Positions 1 through 45,608 of a stretch of 45,608 nt of DNA are shown piece after piece (positions within the stretch are counted from its first letter, which is position 1; each line of letters begins with the position of its first letter). The notes below the pieces were generated by a model. It made no database searches. It was not told the DNA's origin and saw only the letters and a list, made by a program, of their open reading frames with translations. The DNA comes from a virus: positions 1 through 45,608 of IMG/VR virus record IMGVR_UViG_3300013233_000552; one strand, 5' to 3'. The position numbers and the translations under genes are program-made.

Positions 1-947
1 CATTTTATGCGATCCGGCATTATGGGTACGAAGAGGTCGAATTATTTTGGAATTATGTGAGAACGAGAGGGAAGAAAGAGGCCATCCCCGTCAAGGTCAC
101 GGTTTCAAAAGACCATGTTGGCCACCAATTCCCCCCGCTTCTGGATGCTGCAAAAGAGATCGTTCAGATGGTGAGAACCGCAAAAACCCCCGATGAAGTG
201 GCCTGTAATCCAGACGGCTGCGGTGATTTCGGTGGGTGTCCCTATAAACAATTTTGCAATGTAGATCCGCTCGCTGCATTGTTTTCAAACCTAGAATCGA
301 GCGATTCAAAAACAAAAAAAGATGGAGATAAAATGTCGTTACTTGAAAAATTAAAAGCTGATGCCGCTGCCCGAAAAGCTAAAGGTGCTGCCTCCGTGAT
401 CGATGTACCCGTGGCCGATGTACCAAAAACAAAGAGCCCTTTGCTCGACCAGATCGCCAAGGCAAAGGGACTGGAAGCCAAAGAAGCTGTACAGCCTGAA
501 TTGGCAGCCCCCGTGGCCGTCCCCCGCCCGCCTGTGTCTAAGGCAGTAGAACCCACAATCTGTAATTTAGAAACCCTCTTAGAAGCCCAAAAAGAAATAA
601 AGGGTGGGAAACTAAAAGCCCCCAAAACCACGGTAAAAGGGGTGCGGGATGAGCTGCATGCTTTTATGGCTTCACAAGCAAGCTTAAAAGCTGAGGTTGA
701 GGAGCTCAAAGACCACGTGGCGGATTTGCTCTTGCGCCCGTTACCTGCGGGTTGTGCCCCCGTGAACCCCGTTCAAAATGTGCAGAGCCTTGCAGAAGCG
801 ATGGATGTATTGGCCTTGGCTCAAGACTTGTTCAATTCACTGAGCGTATCTCTCGAACCCGCCCTTGCTTTGAATCCCGATTTGGGTGGTAAGATGGAGC
901 GATTGGGCGTTAATCTAGCCCAAGTAAATTCTCTGTTGAGCGAGTAA
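1..947 (+). CDS. Cys-cluster nuclease (PD-(D/E)XK/Cas4-like), C-terminal part; 5' end outside window
   Basis: The frame is open from the first bases of the window, so this is the tail of a longer gene; the GTG at 57 is only the first possible start in view. Counted from that GTG, four cysteines at about residues 50, 55, 61 and 67 (C-x4-C-x5-C-x5-C) resemble the C-terminal iron-sulfur cysteine cluster of Cas4/AddB-type exonucleases, which process DNA ends. The catalytic core would lie before base 1, so the family is inferred. After the cluster comes an Ala/Lys/Pro-rich region with two similar amphipathic segments (about 94-110 and 124-138) and a helical C-terminus. An in-frame ATG at 333 is preceded by GGAG and could give a separate shorter protein. 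The stop is three bases before the helicase start. Confidence 0.6.
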   Translation, partial: FYAIRHYGYEEVELFWNYVRTRGKKEAIPVKVTVSKDHVGHQFPPLLDAAKEIVQMVRTAKTPDEVACNPDGCGDFGGCPYKQFCNVDPLAALFSNLESSDSKTKKDGDKMSLLEKLKADAAARKAKGAASVIDVPVADVPKTKSPLLDQIAKAKGLEAKEAVQPELAAPVAVPRPPVSKAVEPTICNLETLLEAQKEIKGGKLKAPKTTVKGVRDELHAFMASQASLKAEVEELKDHVADLLLRPLPAGCAPVNPVQNVQSLAEAMDVLALAQDLFNSLSVSLEPALALNPDLGGKMERLGVNLAQVNSLLSE

Positions 948-950
948 AAA

Positions 951-2645
951 ATGAGCGTATTTAGAGGCATGCCTAACGCCCCCAGCCCAAAGATGGGGAT
1001 TGTGAGAACGTCAGAGTTTAGGCGTGTTTCTGCTCTGCCTAGACGGGTTTTGGGGGAATCTGATGATGTCTTGGTTGATGCTGTCACGGATTTCTTCAAA
1101 ACCCCGTGGGGAAATATGCGATTGCGCCCAATCCAAGCCCAAGCGATAAAAGAAGCGGCTGAATTGGGCGGGCTTTTCGCCCCGATTGGTGTCGGCCACG
1201 GCAAAACCTTGGTGTCATTACTTTTGCCAGAGGCGATGCAGGCACAACGCCCCCTGCTTTTAATCCCTGCGAATCTGAGAGATAAAACCATAAATCATGA
1301 CATTCCTGATCTGGAAATCCATTGGCGGTTGCATCCCAATTTAAAAATAATGTCGTACTCTCAGATTTCAACGGTGAATGGGGCGAATTCTTTGCTTGAC
1401 ATGATGCCCGATCTAATAATCTTGGATGAGGCGCATAAGCTGAAAAATCATGATGCTGCCCGCACCAAACGATTTTTACGATATTTTGACGCTTTTCCCG
1501 AAACCCGTTTGTGTGCGATGAGCGGATCGATGACCAAAAGATCAATCTTGGATTACGCTCATTTGAGCCGATTGGCCTTGAAAGAAAGATCTCCTTTGCC
1601 CAAAACCTGGCATGAGCTGCGGGATTGGTCGTGCGCTTTGGATTCTGATGTACCGCCAGAGATGAGGAAACCAGCGGGGGCGATGGCGGATTGGTGCGAT
1701 ACCAAAAGAGGCCGTGTGGATCTCTCAGATTTGCGCAAAGGCTTCAAAAATCGACTTTGTGAAACCCCTGGGGTTATCACATCTAAAAAATCAGCGGTGG
1801 AGTGCGGGCTTATTTTAACAGAAAAGAAGGTCAAAAAAATACCCGAAAAAATAGAAGATGCTTTTCAGCTTTTGCGGGAAAGATGGATAACGCCAGGGGG
1901 TGAAGAAATATCCGATGCCTTGAGTTTGTGGCGTCATTCAAGCGAGTTGGCATGTGGTTTTTACTACCGTTGGAATCCAATGCCCCCGAGGGGGTGGCTG
2001 GATGCGAGGGCGGAATGGCATCGGTTTGTGAGGCACAAAATACAGTATTCAAAAGGAAAATATGACACGATGGGGCAGGTGGCGCTTGAGATACAGAGGG
2101 GGATGTCATCGCCACAATATGACCATTGGAAAGAGATTGAACCCACTTTTGAGCCGAATACGGAGGCGGTTTGGGTGGATGATTTCTTGGTAAAAGAGGC
2201 TGAGAAATGGGCTTTAAAAGAGCAGGGGATCGTTTGGGTTGCCCATCGGGCGGTTGGCGAGCGCTTTAATGAAAATGGTAGAATACCCTATTTTGGGGCG
2301 GGCGATGATGCTGCTTTGCTGGCACACAAAGGGGCGTGCGCTGCTTCAATCGCTGCCCACGGCACGGGTAAGAACTTGCAGGCATGGAGCCGTGGGCTCT
2401 TACTTGTCCCCCCCGCATCGGGGGATACGTTCGAGCAACTGTTGGGGCGGTTTCATCGACCAGGGCAAGCGGCTGACGATGTGTGTTTTGATGTGTGTTT
2501 GCATACAAAAGAGCTTTTCGATGGCTTTCTAAAAGCGCAAAGGGATGCGGTTTATATCCAAGAATCCACGGGGCTAGAGCAGAAACTGAATTTGGCCACG
2601 ATCAAGATCGAGGATGAAAGAGGGGAAAACACCTTTTTATTTTAA
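951..2645 (+). CDS. SNF2/DEAH-type superfamily 2 DNA helicase
   Basis: This is an ATP-driven DNA translocase/helicase of 564 residues, expected to remodel or unwind phage DNA during replication or recombination. Visible motifs are a Walker A loop GVGHGKT (80-86), DEAH (159-162), SGS motif III (191-193) and motif VI QLLGRFHRPGQ (496-506). The last is typical of phage SNF2-like helicases. The order and spacing fit a two-lobe SF2 enzyme. It starts three bases after the nuclease-like gene stops, so the two are probably co-translated. It is followed by a promoter rather than a visible terminator. Confidence 0.88.
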   Translation: MSVFRGMPNAPSPKMGIVRTSEFRRVSALPRRVLGESDDVLVDAVTDFFKTPWGNMRLRPIQAQAIKEAAELGGLFAPIGVGHGKTLVSLLLPEAMQAQRPLLLIPANLRDKTINHDIPDLEIHWRLHPNLKIMSYSQISTVNGANSLLDMMPDLIILDEAHKLKNHDAARTKRFLRYFDAFPETRLCAMSGSMTKRSILDYAHLSRLALKERSPLPKTWHELRDWSCALDSDVPPEMRKPAGAMADWCDTKRGRVDLSDLRKGFKNRLCETPGVITSKKSAVECGLILTEKKVKKIPEKIEDAFQLLRERWITPGGEEISDALSLWRHSSELACGFYYRWNPMPPRGWLDARAEWHRFVRHKIQYSKGKYDTMGQVALEIQRGMSSPQYDHWKEIEPTFEPNTEAVWVDDFLVKEAEKWALKEQGIVWVAHRAVGERFNENGRIPYFGAGDDAALLAHKGACAASIAAHGTGKNLQAWSRGLLLVPPASGDTFEQLLGRFHRPGQAADDVCFDVCLHTKELFDGFLKAQRDAVYIQESTGLEQKLNLATIKIEDERGENTFLF

Positions 2646-2672
2646 AAAAGTGAAAAAAGATGGTTTATATAA

Positions 2673-2701
2673 TTGACGCGTTGTTTTATATATAATACAA
2701 G
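2673..2701 (+). promoter_or_regulatory. Promoter, copy 1 of a repeated cassette
   Basis: TTGACG at 2673-2678, a 17-base spacer, then TACAAG at 2696-2701 (TATAAT at 2691-2696 is an overlapping alternative -10). The surrounding sequence from about 2654 (A-rich, then GATGGTTTATATA) matches the region around 5646 closely and that around 9667 more loosely. It is a sigma70-like promoter for the 2747 gene and the primase-helicase. Confidence 0.75.
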
Positions 2702-2718
2702 AAACAAACAATAAAACA

Positions 2719-2731
2719 GCTCGGAGAGAGC
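2719..2731 (+). promoter_or_regulatory. Start-proximal leader hairpin, copy 1
   Basis: GCTC (2719-2722), loop GGAGA, GAGC (2728-2731). The 3' foot is followed by AGAAAAGAG, the likely ribosome binding site, and there are exactly 15 bases before the ATG at 2747. Equivalent hairpins with a different stem sequence precede the genes at 5724, 6117 and 9746. Confidence 0.6.
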
Positions 2732-2746
2732 AGAAAAGAGAGAAAA

Positions 2747-3265
2747 ATGTACGCTTTATTTACAAAAGACTGCCAATTGGGAATCCAGGCAGATGCAGAT
2801 GTTAGATCTGTTTTGCGGGCAAATGGGTGGGACTTTCACGGTGATCATTGGGAGATCGCCCAAACGCAAACCCGTTCATTGAGGCAAGCAATTTCGGAAA
2901 CGGCTGAGGAGCTGCGATTCTTGGGGCATGTGTGTGTTGTGCCCGCTGATTATGACAAATCCCCCGTGGGTGATGCTTTACCTGCGGAGAGTGAGAGTGA
3001 GAATGTGATTTATGAAGTGAACGGCCTCTTGTCATTGCATTTCGCTGAATCGGCCGAGGTGTTCAACGCTGTGAAGTCTTTGGGGAAATGGGATGAGGTA
3101 TTGAAGAAGAGGTTGATCGACCCGATCCAGTCCTTGCAGCTCTTGGAGCTGGCGCACACTTTCGATTTCATCTTCTCAGAAGAAGCCGCTTCTCTTGTCA
3201 GAAAAGCCCTTGAGGGGCTGGATGTGTCCGAGATCCCTGCTATTTTGAGGGATCAAGTCAAATGA
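2747..3265 (+). CDS. Hypothetical protein, first gene of a promoter cassette
   Basis: I do not recognise a family in this 172-residue protein. It is soluble and acidic, with no membrane segment and a predominantly helical C-terminal half. The start is fixed by the purine-rich ribosome binding site AAAAGAGAG and the leader hairpin. Its last codon overlaps the primase-helicase start (ATGA at 3262), so translation of the two is probably coupled. That context suggests a replication accessory role (for example a loader or modulator of the primase-helicase), but this is inference only. Confidence 0.8.
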   Translation: MYALFTKDCQLGIQADADVRSVLRANGWDFHGDHWEIAQTQTRSLRQAISETAEELRFLGHVCVVPADYDKSPVGDALPAESESENVIYEVNGLLSLHFAESAEVFNAVKSLGKWDEVLKKRLIDPIQSLQLLELAHTFDFIFSEEAASLVRKALEGLDVSEIPAILRDQVK

Positions 3266-5595
3266 AAATATCGCTTCTAAAAGACACTTTTGACACCCAC
3301 CCCTTTTTGACCGAGGTTTCTTGGCCGATTGACTTTGGAGATCCCCAAATTGTCGAGGAAAAAAAGCATATTAGGGCGTTTAGCCCTTGTGAATTTGACG
3401 GCGGGGGCAAGTTTCTTGCGAATGCCATACAAGCCCATTTATCTGTTTTTGATGTAGATCACGCCTCCGAATTGGATATGGCTGACATTGTAAATCGGTG
3501 CTCTTCAAAAGATCTTGCGTTTATGATTTACACATCGTTTAACCACAACCCCCCCGATGACCACCGCTTTAGGGTGCTTGTGCAAACAGATCGACCCATT
3601 GGCCGAGACGAATATGCCCTTTTCTGGCAAAAGGCAAACAATAAATTGATGGGGGGGCGGGGGGATCCCGCTTGTAAAGATATCTCACGTATTTATTATT
3701 TACCCGCCCACCGGCCAGGGGGCACTTGTGAAGTGCTTGATTTTGAGGGCAGCCCTTTATCCGTGGATTGGGTGCTTTCTTTGCCCGATGCGGCAGAAAA
3801 ACCCATTGAATTGGAGGACATAAAAGAGCTGGCTGCTGAGATGAAAAGAGCAAAAAGTGAATTTAAAAAAGAGCTTTCAAAAACAATGACAAAAGCCCTA
3901 AAGGGTCTCGCTTTCGCTAATCAGGGCGAGCGAGACACTACCTGTTTTAAATTGGCTTGCGTGCTTGCTGAAAGATGGCCAACGCAAGATGCGGGGCATC
4001 TGGCTTCATTTTTCGCTGTAGCGATGGGGGCGATGGCCGCCCAGGGTTCAAAAATGGATTTGGATGGCTTGATTGCAAAAATCGAGAGGCAGCAAGGCGA
4101 TGAACAAAACAAAATAGCTGAAGAGAAGAGAATTGAGCTTGAGGAACGCCAAAAAAAGATCAAGATCGCTTTTCGGGGCAAAAGAAGCCATCCATATTCT
4201 GATGCTGAATTGGCCGCCTTTGGGGATTTGGATAACAAGTGGATTGTGCGAAAGGGTGATTCTTTTTACTTTTTTCTTGACGGGGCTTATACTGGCCCGT
4301 TCCAAAAAACTGAGATGAGGAACGCCACCCAAATCGAATTGGCTGCATCCCCTTTGGAAATGACAGAGCCTGACGAAAAGGGGAACGAGCGGTTTTTGTC
4401 AACAGATGAATTGGTTGATCGATATGGCACGGTGGCATTAAATGTGGCGGTTGATTTGCGTGCTCAAAAATCTTGGTATGATGCAGATGATCGGGTAATT
4501 TATGAAGCCCCCTGCCCCTTGCGTGATCTTGAGCCTGTTTTTGATCCCGTCATTGACGAATGGCTGGAATCGCTGGGCGGCCAGCAATTGAAAGAGTGGG
4601 TTGGATTCTGCGCAAATGTGGGGCATCCCCTGGTCGCTCTGTATATTGAGGGTGCCCCGCAAAGTGGGAAATCATTGCTTGCCCAAGGGCTTTCACGGCT
4701 TTGGACAGTTAACGGGCCGACCGATTTGTCCCATGCGATGGGGCATTTTAATGGGGATATTCTGCAATGCCCCCTGGCCTTGGCTGATGAAGACGTGCCT
4801 GCGGTGATTAAAAAGGAAAAATCCACGGGGGCTTTGCGGGATTTTATTCAAAAAAGAACCCGCCCCCTTTCCCGTAAATTCTTAAATAACTCCCAAATGC
4901 TGGGATGCACCCGTCTGATTTTGGCAGCAAATAATAAAGATCTGATAACGACAAACGAAAACTTGACGCAAAACGATATTGCTGCCATTGCCAGCCGCTT
5001 TTTATATGTGCATGCAGGGTTTGAATCCCGTGATTTTTTGGAAAAAATAGGTGGGGCATCTTTTATAAATAAACACTGGATTGAGGGGGATGCTATTGCA
5101 AAACACGCCCTTTATCTGCGGGAAAACATACCCCCCGCTGACGGCAGAGGCCGCTTTTACATTGAAACCGATGTTTCTGCGCTTACCCAAGCCCTGACAA
5201 GCTCAAGCGGTTTCAGGGGCGAGATTTGCAATTGGTTATTTTCTTATTTGAAAGATCCCCGCCAGATGGAATCCAAGGGGTCGATGGGGTGCGAGATATG
5301 TGTGCAAAAAGGCAATTTATATGTAGGCACAAAAACATTGATTGACTTTTGGGATGTTTATTTGAAAACTAGACCACCCCAAAAAGTGGATTATCTGGTC
5401 AAATCTTTGGGCGGCCTTGGTCGCAAAGATGAGATTTATATTGAGGGGGCGGATAAACCGAGCCGAGTTTGGCGCATTGATATCCCCACTTTGGATTTAT
5501 GGGCGCAAGATGCGAATATGGGATCTGTGCTGGAGCTCTTGGGGCGTGGGGTTGTAAAAGAGTGCGAAAATGAGGACGGCGATCTGCCTTTTTAA
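3262..5595 (+). CDS. Primase-helicase: AEP-like primase domain plus SF3-like helicase
   Basis: This 777-residue protein is the likely replicative primase and helicase. The N-terminal third has the layout of an archaeo-eukaryotic primase: the metal-binding pair FDVDH (D64, D66), a DDHRFRV segment with H101, and KDISRIYYLPAH (about 139-150). A charged helical linker (about 185-305) follows. The C-terminal ATPase has Walker A GAPQSGKS (464-471), acidic Walker B LALADED (505-511) and a sensor-like RLILAANN (551-558), as in the D5/DUF5906-type helicases fused to phage and plasmid primases. The start overlaps the previous stop by four bases. A G7CG6 run at about 3651-3664 lies within the frame without disrupting it. 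Confidence 0.85.
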   Translation: MKISLLKDTFDTHPFLTEVSWPIDFGDPQIVEEKKHIRAFSPCEFDGGGKFLANAIQAHLSVFDVDHASELDMADIVNRCSSKDLAFMIYTSFNHNPPDDHRFRVLVQTDRPIGRDEYALFWQKANNKLMGGRGDPACKDISRIYYLPAHRPGGTCEVLDFEGSPLSVDWVLSLPDAAEKPIELEDIKELAAEMKRAKSEFKKELSKTMTKALKGLAFANQGERDTTCFKLACVLAERWPTQDAGHLASFFAVAMGAMAAQGSKMDLDGLIAKIERQQGDEQNKIAEEKRIELEERQKKIKIAFRGKRSHPYSDAELAAFGDLDNKWIVRKGDSFYFFLDGAYTGPFQKTEMRNATQIELAASPLEMTEPDEKGNERFLSTDELVDRYGTVALNVAVDLRAQKSWYDADDRVIYEAPCPLRDLEPVFDPVIDEWLESLGGQQLKEWVGFCANVGHPLVALYIEGAPQSGKSLLAQGLSRLWTVNGPTDLSHAMGHFNGDILQCPLALADEDVPAVIKKEKSTGALRDFIQKRTRPLSRKFLNNSQMLGCTRLILAANNKDLITTNENLTQNDIAAIASRFLYVHAGFESRDFLEKIGGASFINKHWIEGDAIAKHALYLRENIPPADGRGRFYIETDVSALTQALTSSSGFRGEICNWLFSYLKDPRQMESKGSMGCEICVQKGNLYVGTKTLIDFWDVYLKTRPPQKVDYLVKSLGGLGRKDEIYIEGADKPSRVWRIDIPTLDLWAQDANMGSVLELLGRGVVKECENEDGDLPF

Positions 5596-5645
5596 ATTTA
5601 AAATGAAAAAAGGGAAGAAAAAAGTAAAAAAGATGGTTTATATAG

Positions 5646-5674
5646 TTGACACGTTGTTTTATATATGTTACAAT
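5646..5674 (+). promoter_or_regulatory. Promoter, copy 2 of the repeated cassette
   Basis: TTGACA at 5646-5651, a 17-base spacer, TACAAT at 5669-5674. From about 5630 to 5674 it is nearly identical to copy 1, including GATGGTTTATATA before the -35 and GTTGTTTTATATAT in the spacer. It drives the 5724 gene and possibly the ssDNA-binding-like gene. Confidence 0.8.
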
Positions 5675-5680
5675 GAATCA

Positions 5681-5707
5681 AGGCAATAAAGCCTGAGCCG
5701 AAGAGGC
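5681..5707 (+). promoter_or_regulatory. Start-proximal leader hairpin, copy 2, with alternative pairing
   Basis: The conserved hairpin is GCC (5697-5699), loop GAAGA, GGC (5705-5707), followed by AGAAAAGAG and 16 bases before the ATG at 5724. In this copy an upstream AGGC (5681-5684) can pair with GCCT (5691-5694), and that GCCT can alternatively pair with AGGC at 5704-5707. Two exclusive folds are therefore possible. Confidence 0.55.
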
Positions 5708-5723
5708 AGAAAAGAGAAATGAA

Positions 5724-5993
5724 ATGTTAGTAAGAATCAAAACACCTAAAGGCCTTTTTCAAGTAGCTGTCGATCTCCTTTCTGCTTCTGCAGAAGGGGA
5801 TCTTGTACGCTATTCTTTCCGCATGTATCATGCGGCTATGGAAGGCAGTAAAGACGCCCCTTATTTTGATTATAGCATGGGTCTCTATATTCAAACCCCC
5901 GTATCCCTGCAGGATGCTCTTGTTGAGCGTCTTTCAGAATACCTTTGCTCTGAAGGTTTGGGGGATGCCGAGGCCGTGCACTTTTTTTCTTAA
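5724..5993 (+). CDS. Hypothetical small protein, cassette gene 2
   Basis: An 89-residue soluble acidic protein of unknown family. The start at 5724 is chosen over the ATG at 5719, which is in another frame and reads no useful protein, because the AAAAGAG ribosome site and the leader hairpin sit at the same distance as in the other cassette genes. It has its own strong promoter and stands between the replication helicase and the ssDNA-binding-like gene, so it is probably made early. No function can be assigned. Confidence 0.75.
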   Translation: MLVRIKTPKGLFQVAVDLLSASAEGDLVRYSFRMYHAAMEGSKDAPYFDYSMGLYIQTPVSLQDALVERLSEYLCSEGLGDAEAVHFFS

Positions 5994-5997
5994 AATA

Positions 5998-6047
5998 GGC
6001 CTAAGCCGATCCATCCGTGTCGGGGTATAAAATAACGGATTCAGGCC
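5998..6047 (+). promoter_or_regulatory. Nested stem structure in the intergenic leader of the 6117 gene
   Basis: GGCCT (5998-6002) can pair with AGGCC (6043-6047), and inside it ATCCGT (6013-6018) pairs perfectly with ACGGAT (6035-6040) around a 16-base loop. The 123-base gap holds no open frame. It could be a structured leader or a processing site; no known riboswitch consensus is recognised. Confidence 0.4.
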
Positions 6048-6055
6048 ATTGATTT

Positions 6056-6077
6056 GCAGGGTTGGCCGCCTGCTTTT
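6056..6077 (+). terminator. Weak terminator or attenuator-like hairpin
   Basis: GCAGG (6056-6060) pairs with CCTGC (6069-6073), followed directly by TTTT. The stem is only five base pairs and the T run is short, so termination would be partial. It lies between the 5724 gene and the ssDNA-binding-like gene and could set their relative expression. Confidence 0.4.
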
Positions 6078-6090
6078 AACAAGAACAAAA

Positions 6091-6101
6091 GCCGAATAGG
6101 C
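6091..6101 (+). promoter_or_regulatory. Start-proximal leader hairpin, copy 3
   Basis: GCC (6091-6093), loop GAATA, GGC (6099-6101), then AGAAAAGAG and 15 bases before the ATG at 6117. It occurs here without an adjacent copy of the repeated promoter, so the hairpin is associated with the start codon and not simply with the promoter. Confidence 0.55.
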
Positions 6102-6116
6102 AGAAAAGAGAACAAA

Positions 6117-6557
6117 ATGAGTTTAGCAAGTATTTTTGATAGCCCTGAATTCAAAGAAGCCAAATCCTCAAAGGGTGGGAATTATTGGAAGGCAGGCATC
6201 CATGAGGCCACGATTCTGAGCGTTCAGCTTAACGAGGTACGGGCAGGCACCGCATTCATCGTTGAGTGCTCTGTGACCTCCTCAAACCCCGCAGAGGGCA
6301 CTGCCCCTCATAACGTGGGCGAAACGGTGGGTTGGATCACTTTGGATAATAAAGAGAAAGCCCTTTTCTTTGGGGACATAAAAGGTTTCGTGGGTGGGGT
6401 GCTCGAAGTGCCCGAGCACGAGATTGGCCGTGAAGAGATCGAATACATCACGGGCGAAGACCAGCCTTTGGTCGGAAAAGCCATCCGTGTTGAAGCGGTC
6501 ATGGTGAAGACCAAAAGAGGCAACGATTTCACCAAAATCAGATTTGCCGCCCTTTAA
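6117..6557 (+). CDS. Putative single-stranded-DNA-binding protein (DUF669-like)
   Basis: A 146-residue protein beginning MSLASIFDSP. The ATG at 6117 is chosen over an in-frame upstream codon at 6054 because the AAAAGAG ribosome site and leader hairpin sit just before 6117. Its sequence is a run of predicted beta strands with a G-x-Y/H-x-A-T-I start (HEATILSV), consistent with the OB-fold-like ssDNA-binding phage proteins grouped under DUF669. The acidic tail of classical SSB is absent. Its position between primase-helicase and DNA polymerase supports a replication role. A strong terminator follows directly. The family call is tentative. Confidence 0.6.
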   Translation: MSLASIFDSPEFKEAKSSKGGNYWKAGIHEATILSVQLNEVRAGTAFIVECSVTSSNPAEGTAPHNVGETVGWITLDNKEKALFFGDIKGFVGGVLEVPEHEIGREEIEYITGEDQPLVGKAIRVEAVMVKTKRGNDFTKIRFAAL

Positions 6558-6571
6558 GAAAACTTTTAACT

Positions 6572-6601
6572 GCCCACCTCTTTTTAGGGGTGGGCTTTTT
6601 T
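6572..6601 (+). terminator. Strong rho-independent terminator
   Basis: Nine base pairs (6572-6580 with 6587-6595, one T-G wobble), loop TTTTTA, then six Ts (6596-6601). It lies between the ssDNA-binding-like gene and the DNA polymerase gene, only nine bases before the polymerase ATG. Confidence 0.9.
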
Positions 6602-6610
6602 GGCCTAAAA

Positions 6611-8524
6611 ATGAGAATCCCCCAAAAAAGAATCACTTTTGATACTGAAACAGCCCTGATTTCGGATGAAAACCCGATCCCGATGCTCACCTGTTTGAGC
6701 TGGTGTGTTGATGGTAAAAGCTGGGGATTGGTTGACCATGCCGAGGCTTGCTCTTTATTCATCGGCTGGCTGCTGGATGATGACGTTTATCTGGTCGGCC
6801 ACAATATCGCTTTTGATGTTCAAGTGATGGTTTTTGAGATTCAGAATCGTTTTACGTTGTCTTTGCTTTGGGCAGATCGGATCTGGGGCTTGGTTTTTGC
6901 AAAATACGATAAAAACCTGATTTTAGACACCCTTTTGATTGAGAAAATAAAAGCCATCGAGACGGGCAAATTGACAAAAAGTGGCCAACAAATGTACAGA
7001 GGAGCTGCATTTAAATTCTCTTTGGCTGCCTGTTTTAAGAAACACACGGGCGAGGACTTGGAGGGCAAATCAACTGTGCGATTGGGCTACGGCAAATTGA
7101 GGGGTGTACCTCTTGATCAATGGTCTGAACTCGAACGTGCTTATGCTTTGAATGACGCCTTGGCCACTGACCACATTTACCAATTAAACTGCCCTGATGG
7201 TTATGAGAATCCCTATCTTTGGGCGGCAACCGCCCGTGGTGCTCTTGGTCTGCATATCACGTCAACAAATGGATTTGCGGTTGATGGAGATGCTTTAAAA
7301 ATACTGGATGAAGAGATCACAACCCTGTATTTGAATTTACAGAAAGAGATCTTAGCCCACGGGTTTTTGAAGAAAACAAAGAAAAAAGGCCTGCCTCATT
7401 TATCCCGTGATCTGAAAAAAATAAAAGCCGCTGTTTCCCAAGCATTTGGTGGGAATCCGCCTCTAACAGACAAAGGCGGGGTGAAAACGGATGCGGAAAC
7501 CCTAAAAATAGCTTCTGAAAAATCCCCTGCTTTGGCCAAAGTGTCAGAGTATGTGAGCCTTGAGAAACTCAAATCGACTTATATTGAAGCCCTGAAAAAA
7601 GGGGTTGATTTTGATATTCATGCCTATTTCAATCCCTTGGTGGGTACTTATCGCACAAGCTGTGGCCGCCCGAACCTGCAAAATATGCCCCGAAAAGAGG
7701 GAATCCGACAATGTTTTGTGCCACGGGATGGGTTTATCTTTTGCTCTTGCGATTATGACACGTTGGAGTTGCGCACTTTGGCACAGGCTTGCATTGACCT
7801 TGTGGGCTTCTCTAAAATGGGGGATGCCCAGAACGAGGGGATCGATCCCCATTTACAGATGGCCGCTCAAGTTTTGCAGATTGATTATTCTGAGGCGCTT
7901 TTGATGAAGAAAAAGGGAGATCCTAAAATTAAAGAAGCCCGCCAATTGGCCAAGGCTGCAAATTTTGGATACCCTGGGGGGGCGGGTGCTGAGTCTTTTC
8001 GTAAAATAGCGAAAAACTATGGAATTGAGATGACCAAAAACCAGGCGCAGGATTTAAAACAGACTTGGTTTAATGCGTGGCCTGAGATGAAATTGTATTT
8101 TGATCATGTTGGTGTGGTCTGCCAAAGCGGCAGCGGCTTCCCCACGATTGAACGGGTGGGGGCTACCCGTGGGGATGTGTTCTTCACTGAAGCATGCAAT
8201 TTCTATTTTCAGGGGCTGGCTGCAATTGGGGCAAAAGAGGCTCTTTATCAAGTTGTGCAGGCGTGTTTGTCTGAAGAAAGCATTTTGTTTGGGTGTAAAG
8301 TTGTGAATTTTATTCATGATGAGGTCATTGTCGAGGTGCCCGAGGCGGCTAAAGAGGCGGATGCTTGCGCCCGTGAAATTAGCCGAATAATGTGTGACGA
8401 GATGCAGAAACTTGTGCCAGATGTTAAAATCGGCGCTGCCCCTGCTTTAATGCTGCGGTGGGAAAAAGGTGCTGAACCTGTTTTTAATGATGAGGGGCTC
8501 TTGATCCCTTGGGAAAGTATGTAG
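6611..8524 (+). CDS. Family A DNA polymerase with 3'-5' exonuclease domain
   Basis: The replicative polymerase, 637 residues from ATG 6611. The N-terminal proofreading domain has exo I FDTET (D11, E13), exo II GHNIAFD (63-69) and exo III YALND (178-182). The polymerase domain has motif A DYDTLELR (381-388), the O-helix R444-x3-K448-x3-F452 followed by GYPGG, and motif C HDE (569-571). Compared with E. coli Pol I, the position of O-helix Tyr766 is a glycine here. No 5' nuclease domain is present, as is usual in phages. A GTG at 6590 could extend the frame but lies inside the terminator hairpin. The ATG has no clear ribosome binding site, and no promoter is seen between terminator and gene, so read-through may limit expression. 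Confidence 0.93.
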   Translation: MRIPQKRITFDTETALISDENPIPMLTCLSWCVDGKSWGLVDHAEACSLFIGWLLDDDVYLVGHNIAFDVQVMVFEIQNRFTLSLLWADRIWGLVFAKYDKNLILDTLLIEKIKAIETGKLTKSGQQMYRGAAFKFSLAACFKKHTGEDLEGKSTVRLGYGKLRGVPLDQWSELERAYALNDALATDHIYQLNCPDGYENPYLWAATARGALGLHITSTNGFAVDGDALKILDEEITTLYLNLQKEILAHGFLKKTKKKGLPHLSRDLKKIKAAVSQAFGGNPPLTDKGGVKTDAETLKIASEKSPALAKVSEYVSLEKLKSTYIEALKKGVDFDIHAYFNPLVGTYRTSCGRPNLQNMPRKEGIRQCFVPRDGFIFCSCDYDTLELRTLAQACIDLVGFSKMGDAQNEGIDPHLQMAAQVLQIDYSEALLMKKKGDPKIKEARQLAKAANFGYPGGAGAESFRKIAKNYGIEMTKNQAQDLKQTWFNAWPEMKLYFDHVGVVCQSGSGFPTIERVGATRGDVFFTEACNFYFQGLAAIGAKEALYQVVQACLSEESILFGCKVVNFIHDEVIVEVPEAAKEADACAREISRIMCDEMQKLVPDVKIGAAPALMLRWEKGAEPVFNDEGLLIPWESM

Positions 8525-8527
8525 AGA

Positions 8528-9109
8528 ATGGAAAATCTTAAACAACATTTTGGCAAATACGACATCATTTATATTGATCCCCCGTGGTCTTATACAAATA
8601 ATAGTAAAAACTCGAATAATAAGGGGGCGGCAGATCATTATGACTTAATGACAGATGCTGATATTAAGGCCATGCCCATTAAAGACCTGTTTCAAGATCC
8701 CAAAAAAGGCGCTTGTTTTGTTTGGGCGACATGCCCGAAGCTAGACCTCGCCATTCATGCCATAGAATCATGGGGATTGCATTATCGTGGCATTGCTCAA
8801 GTTTGGGTAAAAACACGTAAGGATGGCGGAATCATAGGGGCTCAGGGTGTGCCACCAACGGCTGTGAAACCAACAACTGAGCTTCTTTTGCTTGCAACAA
8901 CATGTAAACGTGGGAGGCCTTTTAAACTGCTTTCGTCTAAAATACCGCAAGTGCTTTTACATCCAAGAGGTGGTCATTCTGAGAAGCCCGCTTGTGTGAG
9001 AGATACGATTGTTGAAATTTATGGAGACAGGCCGCGGATTGAGATGTTTTGCCGCCACAATCCTGAAGGATGGGCAGCGTGGGGTAATCAGGTGGGTAAA
9101 TTATGCTAA
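8528..9109 (+). CDS. MT-A70-type adenine-N6 DNA methyltransferase
   Basis: A 193-residue methyltransferase of the MT-A70 type, which transfers a methyl group from S-adenosylmethionine to adenine N6. The catalytic DPPW is at 17-20 in the strand context IIYIDPPWSY. It is followed by the CFVWATCPKLD and HPRGGHSEKP segments typical of phage and plasmid members. It is short and has no visible target-recognition domain. It starts four bases after the polymerase stop and overlaps the RuvC-like gene by seven bases. A role in protecting phage DNA from host restriction is likely but inferred. Confidence 0.88.
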   Translation: MENLKQHFGKYDIIYIDPPWSYTNNSKNSNNKGAADHYDLMTDADIKAMPIKDLFQDPKKGACFVWATCPKLDLAIHAIESWGLHYRGIAQVWVKTRKDGGIIGAQGVPPTAVKPTTELLLLATTCKRGRPFKLLSSKIPQVLLHPRGGHSEKPACVRDTIVEIYGDRPRIEMFCRHNPEGWAAWGNQVGKLC

Positions 9110-9627
9110 AAAAAACCTGTGCGAAACCACGTTTTATAATCGGGTTTGATCCCGCCCTGAATGATGCGGGATGGGCTTTGCTGGAGGATGGCCTATTCAC
9201 AGATGGGGGGATTTTGCGGGGTAAGAAAAGCCAAAACCTTTTTGATCGGGCTTTTAGTGTGCCGCCTCCCCCCCTCCCCCAAGGCACATATGTGTTTTCA
9301 AAGGAGACGGGGCAGATGCCGATTGGTCTTTTCGTGGGCGAGGTGATGGCCATTTACCGCCAAGGCAAAGGCGATCCAAACAAATTGATCCCGCTGATCG
9401 GGGTGACGTTCCAAATTGCCGCCAAGATCAATGCTGACCTCAATTACTTCCCCACGCCCCGAGAATGGAAGGGAAACGTGCCGAAAGAGATCCATAACGA
9501 TCGGGTTTTGTCCAAATTGTCGAGTAAAGAGCGTTTTTCTTTGTCCCAATTGGGCGTACCAAGGGGGAAATTACACAATGTGATCGATGCCGTTGGCTTG
9601 GCAAAGTGGGGCTGGGAGCGGTTTTAA
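9103..9627 (+). CDS. RuvC-like Holliday junction resolvase
   Basis: A 174-residue RNase H-fold nuclease. FIIGFDPALNDAGWALLEDG (11-30) matches the first RuvC strand pair with catalytic D16. A mid-protein glutamate (E80, in GLFVGEVMAIY) and the C-terminal HNVIDAVGLAKWG helix with D162 complete a RuvC-like acidic set. It would cut branched replication or recombination intermediates before packaging. It overlaps the methyltransferase end. A proline run (about 54-59) is an unusual insertion. The next 118 bases contain the third promoter cassette. Confidence 0.8.
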   Translation: MLKKTCAKPRFIIGFDPALNDAGWALLEDGLFTDGGILRGKKSQNLFDRAFSVPPPPLPQGTYVFSKETGQMPIGLFVGEVMAIYRQGKGDPNKLIPLIGVTFQIAAKINADLNYFPTPREWKGNVPKEIHNDRVLSKLSSKERFSLSQLGVPRGKLHNVIDAVGLAKWGWERF

Positions 9628-9666
9628 AATTAAATTGAAAAAAAGTGAAAAAAGCGACTTATATAG

Positions 9667-9695
9667 TTGACAGGGTGTTTCATATATGTTACAAT
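9667..9695 (+). promoter_or_regulatory. Promoter, copy 3 of the repeated cassette
   Basis: TTGACA at 9667-9672, a 17-base spacer containing CATATATGT, TACAAT at 9690-9695. It is preceded by the same A-rich GTGAAAAAAG block as copy 1. It starts the accessory operon at 9746. Confidence 0.8.
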
Positions 9696-9719
9696 GATTA
9701 AAGAGGTAATAACGCCCCC

Positions 9720-9730
9720 GCCGAAGAGGC
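9720..9730 (+). promoter_or_regulatory. Start-proximal leader hairpin, copy 4
   Basis: GCC (9720-9722), loop GAAGA, GGC (9728-9730), 15 bases before the ATG at 9746. The ribosome site here is TTGGAG, unlike the AAAAGAG of copies 1-3, while hairpin and spacing are kept. Confidence 0.55.
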
Positions 9731-9745
9731 AGATTGGAGATCATT

Positions 9746-10111
9746 ATGACCAACATCAACATCACAAGATCCGATTTCGACTTTGCTTATATGGGCGAAG
9801 TCGAGTCTGATGAGATCGCACTGGCAAAGATACGGCCAGATCCTCGAAGTGATGAGATTGGCTATTGGGTCGATCTCCTCACTTCAGGGGATCGAAAGGC
9901 CCACAACCTCAAAGGCCATAAAAAGGCCTTTGTCCGCAAGATCTTCTGGTGTCTTATATCTCGCCTTGGGGCTTATCAAGAGGCAGGGTTTCTTGACAAT
10001 GAGGGCATCGATGATGCCATCGCTTACCTTGCTGACGCCTTCGGCATTTATTGCCAAGGCACAAAAGGCTCTATTTCAAGAGTCAAAGCTAAGGCAAAAG
10101 CTAAATCATAA
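9746..10111 (+). CDS. Hypothetical protein, cassette gene 3
   Basis: A 121-residue protein of unknown family, with acidic N-terminus and a lysine/alanine-rich C-terminal tail (KAKAKAKS). The ATG at 9746 is chosen over an upstream TTG at 9734 because GGAG lies seven bases before it. The central part (WVDLLTSGDRKAH, KAFVRKIFWCLISRL) looks globular and helical. It heads the accessory operon behind promoter copy 3, so it is likely an early, abundant product. No function is assigned. Confidence 0.78.
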   Translation: MTNINITRSDFDFAYMGEVESDEIALAKIRPDPRSDEIGYWVDLLTSGDRKAHNLKGHKKAFVRKIFWCLISRLGAYQEAGFLDNEGIDDAIAYLADAFGIYCQGTKGSISRVKAKAKAKS

Positions 10112-10157
10112 ACCACTTTCGCCCTGAGCATGGCCGTAAACTGCTTGTTTTTTAACC

Positions 10158-10170
10158 GCCCACAGAGGGC
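10158..10170 (+). promoter_or_regulatory. Leader hairpin, divergent copy 5
   Basis: GCCC (10158-10161), loop ACAGA, GGGC (10167-10170), 21 bases before the ATG at 10192. The stem is four base pairs of different sequence and the loop is again five bases. Spacing to the start is longer than in the other copies, so its membership is less certain. Confidence 0.4.
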
Positions 10171-10191
10171 ACACTTGAAGGGATATATATT

Positions 10192-10485
10192 ATGAGAAAA
10201 TTAAGTAAATTCGCAAGAAAAGCAGTCATTAAAGATATCAAAGAGGCCAGGTCTAAAGAGATTAAGGCTGAAAAGGTGGGCTGTGTGTTTTCTGACTACA
10301 GAAGAACCCCCTACATGGGATATCGATACAACAATTGGAGAACTGGATCGAAGCAATCGAAATCCAAGCAGGATGGGCAATGGCCGCAAAGGTTCACGAA
10401 TTGCCAACGCCTACCTATTTCAGTGAGGAATTTGTTAAATCTCGCTCAAGTGGTTTTATTGATGGCCAAGCTGAATACCTCCTGA
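10192..10485 (+). CDS. Small basic protein; C-terminal half probably frameshifted
   Basis: The frame reads 97 residues, with GAAGG as ribosome site. Residues 1-45 are lysine-rich and protein-like; beyond about residue 45 the composition looks like an out-of-frame reading, while the -1 frame becomes protein-like (see 10335-10538). A run of five Cs at 10307-10311 sits at the transition. Either this is a short gene overlapping the next, or one gene is split by a frameshift. No family is recognised. Confidence 0.45.
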   Translation: MRKLSKFARKAVIKDIKEARSKEIKAEKVGCVFSDYRRTPYMGYRYNNWRTGSKQSKSKQDGQWPQRFTNCQRLPISVRNLLNLAQVVLLMAKLNTS

Positions 10486-10538
10486 AAACCCTAAAAACCG
10501 CAATTGAAGTAAATTACCCCGAAAAGAAAGTGAGCTAA
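10335..10538 (+). CDS. Small hypothetical protein, possible second half of the 10192 gene
   Basis: 67 residues from TTG 10335 (the frame is open from 10296 with no ATG), with a credible helical sequence ending EVNYPEKKVS. The stop is one base before the next gene's ATG, which fits a real operon gene. No good ribosome site precedes the TTG. A -1 shift on the C run at 10307-10311 would join it to the 10192 frame and give one protein of about 115 residues ending at 10538. Confidence 0.5.
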   Translation: MENWIEAIEIQAGWAMAAKVHELPTPTYFSEEFVKSRSSGFIDGQAEYLLKTLKTAIEVNYPEKKVS

Positions 10539-10539
10539 A

Positions 10540-11181
10540 ATGCTTAAAAACAACCCCAGAGAAACCCACGCTAAAGATCTGGAAAACGCCCAGATCTTGG
10601 TTAAAGATTCTGGGGATTACCTGGAGGCCATCAAAGAGATGGTCATTGAGAGTGATCCCGAGTACGACTTTGCTTCACAGGTTTTACGTGAAGTGAAAAC
10701 CAAGACCAAAGAAACCAAGGCCATGAAGGATTCGGCCACCAAACCACTGAAACAAGTGGCCAAAACCATTGACGGGTGGTTTAAGCCTGCCCTTGATGCG
10801 ATGAAGGAAGCGGAGGCGGTGATAAAGCGGGGCATGTCGGATTACTTGGTTTTGAAAGAACGAAATCGAGTAAAAGCCATGCAAGAGGCTCAAGCTTTGA
10901 TCGAAGCTGCCAAGAAAACCCCTGCCCCTGAAGCCAAGGAAGCCGCAAAAGAGGCCGCCCGTGATTTGATCGTGGGCTCCCAATCGGATGCCGCATCTGA
11001 AGGCATTTCACAAATCGAGGTTTGGGGTTTTGAGATTATGGATGCTTCCCTTTTGCCTCGTGAATACCTGATGCCCAATGAGGCGGCCATCAAGGCGATG
11101 GTGAAGCTGCAGAAGCAGGATACCCAAATTGCAGGGGTAAAAGTGGTGAAATCCTTTCAAATCAGAGCGAGGACAAGATGA
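10540..11181 (+). CDS. Coiled-coil protein of phage recombination/replication modules
   Basis: 213 residues. The first 150 are almost entirely charged helix (coiled coil likely, about 50-150, with an Ala/Lys/Glu-rich stretch). The C-terminal part (VWGFEIMDASLLPREYLMPNE... IAGVKVVKSF) matches a short domain I recognise from unnamed phage proteins next to recombination genes, where it appears as PREYLMPDE-x-IxAxVK. Function is unknown; DNA- or nuclease-binding is a guess from context. It overlaps the next gene by four bases (ATGA at 11178). Confidence 0.75.
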   Translation: MLKNNPRETHAKDLENAQILVKDSGDYLEAIKEMVIESDPEYDFASQVLREVKTKTKETKAMKDSATKPLKQVAKTIDGWFKPALDAMKEAEAVIKRGMSDYLVLKERNRVKAMQEAQALIEAAKKTPAPEAKEAAKEAARDLIVGSQSDAASEGISQIEVWGFEIMDASLLPREYLMPNEAAIKAMVKLQKQDTQIAGVKVVKSFQIRARTR

Positions 11182-11408
11182 CAAACAGGATGACAAGATT
11201 GGAAAAATTAATCAGGGATCGGCTGGGGGTGCTGGATATGACGGTGCACGCCTTTTGCATAAAGGCCGAGATCCCCCGCACCACCCTTTATCGTGTTTTT
11301 AAAGCTGAGGGGCGGTATTCTATGCACACCCTTCAGCGTATTGCCAAGGCTTTGGGGTGCAAGATTGTGGTGCTTCTGGAGGCTGAGAAGGGCGGTTGTG
11401 ATGGCTGA
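11178..11408 (+). CDS. Small helix-turn-helix DNA-binding protein (Cro/XRE-like)
   Basis: 76 residues. The segment MTVHAFCIKAEIPRTTLYRVFKAEGRYSMHTLQRIAKALGCKI has the helix-turn-helix layout of the XRE/Cro class, with the recognition helix around RTTLYRVFK. It is a candidate transcriptional regulator of the phage. It is the only such regulator seen and could act on the repeated promoters or the late promoter, but no operator can be proven. It is translationally coupled to both neighbours. Confidence 0.75.
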   Translation: MTNRMTRLEKLIRDRLGVLDMTVHAFCIKAEIPRTTLYRVFKAEGRYSMHTLQRIAKALGCKIVVLLEAEKGGCDG

Positions 11409-11598
11409 AACGATGTGTTTCTGGTTCAAAGATGGCCGCAAGGTTTTCAAACGTGGCCGCAATTACTTTTTATACGATCCAAGCCTCAAAGAGGCGCAAT
11501 ACCGAGGTGTTTCTTTGGGCGAGATGGCCAAATTGGAACGTGAGGTTCAAGATGAAATGGTTGAGGATTTAAAGAAAGGTGTGAGGGTGCGGAAATGA
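11401..11598 (+). CDS. Hypothetical small protein
   Basis: 65 residues from ATG 11401, which overlaps the end of the HTH gene by eight bases. A longer upstream reading of the frame would only copy the HTH gene out of frame, so it is not used. It begins MAETMCFWFKDGRKVFKRG, is basic, and ends in a charged helix. No family is recognised. Confidence 0.65.
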   Translation: MAETMCFWFKDGRKVFKRGRNYFLYDPSLKEAQYRGVSLGEMAKLEREVQDEMVEDLKKGVRVRK

Positions 11599-11909
11599 AG
11601 GTAGTTGAGACTGGCGAGAGGGTCGATTTAAGTCTTTTCCACAGGCTTCACAAGTACCACCTCTTGAAAAAGCTTGCGCCTGATGTAATGGCAAGATCTG
11701 AATTTCACGTAAAAAACGGAGGCAGGTTGAGGGCAAACAATTACAGAAACACAAGGATTTATCTGTTTCAAGAGCTTATGGACGCTTTAATGCACTGCCA
11801 TAAATTAGAAATGGAGGGCCTTGCTGATGCGGATGACGAGTGCGTGTTTGAATCACTGTGCCAAATTGCGCTTTGTGTAAAGAATAAATTAGAAGGAGAT
11901 AAAGGGTGA
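11595..11909 (+). CDS. Hypothetical protein, paralog of the next gene
   Basis: 104 residues. Its helical core is clearly related to the following gene: LFQELMDALMHCHKLEME here against LMQELLDAMFYITQKEME there, then DDECVF against DDQCAF. Upstream, KLAPDVMARSEF matches ELALMVKARSDL. The ELMDA motif recalls the metal-binding helix of MazG-like nucleotide pyrophosphohydrolases, but the full acidic set is not visible in this copy. It overlaps both neighbours by four bases. It is probably a diverged duplicate. Confidence 0.7.
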   Translation: MKVVETGERVDLSLFHRLHKYHLLKKLAPDVMARSEFHVKNGGRLRANNYRNTRIYLFQELMDALMHCHKLEMEGLADADDECVFESLCQIALCVKNKLEGDKG

Positions 11910-12307
11910 ACAATGAAAAATTGATCGAGCTGACGGATCTCGATCGGCTGCTGGAGATCGCCACGATTAATCAACCACGCCCGACCAAAAATAACGCCCC
12001 TCCAGTTGATGAACGGCTGATTAGGACTCTCAAGGATAATCAATTGGATGAGCTGGCCTTGATGGTGAAGGCGAGGTCGGATTTGGGGCTTGATCGTTAT
12101 GGGGATCGCTTGAGGCCATTCAATGGGAGGGATGCCTTGGTTGATTTAATGCAAGAATTGCTTGATGCAATGTTTTATATAACACAAAAAGAGATGGAAT
12201 TTAAGGCAGAGGCTGGGGGCGATGGTGAGGATGACCAGTGCGCTTTTAGCCATATTTTACCCGTGTTGATGCGAATGTGTGAAGATTTAAGAAAGGCTAT
12301 GAAATGA
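11906..12307 (+). CDS. MazG-like nucleotide pyrophosphohydrolase-related protein (tentative)
   Basis: 133 residues. The central segment LDRYGDRLRPFNGRDALVDLMQELLDAMFY follows the pattern seen in phage MazG/dATP-dGTP pyrophosphohydrolase-like proteins (RYG-x-L, NGRD, D-x-x-x-ELLDA-x-x-Y), enzymes that hydrolyse (d)NTPs to monophosphates. With thyX, nrdJ and tdk downstream, a role in dNTP pool control is plausible. The N-terminal 50 residues are unassigned. It shares clear similarity with the preceding gene. Function is inferred from a short motif only. Confidence 0.6.
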   Translation: MNNEKLIELTDLDRLLEIATINQPRPTKNNAPPVDERLIRTLKDNQLDELALMVKARSDLGLDRYGDRLRPFNGRDALVDLMQELLDAMFYITQKEMEFKAEAGGDGEDDQCAFSHILPVLMRMCEDLRKAMK

Positions 12308-12507
12308 CAAAAAAAGAAGAAATAGAAGCGTTTATGGGGTGTCTCGGTGATCTACAAAAGGCGGCAGATGCTTTGGAAAAAACACCGATTTTAGAGGGCG
12401 ACACGTTGGCCTTAATTGATAACCAAATTAACTCAATTAGACGATCTCTTGATAATATAAGAATAATAAATAACGATCTAAAGGCATTCATGGAGTTGTT
12501 TAAATGA
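12304..12507 (+). CDS. Hypothetical small helical protein
   Basis: 67 residues, predicted all-helical and acidic, of unknown family. It overlaps its neighbours by four bases on both sides (ATGA at 12304 and 12504), a strong sign of a real co-translated gene. A/T content rises from here to about 15.3 kb compared with the replication genes, suggesting these accessory genes were acquired separately. Confidence 0.65.
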   Translation: MTKKEEIEAFMGCLGDLQKAADALEKTPILEGDTLALIDNQINSIRRSLDNIRIINNDLKAFMELFK

Positions 12508-12911
12508 AAACAAAAAATGATATTGAAAACAAGGTAAATGAGTTATTAAAACAATATGTTCAGCTTGATGATTTTCAGGAGATGTGTGGTAAAACAATAG
12601 ATTTTGTTGACCTAAAATATCTTGATGACGAAATGAAAATAGTGTTTTCTGATAACAGTTATTTAGTGCTGAAGGCAGTAGGGTACGATTGTGGCGGTGA
12701 GCTTATTGTTTCTGATGATAATATCGATGCAGATGACCTTGAGAAATTTGGTTTAATCTCTAGGGAAGAAAGAAACATATACTGTAGAACCATGAGCGAA
12801 AGAAAATCGAAAGAACGCAGAGAGCGTTATGAAAAAGGTCGCATTGAAAACATAAAAGCAACACTGATGATAGCAAAAAAAGAAGGCATAACCCTTGATG
12901 AAGGTGAGTAA
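12504..12911 (+). CDS. Hypothetical protein with basic C-terminal helix
   Basis: 135 residues. The first 90 are acidic and mixed in structure; the last 40 form a strongly charged helix (ERKSKERRERYEKGRIEN). No family is recognised. The start overlaps the preceding gene, and the next begins three bases after its stop. Confidence 0.68.
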   Translation: MKTKNDIENKVNELLKQYVQLDDFQEMCGKTIDFVDLKYLDDEMKIVFSDNSYLVLKAVGYDCGGELIVSDDNIDADDLEKFGLISREERNIYCRTMSERKSKERRERYEKGRIENIKATLMIAKKEGITLDEGE

Positions 12912-12914
12912 ATA

Positions 12915-13601
12915 ATGAGTAAAACAAACATGATGAGGTACTTTTTAGAGGATTACAGTAAGAAAGAGAAGGCGGATTCTTTGTCATATTTGATTGCTTA
13001 TTTACAAGATGAGGAAAATCGTTTTACTGGGTTGGAAGGTCATCTTGTTAGAAATCTAATCCCTCTTATTTCATCCGAAATCAAAAAAATGTTTAAAATC
13101 CCCAAAAAACCGAAAACACTTTTTGAGTGGCTGATGTGTGCTGTAAGTAAAGATGAAGATCGAGAAAACATAACATTTGCCCGCCAGTTTGATGAATATG
13201 CTGTGGCAACTGACGGGTCATGTTTGCACCAAGTTTATGGTGTTCTGCCTGAGTTTAAGGGTAAGAATGCTTTTAAAAGAGGTGTGCCGTTAGATGTTGA
13301 TTTATCTTATCCTGACGTTGAGAGCAGATTTTTATTGATGGGTGATGGTGTTGATTTTTCGACACTGAGCTTCAAGACACTTATTAAGCACGTTGATATC
13401 CCTTTAATGTCAGTGACCATTCAAGATAATCTGTTGACTTTTGATCCAAAAAAGATCATGCCCACCATTAACTTTTTAGAAAGCCAAGGTTGTCCATGTG
13501 TTGTGTCTATTGGCAAAAGCGGAACGTATCCACCGCTGGTTTTCAGCTTTCATGTTGATGGAATTGAGTGTAAATCTGTGGTCATGCAAAAGACCGCTTA
13601 G
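12915..13601 (+). CDS. Possible sliding-clamp-like (beta-clamp fold) protein
   Basis: 228 residues. The segment DEYAVATDGSCLHQVYG resembles the VATDGHRL strand of beta clamps. A YPDV motif follows (about 131-134), and the C-terminus (SVVMQKTA) recalls the IMPM-type end of clamp-like phage proteins that tether polymerases to DNA. It sits with DNA metabolism genes, but the similarity is short and the length is below a normal bacterial clamp (about 370 residues). Treat it as a hypothesis; otherwise it is an unknown protein. Confidence 0.5.
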   Translation: MSKTNMMRYFLEDYSKKEKADSLSYLIAYLQDEENRFTGLEGHLVRNLIPLISSEIKKMFKIPKKPKTLFEWLMCAVSKDEDRENITFARQFDEYAVATDGSCLHQVYGVLPEFKGKNAFKRGVPLDVDLSYPDVESRFLLMGDGVDFSTLSFKTLIKHVDIPLMSVTIQDNLLTFDPKKIMPTINFLESQGCPCVVSIGKSGTYPPLVFSFHVDGIECKSVVMQKTA

Positions 13602-13612
13602 GAGAATAAATA

Positions 13613-14467
13613 ATGAGTAAAATTAAACTAATAAGAAAACCAAAAGTCTGCTTGATTGCAGCAACCAATTTGCTACCACACGGCATTGACGAGATGGCCA
13701 AGATGGTGATGGAAAGACGGCCTGAATGTGGGATCGAAAATACGGGTTTTGACGATGAAAGGCTTGAGCTTGACATTGAAAAGTGTGATTTATTTAAGCA
13801 TGATGGTTTTGATGAGGGTCGATGGCTTACAGATGCAGAGCTCTTGGTCGAGCTGGCAGGCAAAAAGTGTTACGATTCATTCAATAAAAAATCTAGCACT
13901 AAAAGCAACAAAGAATACATCGAAAACACCCAGAAGGGCGAATTCCCGCACGCAAGCATTATGTACCACCCAACCTTCACATTCTACATTGAAGGCGTGT
14001 CAAGGCGTGTCTCACACGAGTTTATCAGGCATTATGTAGGCTGTTCGGGCAGTGAGCAAGGAAGCCCAAGCCAAGAATCGACACGGTATACTTTGCACAC
14101 GGGTGAAATGGTTATTCCTCCTCGATATTTGGGCAATCAGAGATTTGAAGATGCGTTTGAGGTAGCGATGTGGCAATCGTACAATGATTATGAAAACATA
14201 ATAGACTATGAGGAATTCTTGTTCGAGGAAATAAATGAAAAACCACCCAAGGGCATGGATCGCAAACGCATTTATGAGGCCGCTGCAGGTCTGTTGCCGA
14301 TGCAAGCTGCAACATCATGGGTGTGGTCATGTAACCCTGTATCGTTGGCCAAAATGATTGGTGAAAGAACACATAAAAGTGCCGACCTTGAATTCAAAAG
14401 ACTTGCTGAACTGATGCGTGATATTGCGGTGGACTATGCACCAAATTTATTTAAAGAAGGGTTATAG
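13613..14467 (+). CDS. thyX: Flavin-dependent thymidylate synthase ThyX
   Basis: Converts dUMP to dTMP using methylenetetrahydrofolate, FAD and NADPH. 284 residues. The region HPTFTFYIEGVSRRVSHEFIRH (119-140) leads into the ThyX signature and the conserved S-x-ESTRY (about 153-159). The C-terminal EFKRLAELMRDI...APNLF also fits the family. Two oddities are present: the usual RHR is RHY (139-141), and the loop between it and ESTRY contains GCSGSEQGSP, longer than the common form. It is AGGAG-led with the start at 13613 and lies in the dTTP supply cluster with nrdJ and tdk. Confidence 0.9.
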   Translation: MSKIKLIRKPKVCLIAATNLLPHGIDEMAKMVMERRPECGIENTGFDDERLELDIEKCDLFKHDGFDEGRWLTDAELLVELAGKKCYDSFNKKSSTKSNKEYIENTQKGEFPHASIMYHPTFTFYIEGVSRRVSHEFIRHYVGCSGSEQGSPSQESTRYTLHTGEMVIPPRYLGNQRFEDAFEVAMWQSYNDYENIIDYEEFLFEEINEKPPKGMDRKRIYEAAAGLLPMQAATSWVWSCNPVSLAKMIGERTHKSADLEFKRLAELMRDIAVDYAPNLFKEGL

Positions 14468-14470
14468 GTA

Positions 14471-14803
14471 ATGAATAGAGATCTTCTTCTAGTAGAACCT
14501 GTATACAAGCTCCCTCCTGTTTTTCCTTGTACGCTAGAGGAAAGAAAGGGCGCTAAAGATGAATATCATTCTATTGTTGTAAAGAAAATGAAATTCACAA
14601 AAAGAGATGAAGTAATATCTATGCCATTCAATATTGGAGACAGAATCATATTAAATATGAGAGATGTGTATGAGCGTTTAGATTATTATATATCAGCGGA
14701 GGGCGTAAGATTCTTCTACGGCATCGAAGAAGGCTCAACTATTTACGTCTTTAGAAAGTGTTTGGCAATTATAAATGGTTGTGAGTTATGTTCCCAGGTT
14801 TAA
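14471..14803 (+). CDS. Hypothetical protein, intact copy of a tandem duplicate
   Basis: 110 residues of unknown family, with a beta-rich C-terminal half (IGDRIILNMRDVYERLDYY, GVRFFYGIEEGSTIYVFRK). The region directly downstream encodes a second copy of this C-terminal half in a broken frame, so this is one member of a small duplicated family. It starts four bases after thyX stops, with AGGT as a weak ribosome site. Confidence 0.65.
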   Translation: MNRDLLLVEPVYKLPPVFPCTLEERKGAKDEYHSIVVKKMKFTKRDEVISMPFNIGDRIILNMRDVYERLDYYISAEGVRFFYGIEEGSTIYVFRKCLAIINGCELCSQV

Positions 14804-15059
14804 GCTTGATTGATGTGGAAGGAGTTACGAGGTTTTCTGATCTATTTCTTGCCCCATTGTCCAAAAGAAAATAGGGCAAGAAATAGAGGCTGGGTCTTAC
14901 ATAAAACTAGATCTTTCTATAGAGCAATGTGACTGTGTTATTTTGAATGGCAGAACTATGTATATTAATGATGAATACTTTTTGGAAGATGGTCAGATAA
15001 AATTTGCTTGTGGTGTTGGTTCAAATTCATATTTAAATGTTTTCAGAAAGAAAAAATAA
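14788..15059 (+). pseudogene. Broken tandem duplicate of the 14471 gene
   Basis: An ATG at 14788 opens a 28-codon frame that stops at 14874. The -1 frame, open from 14841 to the stop at 15059, has no start codon of its own until far downstream. Its translation matches the 14471 protein: PIVQKK against SIVVKK, ILNGRTMYINDEYF against ILNMRDVYERLDYY, and GSNSYLNVFRK against GSTIYVFRK. The upstream frame would supply the N-terminus if one frameshift occurred between about 14841 and 14872. It is either a decayed duplicate, a sequencing indel or a recoded gene. Confidence 0.65.
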
Positions 15060-15068
15060 GGATAAAAA

Positions 15069-15332
15069 ATGAACGGATTTGAAGAATTAAAAAAAGAACG
15101 TGCTGATTTGTTTGAGAAGTTTGCCGATCTTGTTGGGATGTCGAGTGACGACATAGATCCACATTTTAATGATGATTATATAGAATGGGATATTATCAAA
15201 ATGAAAAGTGATATTGAAGCCATTGAGAAACTGCCTGTTGAAAAACGTATGCTGATTATAAACATTGATCACAACGATGATTACACATTTAAAGAATTTA
15301 GATTTATGGAAAAACAGTTGACTGAGGGTTGA
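15069..15332 (+). CDS. Hypothetical small acidic protein
   Basis: 87 residues, very acidic and helical, with GGAT as ribosome site seven bases before the ATG. No family is recognised. It lies between the duplicated gene remnant and nrdJ. The short acidic composition is common among phage accessory proteins that bind host enzymes, but there is no direct evidence for a function. Confidence 0.65.
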   Translation: MNGFEELKKERADLFEKFADLVGMSSDDIDPHFNDDYIEWDIIKMKSDIEAIEKLPVEKRMLIINIDHNDDYTFKEFRFMEKQLTEG

Positions 15333-15393
15333 AAATGCCCTAATCTACCCAACCCCCCGCAAAGCACAAAAACACTAAAAAGAAAGACGTAAA

Positions 15394-17526
15394 ATGCCTC
15401 AAAAACAAAAGAGAGCCCTAAGCCAATTAATCCAATTTGACCGTTATTCAAATTGGAATGCCTCAAAAAATAGGCGGGAAGATCATGGGGAGCATGTAGA
15501 TCGCCAATTTGATATGCACTTGGCTAAGTATCTGAATAAAGGGCGCTTTATGTCTTATCACAAAAGAAAAGATTTTGCGAGAGATCCTGATTTTGTTGAA
15601 CGTATGTTGGAAAAGAGCCGAAAGGCCACTAAAGAATACAAAATACTTGGTTCACAACGTGCCGCCCAATTTGGGGGTGTCCCCGTTTTAAGAAAGAACA
15701 CCCGTATCTATAACTGTGCCTTTTCTTTCAGCGACCGCCTGCGCTTCTTCCAAGAAGCCTTGTGGATCGCTCTTTGTGGCACGGGCACGGGCTTCTCTAT
15801 TATGCCCCATCAGATTGTGAAATACCCCTCAATACAAGCCCCTGTAACGGGTTTGGCGCATGGTGATCGTGTCTTTCGTATTCCTGATACGATTGAGGGG
15901 TGGGGAGACGCATTGGGGATGTTGATCGGCTCTTATATGCTGCCCAACCAAGAATACGTCTCGTTTGATTATTCTTTAATCAGACCTGAGGGCGCACCGC
16001 TTTCGCACGGGATGGGTAAAGCGCCGGGCCCTGAAAAACTAAAAGAGGTTTTAGAGCGAATTAGGTCAAAACTGGATGGGGTTTTACAGAGTGATTTTGC
16101 TGAATATACCAATTCTTTTGATCTGCGCTTCAAAAAGCTGCGTAAATTACGCCCTTTTGATGCGCTTGAGATCTCTATGATGTCGATGGATGCGGTGGTT
16201 GCGGGGGGCACGAGGCGCACGGCCTCGATTTGTGTTTTTGATCCCGATGACCACACCACCCGTGATTGTAAATTAAGCCCCGATTGGTTTGAAAAAAAAC
16301 CTTGGCTTTCTAACTCAAACAATTCTGCGCTTTTGGTGCGGGGGGGTACTGATGAGGAGGTGTTCAAAGAGCTGATCGAGCAATCCAAAAAATCATTTGG
16401 TGATCCCGGCATCTACTGGGCGAATTTCAAGGATACGGGGCCGAACCCGTGTTGTGAAATCGGCTTTTACCCTGTGTCCCCTTCTAACGGCAAAACGGGG
16501 TGGGGTTTCTGCAACCTGAGCACAATTAATGTGGCCGCTTGTGAAACACAAAAAGATTTGATTGATGCTGCCAAGATGGCCGCTGTTGTGGGCACTTTGC
16601 AGGCTGGTTACACTGATTTTGGGTATTTGGGTGAGGAAACAGAGGAGATCGCCCGTCATGAAGCCCTCATTGGGGTTTCTATGACAGGAATCATGGAGAA
16701 GCCGCATCTTGTTTACGATAAAATAACAATGATGAGGGCGGCCAATGCCGTAGTCTTCACAAATCAGCAAATGGCAAAAGCATTGGGCATAAATAAAGCC
16801 GCCAGGGCAACTTGTGTAAAACCAGAGGGCACGGGGTCACTTGTCCTGGGCACAAGCTCTTGTGGTATCCACCCGCCCCACGCTAAACGATATTTAAAGA
16901 GGGTGAAAATGGGCGTCTCAGACGCTGCTTTCAAACATTATGAAAAACACAACCCCGAATGTGTGGAATACGATCTTTACAGTAAAAAAGACGGTTACAT
17001 TTGTTTTGCCATTGAAGAATCAGAAACGGCTATAATCAGGGGTAAAGACACGGCTTTGCAGCAACTAGATCGGGTCAAATTCTTAAAAAAATACTGGGTT
17101 GACAAGGGTCATTGCCCCGAAAGATGCCTCGATCCACGGGTTGAAAATAATGTGTCAAACACAATCAGTGTGGAAGAAGAAGAATGGCCAGCTTTAACTG
17201 ATGAGATGTTCAAATCGCAAGACCTTCTGGCGGGTGTCTCGTTTTCAAGCCCTTACCTCGATATCAGCTATCACAACACCCCAAATGTAGCGGTTCGAGA
17301 TGTTGAAGTACCCCCTGATTTCTTCATCGGGCAAGCACCTTGGCCTTGGGCAAAAGACAAAAGCACACAAAAAGAATCCGAAAAACTGGCCTACATTGCT
17401 GCAAAGTGGGAGGCCTGCCGAAAGTCAAAACCGATCGACTTTAAGGATATTAATGACGATTCTAAAGAAGGAATCAAAATAACCGAAACCGTGGCCTGTG
17501 GCGGCGGCGCTTGTGAGGTGGTGTGA
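15394..17526 (+). CDS. nrdJ: Adenosylcobalamin-dependent (class II) ribonucleotide reductase, RTPR-like
   Basis: Reduces ribonucleotides to deoxyribonucleotides with a B12-generated thiyl radical. 710 residues, close to monomeric RTPR (about 740). Key residues are C108 in RIYNCAF (redox pair), NPCCEI (351-356) with the predicted thiyl C353 and E355, C373 in GFCNLST, the PEGT-GS segment (478-482), and the C-terminal C702-x4-C707 relay pair. The usual NPCGEI has Cys in place of Gly here (C354). No class I nrdA/B or class III nrdD/G gene is seen. It ends in a TGATG overlap with tdk. It works with thyX and tdk to supply dTTP and other dNTPs independent of oxygen. Confidence 0.93.
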   Translation: MPQKQKRALSQLIQFDRYSNWNASKNRREDHGEHVDRQFDMHLAKYLNKGRFMSYHKRKDFARDPDFVERMLEKSRKATKEYKILGSQRAAQFGGVPVLRKNTRIYNCAFSFSDRLRFFQEALWIALCGTGTGFSIMPHQIVKYPSIQAPVTGLAHGDRVFRIPDTIEGWGDALGMLIGSYMLPNQEYVSFDYSLIRPEGAPLSHGMGKAPGPEKLKEVLERIRSKLDGVLQSDFAEYTNSFDLRFKKLRKLRPFDALEISMMSMDAVVAGGTRRTASICVFDPDDHTTRDCKLSPDWFEKKPWLSNSNNSALLVRGGTDEEVFKELIEQSKKSFGDPGIYWANFKDTGPNPCCEIGFYPVSPSNGKTGWGFCNLSTINVAACETQKDLIDAAKMAAVVGTLQAGYTDFGYLGEETEEIARHEALIGVSMTGIMEKPHLVYDKITMMRAANAVVFTNQQMAKALGINKAARATCVKPEGTGSLVLGTSSCGIHPPHAKRYLKRVKMGVSDAAFKHYEKHNPECVEYDLYSKKDGYICFAIEESETAIIRGKDTALQQLDRVKFLKKYWVDKGHCPERCLDPRVENNVSNTISVEEEEWPALTDEMFKSQDLLAGVSFSSPYLDISYHNTPNVAVRDVEVPPDFFIGQAPWPWAKDKSTQKESEKLAYIAAKWEACRKSKPIDFKDINDDSKEGIKITETVACGGGACEVV

Positions 17527-18059
17527 TGCAGCGAAAAATAAAAGTGATCACGGGGCCGATGTTTTCGGGGAAAACCACCGAGCTTATGCGATTATTCAGA
17601 GCGGATAAATCGAAAAAGATTTTGATAAAACATTCTCTTGATGATGCCCGTGGTGGGCTTGGTCAAGTGAAGACGCATGATGGTAAAACAATGCAGGGGT
17701 GTGTTTCGACAAGCTCCCTCAAGAATATGGCTGACAAGATTGGCACAATGGATTCTTTTTATATCGATGAAGTCCAGTTTTTTGATACAATTGAGATGCA
17801 GTATTTTAGGGGTAAATGTGTCCAGCAAGGCAGGTCTCTGATTGTTGCGGGGTTGTTGAGAGATCGGAACAATGGCAAATTCCCCACAATGAAACATTTA
17901 TTGCTTGAAGCATCTGAGGCTGTGTTTTTGAAGGCCGATTGTGCTTGCGGGAATGAGGCCACCGAGACCAAATTAACCACCCCTGTGGATGTGTGTGGGA
18001 ATCTTGTGGGCGGGTCTGAGAAGTATTCCCCCGTCTGTTTTGGGTGTTTTCATAAATAG
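17526..18059 (+). CDS. tdk: Thymidine kinase (type II)
   Basis: Phosphorylates thymidine to dTMP. 177 residues from the ATG at 17526, which overlaps the nrdJ stop as TGATG; a GTG three bases earlier is less likely. Features are the P-loop GPMFSGKT (10-17), the DEVQFF motif binding Mg/substrate, and a structural zinc site from CACG and CFGC cysteine pairs. It is the last rightward gene, followed by a terminator at the convergent junction. Confidence 0.93.
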   Translation: MQRKIKVITGPMFSGKTTELMRLFRADKSKKILIKHSLDDARGGLGQVKTHDGKTMQGCVSTSSLKNMADKIGTMDSFYIDEVQFFDTIEMQYFRGKCVQQGRSLIVAGLLRDRNNGKFPTMKHLLLEASEAVFLKADCACGNEATETKLTTPVDVCGNLVGGSEKYSPVCFGCFHK

Positions 18060-18062
18060 AAA

Positions 18063-18081
18063 ACCCCTCTTTTGGAGGGGT
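18063..18081. terminator. Bidirectional terminator at convergent junction
   Basis: A perfect 7-bp stem (18063-18069 with 18075-18081), loop TTTTG. On the minus strand the stem is followed by TTTC TATTT, and on the plus strand by GTGTTTT. It sits directly after tdk and downstream of the leftward lysis genes, so it can end both blocks. Confidence 0.7.
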
Positions 18082-18088
18082 GTGTTTT

Positions 18089-18171
18089 GGCGCACGTCTG
18101 CGCCTAAAAATCAAGCTCTGAGATTGTATGGGTGGGAGTAACCCCGTGGTTTGAGCGTTGGCAGGGCTTGA
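18089..18171. other. Structured noncoding region between convergent blocks
   Basis: Two further dyads fill the 140-base gap after tdk. One is a perfect 6-bp hairpin GGCGCA-CGTC-TGCGCC (18089-18104). The other is a 10-bp stem pairing 18111-18120 with 18162-18171 (one wobble) around a 41-base loop that itself can form GGG-AGTAA-CCC. No open frame, and it does not fold as a tRNA. It may be a 3' UTR protection element or a small RNA. Confidence 0.4.
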
Positions 18172-18199
18172 GACCAAGAGGCTTTAGGGGTGTTGTTGG

Positions 18200-18781
18200 T
18201 TACTCTATAGCACAAAAACCTGTGTTTTGGAAGGCTTTTAACGGGAATAAATGACCAGGGCACTGCTTTGGTTTCGATCTCACTTCATCGTGTCCAAAAA
18301 CATCGATTGGGCCGTATTTGTCAAAAAGATCTTGCATTAAAAGTAAGCCTGCTTCGACTTGTTCATCTGTGGGTTTTTCTTTGCGAAAATCCCCGATGAA
18401 CCCGATGCCGATTGAATGGTCGTTTTCTTTACCCGCATGCGCCCCCTTTGCTGCAATTGGCAGTGTTTGGCACACCTCGCCATCTTGAGAGATCAGAAAG
18501 TGGTACGGGCAAAAGGCACGATCTTTGAATTCTTGTGGCACTTTCCCCATTGCCCGCCATTTTCTTATGTGACTCTCGATCTTCTTTGAGGGCAAAAGAA
18601 CGGGGGCAATACCCCATGGGTCTGTCAAAAAGAATTCTGCAACGTGGTGTGGGTCTGTGCGGCCATAAGGAAAAATCCGATGCAGAATGATGCTTTCGGT
18701 GCTTTTTCTTTCTGGCCGATCGACTTGGGAATACTGTGTCAAATCTTGGTATTCATAATCATGAAAATCACGATCCATCAT
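18200..18781 (-). CDS. Endolysin: N-acetylmuramoyl-L-alanine amidase (T7 lysozyme/Amidase_2 type)
   Basis: Cleaves the amide bond between the glycan and peptide of peptidoglycan to lyse the host. 193 residues. Zinc ligands fit H34 (IILHRI), H164 (FGHDEV) and C174 (QCPGH), as in T7 lysozyme. The core FCPYHFLISQDGEVCQTLPIAAKGAHAG (90-117) and SIGIGFIGDF are family hallmarks. There is no signal peptide or wall-binding domain, so export would need a holin. ATG 18781 overlaps the previous stop; a second ATG at 18778 is equally possible. It is the last gene of the leftward block. Confidence 0.9.
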   Translation of the reverse strand: MMDRDFHDYEYQDLTQYSQVDRPERKSTESIILHRIFPYGRTDPHHVAEFFLTDPWGIAPVLLPSKKIESHIRKWRAMGKVPQEFKDRAFCPYHFLISQDGEVCQTLPIAAKGAHAGKENDHSIGIGFIGDFRKEKPTDEQVEAGLLLMQDLFDKYGPIDVFGHDEVRSKPKQCPGHLFPLKAFQNTGFCAIE

Positions 18782-19107
18782 TTCTCAATGCCTCTTTTCA
18801 TGAAGAAACCACGTAAGCGAGAAATTAATTTGTTTTCTGATTTTTTCGTGAGTTTCTTCTTGACACGATGTGTCTTTACCAATTCCACACCTTTTTCAAT
18901 GCCAGCTTGCAAATCCTTGATTTCACCCTTTTGTTGCATATGAGCCAATTCATCTTTGACTGCCTCGAAAGCCTCAATCGTTTTGTCCAATTCAAATTTC
19001 TTGGCGCTACGCATGTGAAAGAGAGCCCCTAAAACAATCCCGATTATAGAAAAGATGCTGCTGAGGGCAGGTGCTAAGTCTTGAAAAGTCTTGATTAAGT
19101 CAAACAT
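18778..19107 (-). CDS. Small membrane protein, candidate holin or lysis accessory
   Basis: 109 residues with one hydrophobic segment near the N-terminus (about 14-31, SSIFSIIGIVLGALFH) followed by a charged helix and a very basic tail. One membrane span with a cytoplasmic-type basic tail and position just before the amidase suggest a holin or related lysis protein. No specific holin family is recognised, and a spanin component is an alternative. It overlaps the amidase by four bases. Confidence 0.65.
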   Translation of the reverse strand: MFDLIKTFQDLAPALSSIFSIIGIVLGALFHMRSAKKFELDKTIEAFEAVKDELAHMQQKGEIKDLQAGIEKGVELVKTHRVKKKLTKKSENKLISRLRGFFMKRGIEK

Positions 19108-19108
19108 A

Positions 19109-19504
19109 TTATTTCCTTTTTCTTGCTAAAAACTGGTGTTCTAATTCTCTAAGCCTGTGCTCAAAATCGGCATGTGTTTTATTTTCTTCTTGGAGATGGT
19201 TTTTCACATCCTCGGTTAAACGGTCGATAATTAACCCGCTTTTGTCATTGTTTCTCTGAATCACACGTAAGGTCTTCTCAATTGATGCGAGTCTCACCTC
19301 TATCTTATCAAAACCGCTTTTATCGCTTGACATGTAAGAACCCAATGGTCCTGCTGTTCCTGCCCCGAAAAGAAGCCCTAAAATCAAGGGTAGATGCTTT
19401 AGATTCACGGTTAAAAGTCCTGTTTCGGGGGCTGGTTGGTTTGCGGGGGCGGGTGCATAAATGCCACTGTGGCTTGTGTCTTGGTATCGGGTTGGTTCAC
19501 TCAT
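19109..19504 (-). CDS. Small membrane protein with coiled-coil tail, lysis module
   Basis: 131 residues: a Pro-rich N-terminus (about 1-33), one hydrophobic segment (LPLILGLLFGAGTAGPLG, about 38-55), then a long predicted coiled coil (about 62-128). This topology resembles phage proteins placed beside holins and also i-spanins. With the next gene it gives the amidase two possible membrane partners. Which of the two is the holin cannot be decided from sequence. Confidence 0.62.
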   Translation of the reverse strand: MSEPTRYQDTSHSGIYAPAPANQPAPETGLLTVNLKHLPLILGLLFGAGTAGPLGSYMSSDKSGFDKIEVRLASIEKTLRVIQRNNDKSGLIIDRLTEDVKNHLQEENKTHADFEHRLRELEHQFLARKRK

Positions 19505-20547
19505 CGTACTGTGTCCTTTTTCAATTCAAAAGAACCGCTGAGGCCTTCGGGGGAATCCCGATCCCCTTCATATAGTGAGAAGGCCGCCCCTGCTTCGGTT
19601 GTCCAAGCTGAAAAGCCTGCGGTTGTGATTGTGTTGGCCGTGGCGTCTATGGCCGTTATAAGCGCCCTTTGAGTGTTTGTCCCCGCTGGTACCAAGATTT
19701 GTCCCCGTCTGATTTTTGTAAAATCCCCGCCTGTGATGGTGATGGTGTCTGACCCCGCTGTAAAATCTAGAGCCCCCGCTGTGGTGGCCAAAACGCCCTG
19801 CCTTGTGACCTCTGTATCCCAAACATAACGCCCTGCCTCTGCGTCCAATGTGTCGTCAATCCTCAGTTTTATAACCGCTTTGCCGTTCACGGCGTCTGTG
19901 ATTTGGATTTCTCCCGCATCGTATGAATGTTTTATGAAAATTTCTTTGTCTGTTTTTGCGTGCCTGACTGACATTCTGAGTATTGCGTTTGTCAAATCAA
20001 TAACGGTGCTGGAATCCGCCTTTTTACCCGTTGGGATTACTAAACCATAGGGGTTGTCGATGGAAATTGTGGTATTTATAAGAACACCAAGTATTCTGAA
20101 GAAATGCTGGGGGTCATTGGGTATCCGAACCCAATCACCGACTGAAATACCACTTGTATTTGTGGCAGAAAGAACGGTCGAGCCATCCCAAAACCAATCG
20201 CCTGGCTGCCTTTTGGGGGCGTTTAAGACTGTGATTTCTAGGTTTCGGGAATCACCCCTTTTTAAAGAAATATCTGACACAATATCACCACCAAAATAGA
20301 GTAAGCCACGCAAAGGGGGATTAGAGGCAAGATTGCCGAAAGAAGGGGTTGAAACATTTAAATCACCAAAAAAAGGGGTTTGGTTTACTATATCACCAAA
20401 AAGTGGGATTTGTGATAAAAAAACACCTTCCAATGTTGTTTTTTGGTTGACATTGCCTGTGGCTTGTCCCTGCACGTTTAAAACCGTGGTGGATGCCCCG
20501 AATGGGTCACATAACCATCCGCCTGTGAAAAGGGCTGTTACACTCAT
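19501..20547 (-). CDS. Tail/baseplate protein with 10-residue repeats and BppU-like domain
   Basis: 348 residues from ATG 20547, which overlaps the upstream stop as ATGA; an earlier in-frame codon at 20577 would overlap by 34 bases and is less likely. Residues 45-84 hold four tandem 10-residue repeats of the type S-Q-x-P-x-F-G-D-[LI]-x. Next comes a segment starting ISLKRGDSRNLEITV that resembles the N-terminal beta domain of BppU-type baseplate proteins. The C-terminus is a beta-rich region with GDRDSPEGLSGSFEL. It is probably a virion tip or fibre component. Confidence 0.65.
   Translation of the reverse strand: MSVTALFTGGWLCDPFGASTTVLNVQGQATGNVNQKTTLEGVFLSQIPLFGDIVNQTPFFGDLNVSTPSFGNLASNPPLRGLLYFGGDIVSDISLKRGDSRNLEITVLNAPKRQPGDWFWDGSTVLSATNTSGISVGDWVRIPNDPQHFFRILGVLINTTISIDNPYGLVIPTGKKADSSTVIDLTNAILRMSVRHAKTDKEIFIKHSYDAGEIQITDAVNGKAVIKLRIDDTLDAEAGRYVWDTEVTRQGVLATTAGALDFTAGSDTITITGGDFTKIRRGQILVPAGTNTQRALITAIDATANTITTAGFSAWTTEAGAAFSLYEGDRDSPEGLSGSFELKKDTVR
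20296..20415 (-). repeat. Four tandem 30-base repeats coding 10-residue units
   Basis: The units read SQIPLFGDIV, NQTPFFGDLN, VSTPSFGNLA and SNPPLRGLLY. A degenerate fifth unit may follow (FGGDIV). The DNA is diverged between units, so the repeat is conserved mainly at protein level. Confidence 0.65.
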
Positions 20548-21110
20548 GCTGTGCGCCTTCTGAGCAACGATTGCCATTTATCTGCGCTGAGATGGCTTGC
20601 AGCAATTGTAAAAGTCATGATTTCACCTTCCCCCGTTGCGCCTGCTGTGCTGGCCGCTGCCGTGGCTTCTGTAGCAAAAACCCTGCGTCTGAATGCTGTG
20701 GGGCGGTTGTTGGCGTCAAATGTGATGGTGTCATCTCTGACGTGCCCGCCTGCTTGTGCAAATGCGCTTAGGATGGCCTCCCCAACCGATCCCACATTGG
20801 TATGTGTCGTCAAATCAATGTCAAGTAAGCGGGCGGGGTTTTCGCTTGTGATGCTTTCGACGGCGATTAAGTGATCTGGCGATCTAGCGGTGTGGTTCAC
20901 ATCTGTGTAAACCAAATACTTTACAGTGAAATAACCCGTTGTTAAAGTTGCGGTGGTGTGGTATAAACCGCCCCCGCCATCGGTCATTGGTATTGCTGAA
21001 CCCACCAATGTGCCGTTGGCATCATAGATATAGGCCAAGGGATAAAATCCAGAAGCCTCGTTAGCCAACGCCAATTGTAAGAGGATGGTATCACCCGCAA
21101 AAGTGTGCAT
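20544..21110 (-). CDS. Tail-associated structural protein
   Basis: 188 residues with two parts. The first 90 are a beta-sandwich-like domain starting MHTFAGDTILLQLALAN with a GLYHTTATLTTGYFTVKY strand pair. The second part contains GGHVRDDTITFDANNRPTAFRRRVFATEA, a segment I associate with small phage virion proteins near tail fibres. Function is inferred from position in the tail module. Its end overlaps the next gene. Confidence 0.65.
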   Translation of the reverse strand: MHTFAGDTILLQLALANEASGFYPLAYIYDANGTLVGSAIPMTDGGGGLYHTTATLTTGYFTVKYLVYTDVNHTARSPDHLIAVESITSENPARLLDIDLTTHTNVGSVGEAILSAFAQAGGHVRDDTITFDANNRPTAFRRRVFATEATAAASTAGATGEGEIMTFTIAASHLSADKWQSLLRRRTA

Positions 21111-21630
21111 TTCTTACCACCAAAAGTGCGTTGTTTAAGAAACCAAGACCCTGCGCATCCCCTTTAAATTTGAAATTTAAATCCACATCTGAAGGCAAAG
21201 CCATGTCAAAATGTGCTTTTGAGCTTTTTGTATTAATCGTAAAAAGCAAATGGCCGCCATCGAAAACTCCGAGTGTAAAAATCCCGTAAAAAGCGGGTAA
21301 ATTGAAAGTGCATTCTGCGTGTATAAAATCACCTTTTTCAAAATCTGAACGATCAAAAGAGGCAAAATTAAACCAAGTATTATCGACTTGTTTCATCTTT
21401 TCTACTTGGTATTTCTCGCCTGAGAAACTGATCTTTGGCGCAAAACCATCCCCGTCATGTGCGTAAATAATGCCCTGATCTAGAAGAGGCATATCCCCCA
21501 CAAAGTTTAACAAAACAGATTCATGTGGCCTACGTCTCACAATACCCCGTAACTTCTGCATGGCACTGGTCATCAATAGAGATCCCCAAAGCTCAGAAGG
21601 TGATAAACTGGTGTTTATCTCGATTATCAC
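21091..21630 (-). CDS. Hypothetical virion-associated protein
   Basis: 179 residues, beta-rich and unrecognised. A run such as GIFTLGVFDGGHLLFTINTKS suggests a beta-sandwich domain, perhaps for sugar or receptor binding. It overlaps the downstream gene by 20 bases and the upstream small gene by four, as in a tight late operon. Confidence 0.62.
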   Translation of the reverse strand: MIIEINTSLSPSELWGSLLMTSAMQKLRGIVRRRPHESVLLNFVGDMPLLDQGIIYAHDGDGFAPKISFSGEKYQVEKMKQVDNTWFNFASFDRSDFEKGDFIHAECTFNLPAFYGIFTLGVFDGGHLLFTINTKSSKAHFDMALPSDVDLNFKFKGDAQGLGFLNNALLVVRNAHFCG

Positions 21631-21815
21631 GGTGTTTTTCCCGTTATCAATTTCGCCAAGTCTTCCATCGAAAGGTCAACAAAAACCTTTTTCATTGGCG
21701 TGTTTGTTACGTCAACACCGTTGGCAAAAATACGATGGTTTTTGTCTTTTTGAGGATCTTTGTAATTGGGATCTCTTCGACTTGTTGTTGAGTTTTTTCG
21801 TTTTTTAAAAGACAC
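21627..21815 (-). CDS. Hypothetical small basic protein (GTG start)
   Basis: 62 residues from GTG 21815. GGGAG lies five bases before this GTG and directly ahead of the upstream gene's stop, making it a better start than the ATG at 21848, which has no ribosome site and lies inside the upstream gene. The N-terminus is very basic (KKRKNSTTSRR) and the C-terminus helical. No family recognised. Confidence 0.55.
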   Translation of the reverse strand: MSFKKRKNSTTSRRDPNYKDPQKDKNHRIFANGVDVTNTPMKKVFVDLSMEDLAKLITGKTP

Positions 21816-21817
21816 TT

Positions 21818-22525
21818 TTACTCCCTCACTAAAATTGCAAGTCCGCATTGCACATTGTTTGCCACGCTTGCGTTAACATATTTCAATCGAACGTAAAGAC
21901 CTGCTTTGATATCCTGCTCTGTTCCCATTGCGATGCTATACGTATATTCTGCGAACGGAGGCACGCTGATGGCATCCACTGGTTTAGAAAGCGACAAATA
22001 CCCTGTGCCCTGCGTTATTCCATATGTTGAAAACAAACCAAGAATATCATCCCTATCAATCACCTCAAAATCCACGGTATCGCCAAAGCTTGCATTGGAA
22101 CACCAAAAATCGCCACCCCTGATTTTCAATTCTTTTGTGATTTTGAAATCAAGAATACCTGTGGTGTTTGGCAAGATTTGCATGTGCCCACTACCGATAA
22201 TTCTGCTCGATAAATCAGAATACTTCTCATCCCGAATTGTAATTGCCTGTGTGCCATTTGGAAGCACATTGGCGGGCGGCGGGTTGGCCTTGGTTTGGAA
22301 TGTTGAAGTATAATCCGTGTAATCTGATGATGCCGATGCCGATTGTCCCTTGGCACTGCTTGAAGGCATGAATAACAGCGTTCTATACCCTGCCCCTGAA
22401 ATCGTACATCTCAGCTTTACAACGCCGTGTTTGATATCTATTTTTTCTTCAAATATAACGCCTGAAACCAAGTACACTCGAAACTGTGCCCAATCCAAGA
22501 AAATATCATCTAATTTATTTGCCAT
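21818..22525 (-). CDS. Tail-region structural protein
   Basis: 235 residues of unknown family, beta-rich, with a serine/alanine-rich linker (about 54-68). The N-terminus (DDIFLDWAQFRVYLV) resembles neither fibre nor enzyme families I know. The start overlaps the next upstream gene by one base. Position places it among the receptor-binding/fibre genes. Confidence 0.65.
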   Translation of the reverse strand: MANKLDDIFLDWAQFRVYLVSGVIFEEKIDIKHGVVKLRCTISGAGYRTLLFMPSSSAKGQSASASSDYTDYTSTFQTKANPPPANVLPNGTQAITIRDEKYSDLSSRIIGSGHMQILPNTTGILDFKITKELKIRGGDFWCSNASFGDTVDFEVIDRDDILGLFSTYGITQGTGYLSLSKPVDAISVPPFAEYTYSIAMGTEQDIKAGLYVRLKYVNASVANNVQCGLAILVRE

Positions 22526-23586
22526 TATTCACTCCATCCGCCAAGGCCTGCACGCCCTGTGTCACCTGCGTTTGTGGCCTGCCCATAAATCTCTACCTTT
22601 GATAACTGAGGCACGACAAGAGGGAAGTCAGGGCTTATACCGCCCTCACCCTTACCACTTGCAAAAAACCGTTTCTTGTGCTCGACAAAAGTGCCTGCCA
22701 TGTCACCACTCTTATTTTCGTGAAGTTCGACAAAGCAAAAGATGTTTTTGTTGTCTGTTGCAATATCTGCCTTCACGATAAACATTTCCTCATTTGCCCC
22801 TGTATAAAAAATCAATTTTCTAACATGGGAATTAAATGGTAGAATCTGAGCAATAATGTTTCCTGTGCCATTTGGCGCATCATAAATTGAAATCGTGCCC
22901 TGATTTATTCTAAGATCTCCCGCCATTGTGACCACACACGATTGTAACCGAAAGGCGTCAAGAGCGACCATGTTTACAGGGGTAAACCCTGCTAACGAGA
23001 CCGATTCTGTGCTGTGAACCCCTGCTTGCGTGTAATACTCGAATGTTACTTGTTGCGCCCCTAAGCCTGCTGCATTTGTGTCATCGAATGAGTCTGATGC
23101 AACCGACCATTGGCCTGCGATGGCTGTTTCAAGCCATGCCCCTTCAACCATCAAAATATCAACATCTTGAGCACCGAAAAACACTTCAACCGCATTTTCA
23201 TGCCAATGGTGATTGGCTACCCCGCCTTTTATGATGTTGAAAACATATGAAAGCTGTTCAACAGTTAAGCGGCCATTTGCCCTTGCTTTGATTTTTGCGA
23301 CAAGATTATTATCATCAATACCACCGATTGTTACCACTGACCCCGATGTTGCTGCCCCGATAATCTCTTTATCACCTGAACCGATTGATTGATTTAATAC
23401 GTTTACATCGAGGCCTAATTTACCGCTGTTCAGCGTTGCTGTGATTGCTGCATCAACCGCATCGACAAGCGTGCTCGTCTGTGTGCCTGCCACGGCTGTC
23501 TGTTGCACCACGTTTACATCAAGGGCTTGAGATGCCCCGATTGTCGTGCCTGTAACGGTTGTGCCGTTCTGATTTTGAATCTTCAT
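22525..23586 (-). CDS. Tail fibre-like structural protein
   Basis: 353 residues. The N-terminal 110 residues are Thr/Ala/Val/Gly-rich and repetitive (VDAVDAAITATLNSGKLGLDVNVLNQSIGSG), as in fibrous virion proteins. A globular beta domain follows (VEVFFGAQDVDILMVEG..., FFASGKGEGGISPDFPLVV). It is probably a fibre or receptor-binding component. The ATG overlaps the methyltransferase stop (ATGA at 23586). Confidence 0.65.
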   Translation of the reverse strand: MKIQNQNGTTVTGTTIGASQALDVNVVQQTAVAGTQTSTLVDAVDAAITATLNSGKLGLDVNVLNQSIGSGDKEIIGAATSGSVVTIGGIDDNNLVAKIKARANGRLTVEQLSYVFNIIKGGVANHHWHENAVEVFFGAQDVDILMVEGAWLETAIAGQWSVASDSFDDTNAAGLGAQQVTFEYYTQAGVHSTESVSLAGFTPVNMVALDAFRLQSCVVTMAGDLRINQGTISIYDAPNGTGNIIAQILPFNSHVRKLIFYTGANEEMFIVKADIATDNKNIFCFVELHENKSGDMAGTFVEHKKRFFASGKGEGGISPDFPLVVPQLSKVEIYGQATNAGDTGRAGLGGWSE

Positions 23587-24287
23587 TTAATCATCCCGAT
23601 TCTTTCTCTTGCTATTTCAAAATACTTATCATCCATTTCAATGCCAATAAAGCTTCTTTTTAAATTCTTACAAGCAACCCCTGTTGAACCGCTTCCCATT
23701 GTAAAATCTAAAACGGTTTCATTTTCCAATGTATATGTTTTAATAAGATATTCTAACAATGCCACTGGTTTTTGGGTTGGATGTAGTTTTCCTTTGTCTT
23801 TTTTAAATTCTAAAATATTCTTTGGATACCCAGTATACTTTTGAGCATATTCCTTAACTCTAATACCACCACCCCAGATGTTTGAATTATTAGCACCCTG
23901 TCTTGTTTTAATGTTTACCTCTTTAATCCCTTGTGGGTAATATATTTTTGATTCAAATACTAAGATGTTCTCAGTGATCCTAAGTGGCTGTTTTTTTGCT
24001 TGCATTGGGTTTGAGTGGTTTGGTTTTTGCCAAATCCAATCATATTTATACTGTTTTATATTGCTCATCCTTAAAGCACTCGCAAAAGGTTCTGAACCAA
24101 ACAAAACAATTGCTCCGTTTGGTTTTATAATTCGCTTCAGTTGTTCCCACATTGGTTCAAATGGAATTACTGAATCCCATTTGCAAGCCGTTGTGCCGTA
24201 AGGCGGATCTGTTAAAATCATGTCAACCGAGCCATCGGGGACATCTTTCATAACTTCAATACAATCACCTTTTATTAAATCAATCAT
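23583..24287 (-). CDS. Site-specific DNA methyltransferase (amino-methyltransferase, beta-like order)
   Basis: 234 residues from ATG 24287, chosen over 24311 because GGAG lies eight bases before it. It transfers a methyl group to an exocyclic amino group of adenine or cytosine. TDPPY is the catalytic motif IV (about 27-31) and DFTMGSGSTGVA the SAM-binding motif I near the C-terminus; the HPTQKP segment also fits. The order IV before I is that of the N6-adenine/N4-cytosine beta-type enzymes. It is embedded among tail genes with more A/T-rich codons than its neighbours, like a late-acquired cargo gene. No partner restriction nuclease is seen. Confidence 0.9.
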   Translation of the reverse strand: MIDLIKGDCIEVMKDVPDGSVDMILTDPPYGTTACKWDSVIPFEPMWEQLKRIIKPNGAIVLFGSEPFASALRMSNIKQYKYDWIWQKPNHSNPMQAKKQPLRITENILVFESKIYYPQGIKEVNIKTRQGANNSNIWGGGIRVKEYAQKYTGYPKNILEFKKDKGKLHPTQKPVALLEYLIKTYTLENETVLDFTMGSGSTGVACKNLKRSFIGIEMDDKYFEIARERIGMIK

Positions 24288-24291
24288 TTTA

Positions 24292-24726
24292 TCATCTCCA
24301 AAGGTATTCAAATTCTAAAGTAAAGTCTTCTGAATCGTGAATAAAATCGTCCCCTTTAATAAAAACGTCCACATCAACGCCTGTGACATCAACTGTAAAG
24401 CTCACAATTTCCCATCTTGATGGGGTATTAGCACCGTTGTCCACGTCAATCACGGGTGAAAACACTATGTTTTGGGCATGTGCTCCGAGCTCTAGCCGAA
24501 TCTTGTGCTCATCATCGCCAAGCGTGTTAAATGAAGCGATGCCCCAATTTACGTTTGCCCCACCACCCACACCCGAGCGAGGATCGAAAATGCCAAGGGC
24601 ATCTTGCATTCTAAACTGTGAGCCATCATAAGAAATAGAACCCTGACCGCCAATTGGGGATTGGTTTGGGCGGGCGATCCACTCTTCTTCAGTTAATGGG
24701 CCTGGCCTTCGATTAGCTCTTGCCAT
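24292..24726 (-). CDS. Tail-region structural protein
   Basis: 144 residues from ATG 24726, which is preceded by AGAGG at good spacing; the earlier in-frame ATG at 24795 would overlap the upstream gene by 83 bases. It begins MARANRRPGPLTEEEW and ends with beta strands (DFTLEFEYLWR). No family is recognised. The methyltransferase gene follows after four bases, so that gene is expressed with the late virion genes. Confidence 0.62.
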   Translation of the reverse strand: MARANRRPGPLTEEEWIARPNQSPIGGQGSISYDGSQFRMQDALGIFDPRSGVGGGANVNWGIASFNTLGDDEHKIRLELGAHAQNIVFSPVIDVDNGANTPSRWEIVSFTVDVTGVDVDVFIKGDDFIHDSEDFTLEFEYLWR

Positions 24727-25225
24727 TTGATCCTCTGCTTCTTTTCTTCTTGCCCCGCTTGTCGGGCTTGGCCCCTGTCTCTTTCTTGGCGTCATTTGTT
24801 GATTTTAAATTTGCAAAAAGGCTTTCCATGTGGGTGGCCGTTTCGTTGTATGCTTCGGCTTTGGCTTGGTTTCTGACGGCCAAAATCTCTTGGGTTTTCA
24901 CGCTATTTTCACATAAACGGATGCATCGGGTTAATGTTTTCTTGGCATATTCCACCTGCTTATCTGTGACAACGCCTTCTTCCAATTCTTTTTCAATTGC
25001 TTCATTTACGCTAAAGAGGCCATCCATGTGTTTATTTAACGCTAATGCGCCCCCGTGGTTTAAATGGGCGGCCTTTTGTAATTCTTTAAAAAGGGTGTCA
25101 GATCTCTTCCCGATATCAGCCACCAACTGCGGCTTTTCGTCATCGGTGTGTTTGACAAGGTATTCCACCCGTTCTTGTAAAATTTTTATTTCTTCTTCTA
25201 AGTCTTTTTTTGTTTTTTGTGTCAT
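24713..25225 (-). CDS. Coiled-coil protein following the 25297 virion gene
   Basis: 170 residues from ATG 25225, led by GGGAG; an upstream start at 25237 lacks that spacing. It is almost all helix with heptad character (about 8-45 and 75-135) and a Lys/Arg/Gly-rich tail. It could be a fibre-assembly chaperone or a structural rod; no family is recognised. It lies just after the terminator of the 25297 gene, so its mRNA depends on read-through. Confidence 0.62.
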   Translation of the reverse strand: MTQKTKKDLEEEIKILQERVEYLVKHTDDEKPQLVADIGKRSDTLFKELQKAAHLNHGGALALNKHMDGLFSVNEAIEKELEEGVVTDKQVEYAKKTLTRCIRLCENSVKTQEILAVRNQAKAEAYNETATHMESLFANLKSTNDAKKETGAKPDKRGKKKRSRGSNGKS

Positions 25226-25245
25226 TCTAGCTCCCAAAGGTGTGT

Positions 25246-25281
25246 AAATTAAAAGAGACCGCCCACCTCCAGGCGGCCTCT
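25246..25281 (-). terminator. Leftward rho-independent terminator
   Basis: Ten base pairs (25272-25281 with 25254-25263, one G-T wobble), an 8-base loop, then TTTAATTT on the minus strand. It lies 16 bases after the stop of the 25297 gene and suggests that this gene is expressed more strongly than those downstream. Confidence 0.75.
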
Positions 25282-25296
25282 AAGCAAAGGCTATTT

Positions 25297-26823
25297 CTAG
25301 CCGTTGACAAACATATCCATATAAACAGGCTCGCCTGCTTCATGTTCAAGATCAAAAGAGCAAATGAAATCACCCGTGGCTTGGTTGGTGCCTGGTGCTA
25401 CTTCTGCATTGCCTGTTAGTGTTGCGCCACCCAATCGCAAAGTATCATCAACATATAATTCAACATTGTTGACAAAACTAACCGCACTATAGTCTCCCAA
25501 TTGGGCGCTGATGTTCGGTGTGCCGCCTGCCCCTGTGATGTTTGTTCCCGCTGTGATTAGGGAAAGGGTCACTGCGGAATAACGGGTACGGGCGCTTGAG
25601 TTTTTGGCTACCGTGAGCATAGAAGCCAGCGAGGTTTCCCCGCCAAATGTGGTTTCTAAGGCGCTCCATTCAGCGGCGGATGCTGTTAACTGAATGCCAG
25701 CACTTGCCCATGTAGAAGCCCCTCTATTGCCATCATTCAACCGTAAGCCTGCGCCTGCGCCCAATTCCATTGCGCCCACGCTTGAAATGGTGCCTGCTAC
25801 TGTTTTGCCCAAGTCTAAGGCGTTTGCCCCTGCTGAACCCACCAACATACCGCTGGCAAAATCAATGGTTGTGGAATTCACGTCCAAAGAGGTGGACAAA
25901 ACTTGGAATAAATCACCGCTGGCGACCAAGGCATCATTGCCCACATTGGGGGCTACTTTGAGAATCGAGTTTAGCCCCGTGCTGTCGAACAATTCCCAAA
26001 CTTTTGCATCGGCTACATTGATGTTGATGTTGTTTGCTTGAACCACATCGCCCACTTGATTGGCGTATGCTGTGCCCAAATCAACAGTAGGGATGGCCAA
26101 CACGTCAACAAAAGAAGCTGCATAATAAGCATCTTCGGGCAAATCTTTTTCAAGAACCCGCTGTCGATACGAATAATTGATTGTCTTGCCATTTAAGTCT
26201 GATGCTTGCGCTGCAACTAAGCCATCGCCTGTTGCGTTTACTTCAACAAATTGAAGCTCAAGCGATAAATCAACAATGGTAGCACCATCAACTTCCGTTG
26301 TAACCATCAAACCCATAATCTCATTACCAAGAGTGGCTGAGATTAAAGAGTTTCGTGTGGCGGCGTCAATGATTTTTACTAAGTTTTTAGGTTGTAAAAC
26401 ATTGATACCTGCGACTGTGTTTACTGTGTTTGTGCCAAAAACTGCGGTTGCTGCAACGACACCAACTGTGTTTGATGCGTCTAATGCGACAACGCCAGTG
26501 GGGTACTGAACCTGCCCACCGATAAATCCGATTTGATGCGTGTTTGCGTTGCCAAGTAAAATATCACCCAGAAAGTCAGCGTTATAGATTCTAGTTTTGG
26601 TTTGGCTTGTGGCTACCGTTGTGCCAATCGTTTTTAAATCGCCTTGGCTGCCTGCGTCAAACCAATTTAATTCCCCCGACATTTCCTTGATTTTCGAGAT
26701 GATGCTGTCCATATCATCGTTCAAAGTGACGTTGGCCGTCTCTAAAGTTGCGCCCATTACTTTTGCATCGTTGTAAATGCGTGCGTTTCTAATACCCGAT
26801 TGTGGTGATCTATTTCTTGCCAT
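25297..26823 (-). CDS. Large virion protein, probably an abundant tail/fibre or decoration protein
   Basis: 508 residues, Ala/Thr/Val/Asn-rich with many predicted beta strands, as in trimeric virion proteins. The N-terminal section includes LNDDMDSIISKIKEMSGELNWFD, a segment found in phage tail structural proteins. The C-terminal domain (VNNVELYVDDTLRLGG ... FICSFDLEHEAGEPVYMDMFVNG) is compact. A strong terminator follows it, consistent with high expression. A receptor-binding or fibre shaft role is likely but unproven. Confidence 0.7.
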   Translation of the reverse strand: MARNRSPQSGIRNARIYNDAKVMGATLETANVTLNDDMDSIISKIKEMSGELNWFDAGSQGDLKTIGTTVATSQTKTRIYNADFLGDILLGNANTHQIGFIGGQVQYPTGVVALDASNTVGVVAATAVFGTNTVNTVAGINVLQPKNLVKIIDAATRNSLISATLGNEIMGLMVTTEVDGATIVDLSLELQFVEVNATGDGLVAAQASDLNGKTINYSYRQRVLEKDLPEDAYYAASFVDVLAIPTVDLGTAYANQVGDVVQANNININVADAKVWELFDSTGLNSILKVAPNVGNDALVASGDLFQVLSTSLDVNSTTIDFASGMLVGSAGANALDLGKTVAGTISSVGAMELGAGAGLRLNDGNRGASTWASAGIQLTASAAEWSALETTFGGETSLASMLTVAKNSSARTRYSAVTLSLITAGTNITGAGGTPNISAQLGDYSAVSFVNNVELYVDDTLRLGGATLTGNAEVAPGTNQATGDFICSFDLEHEAGEPVYMDMFVNG

Positions 26824-26847
26824 TTTGCTGTAACTCCTTGATTTTAT

Positions 26848-27132
26848 CTATATTTTGATGAAATCTATGTGAAAAGTAACCCCTGCTTCTGGTGCGAAAG
26901 TAAGGGCGATTGTGTCAAATCCAGTTCCAGCTCCTGCCGATTCTAACACGGAAAAATCTAAAGGGGAAATTCTTTGTAGGCCAATGTGAATTTTTGGGGT
27001 GAACCCGCTGGATAGATCAAAAAAGTCCCCAAATGTGAAATTGGTGCGCACGTCATCGGGTGTTTCTAGGGGGGTTCTATCCGTCACCCATTTTGATGCC
27101 GGTATGCTTTTTATGTGTGCTACGGCTGCCAT
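26848..27132 (-). CDS. Small tail-associated protein
   Basis: 94 residues of unknown family, beta-rich C-terminal half (APEAGVTFHIDFIKI). It lies between the large multi-domain tail-tip protein and the 25297 virion protein; its ATG overlaps the stop of the former by one base. It is probably a small tip or fibre-attachment component. Confidence 0.6.
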   Translation of the reverse strand: MAAVAHIKSIPASKWVTDRTPLETPDDVRTNFTFGDFFDLSSGFTPKIHIGLQRISPLDFSVLESAGAGTGFDTIALTFAPEAGVTFHIDFIKI

Positions 27133-30100
27133 TATTTAACCGCCCTACCTGTGAACCAGAAGCCCGTGGTGCTGGGTGCGAGGCTGCAAGCCCCCGTGGC
27201 GTAAATGCTCGTATCTACGACCTGCCCTCTTGTCAGATAAAGGGCATCCACGCTGATGCCTGCGCTCATTCCTGTGCCCACGCTTGCCCGCCATGTTCCT
27301 GTGTGTTTGACAACACCATTCACCCTTAATGCTGCTCTTGTTTTGTTGGCTGAGACGGTGGTGAGATTTATGCGGGCGGAGAAAGAATAAACCCCGTTTT
27401 TTGGTGCCATAAATTGACCAAGGGCGGTATTGAATAAGAGGGCTTGTCCGTGCAAGTGGTTCGATCCGCTGTATGTGATTGGGAATTCTGCGGCTGCGGG
27501 AATGGCCGTTGTCTGCACGTTATTGAAGAATGAGAATGAAACTGGGTGCTCTGTCAAATCTATGGAATCGAGGTATAATACCCAAGGGAAAGCATATGTT
27601 GAGCCGTCACGGGTAGCCACAATTTCCGCATAACGTGCGGTTGTGGGGGCGGTTATAAACCCCGATTCTTCTTGAAAAGAACCCCCGTTGTTCCCAAAAG
27701 CAGAGACTGCCCCGCTTGTGCCCACCAAGACCTGTGCCTCATCGTACCATTTTACATAAAAAGTACCCAAAGCCGTGCTGTTGTCAACGCTGAAATTTAG
27801 ATTGACCGAAAATTCATAGAGTTGGTCGCCCTTCACAATGAATTTTCGGGATATTAGGGTTGCTGTATCTGCTGTGATGGCCACTGAGCGAGATCCTGAT
27901 TTTGCCCCCAAGATTGAGCTGATGGTGGAATTCCATTCCCCCAAACCGCCCGTTGTCCATCCCTCTGGGGGTGCGTTTAACCCTTGGGAAGTGCCGTGTT
28001 GAGAAAGAGCTGAGTTGAAGATTGTTGGGTTGTTACCACTTGAGAAATCGGGGTTTATGCTGTTGATTTGGTGGTAAAGGGGCGTACTGCTTCCGAGGTC
28101 GATTAGTGTCGAATTGCCCCGTTTATCCACTGTTTCGGCTTTGAAATAATGGACTTTCCCCATGTCCAAACCCTCAATCACAAATTTTGATTGCTTGCCG
28201 TGGCCCACTAAGTTGAGATTGCTTGGGGTGAATCCTGCATTTACGTCTGCGAAAACCCTTGTTTCCCACCAAAAAGAATCTTTTGGTGGGAATGCGTGCT
28301 CTACTCGCAAGCCCCCTTCAAACGGTATCGTTTGAAAGGCTGTGATGTCTGTTGGTGCTGACATGGGCACGGGAGGCACGCCCAAAATGCCCGCAAACAT
28401 GTAAAACCACCGCTTTTGCCCCGTGGTTGGCTTGCCTCTGGTTTTGATGGCTGTGGTTGCCCCTTGGCCTGCTTTCCATGTGTGTGTGATTGAGGTGACG
28501 CCAAAGAATTGATCTGCGGTATAATGCACATTATTCTTCTGAAACCCGCCCATGTCGTAAACTTCAATTTCGGGTTGGAAGGGCAAAACAATGGATTGCT
28601 CTGCTTCGGGGTCTTTCAAATCTGAAAGTATGGCGTTGGCCATGTCTGTGGCTTCTGCCACTGTGTCGATGTGTTTTGATGCGCCCTCAGTCACTTCAGC
28701 AAATTGGAGGCCGTACTGTGCTTGCGATGTGGTGTCCTGCACTGTGATGGTGTTTGGGGTTGGCTGGCCTTGGCTGTCGGGGGTGTTGATGTCTAAATAC
28801 CTGACCGCTATTTTATTTCTGATTCTTGTACGGTCTTGGGTAAGATTTGAGATTTCTTTGTACTCATCCGCCCCCACGAAAAAATCAACATCTGTTCGGC
28901 TGCGATCGGGGTCAAAATAGGTGAGGCGGTTGGTGTTTGTGAAAGAATCCCAGCGATACTTGAACTCCCAGCCATTGATGGTTGAGATGCCACGGGTGGC
29001 GTTGTGGATGTTCCCTCTTTTTAATTTGTAGGGATTCACCACCGCATTGCTTGGCACGGGCATGTAAACCTGTGGATTTGAAGAAACCCATGCTGTGATG
29101 ATTTCTTGCATCGTCACGTCTGCCGCTGTAACCGTGTTTGATGTGGGGTAAATCTGGTTGTCCACCTCAATCTGAATGTATGAGAGCTCTGCACCCAAAT
29201 CCCTGCATTTGATATTTATGGGGCTTGTGCCTGCGTCCACCTCGTCCACTTCCCCCTCAAAATCGATCTGAAAATCGGAGGTTATGGGGGCGATGAAAAG
29301 GGGTGTCTTTGCAAAAGATGCCCTGATTGAATTGCCCGCCCGTAAAAGTGGGGCGTAAGCTGCCAAATTTGCTTTGTCCGATAAATTGATTTTAGAATCG
29401 GTTTTCAACCAAGCCAGACTGAATCGATCGATTTCTCTCGTAAGCTCCAAATCCATCGTTCGACAAAGGGCGTCCACCCCGTCATTTATTCTGCCCCCCT
29501 CCACCCAATCGTGTCCTTCTAAATCGCTGAGGTTTACCCACGCCCCCAAAGAATCTTTGATCTCCACCTTGGCATCAAATTTACAATGAAAACCCGTGAG
29601 GGTGATGCGCTTCATATCGTCTTGGTTTTGTTTTTCTGAGATCGCTATGTTGTGTACGTTTAGAAAAGCGATTTTCCCCAAAAAAGAACCCGTACCATCT
29701 AGCCTGCCTCCGATTGTCCATCGGGCATTTGTGCCACCCACCGCTGTGGTTGTGTTTATGAAGCTTTCAGCGAGCCGCCCATTTACCCAAAGCTCTAAAG
29801 TTGTGCCCCTTCTGATAAAGCGGGTGAAATACCAACGCCCTGCCCTGAATTTTAATGTTGTGTCATAAAGCTGATTTGTCCCCGTGCCAAATTCCCAAAA
29901 GAAACGCATGGTGCCGTCTACCAAAAAGCTTACATTGAAAAGTGAATTCTCCGCTGCGATGCCGTCCCCTGCAATACCTCCATAATTGAAAAGGGTTTCT
30001 GCGTTTGAGGCGCTGCGCATGAAAAGACAATCGACTGAGTAATCAGCGTAAAAGATTGATGCGTCTGAGCCTTGCGTGCTGACGCCTTCTAAAAAATAGT

Positions 30101-30296
30101 TGATTGCATTAAATCCACGGGCAAGGCCTGTGGGTGAATTGGTGGTGTTGGCAATGGCGCCTGTGTTGGTGGGTAAATCTTTGGGGGCGGGGTATACGGC
30201 ATCTTTTAAAGTGCCAGATCCATTGCATTGCCAAGCCCGCTTGGTTGCGGTGGTTATTTGCGGGGAAAGCCCTTTACCTGTTGCTTGAATTCTCAT
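27132..30296 (-). CDS. Multi-domain tail-tip/hub protein with LamG-like, FnIII-like and C1q-like domains
   Basis: 1054 residues. An N-terminal concanavalin/LamG-like domain (about 55-235; GRWYFTRFIRRGTTLELWVNGRLAES) may bind sugars. A tail-hub-like region follows (about 235-640), ending in the RGKPTTGQKRW segment. Next are an FnIII-like domain (about 643-746), a carbohydrate-binding jelly-roll-like domain (about 747-918; GWTTGGLGEWN...SGSRSVAI) and a C1q/TNF-like C-terminus (about 919-1054; GVYSFSARINLTT, ALRVNGVV). This suggests a baseplate hub fused to adhesins for host recognition. Domain calls are from fold-level patterns. Confidence 0.75.
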   Translation of the reverse strand: MRIQATGKGLSPQITTATKRAWQCNGSGTLKDAVYPAPKDLPTNTGAIANTTNSPTGLARGFNAINYFLEGVSTQGSDASIFYADYSVDCLFMRSASNAETLFNYGGIAGDGIAAENSLFNVSFLVDGTMRFFWEFGTGTNQLYDTTLKFRAGRWYFTRFIRRGTTLELWVNGRLAESFINTTTAVGGTNARWTIGGRLDGTGSFLGKIAFLNVHNIAISEKQNQDDMKRITLTGFHCKFDAKVEIKDSLGAWVNLSDLEGHDWVEGGRINDGVDALCRTMDLELTREIDRFSLAWLKTDSKINLSDKANLAAYAPLLRAGNSIRASFAKTPLFIAPITSDFQIDFEGEVDEVDAGTSPINIKCRDLGAELSYIQIEVDNQIYPTSNTVTAADVTMQEIITAWVSSNPQVYMPVPSNAVVNPYKLKRGNIHNATRGISTINGWEFKYRWDSFTNTNRLTYFDPDRSRTDVDFFVGADEYKEISNLTQDRTRIRNKIAVRYLDINTPDSQGQPTPNTITVQDTTSQAQYGLQFAEVTEGASKHIDTVAEATDMANAILSDLKDPEAEQSIVLPFQPEIEVYDMGGFQKNNVHYTADQFFGVTSITHTWKAGQGATTAIKTRGKPTTGQKRWFYMFAGILGVPPVPMSAPTDITAFQTIPFEGGLRVEHAFPPKDSFWWETRVFADVNAGFTPSNLNLVGHGKQSKFVIEGLDMGKVHYFKAETVDKRGNSTLIDLGSSTPLYHQINSINPDFSSGNNPTIFNSALSQHGTSQGLNAPPEGWTTGGLGEWNSTISSILGAKSGSRSVAITADTATLISRKFIVKGDQLYEFSVNLNFSVDNSTALGTFYVKWYDEAQVLVGTSGAVSAFGNNGGSFQEESGFITAPTTARYAEIVATRDGSTYAFPWVLYLDSIDLTEHPVSFSFFNNVQTTAIPAAAEFPITYSGSNHLHGQALLFNTALGQFMAPKNGVYSFSARINLTTVSANKTRAALRVNGVVKHTGTWRASVGTGMSAGISVDALYLTRGQVVDTSIYATGACSLAPSTTGFWFTGRAVK

Positions 30297-30297
30297 G

Positions 30298-31053
30298 TTA
30301 TGCCTCGATGATCGTTATATCAAGCTCTGCCGCATTTGTCACCCAATTCCCGCCCATCGACACGCCCTGTATTGACCTCGTGCCAACAAACCCTAAAGCG
30401 TCCATTGTGGGTGCTCCTGTGCCTCCGATGGCCAATTTGGTTTGCATGAAATTGGATGGTAGGTAGTTTGCCCACCATTCTGCCACCTTGGCGGGGGGTA
30501 TGTTGAAATCAAAAACCGTGAGATCCCGAAAACCAAAAACGGGCAGATTGGCTGCCAAACTGATGGTTGAATTGGTCACTGAAATGGCCGTGTGTGCTGC
30601 GGATGCCACCCCATCTGTGAAATGATTGCCGTCTGATTGAACAATAATGTGCTGCCACCCGTTCAGTGTGTCTACCACCCAAACGCTCACTGCCCAGTTG
30701 GTTTTCTGTGCTCTTTGGTAAGAAACAGAACCGCTCCAGTAATTCCCCGCACCAATTGGCGATCCCACGGTTGATGCCCCTGTGAAGGTTGACCAAGGTC
30801 TGCCGTTCCCGCTCCATAAATCCGTACTGAGCGGGAAATTCTCAAAATCATTTGAGCAAATCCCCTCAAAAAAAGAAACATCCGCTGGCGATAAGATGGG
30901 TGTTTTCACACTTAGGGAGCTTATTGTGCCCGCTCTTTGTAAAAGCTGTCCCCCGTTAAAGGTGGCCTGGCTTTCTATTTGAACGGGGGTTTCTCCGCTG
31001 GCCGCTGAGTCCAAGACGGGGATGGCTATGCCAAAAACGGTTAGAAAAGCCAT
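30298..31053 (-). CDS. Distal-tail-like protein, paralog of the adjacent upstream gene
   Basis: 251 residues, starting MAFLTVFGIAIPV, parallel to MAFLSINSWPLPV in the gene at 31054-31842. Both share a TP-x-L segment near residue 50, a mid-protein W-x-x-x-x-QSDGN/LSSDGN motif, an SLA/SLG strand and an EL/EAL-[DE]-I end. They are probably both tail-tip adaptor rings, arisen by duplication. The gene starts one base before the upstream gene's stop codon ends. Confidence 0.68.
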   Translation of the reverse strand: MAFLTVFGIAIPVLDSAASGETPVQIESQATFNGGQLLQRAGTISSLSVKTPILSPADVSFFEGICSNDFENFPLSTDLWSGNGRPWSTFTGASTVGSPIGAGNYWSGSVSYQRAQKTNWAVSVWVVDTLNGWQHIIVQSDGNHFTDGVASAAHTAISVTNSTISLAANLPVFGFRDLTVFDFNIPPAKVAEWWANYLPSNFMQTKLAIGGTGAPTMDALGFVGTRSIQGVSMGGNWVTNAAELDITIIEA

Positions 31054-31842
31054 TTATAAAACCTCTGTAAATAGGATTTCCAAAGCTTCATCGGTGCTTC
31101 TACCTGAAACATACCCCCGATTATTTGTCTGCCCGACTACGGTTTTATCTGTGTTTTGGGTAGCATCCCCGTTTATTGTCAAAAGAGGCATGGGTGAGAA
31201 AGGTGCTGATTGGGTTGTCCAAGCAATCGCCATTTCGTTTGTGGGTATCCACGGCAAAATGACCAATTCATCATAATATGCCACGGGTGTCACTGCCCCA
31301 AAATCGTTTGTGGCGTGGATTTGTGCTTTTCCTAAAGACACCTGAATTGTGTTGCTCACTTCGATGAAGGCATCCGACACCCCGTTTTTCCACAAATTAC
31401 CATCGGATGATAACGCCCACGTTTCCCAAGTTGCCGATCCCGTCAGATACTTTCGCACCATTATGAAATATCCTTGTGTTGTGTTTAATTGAGCATCGAA
31501 TTCAGCAAAACCGCTGTTCTGCACAACCATTGCCCCGCCATTTAACCCGCCTGACGGGTCAATGCCCGCTGAGTAATTGAGGGATTGTAGTGAGCTGCCC
31601 GCCACAAAATCCCCATTGAAGTTGAAAACGTGTCCTTTGCCTTGTATTAAATTCACAAGGGCTGTGGTGGTGTTTCTGTGTAAAGAGGGGGTGGATAAAG
31701 ACAATTCAAAGAACTGCCCACGGTTGAATTTCTTGGCTTTGTTTCTCTGTGTTTGAAACCTGCGGCCGAGCTCTTTTCGGCTGAAATCCGTACTTTCTGC
31801 GAAAACAGGCAAAGGCCAACTGTTGATTGATAAAAAGGCCAT
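31054..31842 (-). CDS. Distal-tail-like protein
   Basis: 262 residues, immediately after the tape measure gene, the standard position of the distal tail (Dit-like) protein that joins tube to tip. The N-terminus contains a basic stretch (FSRKELGRRFQTQRNKAKKF) consistent with the first beta domain of such proteins. The mid-part resembles a lectin-like sandwich (GYFIMVRKYLTGSATWETW). It is paralogous to the next gene. Confidence 0.7.
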   Translation of the reverse strand: MAFLSINSWPLPVFAESTDFSRKELGRRFQTQRNKAKKFNRGQFFELSLSTPSLHRNTTTALVNLIQGKGHVFNFNGDFVAGSSLQSLNYSAGIDPSGGLNGGAMVVQNSGFAEFDAQLNTTQGYFIMVRKYLTGSATWETWALSSDGNLWKNGVSDAFIEVSNTIQVSLGKAQIHATNDFGAVTPVAYYDELVILPWIPTNEMAIAWTTQSAPFSPMPLLTINGDATQNTDKTVVGQTNNRGYVSGRSTDEALEILFTEVL

Positions 31843-34595
31843 TAGGCACCCCCACCAAAAGGGCTGCCGATTTCGAACGGGCTGCCCGTTCTGAGCATGT
31901 TGCCCCGCTCAACCATATCCTTAAATTCTTCTACATTATCCGCTTTAATGTAAACATCCCCAGCAATACTGATCCCTCCGCTTGAGCCGCCCCCTGCCGT
32001 GCCTTGGGTGACTTGTTCGGGTGTTTGTGCGCCAAAGCGGGCTGCGGCTACTTTGAAGCCTGTGGGCAGGTTAAATAAGCCTTCATTCAGCTTTGCTCTG
32101 GCGTTTGTTTCTCTGTCGAGTTGGTATGTTGATTCACCACGGGCTGCTAGATCCCCCTCTGTTGCGTTTATGAGGTCTGTCATGCCCCGCATGAGGGCGG
32201 GGTCGGGTGTGAATACTGCCCCAAAATCATCGGCTAGATTGCTCCCGATCCGTGCCCAATACGCCCCTACATCGATGGGGTTGCCTGTCACTAAACCCTT
32301 GATCCAGTCTGTGAGAAACTGAATTGGTGACATGATGGCCTGCACTACCCAGACAATTGCTTTATATAATGAATCCATCACAATGACGTTGGCAAAAATA
32401 GCCCAGTTTAATCCCAGTAGAGCCAGTTTTATCAAGTCCACGATCTTAAAAGCATCTAAAATATAGGTGGTTACATCAATAATGCTAGAAACCAGATTCA
32501 CGATGCCTGGCGTCACCATCGTAATTGACCGCATCAATTCCATGATAACCGTCACGATGCCTGAGTCCACGATGCCTTGTCCTAACTCTGCCAGAAAATC
32601 GCTGAGATAGCCCCCAAAAACATCTAAAACGCCCAAGAGGGGGTCAAGTGCTTTGAAAAGTGCGCTAAAGGGCTGAATGGCTTTGATGACCACATTGGTA
32701 AACCCCTGTACAAAATCCATCGCCCCCTTTGTCTTCATGGCCAAGTCCATTGCAAAACTCAAAAGCTGGCTAAGGCCACCTGTCATTAATCCTGTGACTG
32801 CCTCCCCTAACATGCCCAAAGCATCCCCCGCCATCTTCCCTGCATTTGCCAGGAAGCCTAGACTTTTAGGGGCGGGTGTTTTTGTTGTGGGGATTGTTCT
32901 TGCATTGGTCATTTTCAGGGGTTTGCTTCCTGCCCCGATCACGGCTCCCACACTAGGCGCCAAAGAGGCATCCCCCCTCTGAAGGGTGTTTTTTGCTATT
33001 GCTAAAACTAATGCGGCCTCTTTTGCTGTGAGCCCCATGTCTCTCAACTGAGTGCCCGCATCGTTTAGTGATTTTTCTAACCCCTGAAATGTTTTGGGGT
33101 CTATTAAATCCGCGATTGTAAAACCTAGTTTTTTTATTAGATCTGTCCTGCTGCCCTCCACTTTTGGTTTAACCCGTGTGAAGTCTCGCTGAGACAATCC
33201 TTGAAGGGGCGCTTCTAATTTATCTAATGCTTTGATATACCCCCGCCCTGCTTCTGCAAAAGATCCTAAAACCCCCGATGGGTCGACCACCTTTAATTCC
33301 ATGCCCCGTAAATCAAAACTGAGTTGCTCTGCATCTACCAAAAGCCGATCGGCCGCCTTGGCGCTTTCTTCCATGAATTTGGCTTGTAGTTTGGCTGCCT
33401 TGGCGGCTTCTTTTTGTTTTTTTGTGGCCAATGCTTCTTTGGCTGATTTCTCTGATTCTTTCTTGCCCCGCCTGCGGGTGAGGGCTTCTTTGCCTTTATT
33501 TCTTGCTTTGTTTAATTCATTATTTAAGGTTTTTATTTCAAACCATGCGGATCTTGCTTGCTGGGATACCGCCCCCATGTTCCCTGCCATTATCTGCTTG
33601 AAGGCGCTCCCGTGCTTCTGCCAAAGGCTGGCGATCCGGTCTTGTGTTTTGTTATTCAGTCTTTCGACTTCTGTTAACCCGTCTTTTACAATGTCTCCTG
33701 ACATGACATTGTAGATCCCTTTAAAAAAACCCTCCCCAAAAACCTTCTGAAAATCGATTTGTGAAAGGGCATCTAAAACTCTGCCCAACCACCCCACCAA
33801 TTTTGACATTAAAGGCAAGAGAAGCTCACCTAGAGCCAGCCCTGCATTGGCTAAAGACGCCTCAAAACGATCAAAAGCATCCCCTGCATCTGCTCCCCCG
33901 CTGCCTACTTCTTCAATCATCAATTGCCCTTTGGCCAAAACCTGATTGACTTCTGATTGCTTTTTCTCAAAATCTGATAGTTGTTTTACGGTTTTGCCTG
34001 CTTTTTTTGCATATGCTTCATGGGCAGCACCCCAATCTACCATAATCCCAAGGTTATCAAGAATCAGTTTTGAAGATCTGGCCGTACCTGTGACAATAGA
34101 ATCAAACATAAATGCTTGGGATTGCCCCGTCTTTTTGGCTGCGGCATCTGCGATGTTGGCCAATTGCATGAATTCTCGGCCTGTTATCCCCATGTTTTCT
34201 GCAAGGTTGGCCTTTTTTACCAGCTCTGCATCTGAGATTAACCCCTTTGTGGCCTTCCTGAATTGGGTTATTTCAAACCCCATTTGCTTGAAAACGGCGC
34301 TGGCATCTGATGTGTATGCGGCTGCTTTTGAGCTGTCGTAAGCTGCGTTTAACCCCTTCATGGCCACGGCTGCTGCGGCTGCGGCCACTGCTAGTTTCCC
34401 CATTGTGGAATTCAAAAGGCTTGTGCTTTTTTCAGCCCCCGCTGCGCCCTTCCCTGCTGCGCCTAACCCTGCGGCTGCTCCCTTACCCGACTTACCCAGT
34501 TTCTTCAGCTCGTCCTGGGCGGCTTTGAGCTGTTTCTTGAATCTTTGAACGTCGGCTGTTAGGGTTGCTCTGACTTCACCCGCTGAAATTGTCAT
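31842..34595 (-). CDS. Tape measure protein
   Basis: 917 residues, the ruler for tail length and a channel component for DNA ejection. The N-terminus (LTADVQRFKKQLKAAQDELKKLGKSG, then Gly/Ala-rich) is typical of siphophage tape measures. Two hydrophobic regions (about 590-640 and 680-780) include membrane-like helices. No lytic transglycosylase or peptidase motif is visible. At the known ratio of about 1.5 angstrom per residue it would predict a tail near 135-140 nm. It follows the G/GT chaperone genes as expected. Confidence 0.93.
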   Translation of the reverse strand: MTISAGEVRATLTADVQRFKKQLKAAQDELKKLGKSGKGAAAGLGAAGKGAAGAEKSTSLLNSTMGKLAVAAAAAAVAMKGLNAAYDSSKAAAYTSDASAVFKQMGFEITQFRKATKGLISDAELVKKANLAENMGITGREFMQLANIADAAAKKTGQSQAFMFDSIVTGTARSSKLILDNLGIMVDWGAAHEAYAKKAGKTVKQLSDFEKKQSEVNQVLAKGQLMIEEVGSGGADAGDAFDRFEASLANAGLALGELLLPLMSKLVGWLGRVLDALSQIDFQKVFGEGFFKGIYNVMSGDIVKDGLTEVERLNNKTQDRIASLWQKHGSAFKQIMAGNMGAVSQQARSAWFEIKTLNNELNKARNKGKEALTRRRGKKESEKSAKEALATKKQKEAAKAAKLQAKFMEESAKAADRLLVDAEQLSFDLRGMELKVVDPSGVLGSFAEAGRGYIKALDKLEAPLQGLSQRDFTRVKPKVEGSRTDLIKKLGFTIADLIDPKTFQGLEKSLNDAGTQLRDMGLTAKEAALVLAIAKNTLQRGDASLAPSVGAVIGAGSKPLKMTNARTIPTTKTPAPKSLGFLANAGKMAGDALGMLGEAVTGLMTGGLSQLLSFAMDLAMKTKGAMDFVQGFTNVVIKAIQPFSALFKALDPLLGVLDVFGGYLSDFLAELGQGIVDSGIVTVIMELMRSITMVTPGIVNLVSSIIDVTTYILDAFKIVDLIKLALLGLNWAIFANVIVMDSLYKAIVWVVQAIMSPIQFLTDWIKGLVTGNPIDVGAYWARIGSNLADDFGAVFTPDPALMRGMTDLINATEGDLAARGESTYQLDRETNARAKLNEGLFNLPTGFKVAAARFGAQTPEQVTQGTAGGGSSGGISIAGDVYIKADNVEEFKDMVERGNMLRTGSPFEIGSPFGGGA

Positions 34596-34943
34596 TTATC
34601 GCACCTTTAAAAATCTTTGGTATGAAGAGGGTCTGGCTTGGTTGTCTTGTGCTCGTTTTTTCAATTCCCGCTGTCTTTTCATATTCTTATAATATGCCCG
34701 CATCTCTTTTGCTGAATTGAAGTCCTGCGCTGTTAATTCCCGTTTCTTACCCAACAACTGATTGGGGGTGATCGCCTTTTTGATGTGAGGCTGAATAATG
34801 CGAGCCACTGCCCATGCCTGTAGCTCATATTGTTCTTTTACCCGTCTTTGGTGTGCGTTTAGTGCTATGTAAACCTCATTTAAATCTGCATCCCAAAAAT
34901 CAGCTATTGTCATCCCTGCCACCAAAGCCTCCTCAAGCAACAA
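34596..34943 (-). CDS. Tail assembly chaperone, T part (made as a G-T fusion by -1 frameshift)
   Basis: The T reading frame, ending just before the tape measure gene. The frame is open well upstream of the ATG at 34943 (back to a TAA near 34998). The extra sequence, including SNGRIIFPLLLEEALVAGM, is protein-like, so the real product is most likely a G-T fusion spanning 35383-34596 formed by a -1 frameshift. The T part contains DFWDADLNEVYIALNAHQRR, typical of the second chaperone domain. It would recruit the tail tube protein to the tape measure during assembly; it is not expected in the virion. Confidence 0.82.
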   Translation of the reverse strand: MLLEEALVAGMTIADFWDADLNEVYIALNAHQRRVKEQYELQAWAVARIIQPHIKKAITPNQLLGKKRELTAQDFNSAKEMRAYYKNMKRQRELKKRAQDNQARPSSYQRFLKVR

Positions 34944-34951
34944 GGGGAAGA

Positions 34952-35383
34952 TTATCCGCCCGTTGCTTCTGTCGACAAAGGGTTGGCCACCTCTTTTTTA
35001 GCTGCTTTGGCTTCTGTGGCGTCTTTGGCTTCTGCGGCGTCTCCCATCTCGTCCAATTTCGCTGCGAGCTGTGGCACTTTTCGGATTAAGGCTTCCCCCG
35101 CTGCTATGGTGACATCTGTCCAGGAACCGCCTGCGTCTTCGTGTTCGTCAATTAATTCCTCGGCTGATTCTGGCGACCAGCCCAAAGGCAGCCGCTTCTT
35201 TTCCCAAAGGCGGCCTGCGTATAGAATGGCGGTTGCGCCCCTTACGGATGCGATATCTTCGTCTCTGATGATCTGCAGAAGCCCTTTATTAAAGGCTTCT
35301 TCTATTACAGACACGGCTTTTGTCTTGAATTTCAACATGTATCGCTGCCCTGCCAATTCCACTGTGCATACTTTTTTACTCAT
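34952..35383 (-). CDS. Tail assembly chaperone, G-like
   Basis: 143 residues; the upstream partner of the G/GT pair, between the tail tube and tape measure genes. The core VELAGQRYMLKFKTKAVSVIEEAFNKG (9-35) is the usual start of such chaperones, which coat the tape measure. The Ala/Glu/Lys-rich tail (about 115-140) contains the frameshift region. GGAG lies seven bases before the ATG. Confidence 0.88.
   Translation of the reverse strand: MSKKVCTVELAGQRYMLKFKTKAVSVIEEAFNKGLLQIIRDEDIASVRGATAILYAGRLWEKKRLPLGWSPESAEELIDEHEDAGGSWTDVTIAAGEALIRKVPQLAAKLDEMGDAAEAKDATEAKAAKKEVANPLSTEATGG
34976..34982 (-). promoter_or_regulatory. Candidate -1 frameshift slippery site CCCTTTG
   Basis: On the minus strand the G frame reads AAC CCT TTG, so C CCT TTG fits the X XXY YYZ rule exactly and a -1 slip enters the T frame. 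A second possible site, AAAAAAG, lies upstream at 34993-34999. The T frame is open across both. Confidence 0.7.
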
Positions 35384-35385
35384 AA

Positions 35386-35403
35386 TCTAGCTCCATCTTT
35401 TTT
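35386..35403 (-). repeat. 18-base repeat containing the G gene ribosome binding site
   Basis: AAAAAAGATGGAGCTAGA on the minus strand, with GGAG seven to eleven bases before the G gene ATG at 35383. The identical 18 bases recur in the opposite orientation at 37960-37977. Confidence 0.75.
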
Positions 35404-35412
35404 GTTGTTTAC

Positions 35413-35841
35413 TTACTGTGTGGCTCTTACTGGCACGCCTGAGATCTTGACCTCTACGCCCAAAGTCATCACATCTTCATGTGGTGAAGAAATGTCGGCC
35501 TTTGTGATAAGGCATTGAGCCACCCATTCATCATTGCCCACACCTAAGCCTAAGGGGCGGAATCGACAAGACACTTTGGCACCCGAAAAAACAAGTAATT
35601 GCAATTGTTCTTGGCCTGCATCGTCTTCTTCATAAAGCAAATCACCTGAGATATCTGCGGTTGCGTTGGTTGCCAGAACCTCTTTCCAACCCAAGCTGTC
35701 ACGGCTAGTTGAATCAGCTGTTTCACGGCTGATGGCCAAAGTTAAATCTCTCGAACCCGCCACGGCTGTATAAACCAAAGGTGGCCCGACTGCTGTTTCA
35801 ATTTCAAATGTGGAAAGTCTACCAACTGCTGGAGTGCCCAT
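35413..35841 (-). CDS. Major tail (tube) protein
   Basis: 142 residues, directly before the G/GT chaperones. It has the beta-sandwich pattern of TP901-1/phage_tail_2-type tube proteins: SRDLTLAISRETADSTSRDSLGWKEVLATNATADISGDL (about 29-67) and the closing EDVMTLGVEVKISGV strands. It polymerises into hexameric rings around the tape measure. The size is typical. An abundant late product is expected. Confidence 0.85.
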   Translation of the reverse strand: MGTPAVGRLSTFEIETAVGPPLVYTAVAGSRDLTLAISRETADSTSRDSLGWKEVLATNATADISGDLLYEEDDAGQEQLQLLVFSGAKVSCRFRPLGLGVGNDEWVAQCLITKADISSPHEDVMTLGVEVKISGVPVRATQ

Positions 35842-35863
35842 GTTTTACCTCTGTTTTCTTGTT

Positions 35864-36274
35864 TTATTGTGTCTCTTGAATGAGACAATCTGCGTTTAAA
35901 ATCCACCTGTGTGATCCTTGATCTGTGGGTGGGAAAGGTGATGGTCGAGAAGAACGGATGTTGATTTCAACCATCGTGGAAGGGGGTTTGTAATTTAATG
36001 CTGCAATGACCGAGTTGGCCAACGCCAATCCATCATCCCATGCTTTCGGGTTCGATCTAATCGTGATTTGTGCCGTGGTGTAGGCCATTTGTGTGCCGTC
36101 TTTTGATGGTTTGGGGGCTACCCCGCCTGTGCCTACAACAAAAACTGCTTCATGGGGGATGCTGCCTGTTCTTGGCTCTTGCTCTGGTCCCGAAAACACA
36201 TTGACACCCCACACCCAGCCGCTGCCCAAATTGTCAGCTATTTGTTGAGCCAAAACCTCAGATATATTTATCAT
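35864..36274 (-). CDS. Tail terminator-like protein
   Basis: 136 residues. The layout (N-terminal helix, GPEQEPRTGSIPHEAVFVVGTGG, then AYTTAQITIRSNPKAWDDGLALANSVIAAL) matches the small proteins that cap the tail tube and join it to the head. It lies between the gp10-like connector and the tube protein, the canonical position. It overlaps the upstream gene by four bases. Confidence 0.78.
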   Translation of the reverse strand: MINISEVLAQQIADNLGSGWVWGVNVFSGPEQEPRTGSIPHEAVFVVGTGGVAPKPSKDGTQMAYTTAQITIRSNPKAWDDGLALANSVIAALNYKPPSTMVEINIRSSRPSPFPPTDQGSHRWILNADCLIQETQ

Positions 36275-36663
36275 TGTTTTGCCCCTTTCGCTTCGCTTTT
36301 AAAGCGATCTGCGAGTTTTTGGGCGAACTGTTCGGCCTCTCGTTTTAGGGGGTCTTCTATGTATTTCCATTTGCCTGTTTTGTAGTTTTTGTTGGTCTCG
36401 TGCACTTCCACTGCGTATTCTGTGTCAGCGCTTATTGTTACCGAGGGGGCAGCCTTTTTTGCCCCCTTTGTGCTGATCTTCCTCTTGATAGATCCCCTGA
36501 GGTTGCCTGTGTCTACGGGAGATTCGGCCTTTGCTCCCGCTTGAACCCGCTCCCCCGCTGCGATCAATTCCCTTCGGGCGATCTCTGGCATTTGGTCAAT
36601 TAATGCCTGCAAGGCCTTGTCCACCTGTTTGATGCCCACATCTATTTGTAAACCAAAGCCCAT
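36271..36663 (-). CDS. HK97 gp10-like neck protein
   Basis: 130 residues from ATG 36663, preceded by GGGGG at good spacing and one base after the upstream gene's stop; a longer frame to 36765 overlaps that gene and is rejected. The signature A-x-x-R-V-Q-x-x-A-K-x-x-S-P-V-D-T-G-N-L-R-x-S (in the stretch about 49-71) and AVEVHETN are hallmarks of the HK97 gp10 family, which forms part of the head-tail joint. Confidence 0.87.
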   Translation of the reverse strand: MGFGLQIDVGIKQVDKALQALIDQMPEIARRELIAAGERVQAGAKAESPVDTGNLRGSIKRKISTKGAKKAAPSVTISADTEYAVEVHETNKNYKTGKWKYIEDPLKREAEQFAQKLADRFKSEAKGAKQ

Positions 36664-36664
36664 T

Positions 36665-36997
36665 TTAAACCCCCGTTTCAAAATAAGACGTGTTGCCAAA
36701 TTCATCAAAGAATTCTTCAGATCGCAAGATAACACGGCCAAAATCTTGACGGGTGCTGTCTTCATTCCCTAGCCAAATTAAAGCATTGAAAGGTATTTTT
36801 TGCTCTGAAAATATAGTCAAGGTCTCGGTCTTCTCTTGCCCATATTCCCGATTTGAGATGGTGTTTGTGGGTTCAATCCTTACGTTTTCCATGATTCTAG
36901 GGGAACCGAAAACCAAGGCGCCTGACTTGCTTACGCCCTCATTTGGGGCATATGTGATGGATTGTTTCCACTGTTGTTTTAATTGAAAATCTACCAT
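36665..36997 (-). CDS. Head closure-like protein
   Basis: 110 residues from ATG 36997; a TTG six bases earlier is possible. It overlaps the end of the connector gene by seven bases. Its beta-rich sequence (ALVFGSPRIMENVRIEPTNTISNREYG) and position between the connector and the gp10-like gene fit a stopper/closure protein of the head-tail joint. Function is from context. Confidence 0.68.
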   Translation of the reverse strand: MVDFQLKQQWKQSITYAPNEGVSKSGALVFGSPRIMENVRIEPTNTISNREYGQEKTETLTIFSEQKIPFNALIWLGNEDSTRQDFGRVILRSEEFFDEFGNTSYFETGV

Positions 36998-37458
36998 GGC
37001 CAACCCCGTCCACGGTTCAGATTGTCGGAGTTTCGGGCATAGGGGTTGTCATTCATATTTTTGCCGAAAACCTCGCTGACACGATCCACATCCTGGTCGT
37101 CATTCAAGCCTTCTTGAATACTTAACCCGCCCGCTTTCATGCCTGCGGCCACATAGTTTTTGCCGTCAAACGGGTCTGATCCCCGCTTGGATAAATCATC
37201 TGCTAATTCCATGTAATGCTTGAATCGTTGGCTTGCGCTGACTGAGAGCTTGCCGTTCTTTGTGTCAACTTGTAGTGCGTATTTTGATGCAATGGCTTTA
37301 CATGCTGCGCTGGCTGCCCTCCCTAGGGATGCCTGAATGCCCAAAATGCCTGTGATCTCTTCATCTAACAATTGCATCGATCCTTCAACCGTGTCGCCAA
37401 TTAAAATGCGCACCTTGTCGAGGTCTGTTGTTAGTGAGGGGTCATAGGTCTGTGCCAT
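36991..37458 (-). CDS. Head-tail connector (gp6-like adaptor)
   Basis: 155 residues. The N-terminus DLDKVRILIGDTVEGSMQLLDEEITGIL (13-40) followed by a helix (AASAACKAIASKYA) and KLSVSASQRFKHYMELADDL is the standard pattern of the helical adaptor that binds the portal. The C-terminal tail is rich in Asn/Arg/Gly. It follows the 37462 gene by three bases. Confidence 0.8.
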   Translation of the reverse strand: MAQTYDPSLTTDLDKVRILIGDTVEGSMQLLDEEITGILGIQASLGRAASAACKAIASKYALQVDTKNGKLSVSASQRFKHYMELADDLSKRGSDPFDGKNYVAAGMKAGGLSIQEGLNDDQDVDRVSEVFGKNMNDNPYARNSDNLNRGRGWPW

Positions 37459-37461
37459 CGT

Positions 37462-37899
37462 TTATTTTCTTTCTTTGTTTTTGTTGGGCTTACGACCTCT
37501 TTTTTTAGGGGCTTCGGGGGCGGCTAGTGCCAATTGCTGAGGCTCTTCTGGCTCTTCGGGTAACATCCATGCGGGCAACCCGTTGGCCACGTCCATTTTC
37601 AAATGGGAGTGGTTGTAGGCCTTACAAATCTCTTGAAAGGGGGCATCCAAAGGCACGTTAATATCGGCGCTTTTCAACCGTTCCAGCATGTCACTTTTGG
37701 TTGGCTGGGGGGCTACTGCAAAAGCGAGGTGCTCTGCCCTGATCTCTCCGTCTTTGTAATCACAAATGATTTCTCCCCGTTCCATGCATCCCCTAAGGCC
37801 TGCCCATGTGGCGGCCTCTGGGATCTGGTCATTGGGTTGTAACGTGATGAATCGATTACCACGGGTCAATCTGAGCTGTTTCTTGCCTACAAAATACAT
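37462..37899 (-). CDS. Hypothetical head-region protein
   Basis: 145 residues from ATG 37899, preceded by GAGG at five bases; an in-frame extension to 37995 would run through the hairpin after the capsid gene. The first half is compact (LRLTRGNRFITLQPND). The end is a Pro/Glu/Ala linker and a Lys/Arg-rich tail (KKRGRKPNKNKERK) with an AT-hook-like RGRKP core that may bind DNA. Its place between capsid and connector suggests a head completion role; unproven. Confidence 0.65.
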   Translation of the reverse strand: MYFVGKKQLRLTRGNRFITLQPNDQIPEAATWAGLRGCMERGEIICDYKDGEIRAEHLAFAVAPQPTKSDMLERLKSADINVPLDAPFQEICKAYNHSHLKMDVANGLPAWMLPEEPEEPQQLALAAPEAPKKRGRKPNKNKERK

Positions 37900-37914
37900 A
37901 AAAACCTCAAAGTA

Positions 37915-37970
37915 AAAAGGTGTCCATCTTTTATCGAAAGTATCCAAAGGATGGGCAGGAAAAAAGATGG
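37915..37970 (-). terminator. Hairpin after the major capsid gene
   Basis: A perfect 9-bp inverted repeat, CCATCTTTT pairing with AAAAGATGG (37962-37970 with 37924-37932), with an inner ATCC-TTT-GGAT hairpin. It is followed on the minus strand by ACACCTTTTT. It may act as a partial terminator or protect the 3' end of the capsid mRNA. Confidence 0.5.
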
Positions 37971-37977
37971 AGCTAGA
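37960..37977 (+). repeat. 18-base repeat, inverted partner of 35386-35403
   Basis: AAAAAAGATGGAGCTAGA occurs here on the plus strand and, exactly, on the minus strand at 35386-35403, where it contains the ribosome binding site of the tail chaperone G gene. Confidence 0.75.
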
Positions 37978-38002
37978 ACCGCCCACCCACCCCAAGGATT
38001 TT

Positions 38003-39001
38003 TTAGGCTATGACTGCGCTGAAGAAAGCGGCCATGTCCACACCAGTCAATTTGTGATCCATGAAAAGATCGGCTTCGACCACGGTTGAATCGGTGCGTT
38101 CGTCTGGGTATTGACGGATACGCATGCCGTTTTCATCGCCGCCAATGCGGGCTGCACGCCAAGCAAAGCTGTAGAAAGCAGATGGTTGCTTCACACGTGG
38201 GTTGCTTGTGGGGTTACAATATGCCAAAAGGGCGTGTTTGCCCAAGATGTATTGGTTGGCTTCTACAGCGCCTTCGGCTGCGGTATTGATGACTGCCCCA
38301 CCCACAACCACTTCTTGCAAACCAAGCATTTCAGCCAACATTTGCTCGTTGATGGGGGTTCGACTACCTGCCCCTTGGCCATTGGCGCTGTAGCGGGCAA
38401 CTACATCGGGATGATCAATCAAAATGTTGAAGGCCTGCTCACCCAAAATCAATTTGTTTGGTGTGCGGCTGCCTTGTAATTTGACGGCTGCTTTTTGCAA
38501 ACGGATATCAACGATAGGGGTTGAGCCTGCTTGATCCCACTGCTTGAACTGCCCTGCTCCTGGTGCACCTGGCACACCTGCCAAATCAATTCCCCAGATG
38601 CCCGCCTTGAACAAAGTGTCTGCCCAAAGTTTTTCGCTGCGCATGCAGTTTTGCTGGTTCAAATAATCCATCGCATCTGCGAAAGGATCAAGGGGGGTGT
38701 CTGCATTCACAAACTCTTCGGAGGGGATTGGATGGGCGATGGAATACCGATTTGCAAAATAAGAATCGGTACTGATTTTGTAGCCTCCCATGACTGCTTC
38801 GGTGCCTGCGGCACGTTGGGCAGATTCTAAGCGGTTGAGGTCTGCTTTGTCAAAAACAAAGTATTTGTCGGATTGTTTTTCGACTGTAACCATCGGCACA
38901 CGGCCTGCGGTTACAAATTCGGTTTTCTCTTGGAAATTGGCAATTGCCAAGTCCAAAAGCGGTCTATCTACATGAACTGAGTTTAATACGGGATTAGGCA
39001 T
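38003..39001 (-). CDS. Major capsid protein (HK97-fold type)
   Basis: 332 residues, the shell subunit. It follows scaffold and decoration genes. Segments such as LPSEEFVNADTPLDPFADAM-like PIPSEEFVNADTP (about 92-104), TPNKLILGEQAFNILIDHPDV (about 182-202) and the C-terminal RTDSTVVEADLFMDHKLTGVDMAAFF are typical of phage capsid proteins of this class. No long N-terminal delta domain is present, consistent with the separate scaffold gene. A hairpin follows the stop. Confidence 0.88.
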   Translation of the reverse strand: MPNPVLNSVHVDRPLLDLAIANFQEKTEFVTAGRVPMVTVEKQSDKYFVFDKADLNRLESAQRAAGTEAVMGGYKISTDSYFANRYSIAHPIPSEEFVNADTPLDPFADAMDYLNQQNCMRSEKLWADTLFKAGIWGIDLAGVPGAPGAGQFKQWDQAGSTPIVDIRLQKAAVKLQGSRTPNKLILGEQAFNILIDHPDVVARYSANGQGAGSRTPINEQMLAEMLGLQEVVVGGAVINTAAEGAVEANQYILGKHALLAYCNPTSNPRVKQPSAFYSFAWRAARIGGDENGMRIRQYPDERTDSTVVEADLFMDHKLTGVDMAAFFSAVIA

Positions 39002-39027
39002 TTTACTGACCTTTCTGTTTAATTAAA

Positions 39028-39405
39028 TTAAACGATGTTGCCTGATTCAACGGTGATTGAGATGATGTCGCCTGCGGCGCCTGCGGTTTCTGCATAGCCC
39101 ACAATGGCATGCCCAGGGGTTACACTTGTGATACCAAGACCTGCGTTGTTGGTTACGATGGGATCACCGATGGCCACGGTGCCCGCCAATTTGACTTTAA
39201 ACTGGCCGCCTTGGCCTAGGGGTAAGATGGCGGCTGCTTGCCCCAAAGTGGGCGCATTGGCTAAAATACCGATGGCTTTTTCGCCTGCGATGGCGCAAGG
39301 AATAACGGCGCCATTGACATCAAGCTTTAACATAGAATACTGAAGCAAAGATAAATCTGCCCCTGCGGTGAATGATCTGAGATCTAAACGTGAGTAAGTT
39401 GCCAT
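39028..39405 (-). CDS. Capsid decoration/stabilisation protein (DUF2190-like)
   Basis: 125 residues. The pattern AGEKAIGILANAPTLGQAAAILPLGQGGQFKVKLAGTVAIGDPI (about 40-83) and GHAIVGYAETAGAAGDIISITVESG matches the DUF2190-type beta proteins that stud phage capsids. It is placed directly upstream of the major capsid gene, with a 26-base gap. Confidence 0.82.
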   Translation of the reverse strand: MATYSRLDLRSFTAGADLSLLQYSMLKLDVNGAVIPCAIAGEKAIGILANAPTLGQAAAILPLGQGGQFKVKLAGTVAIGDPIVTNNAGLGITSVTPGHAIVGYAETAGAAGDIISITVESGNIV

Positions 39406-39406
39406 T

Positions 39407-40423
39407 TTATTGACCTTTCAGGGCGTCTTGCGCCAATTTGGGGTTGGTGCTACGGATTAAAACCCGTGCTTTTTCGATGCTGAGTTGTGGGTCTTGTTTG
39501 CACAATTCAGATGCTAATCGTTGGATTTCTTCGGAGGCCTTCACCACGGTGCTATCTTCTGCGGATGAACGGCCGATTTCGGTGGTCATGTCTGTGTTGG
39601 CCTGTGCTTTGGCTGCGCTGAGGATTTCACTCAAAATTTCTTGCCCTTTGCTGTCGAGCTGACGCAAGATATGTACAAAATCTTCTGTGGTTTTACCAAA
39701 GCCCACAAGCTTTTCGGCTGATCGGGTGATTTCTTCATCTTCTTTTGCTTTTTTCATTTCTGCGTTTTCAGCTTGTAAAGTCCGCAAAAGCTCGGTTTGT
39801 TCTTCCATGCTGCGCTTGATTTCTTCAAGCTCTTTTTCGGCTGCGCTGCGGGCAACCTCTTCTGTTTCTTTATTCATGTTTTCCTCTGATTTGGGGGTTG
39901 CGATCTCTTTGTTTTGAGATCTGATGGTTTCGATGGCCTTTTCAATTGTGATCTGCCCATCGGGTGAAAGTGATGCTGTTAGGCTGGTATCTAAAGTGTT
40001 GATGATTTGCTCAAGGCTGCGCTTCATTTCCATTTCGGGCTCTGAAACAAGATCGGGCAAGTATTTTTCCATCTCGGTTGCAAATTCAGAAACTGTTTTT
40101 TTCAGGAGGTCGAGCTGGTTTTTGCTTTTGCCGTATTCCAAGATCTCATGCATTGATTTATAAAATGCCTCTTGAATTTCATGTACTGCGTCTTTTGCCC
40201 GATCTTCTGCCAAAAGCTCGCTGGTTGTCTTGGGCATTTCCATGATGGGATGCATCCTGAAGATCTGTTTTGTTTTTTCCCAAATTGTCATTTTATCCTC
40301 TTGATTTCTTAAAATCATGATCTTGGCGTCTTGATGCCCGCCCTGGTTTACGACCGATCCTTCAGTCACTTTTAATCTTGTGATCAGCTTTTTTTTCGTC
40401 CGATCTTCTTTTTTCATATGCAT
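39407..40423 (-). CDS. Scaffold protein with an XkdF-protease-type N-terminal segment
   Basis: 338 residues. Residues about 14-40 (LITRLKVTEGSVVNQGGHQDAKIMILR) match the strand that normally ends XkdF-type prohead proteases (VTEVSxVxxGANxxAKI). The rest is mostly charged helix (about 70-330), as expected for a scaffold that templates capsid assembly. AAGGA lies eight bases before the ATG at 40423. The protease catalytic part is in a separate upstream gene in another frame. Confidence 0.72.
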   Translation of the reverse strand: MHMKKEDRTKKKLITRLKVTEGSVVNQGGHQDAKIMILRNQEDKMTIWEKTKQIFRMHPIMEMPKTTSELLAEDRAKDAVHEIQEAFYKSMHEILEYGKSKNQLDLLKKTVSEFATEMEKYLPDLVSEPEMEMKRSLEQIINTLDTSLTASLSPDGQITIEKAIETIRSQNKEIATPKSEENMNKETEEVARSAAEKELEEIKRSMEEQTELLRTLQAENAEMKKAKEDEEITRSAEKLVGFGKTTEDFVHILRQLDSKGQEILSEILSAAKAQANTDMTTEIGRSSAEDSTVVKASEEIQRLASELCKQDPQLSIEKARVLIRSTNPKLAQDALKGQ

Positions 40424-40538
40424 CTCGTTTGTCCTTCATGCGTTTAACAAATTCAGCTTCTCTTGCTTTTCGGGCTGCTTTTTCCCGTTTTGCCGCTGCT
40501 TTTGTTTTGATTTTGATTCTGGTTTCTAATTCACTCAT
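40362..40538 (-). CDS. Small highly charged protein overlapping protease and scaffold genes
   Basis: 58 residues, from ATG 40538 to a TGA at 40364-40362. The ATG overlaps the protease stop (ATGAGTGA), and the end runs 62 bases into the scaffold gene in another frame. About half the residues are Lys, Arg, Glu or Asp in one long predicted helix. It fills the only gap between protease and scaffold. It may be a coupling peptide for translation, a scaffold cofactor, or chance; no family is known. Confidence 0.5.
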   Translation of the reverse strand: MSELETRIKIKTKAAAKREKAARKAREAEFVKRMKDKRDAYEKRRSDEKKADHKIKSD

Positions 40539-40992
40539 GGTAATCCATTTCTGCGAGACCTCGTAACGAAAAATCTGGGTACTCGCCCGCTTTTATTTTT
40601 TCCCACACATCTAAATCTTCGACTTGGTAGCCCACCCACCAAGCGCATTGATAACAGTGCCCTTTGGGGATATTGAGGGCTTGCATCTTGGCTTCTGTAA
40701 TCACAAAAGATTCAATTAACCGTCCAAACCGCTTCGGGGCTTGTGTTTCGCCTTTGTGCATTTCCCCCATGATTCTTGCGTTTAAAACATAATCATAAGC
40801 GGCATCTTCCAAGGTTTCGGGCATGATGGATGCCCCGCAAAGGTCTTCAACCAAACCACCGTCTTTGTCTTTGGATACATAAAGTATGCCAAAAATCCGC
40901 ATCTTTTCGTCAGATCTCGACACTTCGGTAAATGTCAAATCCCTGTCGGTATGGGCTGGATGGTTTGTGTTTTCAGATGTCATGATTTGCAT
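40531..40992 (-). CDS. Prohead protease (XkdF-like serine protease)
   Basis: 153 residues. It matches the catalytic domain of XkdF-type capsid maturation proteases: AYDYVLNARIMGEMH with the likely catalytic H79, then RLIESFVIT with S95, W-x-VG (119-121) and VWEKIKAGEYPDFSLRGLAE (129-148). It is expected to cleave scaffold and itself after shell assembly. A second in-frame ATG at 40983 is possible. The usual family C-terminal strand is missing here and is found in the scaffold gene. Confidence 0.78.
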   Translation of the reverse strand: MQIMTSENTNHPAHTDRDLTFTEVSRSDEKMRIFGILYVSKDKDGGLVEDLCGASIMPETLEDAAYDYVLNARIMGEMHKGETQAPKRFGRLIESFVITEAKMQALNIPKGHCYQCAWWVGYQVEDLDVWEKIKAGEYPDFSLRGLAEMDYHE

Positions 40993-41022
40993 TCTATCAC
41001 GATGTCAAGCAAATTCACAATA

Positions 41023-41062
41023 AAAAGATGCTTATGTGAAAAAAAGATTTTAAACATCTTTT
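41023..41062 (-). terminator. Weak hairpin after the minor head protein gene
   Basis: AAAAGATG (41055-41062, overlapping the stop region) pairs with CATCTTTT (41023-41030) around a 24-base AT-rich loop. Only a short T run follows. It uses the same AAAAGATG/CATCTTTT words as the hairpin after the capsid gene. Confidence 0.35.
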
Positions 41063-41889
41063 AACCCCATTGCACATCGGCAGGATGGATGGGCTGCGGG
41101 GCGTTGATATTTCTCCCCCGATGGGCCTGTGAATCTTTGGTGAACAAACACCTTTTGCCCGTGTAAAAATGCACATATTGGGCACCTGCGCTCATCGGGG
41201 GCTGTGATCCAGTACTTTTTCACCGTGGGTTCCAGCTCCCCCTGGTCTATTGCATCCTTCCACACGTCCATTTGGGCTTGGTTTCGGGCGTTGCTGGTCT
41301 CTGTTCTCGCTATGTTTCGGGCTCGATGTGTTAAAAGCCTTTGGTGATAAAGTGCAACCTGTCCCTGTATTTCTTTCTGAGATAACCCCTGCATTTGCAG
41401 TTTAATCCTCAAATTATCCACCGCTTTTTGATGGGCGGGTAAGATGTCAATGGCTGTTTTCATCCGCTCTGCGGTTTTGTAGGGGCTCAAGCCCTCTTGA
41501 ATACCGTTCTGCGCTTTTAGTGCCAGTGTCTTCTTGGTCGAGTCTGTGACGGCCACAACCAACCGAGATCCCTGCTCTTCTAAGAACAAACGCTCATATT
41601 TGTTGTCGTTTTTTCTGACAGCCAAGAGCCCCAACCGCACGGCTTCTTCTGTGAATTTAGATTTATAAACTGTGCCCAAACCCCTCCGATACTCATCGTA
41701 AAAATCTTGAGACACCTCGTCCCAATCAAAATCCCCCACCAATTTGGCGAAAAGATAAGGGTCGTTTTTGGCCTGCCTTACCAATTTATCTACGTCCACG
41801 CCTGTGGTGGCTGCGTGTTTTAGAAAGGCCTGCTCAAGAATCCGCCCATATGAATTCTTTGAATACCCCTGGTTGATTGGTGTTGCCAT
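41050..41889 (-). CDS. Minor head protein (Mu gpF / SPP1 gp7 type)
   Basis: 279 residues. The C-terminal Mu gpF-like domain contains RARNIARTETSNARNQAQMDVW (about 194-215) and a Cys/His cluster DERRCPICAFLHGQKVF ... HPSCRCAMG, both diagnostic. It binds the portal and may enter the capsid with DNA. It starts one base after the portal stop in the terminase-portal-minor head order of many siphophages. Confidence 0.88.
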   Translation of the reverse strand: MATPINQGYSKNSYGRILEQAFLKHAATTGVDVDKLVRQAKNDPYLFAKLVGDFDWDEVSQDFYDEYRRGLGTVYKSKFTEEAVRLGLLAVRKNDNKYERLFLEEQGSRLVVAVTDSTKKTLALKAQNGIQEGLSPYKTAERMKTAIDILPAHQKAVDNLRIKLQMQGLSQKEIQGQVALYHQRLLTHRARNIARTETSNARNQAQMDVWKDAIDQGELEPTVKKYWITAPDERRCPICAFLHGQKVFVHQRFTGPSGEKYQRPAAHPSCRCAMGLKDV

Positions 41890-41890
41890 T

Positions 41891-43168
41891 TTAAATGACC
41901 TCTTTGCTCACGTCCGAAAGGGGGAGGTCGCCTGTTTCTCGCACAAAGGCCTCCAACTTTTCGTCAGGTGTTAAAACGCCGCTTTGTACAAAGCTGTTCA
42001 CAAACTCCGACAATTCTTTGAGGGATCGCTGTTTTATTTGCCCATGCTTAATCCGAGGCCAAAGCTCTTTTGGGATGCCGTTTAATTCCATCAATTTACT
42101 GACGGCTTGGCGGTTGATGGTGCTTTCCAAATTGTCCGCCATCGCTTCCAAGGCCATAACAAAATGGTTTGTTTTATCATCGTGCATGTTGTAAGAACCG
42201 CCGCTACCATTCATGCCCAACATCATAAACTCACTGAGTAAAGAGGTGGCCAAACGCTGCTCGTACCTGATAATTGCTTGGTTTAAGGCTTGCTGGTTCG
42301 CCGATCCCTTCACTTCCGCAAATGTAAGCTTATACCCCGTTGGATTGCCCTCTGCATCTGTGTCTGAGGGGAACACCACCCCCTCTTTCTGATTTCTTTT
42401 AAGAGATCTCACAATGCCATAAATCCCCCTCGCAATCGCTTGGTCATTGGGGTCTGCATTGGCCGCCAGCATTTCGGGCGGCACAAGTGCTATCGGCATT
42501 CCCGCTACGCTTCTCTCAAAACCCACGCCCTCGATCCATTGCAGATTCTTCAATGCCATATAACTTGTATATGCATTTCTGAGGGCTGAGTACCCTTCTG
42601 GGTTGTTTTTTCGGTTGCGATGGGTGAAATGTAGGCACTTTTCCAGTGGTATGTGGGCAACTTTTCCTGTGTACGTTTGTTGAATAAAATGTGTTACGTT
42701 GCCGTGCTCATCAAATTGCCATCCGTTGTTGGTTTCTTGCGCTCGGATGGGGAATTTATCCCATTCTAAGCCCCCGTTTTCTGCTTTTCTAAAGACCATT
42801 TCATGTACTGAATACCCAAAAAATAGAAGTGATCCCGCTTCTGAGATGAAATCTCCCCATGTTTGTGACATTGTGCCCATGTTGTTTTTGAGCTGGTCTG
42901 CGATCTCTTGCGCCCGCTCTGATTCATCCGCTGGCTTGACTTCCCAAGGCATTTGACGTGTCAAAAGATCTACATAGGAAGCAAAAGCGCCCACGATGGG
43001 GTCATTATCCATCATTTCTCTGTAAATGGCCGCCCCGTTGCGCCCCCTGAGATCCCGATGCCATTCTTCATACACATATGGGCCGACACGCAAAAGCCCC
43101 GTGTCCCCGACTTCCTCTTGTAATATCGTGGAATTTAACCCCAAAGGCTCGTTTGTTTTTTGTGGCAT
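41891..43168 (-). CDS. Portal protein (DUF935-like)
   Basis: 425 residues; forms the dodecameric ring through which DNA is packaged and ejected. AAIYREMMDNDPIVGAFASYVDLLTRQMPWEVKP (about 43-76) and WGDFISEAGSLLFFGYSVHEMVF (about 106-128) are characteristic of DUF935-type portals. GGGAG precedes the ATG. It lies three bases after terL. Confidence 0.87.
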   Translation of the reverse strand: MPQKTNEPLGLNSTILQEEVGDTGLLRVGPYVYEEWHRDLRGRNGAAIYREMMDNDPIVGAFASYVDLLTRQMPWEVKPADESERAQEIADQLKNNMGTMSQTWGDFISEAGSLLFFGYSVHEMVFRKAENGGLEWDKFPIRAQETNNGWQFDEHGNVTHFIQQTYTGKVAHIPLEKCLHFTHRNRKNNPEGYSALRNAYTSYMALKNLQWIEGVGFERSVAGMPIALVPPEMLAANADPNDQAIARGIYGIVRSLKRNQKEGVVFPSDTDAEGNPTGYKLTFAEVKGSANQQALNQAIIRYEQRLATSLLSEFMMLGMNGSGGSYNMHDDKTNHFVMALEAMADNLESTINRQAVSKLMELNGIPKELWPRIKHGQIKQRSLKELSEFVNSFVQSGVLTPDEKLEAFVRETGDLPLSDVSKEVI

Positions 43169-43171
43169 GGT

Positions 43172-44692
43172 CTACATCTCCCACGGTGCTAAAAAAGCCC
43201 CGCCCTGTCTTGGTGGTTCGCTAAAGTTTTGTTTATCGAGTGTATCATCTGAAAAGTCCATCGTCACTCTTTTTTTCTTGACAAAAAGCTTTTGGGCTAT
43301 CCCCAAAGCTGCATAAGCCACGGTGTCCACCATGTCATCATGTTTGCCTTTTGGGAATTGAAGAAGCTCTGATTCTAAATCAGGCAACCAATGGGCAAAA
43401 CGGTTGTGGTAAACGTGCCCCGAAAAGTATCGAGTGGCGGCCATGATTGCCCGTGATTGCTTGTCACGATCCGCCTTTAGGGGTATCACGGGTAGCCCGT
43501 CATCTTGTAGGATTTGCACGAAGGATTGTTGGTAAGCCACTGATTCAATGCCAATGATTGATGGCTGCCATTTCTTGTATTGTTGGTGCATAACCTCCCT
43601 CTGGTTTGCCCCTGAGATGTGGTCTTGTAAAACATCTAAAATCAAAAGGTCAGAATCGGGTGTGACCGCAAATGTTGAGCAAACGAAAAAATCGGCGTTC
43701 TCCCTTGTTGAAGTGGCCAGATCCACCGTTTGGAAAATCACGCAATCTTCTTTTGCAACCCGTTTGGCTTCCCCCAGTCCACCCAAATCAAAAAATGGTT
43801 GTTTGACATCGGGTGAAAAATACTTGAACCATTCTCTTTTGAATGTGTCCCCCTGGTCACTGGTTGGTTTTTGCTGATAAAGTGCCTCGAAAACCCAAGG
43901 TAGCATGGATTTCTTCTCAGCCTCTATTTTGTTTTGGCTGTGCTGCGATGGCCATAGAGCTGCCCCTTCTTCCCGTCCGATGGGGTCGTTTTCAAGGGCA
44001 AGGGCGGGCAATTCGATAAACTGCCAGTTGTCCTCGATGGGATCCCAACCGCCTGCGTCATATTGCGCTTTTATCTTACCCACCAAATCATCTGAATGCC
44101 ATCTGGTCATGATGATTACCATGATTCCCCCTGGCTCTAAACGGGTTTTTGCTGTTGAGAAAAACCAATCCCACTGTTTTTGTCGGATGGTCGCACTATT
44201 AGCTTCTTCACTGTTTTTGATGGGGTCATCGATGATGAAAATGTCTGCCCCTTTGCCTGTGATCGCCCCGCCCACCCCTGCGGTCATCATGCCGCCTTGG
44301 CCGTGGCCTGTTTTCCACTGGTCTGTGCGCCCTTGTGCCGGCAGTTTGAAGGAAAGGTGGTCTTGGTATTCGTTGGCCAGTTGGCGGCATTGTGCTGACC
44401 AACTGGCCGCAAAACTGGCTTCATATGATGTGAGTATGATGCGGGTTTTGGGGTCGTTGTCCAACGCCCAAAGGGGAAACCATTTTGATGACAATTCACT
44501 TTTGCCGTGCCTTGGTGGCATTGAAACCACGATGCGATTTGAGCCAAAACCCAATCGGGCACGGGCGATGGCCTCAGATATGATCTCAAGGTGCTTGGCG
44601 TGCCTAATGGGTTGGCCTGTTCGGCCATCTGCGCTCAAATGAATGGCGAACGATAAGGGGTCGAGCCTCCATAGCTCGTTTTTAATCTTCAT
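43172..44692 (-). CDS. terL: Terminase large subunit
   Basis: 506 residues; the packaging motor and headful/cos nuclease. The ATPase has Walker A MPPRHGKSE (58-66) and Walker B IFIIDDP (151-157), with a TRWHSDDL motif downstream. The C-terminal RNase H-like nuclease has FQTVDLATS as its first acidic strand and KHDDMVDTVAYA near the end. It overlaps terS by 11 bases. Confidence 0.95.
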   Translation of the reverse strand: MKIKNELWRLDPLSFAIHLSADGRTGQPIRHAKHLEIISEAIARARLGFGSNRIVVSMPPRHGKSELSSKWFPLWALDNDPKTRIILTSYEASFAASWSAQCRQLANEYQDHLSFKLPAQGRTDQWKTGHGQGGMMTAGVGGAITGKGADIFIIDDPIKNSEEANSATIRQKQWDWFFSTAKTRLEPGGIMVIIMTRWHSDDLVGKIKAQYDAGGWDPIEDNWQFIELPALALENDPIGREEGAALWPSQHSQNKIEAEKKSMLPWVFEALYQQKPTSDQGDTFKREWFKYFSPDVKQPFFDLGGLGEAKRVAKEDCVIFQTVDLATSTRENADFFVCSTFAVTPDSDLLILDVLQDHISGANQREVMHQQYKKWQPSIIGIESVAYQQSFVQILQDDGLPVIPLKADRDKQSRAIMAATRYFSGHVYHNRFAHWLPDLESELLQFPKGKHDDMVDTVAYAALGIAQKLFVKKKRVTMDFSDDTLDKQNFSEPPRQGGAFLAPWEM

Positions 44693-45287
44693 TTTGATTT
44701 GCGTCTGTGGCTTTTTTCGCTGCTAAAAGGGCATTGTAGGCCTCTTTGTCTTTCATCACGTCTCTGAGATCGATTGTTTCCACGGTTGCCTGCATTTTAA
44801 CCTCTGAGCTGGTCTGCGTGATAGATTCGGGTTCCCCACGGTTTAGGCGTTCCATTTTGGCGCCTGCCTCGATCAAAGCTTGAGCATCTCTAACATTGAT
44901 GGGCACTTCTTTACCAGCGTTCAAGAGTTCCATCATTTGAGACAAACGGCTATTTCCGAGATCTTGCATCAAGAGGCTTTGCTTCATGTGCCTAGCCCGC
45001 ATTTCTTCTAAGGCTTTCTCTTGGTTTTCTCTGAGTTTTTCGGCCATGTAGGCGTCATAAGCCTTCGATCTCCTGCCCCAACAATCCCTAGCTGCCGTGC
45101 TTTGGATGGCTGCCTCTGACACCCCCACAATCTCACTAACCTGCCTATGTGAACGGTTTGACATAGCCAAATACATGCAGAATCTCTCGTGGGCTTGCTT
45201 GGTTTCCCAACGATGCTTTGACCAAAGATGTGTGTTTTTCGGGAATCTTCTGGCTCTGCCTGTGGCCGAATCATTTTTGTTTGACAT
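44682..45287 (-). CDS. terS: Terminase small subunit
   Basis: 201 residues; recognises phage DNA for packaging. An N-terminal helix-turn-helix is visible in RSHRQVSEIVGVSEAAIQSTAARDCWGRRSKAYDAY (about 45-80), followed by a long helix (about 82-125) and a C-terminal region that would contact TerL. No ribosome binding site precedes ATG 45287, and a sigma70-like promoter is placed so that transcription could begin at the start codon. The start could be leaderless. Confidence 0.83.
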   Translation of the reverse strand: MSNKNDSATGRARRFPKNTHLWSKHRWETKQAHERFCMYLAMSNRSHRQVSEIVGVSEAAIQSTAARDCWGRRSKAYDAYMAEKLRENQEKALEEMRARHMKQSLLMQDLGNSRLSQMMELLNAGKEVPINVRDAQALIEAGAKMERLNRGEPESITQTSSEVKMQATVETIDLRDVMKDKEAYNALLAAKKATDANQNED

Positions 45288-45293
45288 AACACA

Positions 45294-45322
45294 ACACTAC
45301 AAAAAAGCCGGTCATGTGTCAA
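45294..45322 (-). promoter_or_regulatory. Candidate promoter directly upstream of terS
   Basis: On the minus strand TTGACA (45322-45317), a 17-base spacer and TAGTGT (45299-45294). The predicted start point, six to eight bases downstream, falls at the ATG at 45287. TGTGT and ACACA flank the -35 as an imperfect dyad. Confidence 0.5.
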
Positions 45323-45363
45323 GGGGGAAACACAAGGCCGGCCAAAGGGTTTTATTTTGATTG

Positions 45364-45391
45364 AAACCACTTCACCGATAAATCGTGGTTT
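45364..45391 (-). other. Hairpin abutting the tRNA 3' end
   Basis: AAACCAC (minus strand, 45391-45385) pairs with GTGGTTT (45370-45364), loop 14 bases. It begins at the base after the encoded CCA. There is no T run, so it is more likely a processing signal for tRNA 3' maturation than a terminator. Confidence 0.45.
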
Positions 45392-45468
45392 TGGATGCGG
45401 GTATAGGATTTGAACCTACGGCATCAAGGTTATGAGCCTTGCGCTCTACCAGACTGAGCTAACCCGCT
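45392..45468 (-). tRNA. tRNA with CAU anticodon (Met; Ile2 or initiator-like possible)
   Basis: A complete 77-base cloverleaf including encoded CCA. The D stem is GCTC/GAGC, anticodon stem CAAGG/CCTTG with loop CTCATAA (anticodon CAT), and T stem GTAGG/CCTAT with loop TTCAAAT. The acceptor pairs six bases (GCGGGT/ACCCGC), while position 1-72 is A-A and the discriminator base is T. The 1-72 mismatch is an initiator-like trait, but C11-G24 and only two G-C pairs in the upper anticodon stem fit elongators. A CAU tRNA modified with lysidine would read AUA (Ile). It is the first gene of the leftward late block. Confidence 0.93.
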
Positions 45469-45483
45469 GCAATGGGTGTTTGT

Positions 45484-45512
45484 AACATAAACCGTAAAAA
45501 GGCGGTTGTCAA
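45484..45512 (-). promoter_or_regulatory. Strong late-block promoter before the tRNA
   Basis: On the minus strand TTGACA (45512-45507), a 17-base spacer and TATGTT (45489-45484), starting transcription about eight bases before the tRNA. The spacer carries an inverted repeat AACCG (45507-45503 on the minus strand) and CGGTT (45494-45490), a possible operator. The -10 region TATGTTACAA matches the same word in two of the rightward cassette promoters. Confidence 0.72.
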
Positions 45513-45608
45513 GAGGAAAAAGTCTGGGGTGTGTTTTAGGTCTTTTTAGTTAATTTATAAACTCTATAAGAATACATAAAGAAATACAATAATAGATAAG
45601 ATATAAGT

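Follow-up and report, generated by a model that had tools for sequence, protein, structure and literature searches.

Four gene starts in the early region of a phage carry a small hairpin at a near-constant distance upstream of the ATG, and three of these hairpins lie in leaders that share one strong promoter. This common promoter argues that the element most likely belongs to an expression cassette used more than once, rather than to a new family of RNAs. All four hairpins are on the plus strand of the window (the whole 45,608-nt stretch of viral DNA that was analysed): hairpin A, GCTC-GGAGA-GAGC (2719..2731; 4 bp, -4.5 kcal/mol), ends 15 nt before the ATG at 2747; hairpin B, GCC-GAAGA-GGC (5697..5707; -3.3 kcal/mol), 16 nt before the ATG at 5724; hairpin D, GCC-GAATA-GGC (6091..6101), 15 nt before the ATG at 6117; and hairpin C, GCC-GAAGA-GGC (9720..9730), 15 nt before the ATG at 9746. 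Reading of the sequence together with a scan bears out the first-pass annotation in describing these as stems of 3-4 bp closing a 5-base loop at this distance. The fifth site that it listed, GCCC-ACAGA-GGGC (10158..10170, plus strand), lies 21 nt from the ATG at 10192 and has a loop unlike the others, so we do not treat it as a member. The product of the 10192 ORF is merely lysine/arginine-rich.

Closer inspection of the leaders reveals that the hairpins at 2719, 5697 and 9720 are inside three copies of a single promoter module, a feature overlooked in the earlier annotation. The modules, P1 (2645..2701), P2 (5618..5674) and P3 (9639..9695), all on the plus strand, are sigma-70-type direct repeats of ~65 nt (family D1) with 82-83% identity, P1 being 82% identical to the copy at 5618. 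P1 combines an A-rich upstream block with a -35 element TTGACG (2673-2678), a 17-nt spacer and a -10 element TACAAG (2696-2701); in P2 and P3 the -35 is TTGACA (5646-5651 and 9667-9672), the spacer again 17 nt, and the -10 TACAAT (5669-5674 and 9690-9695). The pattern TTGACR-N17-TACAA(T/G) occurs only at P1-P3 in the whole window and never in shuffles. Since they share one duplicated module, hairpins A, B and C are not independent copies. Hairpin D has no P1-P3-like promoter upstream, and the region preceding it shows no detectable homology to the modules (p = 0.49). The promoter-linked hairpins begin 17, 22 and 24 nt past the predicted -10 box and end 15-16 nt before the ATG, which supports the proposal of a shared element anchored on the start codon, as against the point where transcription begins. 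An extra hairpin, AGGC-AATAAA-GCCT (5681..5694, plus strand), lies where the P2 transcript is predicted to begin; P3 has kept it only in part, and P1 lacks it.

The reading we prefer, with about an even chance of being right, is that a single early-expression cassette has been duplicated in the phage and that its hairpin most likely acts in cis beside the ribosome site, insulating or stabilising the message and so raising expression. In a full cassette, a sigma-70 promoter that includes an A-rich upstream block would be followed by a short leader with the small hairpin and an A/G-rich ribosome site, and then by the ATG. P1-P3 would be full copies, one per early operon, each driving the first gene of that operon: a 172-aa gene (2747..3265, followed by a primase-helicase at 3262-5595), an 89-aa gene (5724..5993) and a 121-aa gene (9746..10111), all on the plus strand. 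A partial fourth copy, with hairpin and ribosome site only, would stand downstream of P2, ahead of a 146-aa gene (6117..6557, plus strand) that possibly encodes a single-strand DNA-binding protein, to judge from a weak match (phrog_743, E=0.15). Placed just upstream of the ribosome site, the hairpin may keep that site single-stranded, and it may slow decay from the 5' side, such that expression of these genes would go up. The repeats, the promoter-like sequences, the constant spacing to the ATG and a hairpin block better conserved than its flanks are seen directly, whereas the transcription starts, folding of the hairpin in vivo and the gain in expression are inferred. If D is read from P2 it is internal to the transcript, so protection of the 5' end provides no direct explanation for this copy. 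The small size of the hairpin (-3.3 to -4.5 kcal/mol) also counts against a function within the cassette. A functional hairpin would give the phage a compact leader part, portable and copied to boost or coordinate early genes.

The ribosome sites are AGAAAAGAGAGAAAA for A (2732..2746; 15 nt, purine-rich), AGAAAAGAGAAATGAA for B (5708..5723; 16 nt), AGAAAAGAGAACAAA for D (6102..6116; 15 nt) and the diverged AGATTGGAGATCATT for C (9731..9745; 15 nt), all on the plus strand. As first read from the sequence, AGAAAAGAG is present in three copies and AGATTGGAG stands in its place at 9720, where the hairpin is unchanged. The sites at A, B and D pair weakly with the anti-Shine-Dalgarno (anti-SD) sequence (-5.1, -3.1 and -3.5 kcal/mol respectively) and the one at C more strongly; an open, insulated ribosome site would be most helpful at the three weak sites. 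Comparison of the P2 and P3 leaders shows that the hairpin plus AGA is identical at 14/14 positions, against 62% in the preceding stretch and 43% in the following ribosome site, which indicates that the block itself has been kept. In leaders A and C the hairpin has a predicted probability of about 0.95-1, as it has in B for folds ending at the ATG, though in B it drops to 0.38 once coding sequence is included. Hairpin D is outcompeted by another stem in a local fold from 6060 (P = 0.04) and is regained in a longer fold of 140 nt. Whole-leader stability is unusual in B only.

The occurrence of this hairpin element before gene starts is not random. When each leader is dinucleotide-shuffled, 0.7-3.6% of the shuffles place a pentaloop hairpin with 3 bp or more at 15-16 nt. 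Across all 893 plus-strand ATGs, GC-rich pentaloop hairpins at 15-16 nt number 8, a total that a Markov null also reaches (mean 5.75, largest 12); four of the eight are on the 23 assigned likely gene starts (hypergeometric 2e-5), and treating the three near-identical copies as one brings that probability to about 0.009. Among 381 phage starts in fetched loci, small hairpins of a broad class show no enrichment at 12-19 nt before the start, and the narrow GC-rich pentaloop class shows a small excess at 12-15 nt, resting on about 7 genes.

The description of the hairpins as covarying was overstated, in that covariation across the sites has no support beyond one event. The stems of B, C and D are identical, with zero variable pairs, and so contain no covariation; aligned to them, A reads GC[T]CGGAGAG[A]GC, with a U-A pair inserted and one base of the loop changed. 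The compensatory changes at several pairs that characterise a structured RNA family are therefore absent from B, C and D and amount to the one inserted pair in A, and a search of Rfam with positions 1-18500 (E up to 5) returned no relevant match. The exact identity of the stems in three copies could come from recent copying, the RNA itself having no function, which counts against the cis-acting reading. It is conceivable, if on balance rather unlikely, that reuse is at the sequence level only, the 21-nt block GCCGAAGAGGCAGANNNGAGA being a copied ribosome-site segment whose pairing is incidental or functionless. The invariant stems fit such an account, as does the disfavoured local fold of hairpin D; simulated random changes toward A yield a stem with 3 bp or more in 30% of cases and a 4-bp stem with a pentaloop in 5%; and the block next to GAGA may be no more than an effective ribosome site. 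However, copy A is fully paired via a coordinated U-A insertion, its shuffle probability for a stem with 4 bp or more at this spacing being 0.0015, and in copy C the hairpin block is conserved better than the ribosome site. Should neither function nor binding hold, the leaders would be an instructive case of duplicated promoter leaders taken for a covarying RNA.

What can be said of the loops? GGAGA, GAAGA and GAATA all fit GNRNA, with both differences at N positions, and ACAGA of the rejected fifth site does not; the GAAGA of hairpins B and C is the loop of lambda nutL boxB. Membership of this loop class makes a phage RNA-binding protein possible, and the hairpins could be a putative site at which a phage or host protein coordinates early-gene translation, a T4-type operator with a boxB-like GNRNA loop. 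We regard this as improbable. N peptides recognise GNRA-like pentaloops (PMC12550061), and a similar position beside the RBS is seen in the operator of T4 gene 43, where a hairpin is joined with RBS sequence (PMC3014915), but the search for a binder gave no candidate, models of two leader-linked proteins being of low confidence, and a 3-bp stem is short for a specific site. Family searches likewise found no N-like match, and the early region has no clear arginine-rich N-like peptide. Likewise improbable is a boxB-type multi-gene translational operator, in which a putative phage protein would read the fixed-distance GNRNA pentaloop hairpins and jointly set translation of replication genes. Were a protein to bind, boxB-like RNA recognition would be linked to translation instead of antitermination. 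Antitermination itself, with boxB-like hairpins loading a complex for readthrough of terminators such as 6572-6595, is very unlikely. A strong intrinsic terminator (6572..6595, plus strand; z -4.1) does follow the 6117 gene, with no P1-P3-like promoter ahead of the DNA polymerase gene beyond it, and TGCTTTTAACAA upstream of hairpin D resembles boxA. Yet scans for rrn and lambda boxA upstream of the hairpin find no match in leaders A, B and C and a gapped resemblance before D only, where local folding pairs the boxA-like sequence with an arm of the hairpin itself. The shared pentaloop notwithstanding, the elements differ from lambda nut boxB in lacking boxA at 3/4 sites, in a stem of 3-4 bp instead of 5, and in being locked to the ATG, which is unexpected for a nut site. 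Least credible of all is a DNA-level operator for a phage repressor: 3/4 copies are just downstream of promoters, and the phage has a gene for a Cro/C1-type HTH protein (11178-11408), but copy D has no such promoter homology and the element is always in a single orientation, fixed to the ATG.

The phage carrying the four leaders is unclassified. Searches of phage records, viral contigs with five proteins and genome contigs found none that came nearer than about 36% in terminase (taken along its length) or capsid, and neither its DNA polymerase nor its primase has a match in eleven records among the related ones. The P1-P3 promoter pattern was found in no viral contig searched. The exact leader pattern matched in coding sequence only; a relaxed hairpin-RBS-ATG pattern gave two distinct gene-start sites in unrelated phages where about two are expected by chance (assuming contigs of 15 kb on average), and these are therefore not evidence.

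The earlier view that no described family has this form was too strong, for the Start-Associated Sequences of cluster K mycobacteriophages and the T7 gene 10 5' stem-loop are close analogues. The former (SAS/ESAS) are short, repeated, asymmetric elements with complementary ends, GGGNNNNNNNCCC, before the ATG of many non-structural genes (PMC3203893). The likeness is in a repeated element with complementary ends just ahead of phage gene starts; the 13-bp SAS, however, has the Shine-Dalgarno core within it and is 3-7 bp away from the start, whereas the hairpin described here precedes the Shine-Dalgarno region and is unrelated to the SAS in sequence. No 13-bp element of the GGGATAGGAGCCC type, 3-7 bp from the start with the SD inside, was found at the present sites, where both element and position differ. 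The T4/RB69 gene 43 operator combines RBS sequence with a hairpin that precedes the start codon of an early replication gene (PMC3014915). It serves a single gene, with a hairpin of 16-18 nt and a UAAC-type loop about 40 bases upstream, in contrast to the four genes and GNRNA loop seen here, which have no known binder.

The T7 gene 10 stem-loop stands at the 5' end of a transcript made by T7 polymerase. Upstream of the RBS in another bacterium, it raised reporter expression 1.5- to 3-fold and stabilised the mRNA (PMC6146998, PMC3831590). The shared trait is a small phage stem-loop upstream of the ribosome site, which in T7 boosts expression and mRNA level before other RBSs as well; the differences here are promoters of sigma-70 type, a smaller hairpin that keeps its distance to the ATG, and one copy that is operon-internal. 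If the hairpin is functional, the leader part would be comparable to the T7 gene 10 leader, in a phage whose close relatives, if any, escaped the searches. A stem-loop near the mRNA 5' end, as in T7 gene 10, fits A-C if their transcripts begin at the predicted +1, with D being internal.

The hairpins at 2719 (A), 5697 (B), 6091 (D) and 9720 (C), which precede the genes starting at 2747, 5724, 6117 and 9746, are as the first-pass annotation described them: a stem of 3-4 bp closes a five-base loop (GGAGA, GAAGA or GAATA), with 15, 16, 15 and 15 nt respectively between hairpin and ATG. Their stem energies range from -3.3 to -4.5 kcal/mol. A fifth proposed site, at 10158, has the loop ACAGA and lies 21 nt from its ATG at 10192, and was put aside. 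The 97-aa frame from that ATG seems to be prolonged in another frame (67 aa, 10335-10538), which suggests a frameshift or an assembly error within 10192-10538.

What the first pass missed is that hairpins A, B and C each lie directly downstream of a copy of one promoter module of about 65 bp (P1, 2645-2701; P2, 5618-5674; P3, 9639-9695). The copies are 82-83% identical to one another, so the three promoter-leader units are themselves copies of one another. Each comprises an A-rich block and TTATATA(A/G), conserved upstream of the -35 box, followed by the sigma-70-like TTGAC(A/G)-17 nt-TACAA(T/G). The window has three occurrences of this pattern and shuffled sequence none, two of the copies are the top sigma-70 matches within the first 18.5 kb, and the core pattern has no match in any viral contig searched. 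AATAA is present in all three leaders; in the P2 leader it falls within a second hairpin (AGGC-AATAAA-GCCT, 5681-5694), located where the transcript is predicted to begin, and the pairing of this hairpin survives only in part at P3 and not at all at P1. Upstream of hairpin D no homology to P1-P3 is detectable (p = 0.49), and this site has only the hairpin and ribosome site in common with the other three. The gap from -10 box to hairpin varies (17, 22 and 24 nt) while that from hairpin to ATG is constant at 15-16 nt, which, together with the promoterless copy D, ties the element to the start of translation, not transcription. The absence of indels is itself weak evidence of a spacing constraint, since the RBS segment is short.

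GC-rich pentaloop hairpins stand at that distance before 8 of the 893 plus-strand ATGs in the window, a count that a Markov null also reaches (mean 5.75, largest 12); a single such hairpin is, by itself, unremarkable. Four of the eight fall at the 23 gene starts that we assigned ourselves from open reading frames (probability 2e-5; treating the three near-identical copies as one raises it to about 0.009). Between leaders B and C the hairpin plus AGA is identical at 14/14 positions, against 62% identity before and 43% after, which points to some constraint on the block, or to its being recent. That a good ribosome-site segment has merely been copied seems to us possible but rather unlikely.

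The hairpin had also been called covarying, which barely holds: no pair varies among the three GCC/GGC copies, leaving one inserted U-A pair at 2719. When a covariance model made from those copies is run over the window, 2719 ranks directly after them, at a weak E = 0.021; chance hits with imperfect pairing reach 0.032 and 0.058. The model's alignment of 2719 contains that single insertion and one loop change. When two insertions and one substitution were placed at random in a simulation, a 4-bp stem with a pentaloop resulted in 5% of cases, and at least three outer pairs survived in 30%. A single event of such strength is no more than suggestive.

Folded from the predicted transcript start up to the ATG, leaders A, B and C have a predicted hairpin probability of about 1; with some 37 coding bases added, the predicted values are 0.95-0.97 for A and C and 0.38 for B. 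Hairpin D is predicted at 0.04 in a local fold, where its own arm is taken up by the pairing of GCUUUU with AAAAGC; a longer context of 140 nt restores it in the predicted fold. The stretch 5997-6060, which separates the 5724 gene from hairpin D, holds long complementary segments, folds no more stably than shuffles, and is a possible processing site.

With belief and doubt about evenly balanced, we favour a cis-acting leader part reused on early genes, in which a small hairpin would adjoin an open A/G-rich ribosome site; that the hairpin forms in cells, and that it has an effect there, we infer. The ribosome sites at A, B and D pair weakly with the anti-SD, and the one at C more strongly. The gene 10 stem-loop of T7 is the nearest tested precedent for such a leader: put in front of an RBS, it increased expression (PMC3831590, PMC6146998). 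The T4 gene 43 operator likewise combines RBS sequence and a hairpin upstream of it (PMC3014915), although at a single gene only. The earlier statement that no described family has this form needs narrowing, since elements of this general kind are already known: in cluster K mycobacteriophages, Start-Associated Sequences recur directly before early starts and have ends complementary to each other (PMC3203893). Their sequence and position are different, however, and so is where the Shine-Dalgarno sequence lies.

A candidate site for an RNA-binding protein is a fair alternative, given that all the loops fit GNRNA; GAAGA is the loop of lambda nutL. Such pentaloops can adopt a fold resembling that of a GNRA tetraloop and are bound by N peptides of lambdoid phages (PMC12550061). 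Three of the four sites have no boxA-like sequence, so the name nut site is not warranted. A strong intrinsic terminator (6572-6595; z -4.1) separates the 6117 gene from the DNA polymerase gene, and this interval has no P1-P3-like promoter, so polymerase supply must come from readthrough or a weak promoter. For an antitermination reading this terminator is worth noting, but its role could just as well be to restrict expression of the polymerase.

No near relatives of this phage were found in the collections searched, which may leave such relatives out. External pattern matches fell at two distinct sites, the number expected by chance: one sequence common to L095 (3908-3936) and L097 (4151-4179), and one in L096 (6555-6583), with GCCGAATAGGC or GCCGAGGAGGC directly before the RBS in these unrelated phages.

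The 45,608-bp window is the complete virus record, with rightward early genes in 1-18 kb and late genes leftward. The early genes encode a helicase, primase-helicase, family A DNA polymerase, MT-A70 methyltransferase, thymidylate synthase, ribonucleotide reductase and thymidine kinase, with a weak RuvC-like match among them; a small Cro/C1-type helix-turn-helix protein of the early operon (11178-11408) is a candidate repressor. Near the right end, a minus-strand tRNA-Met (CAT) at 45392-45468 might be a clue to the host.
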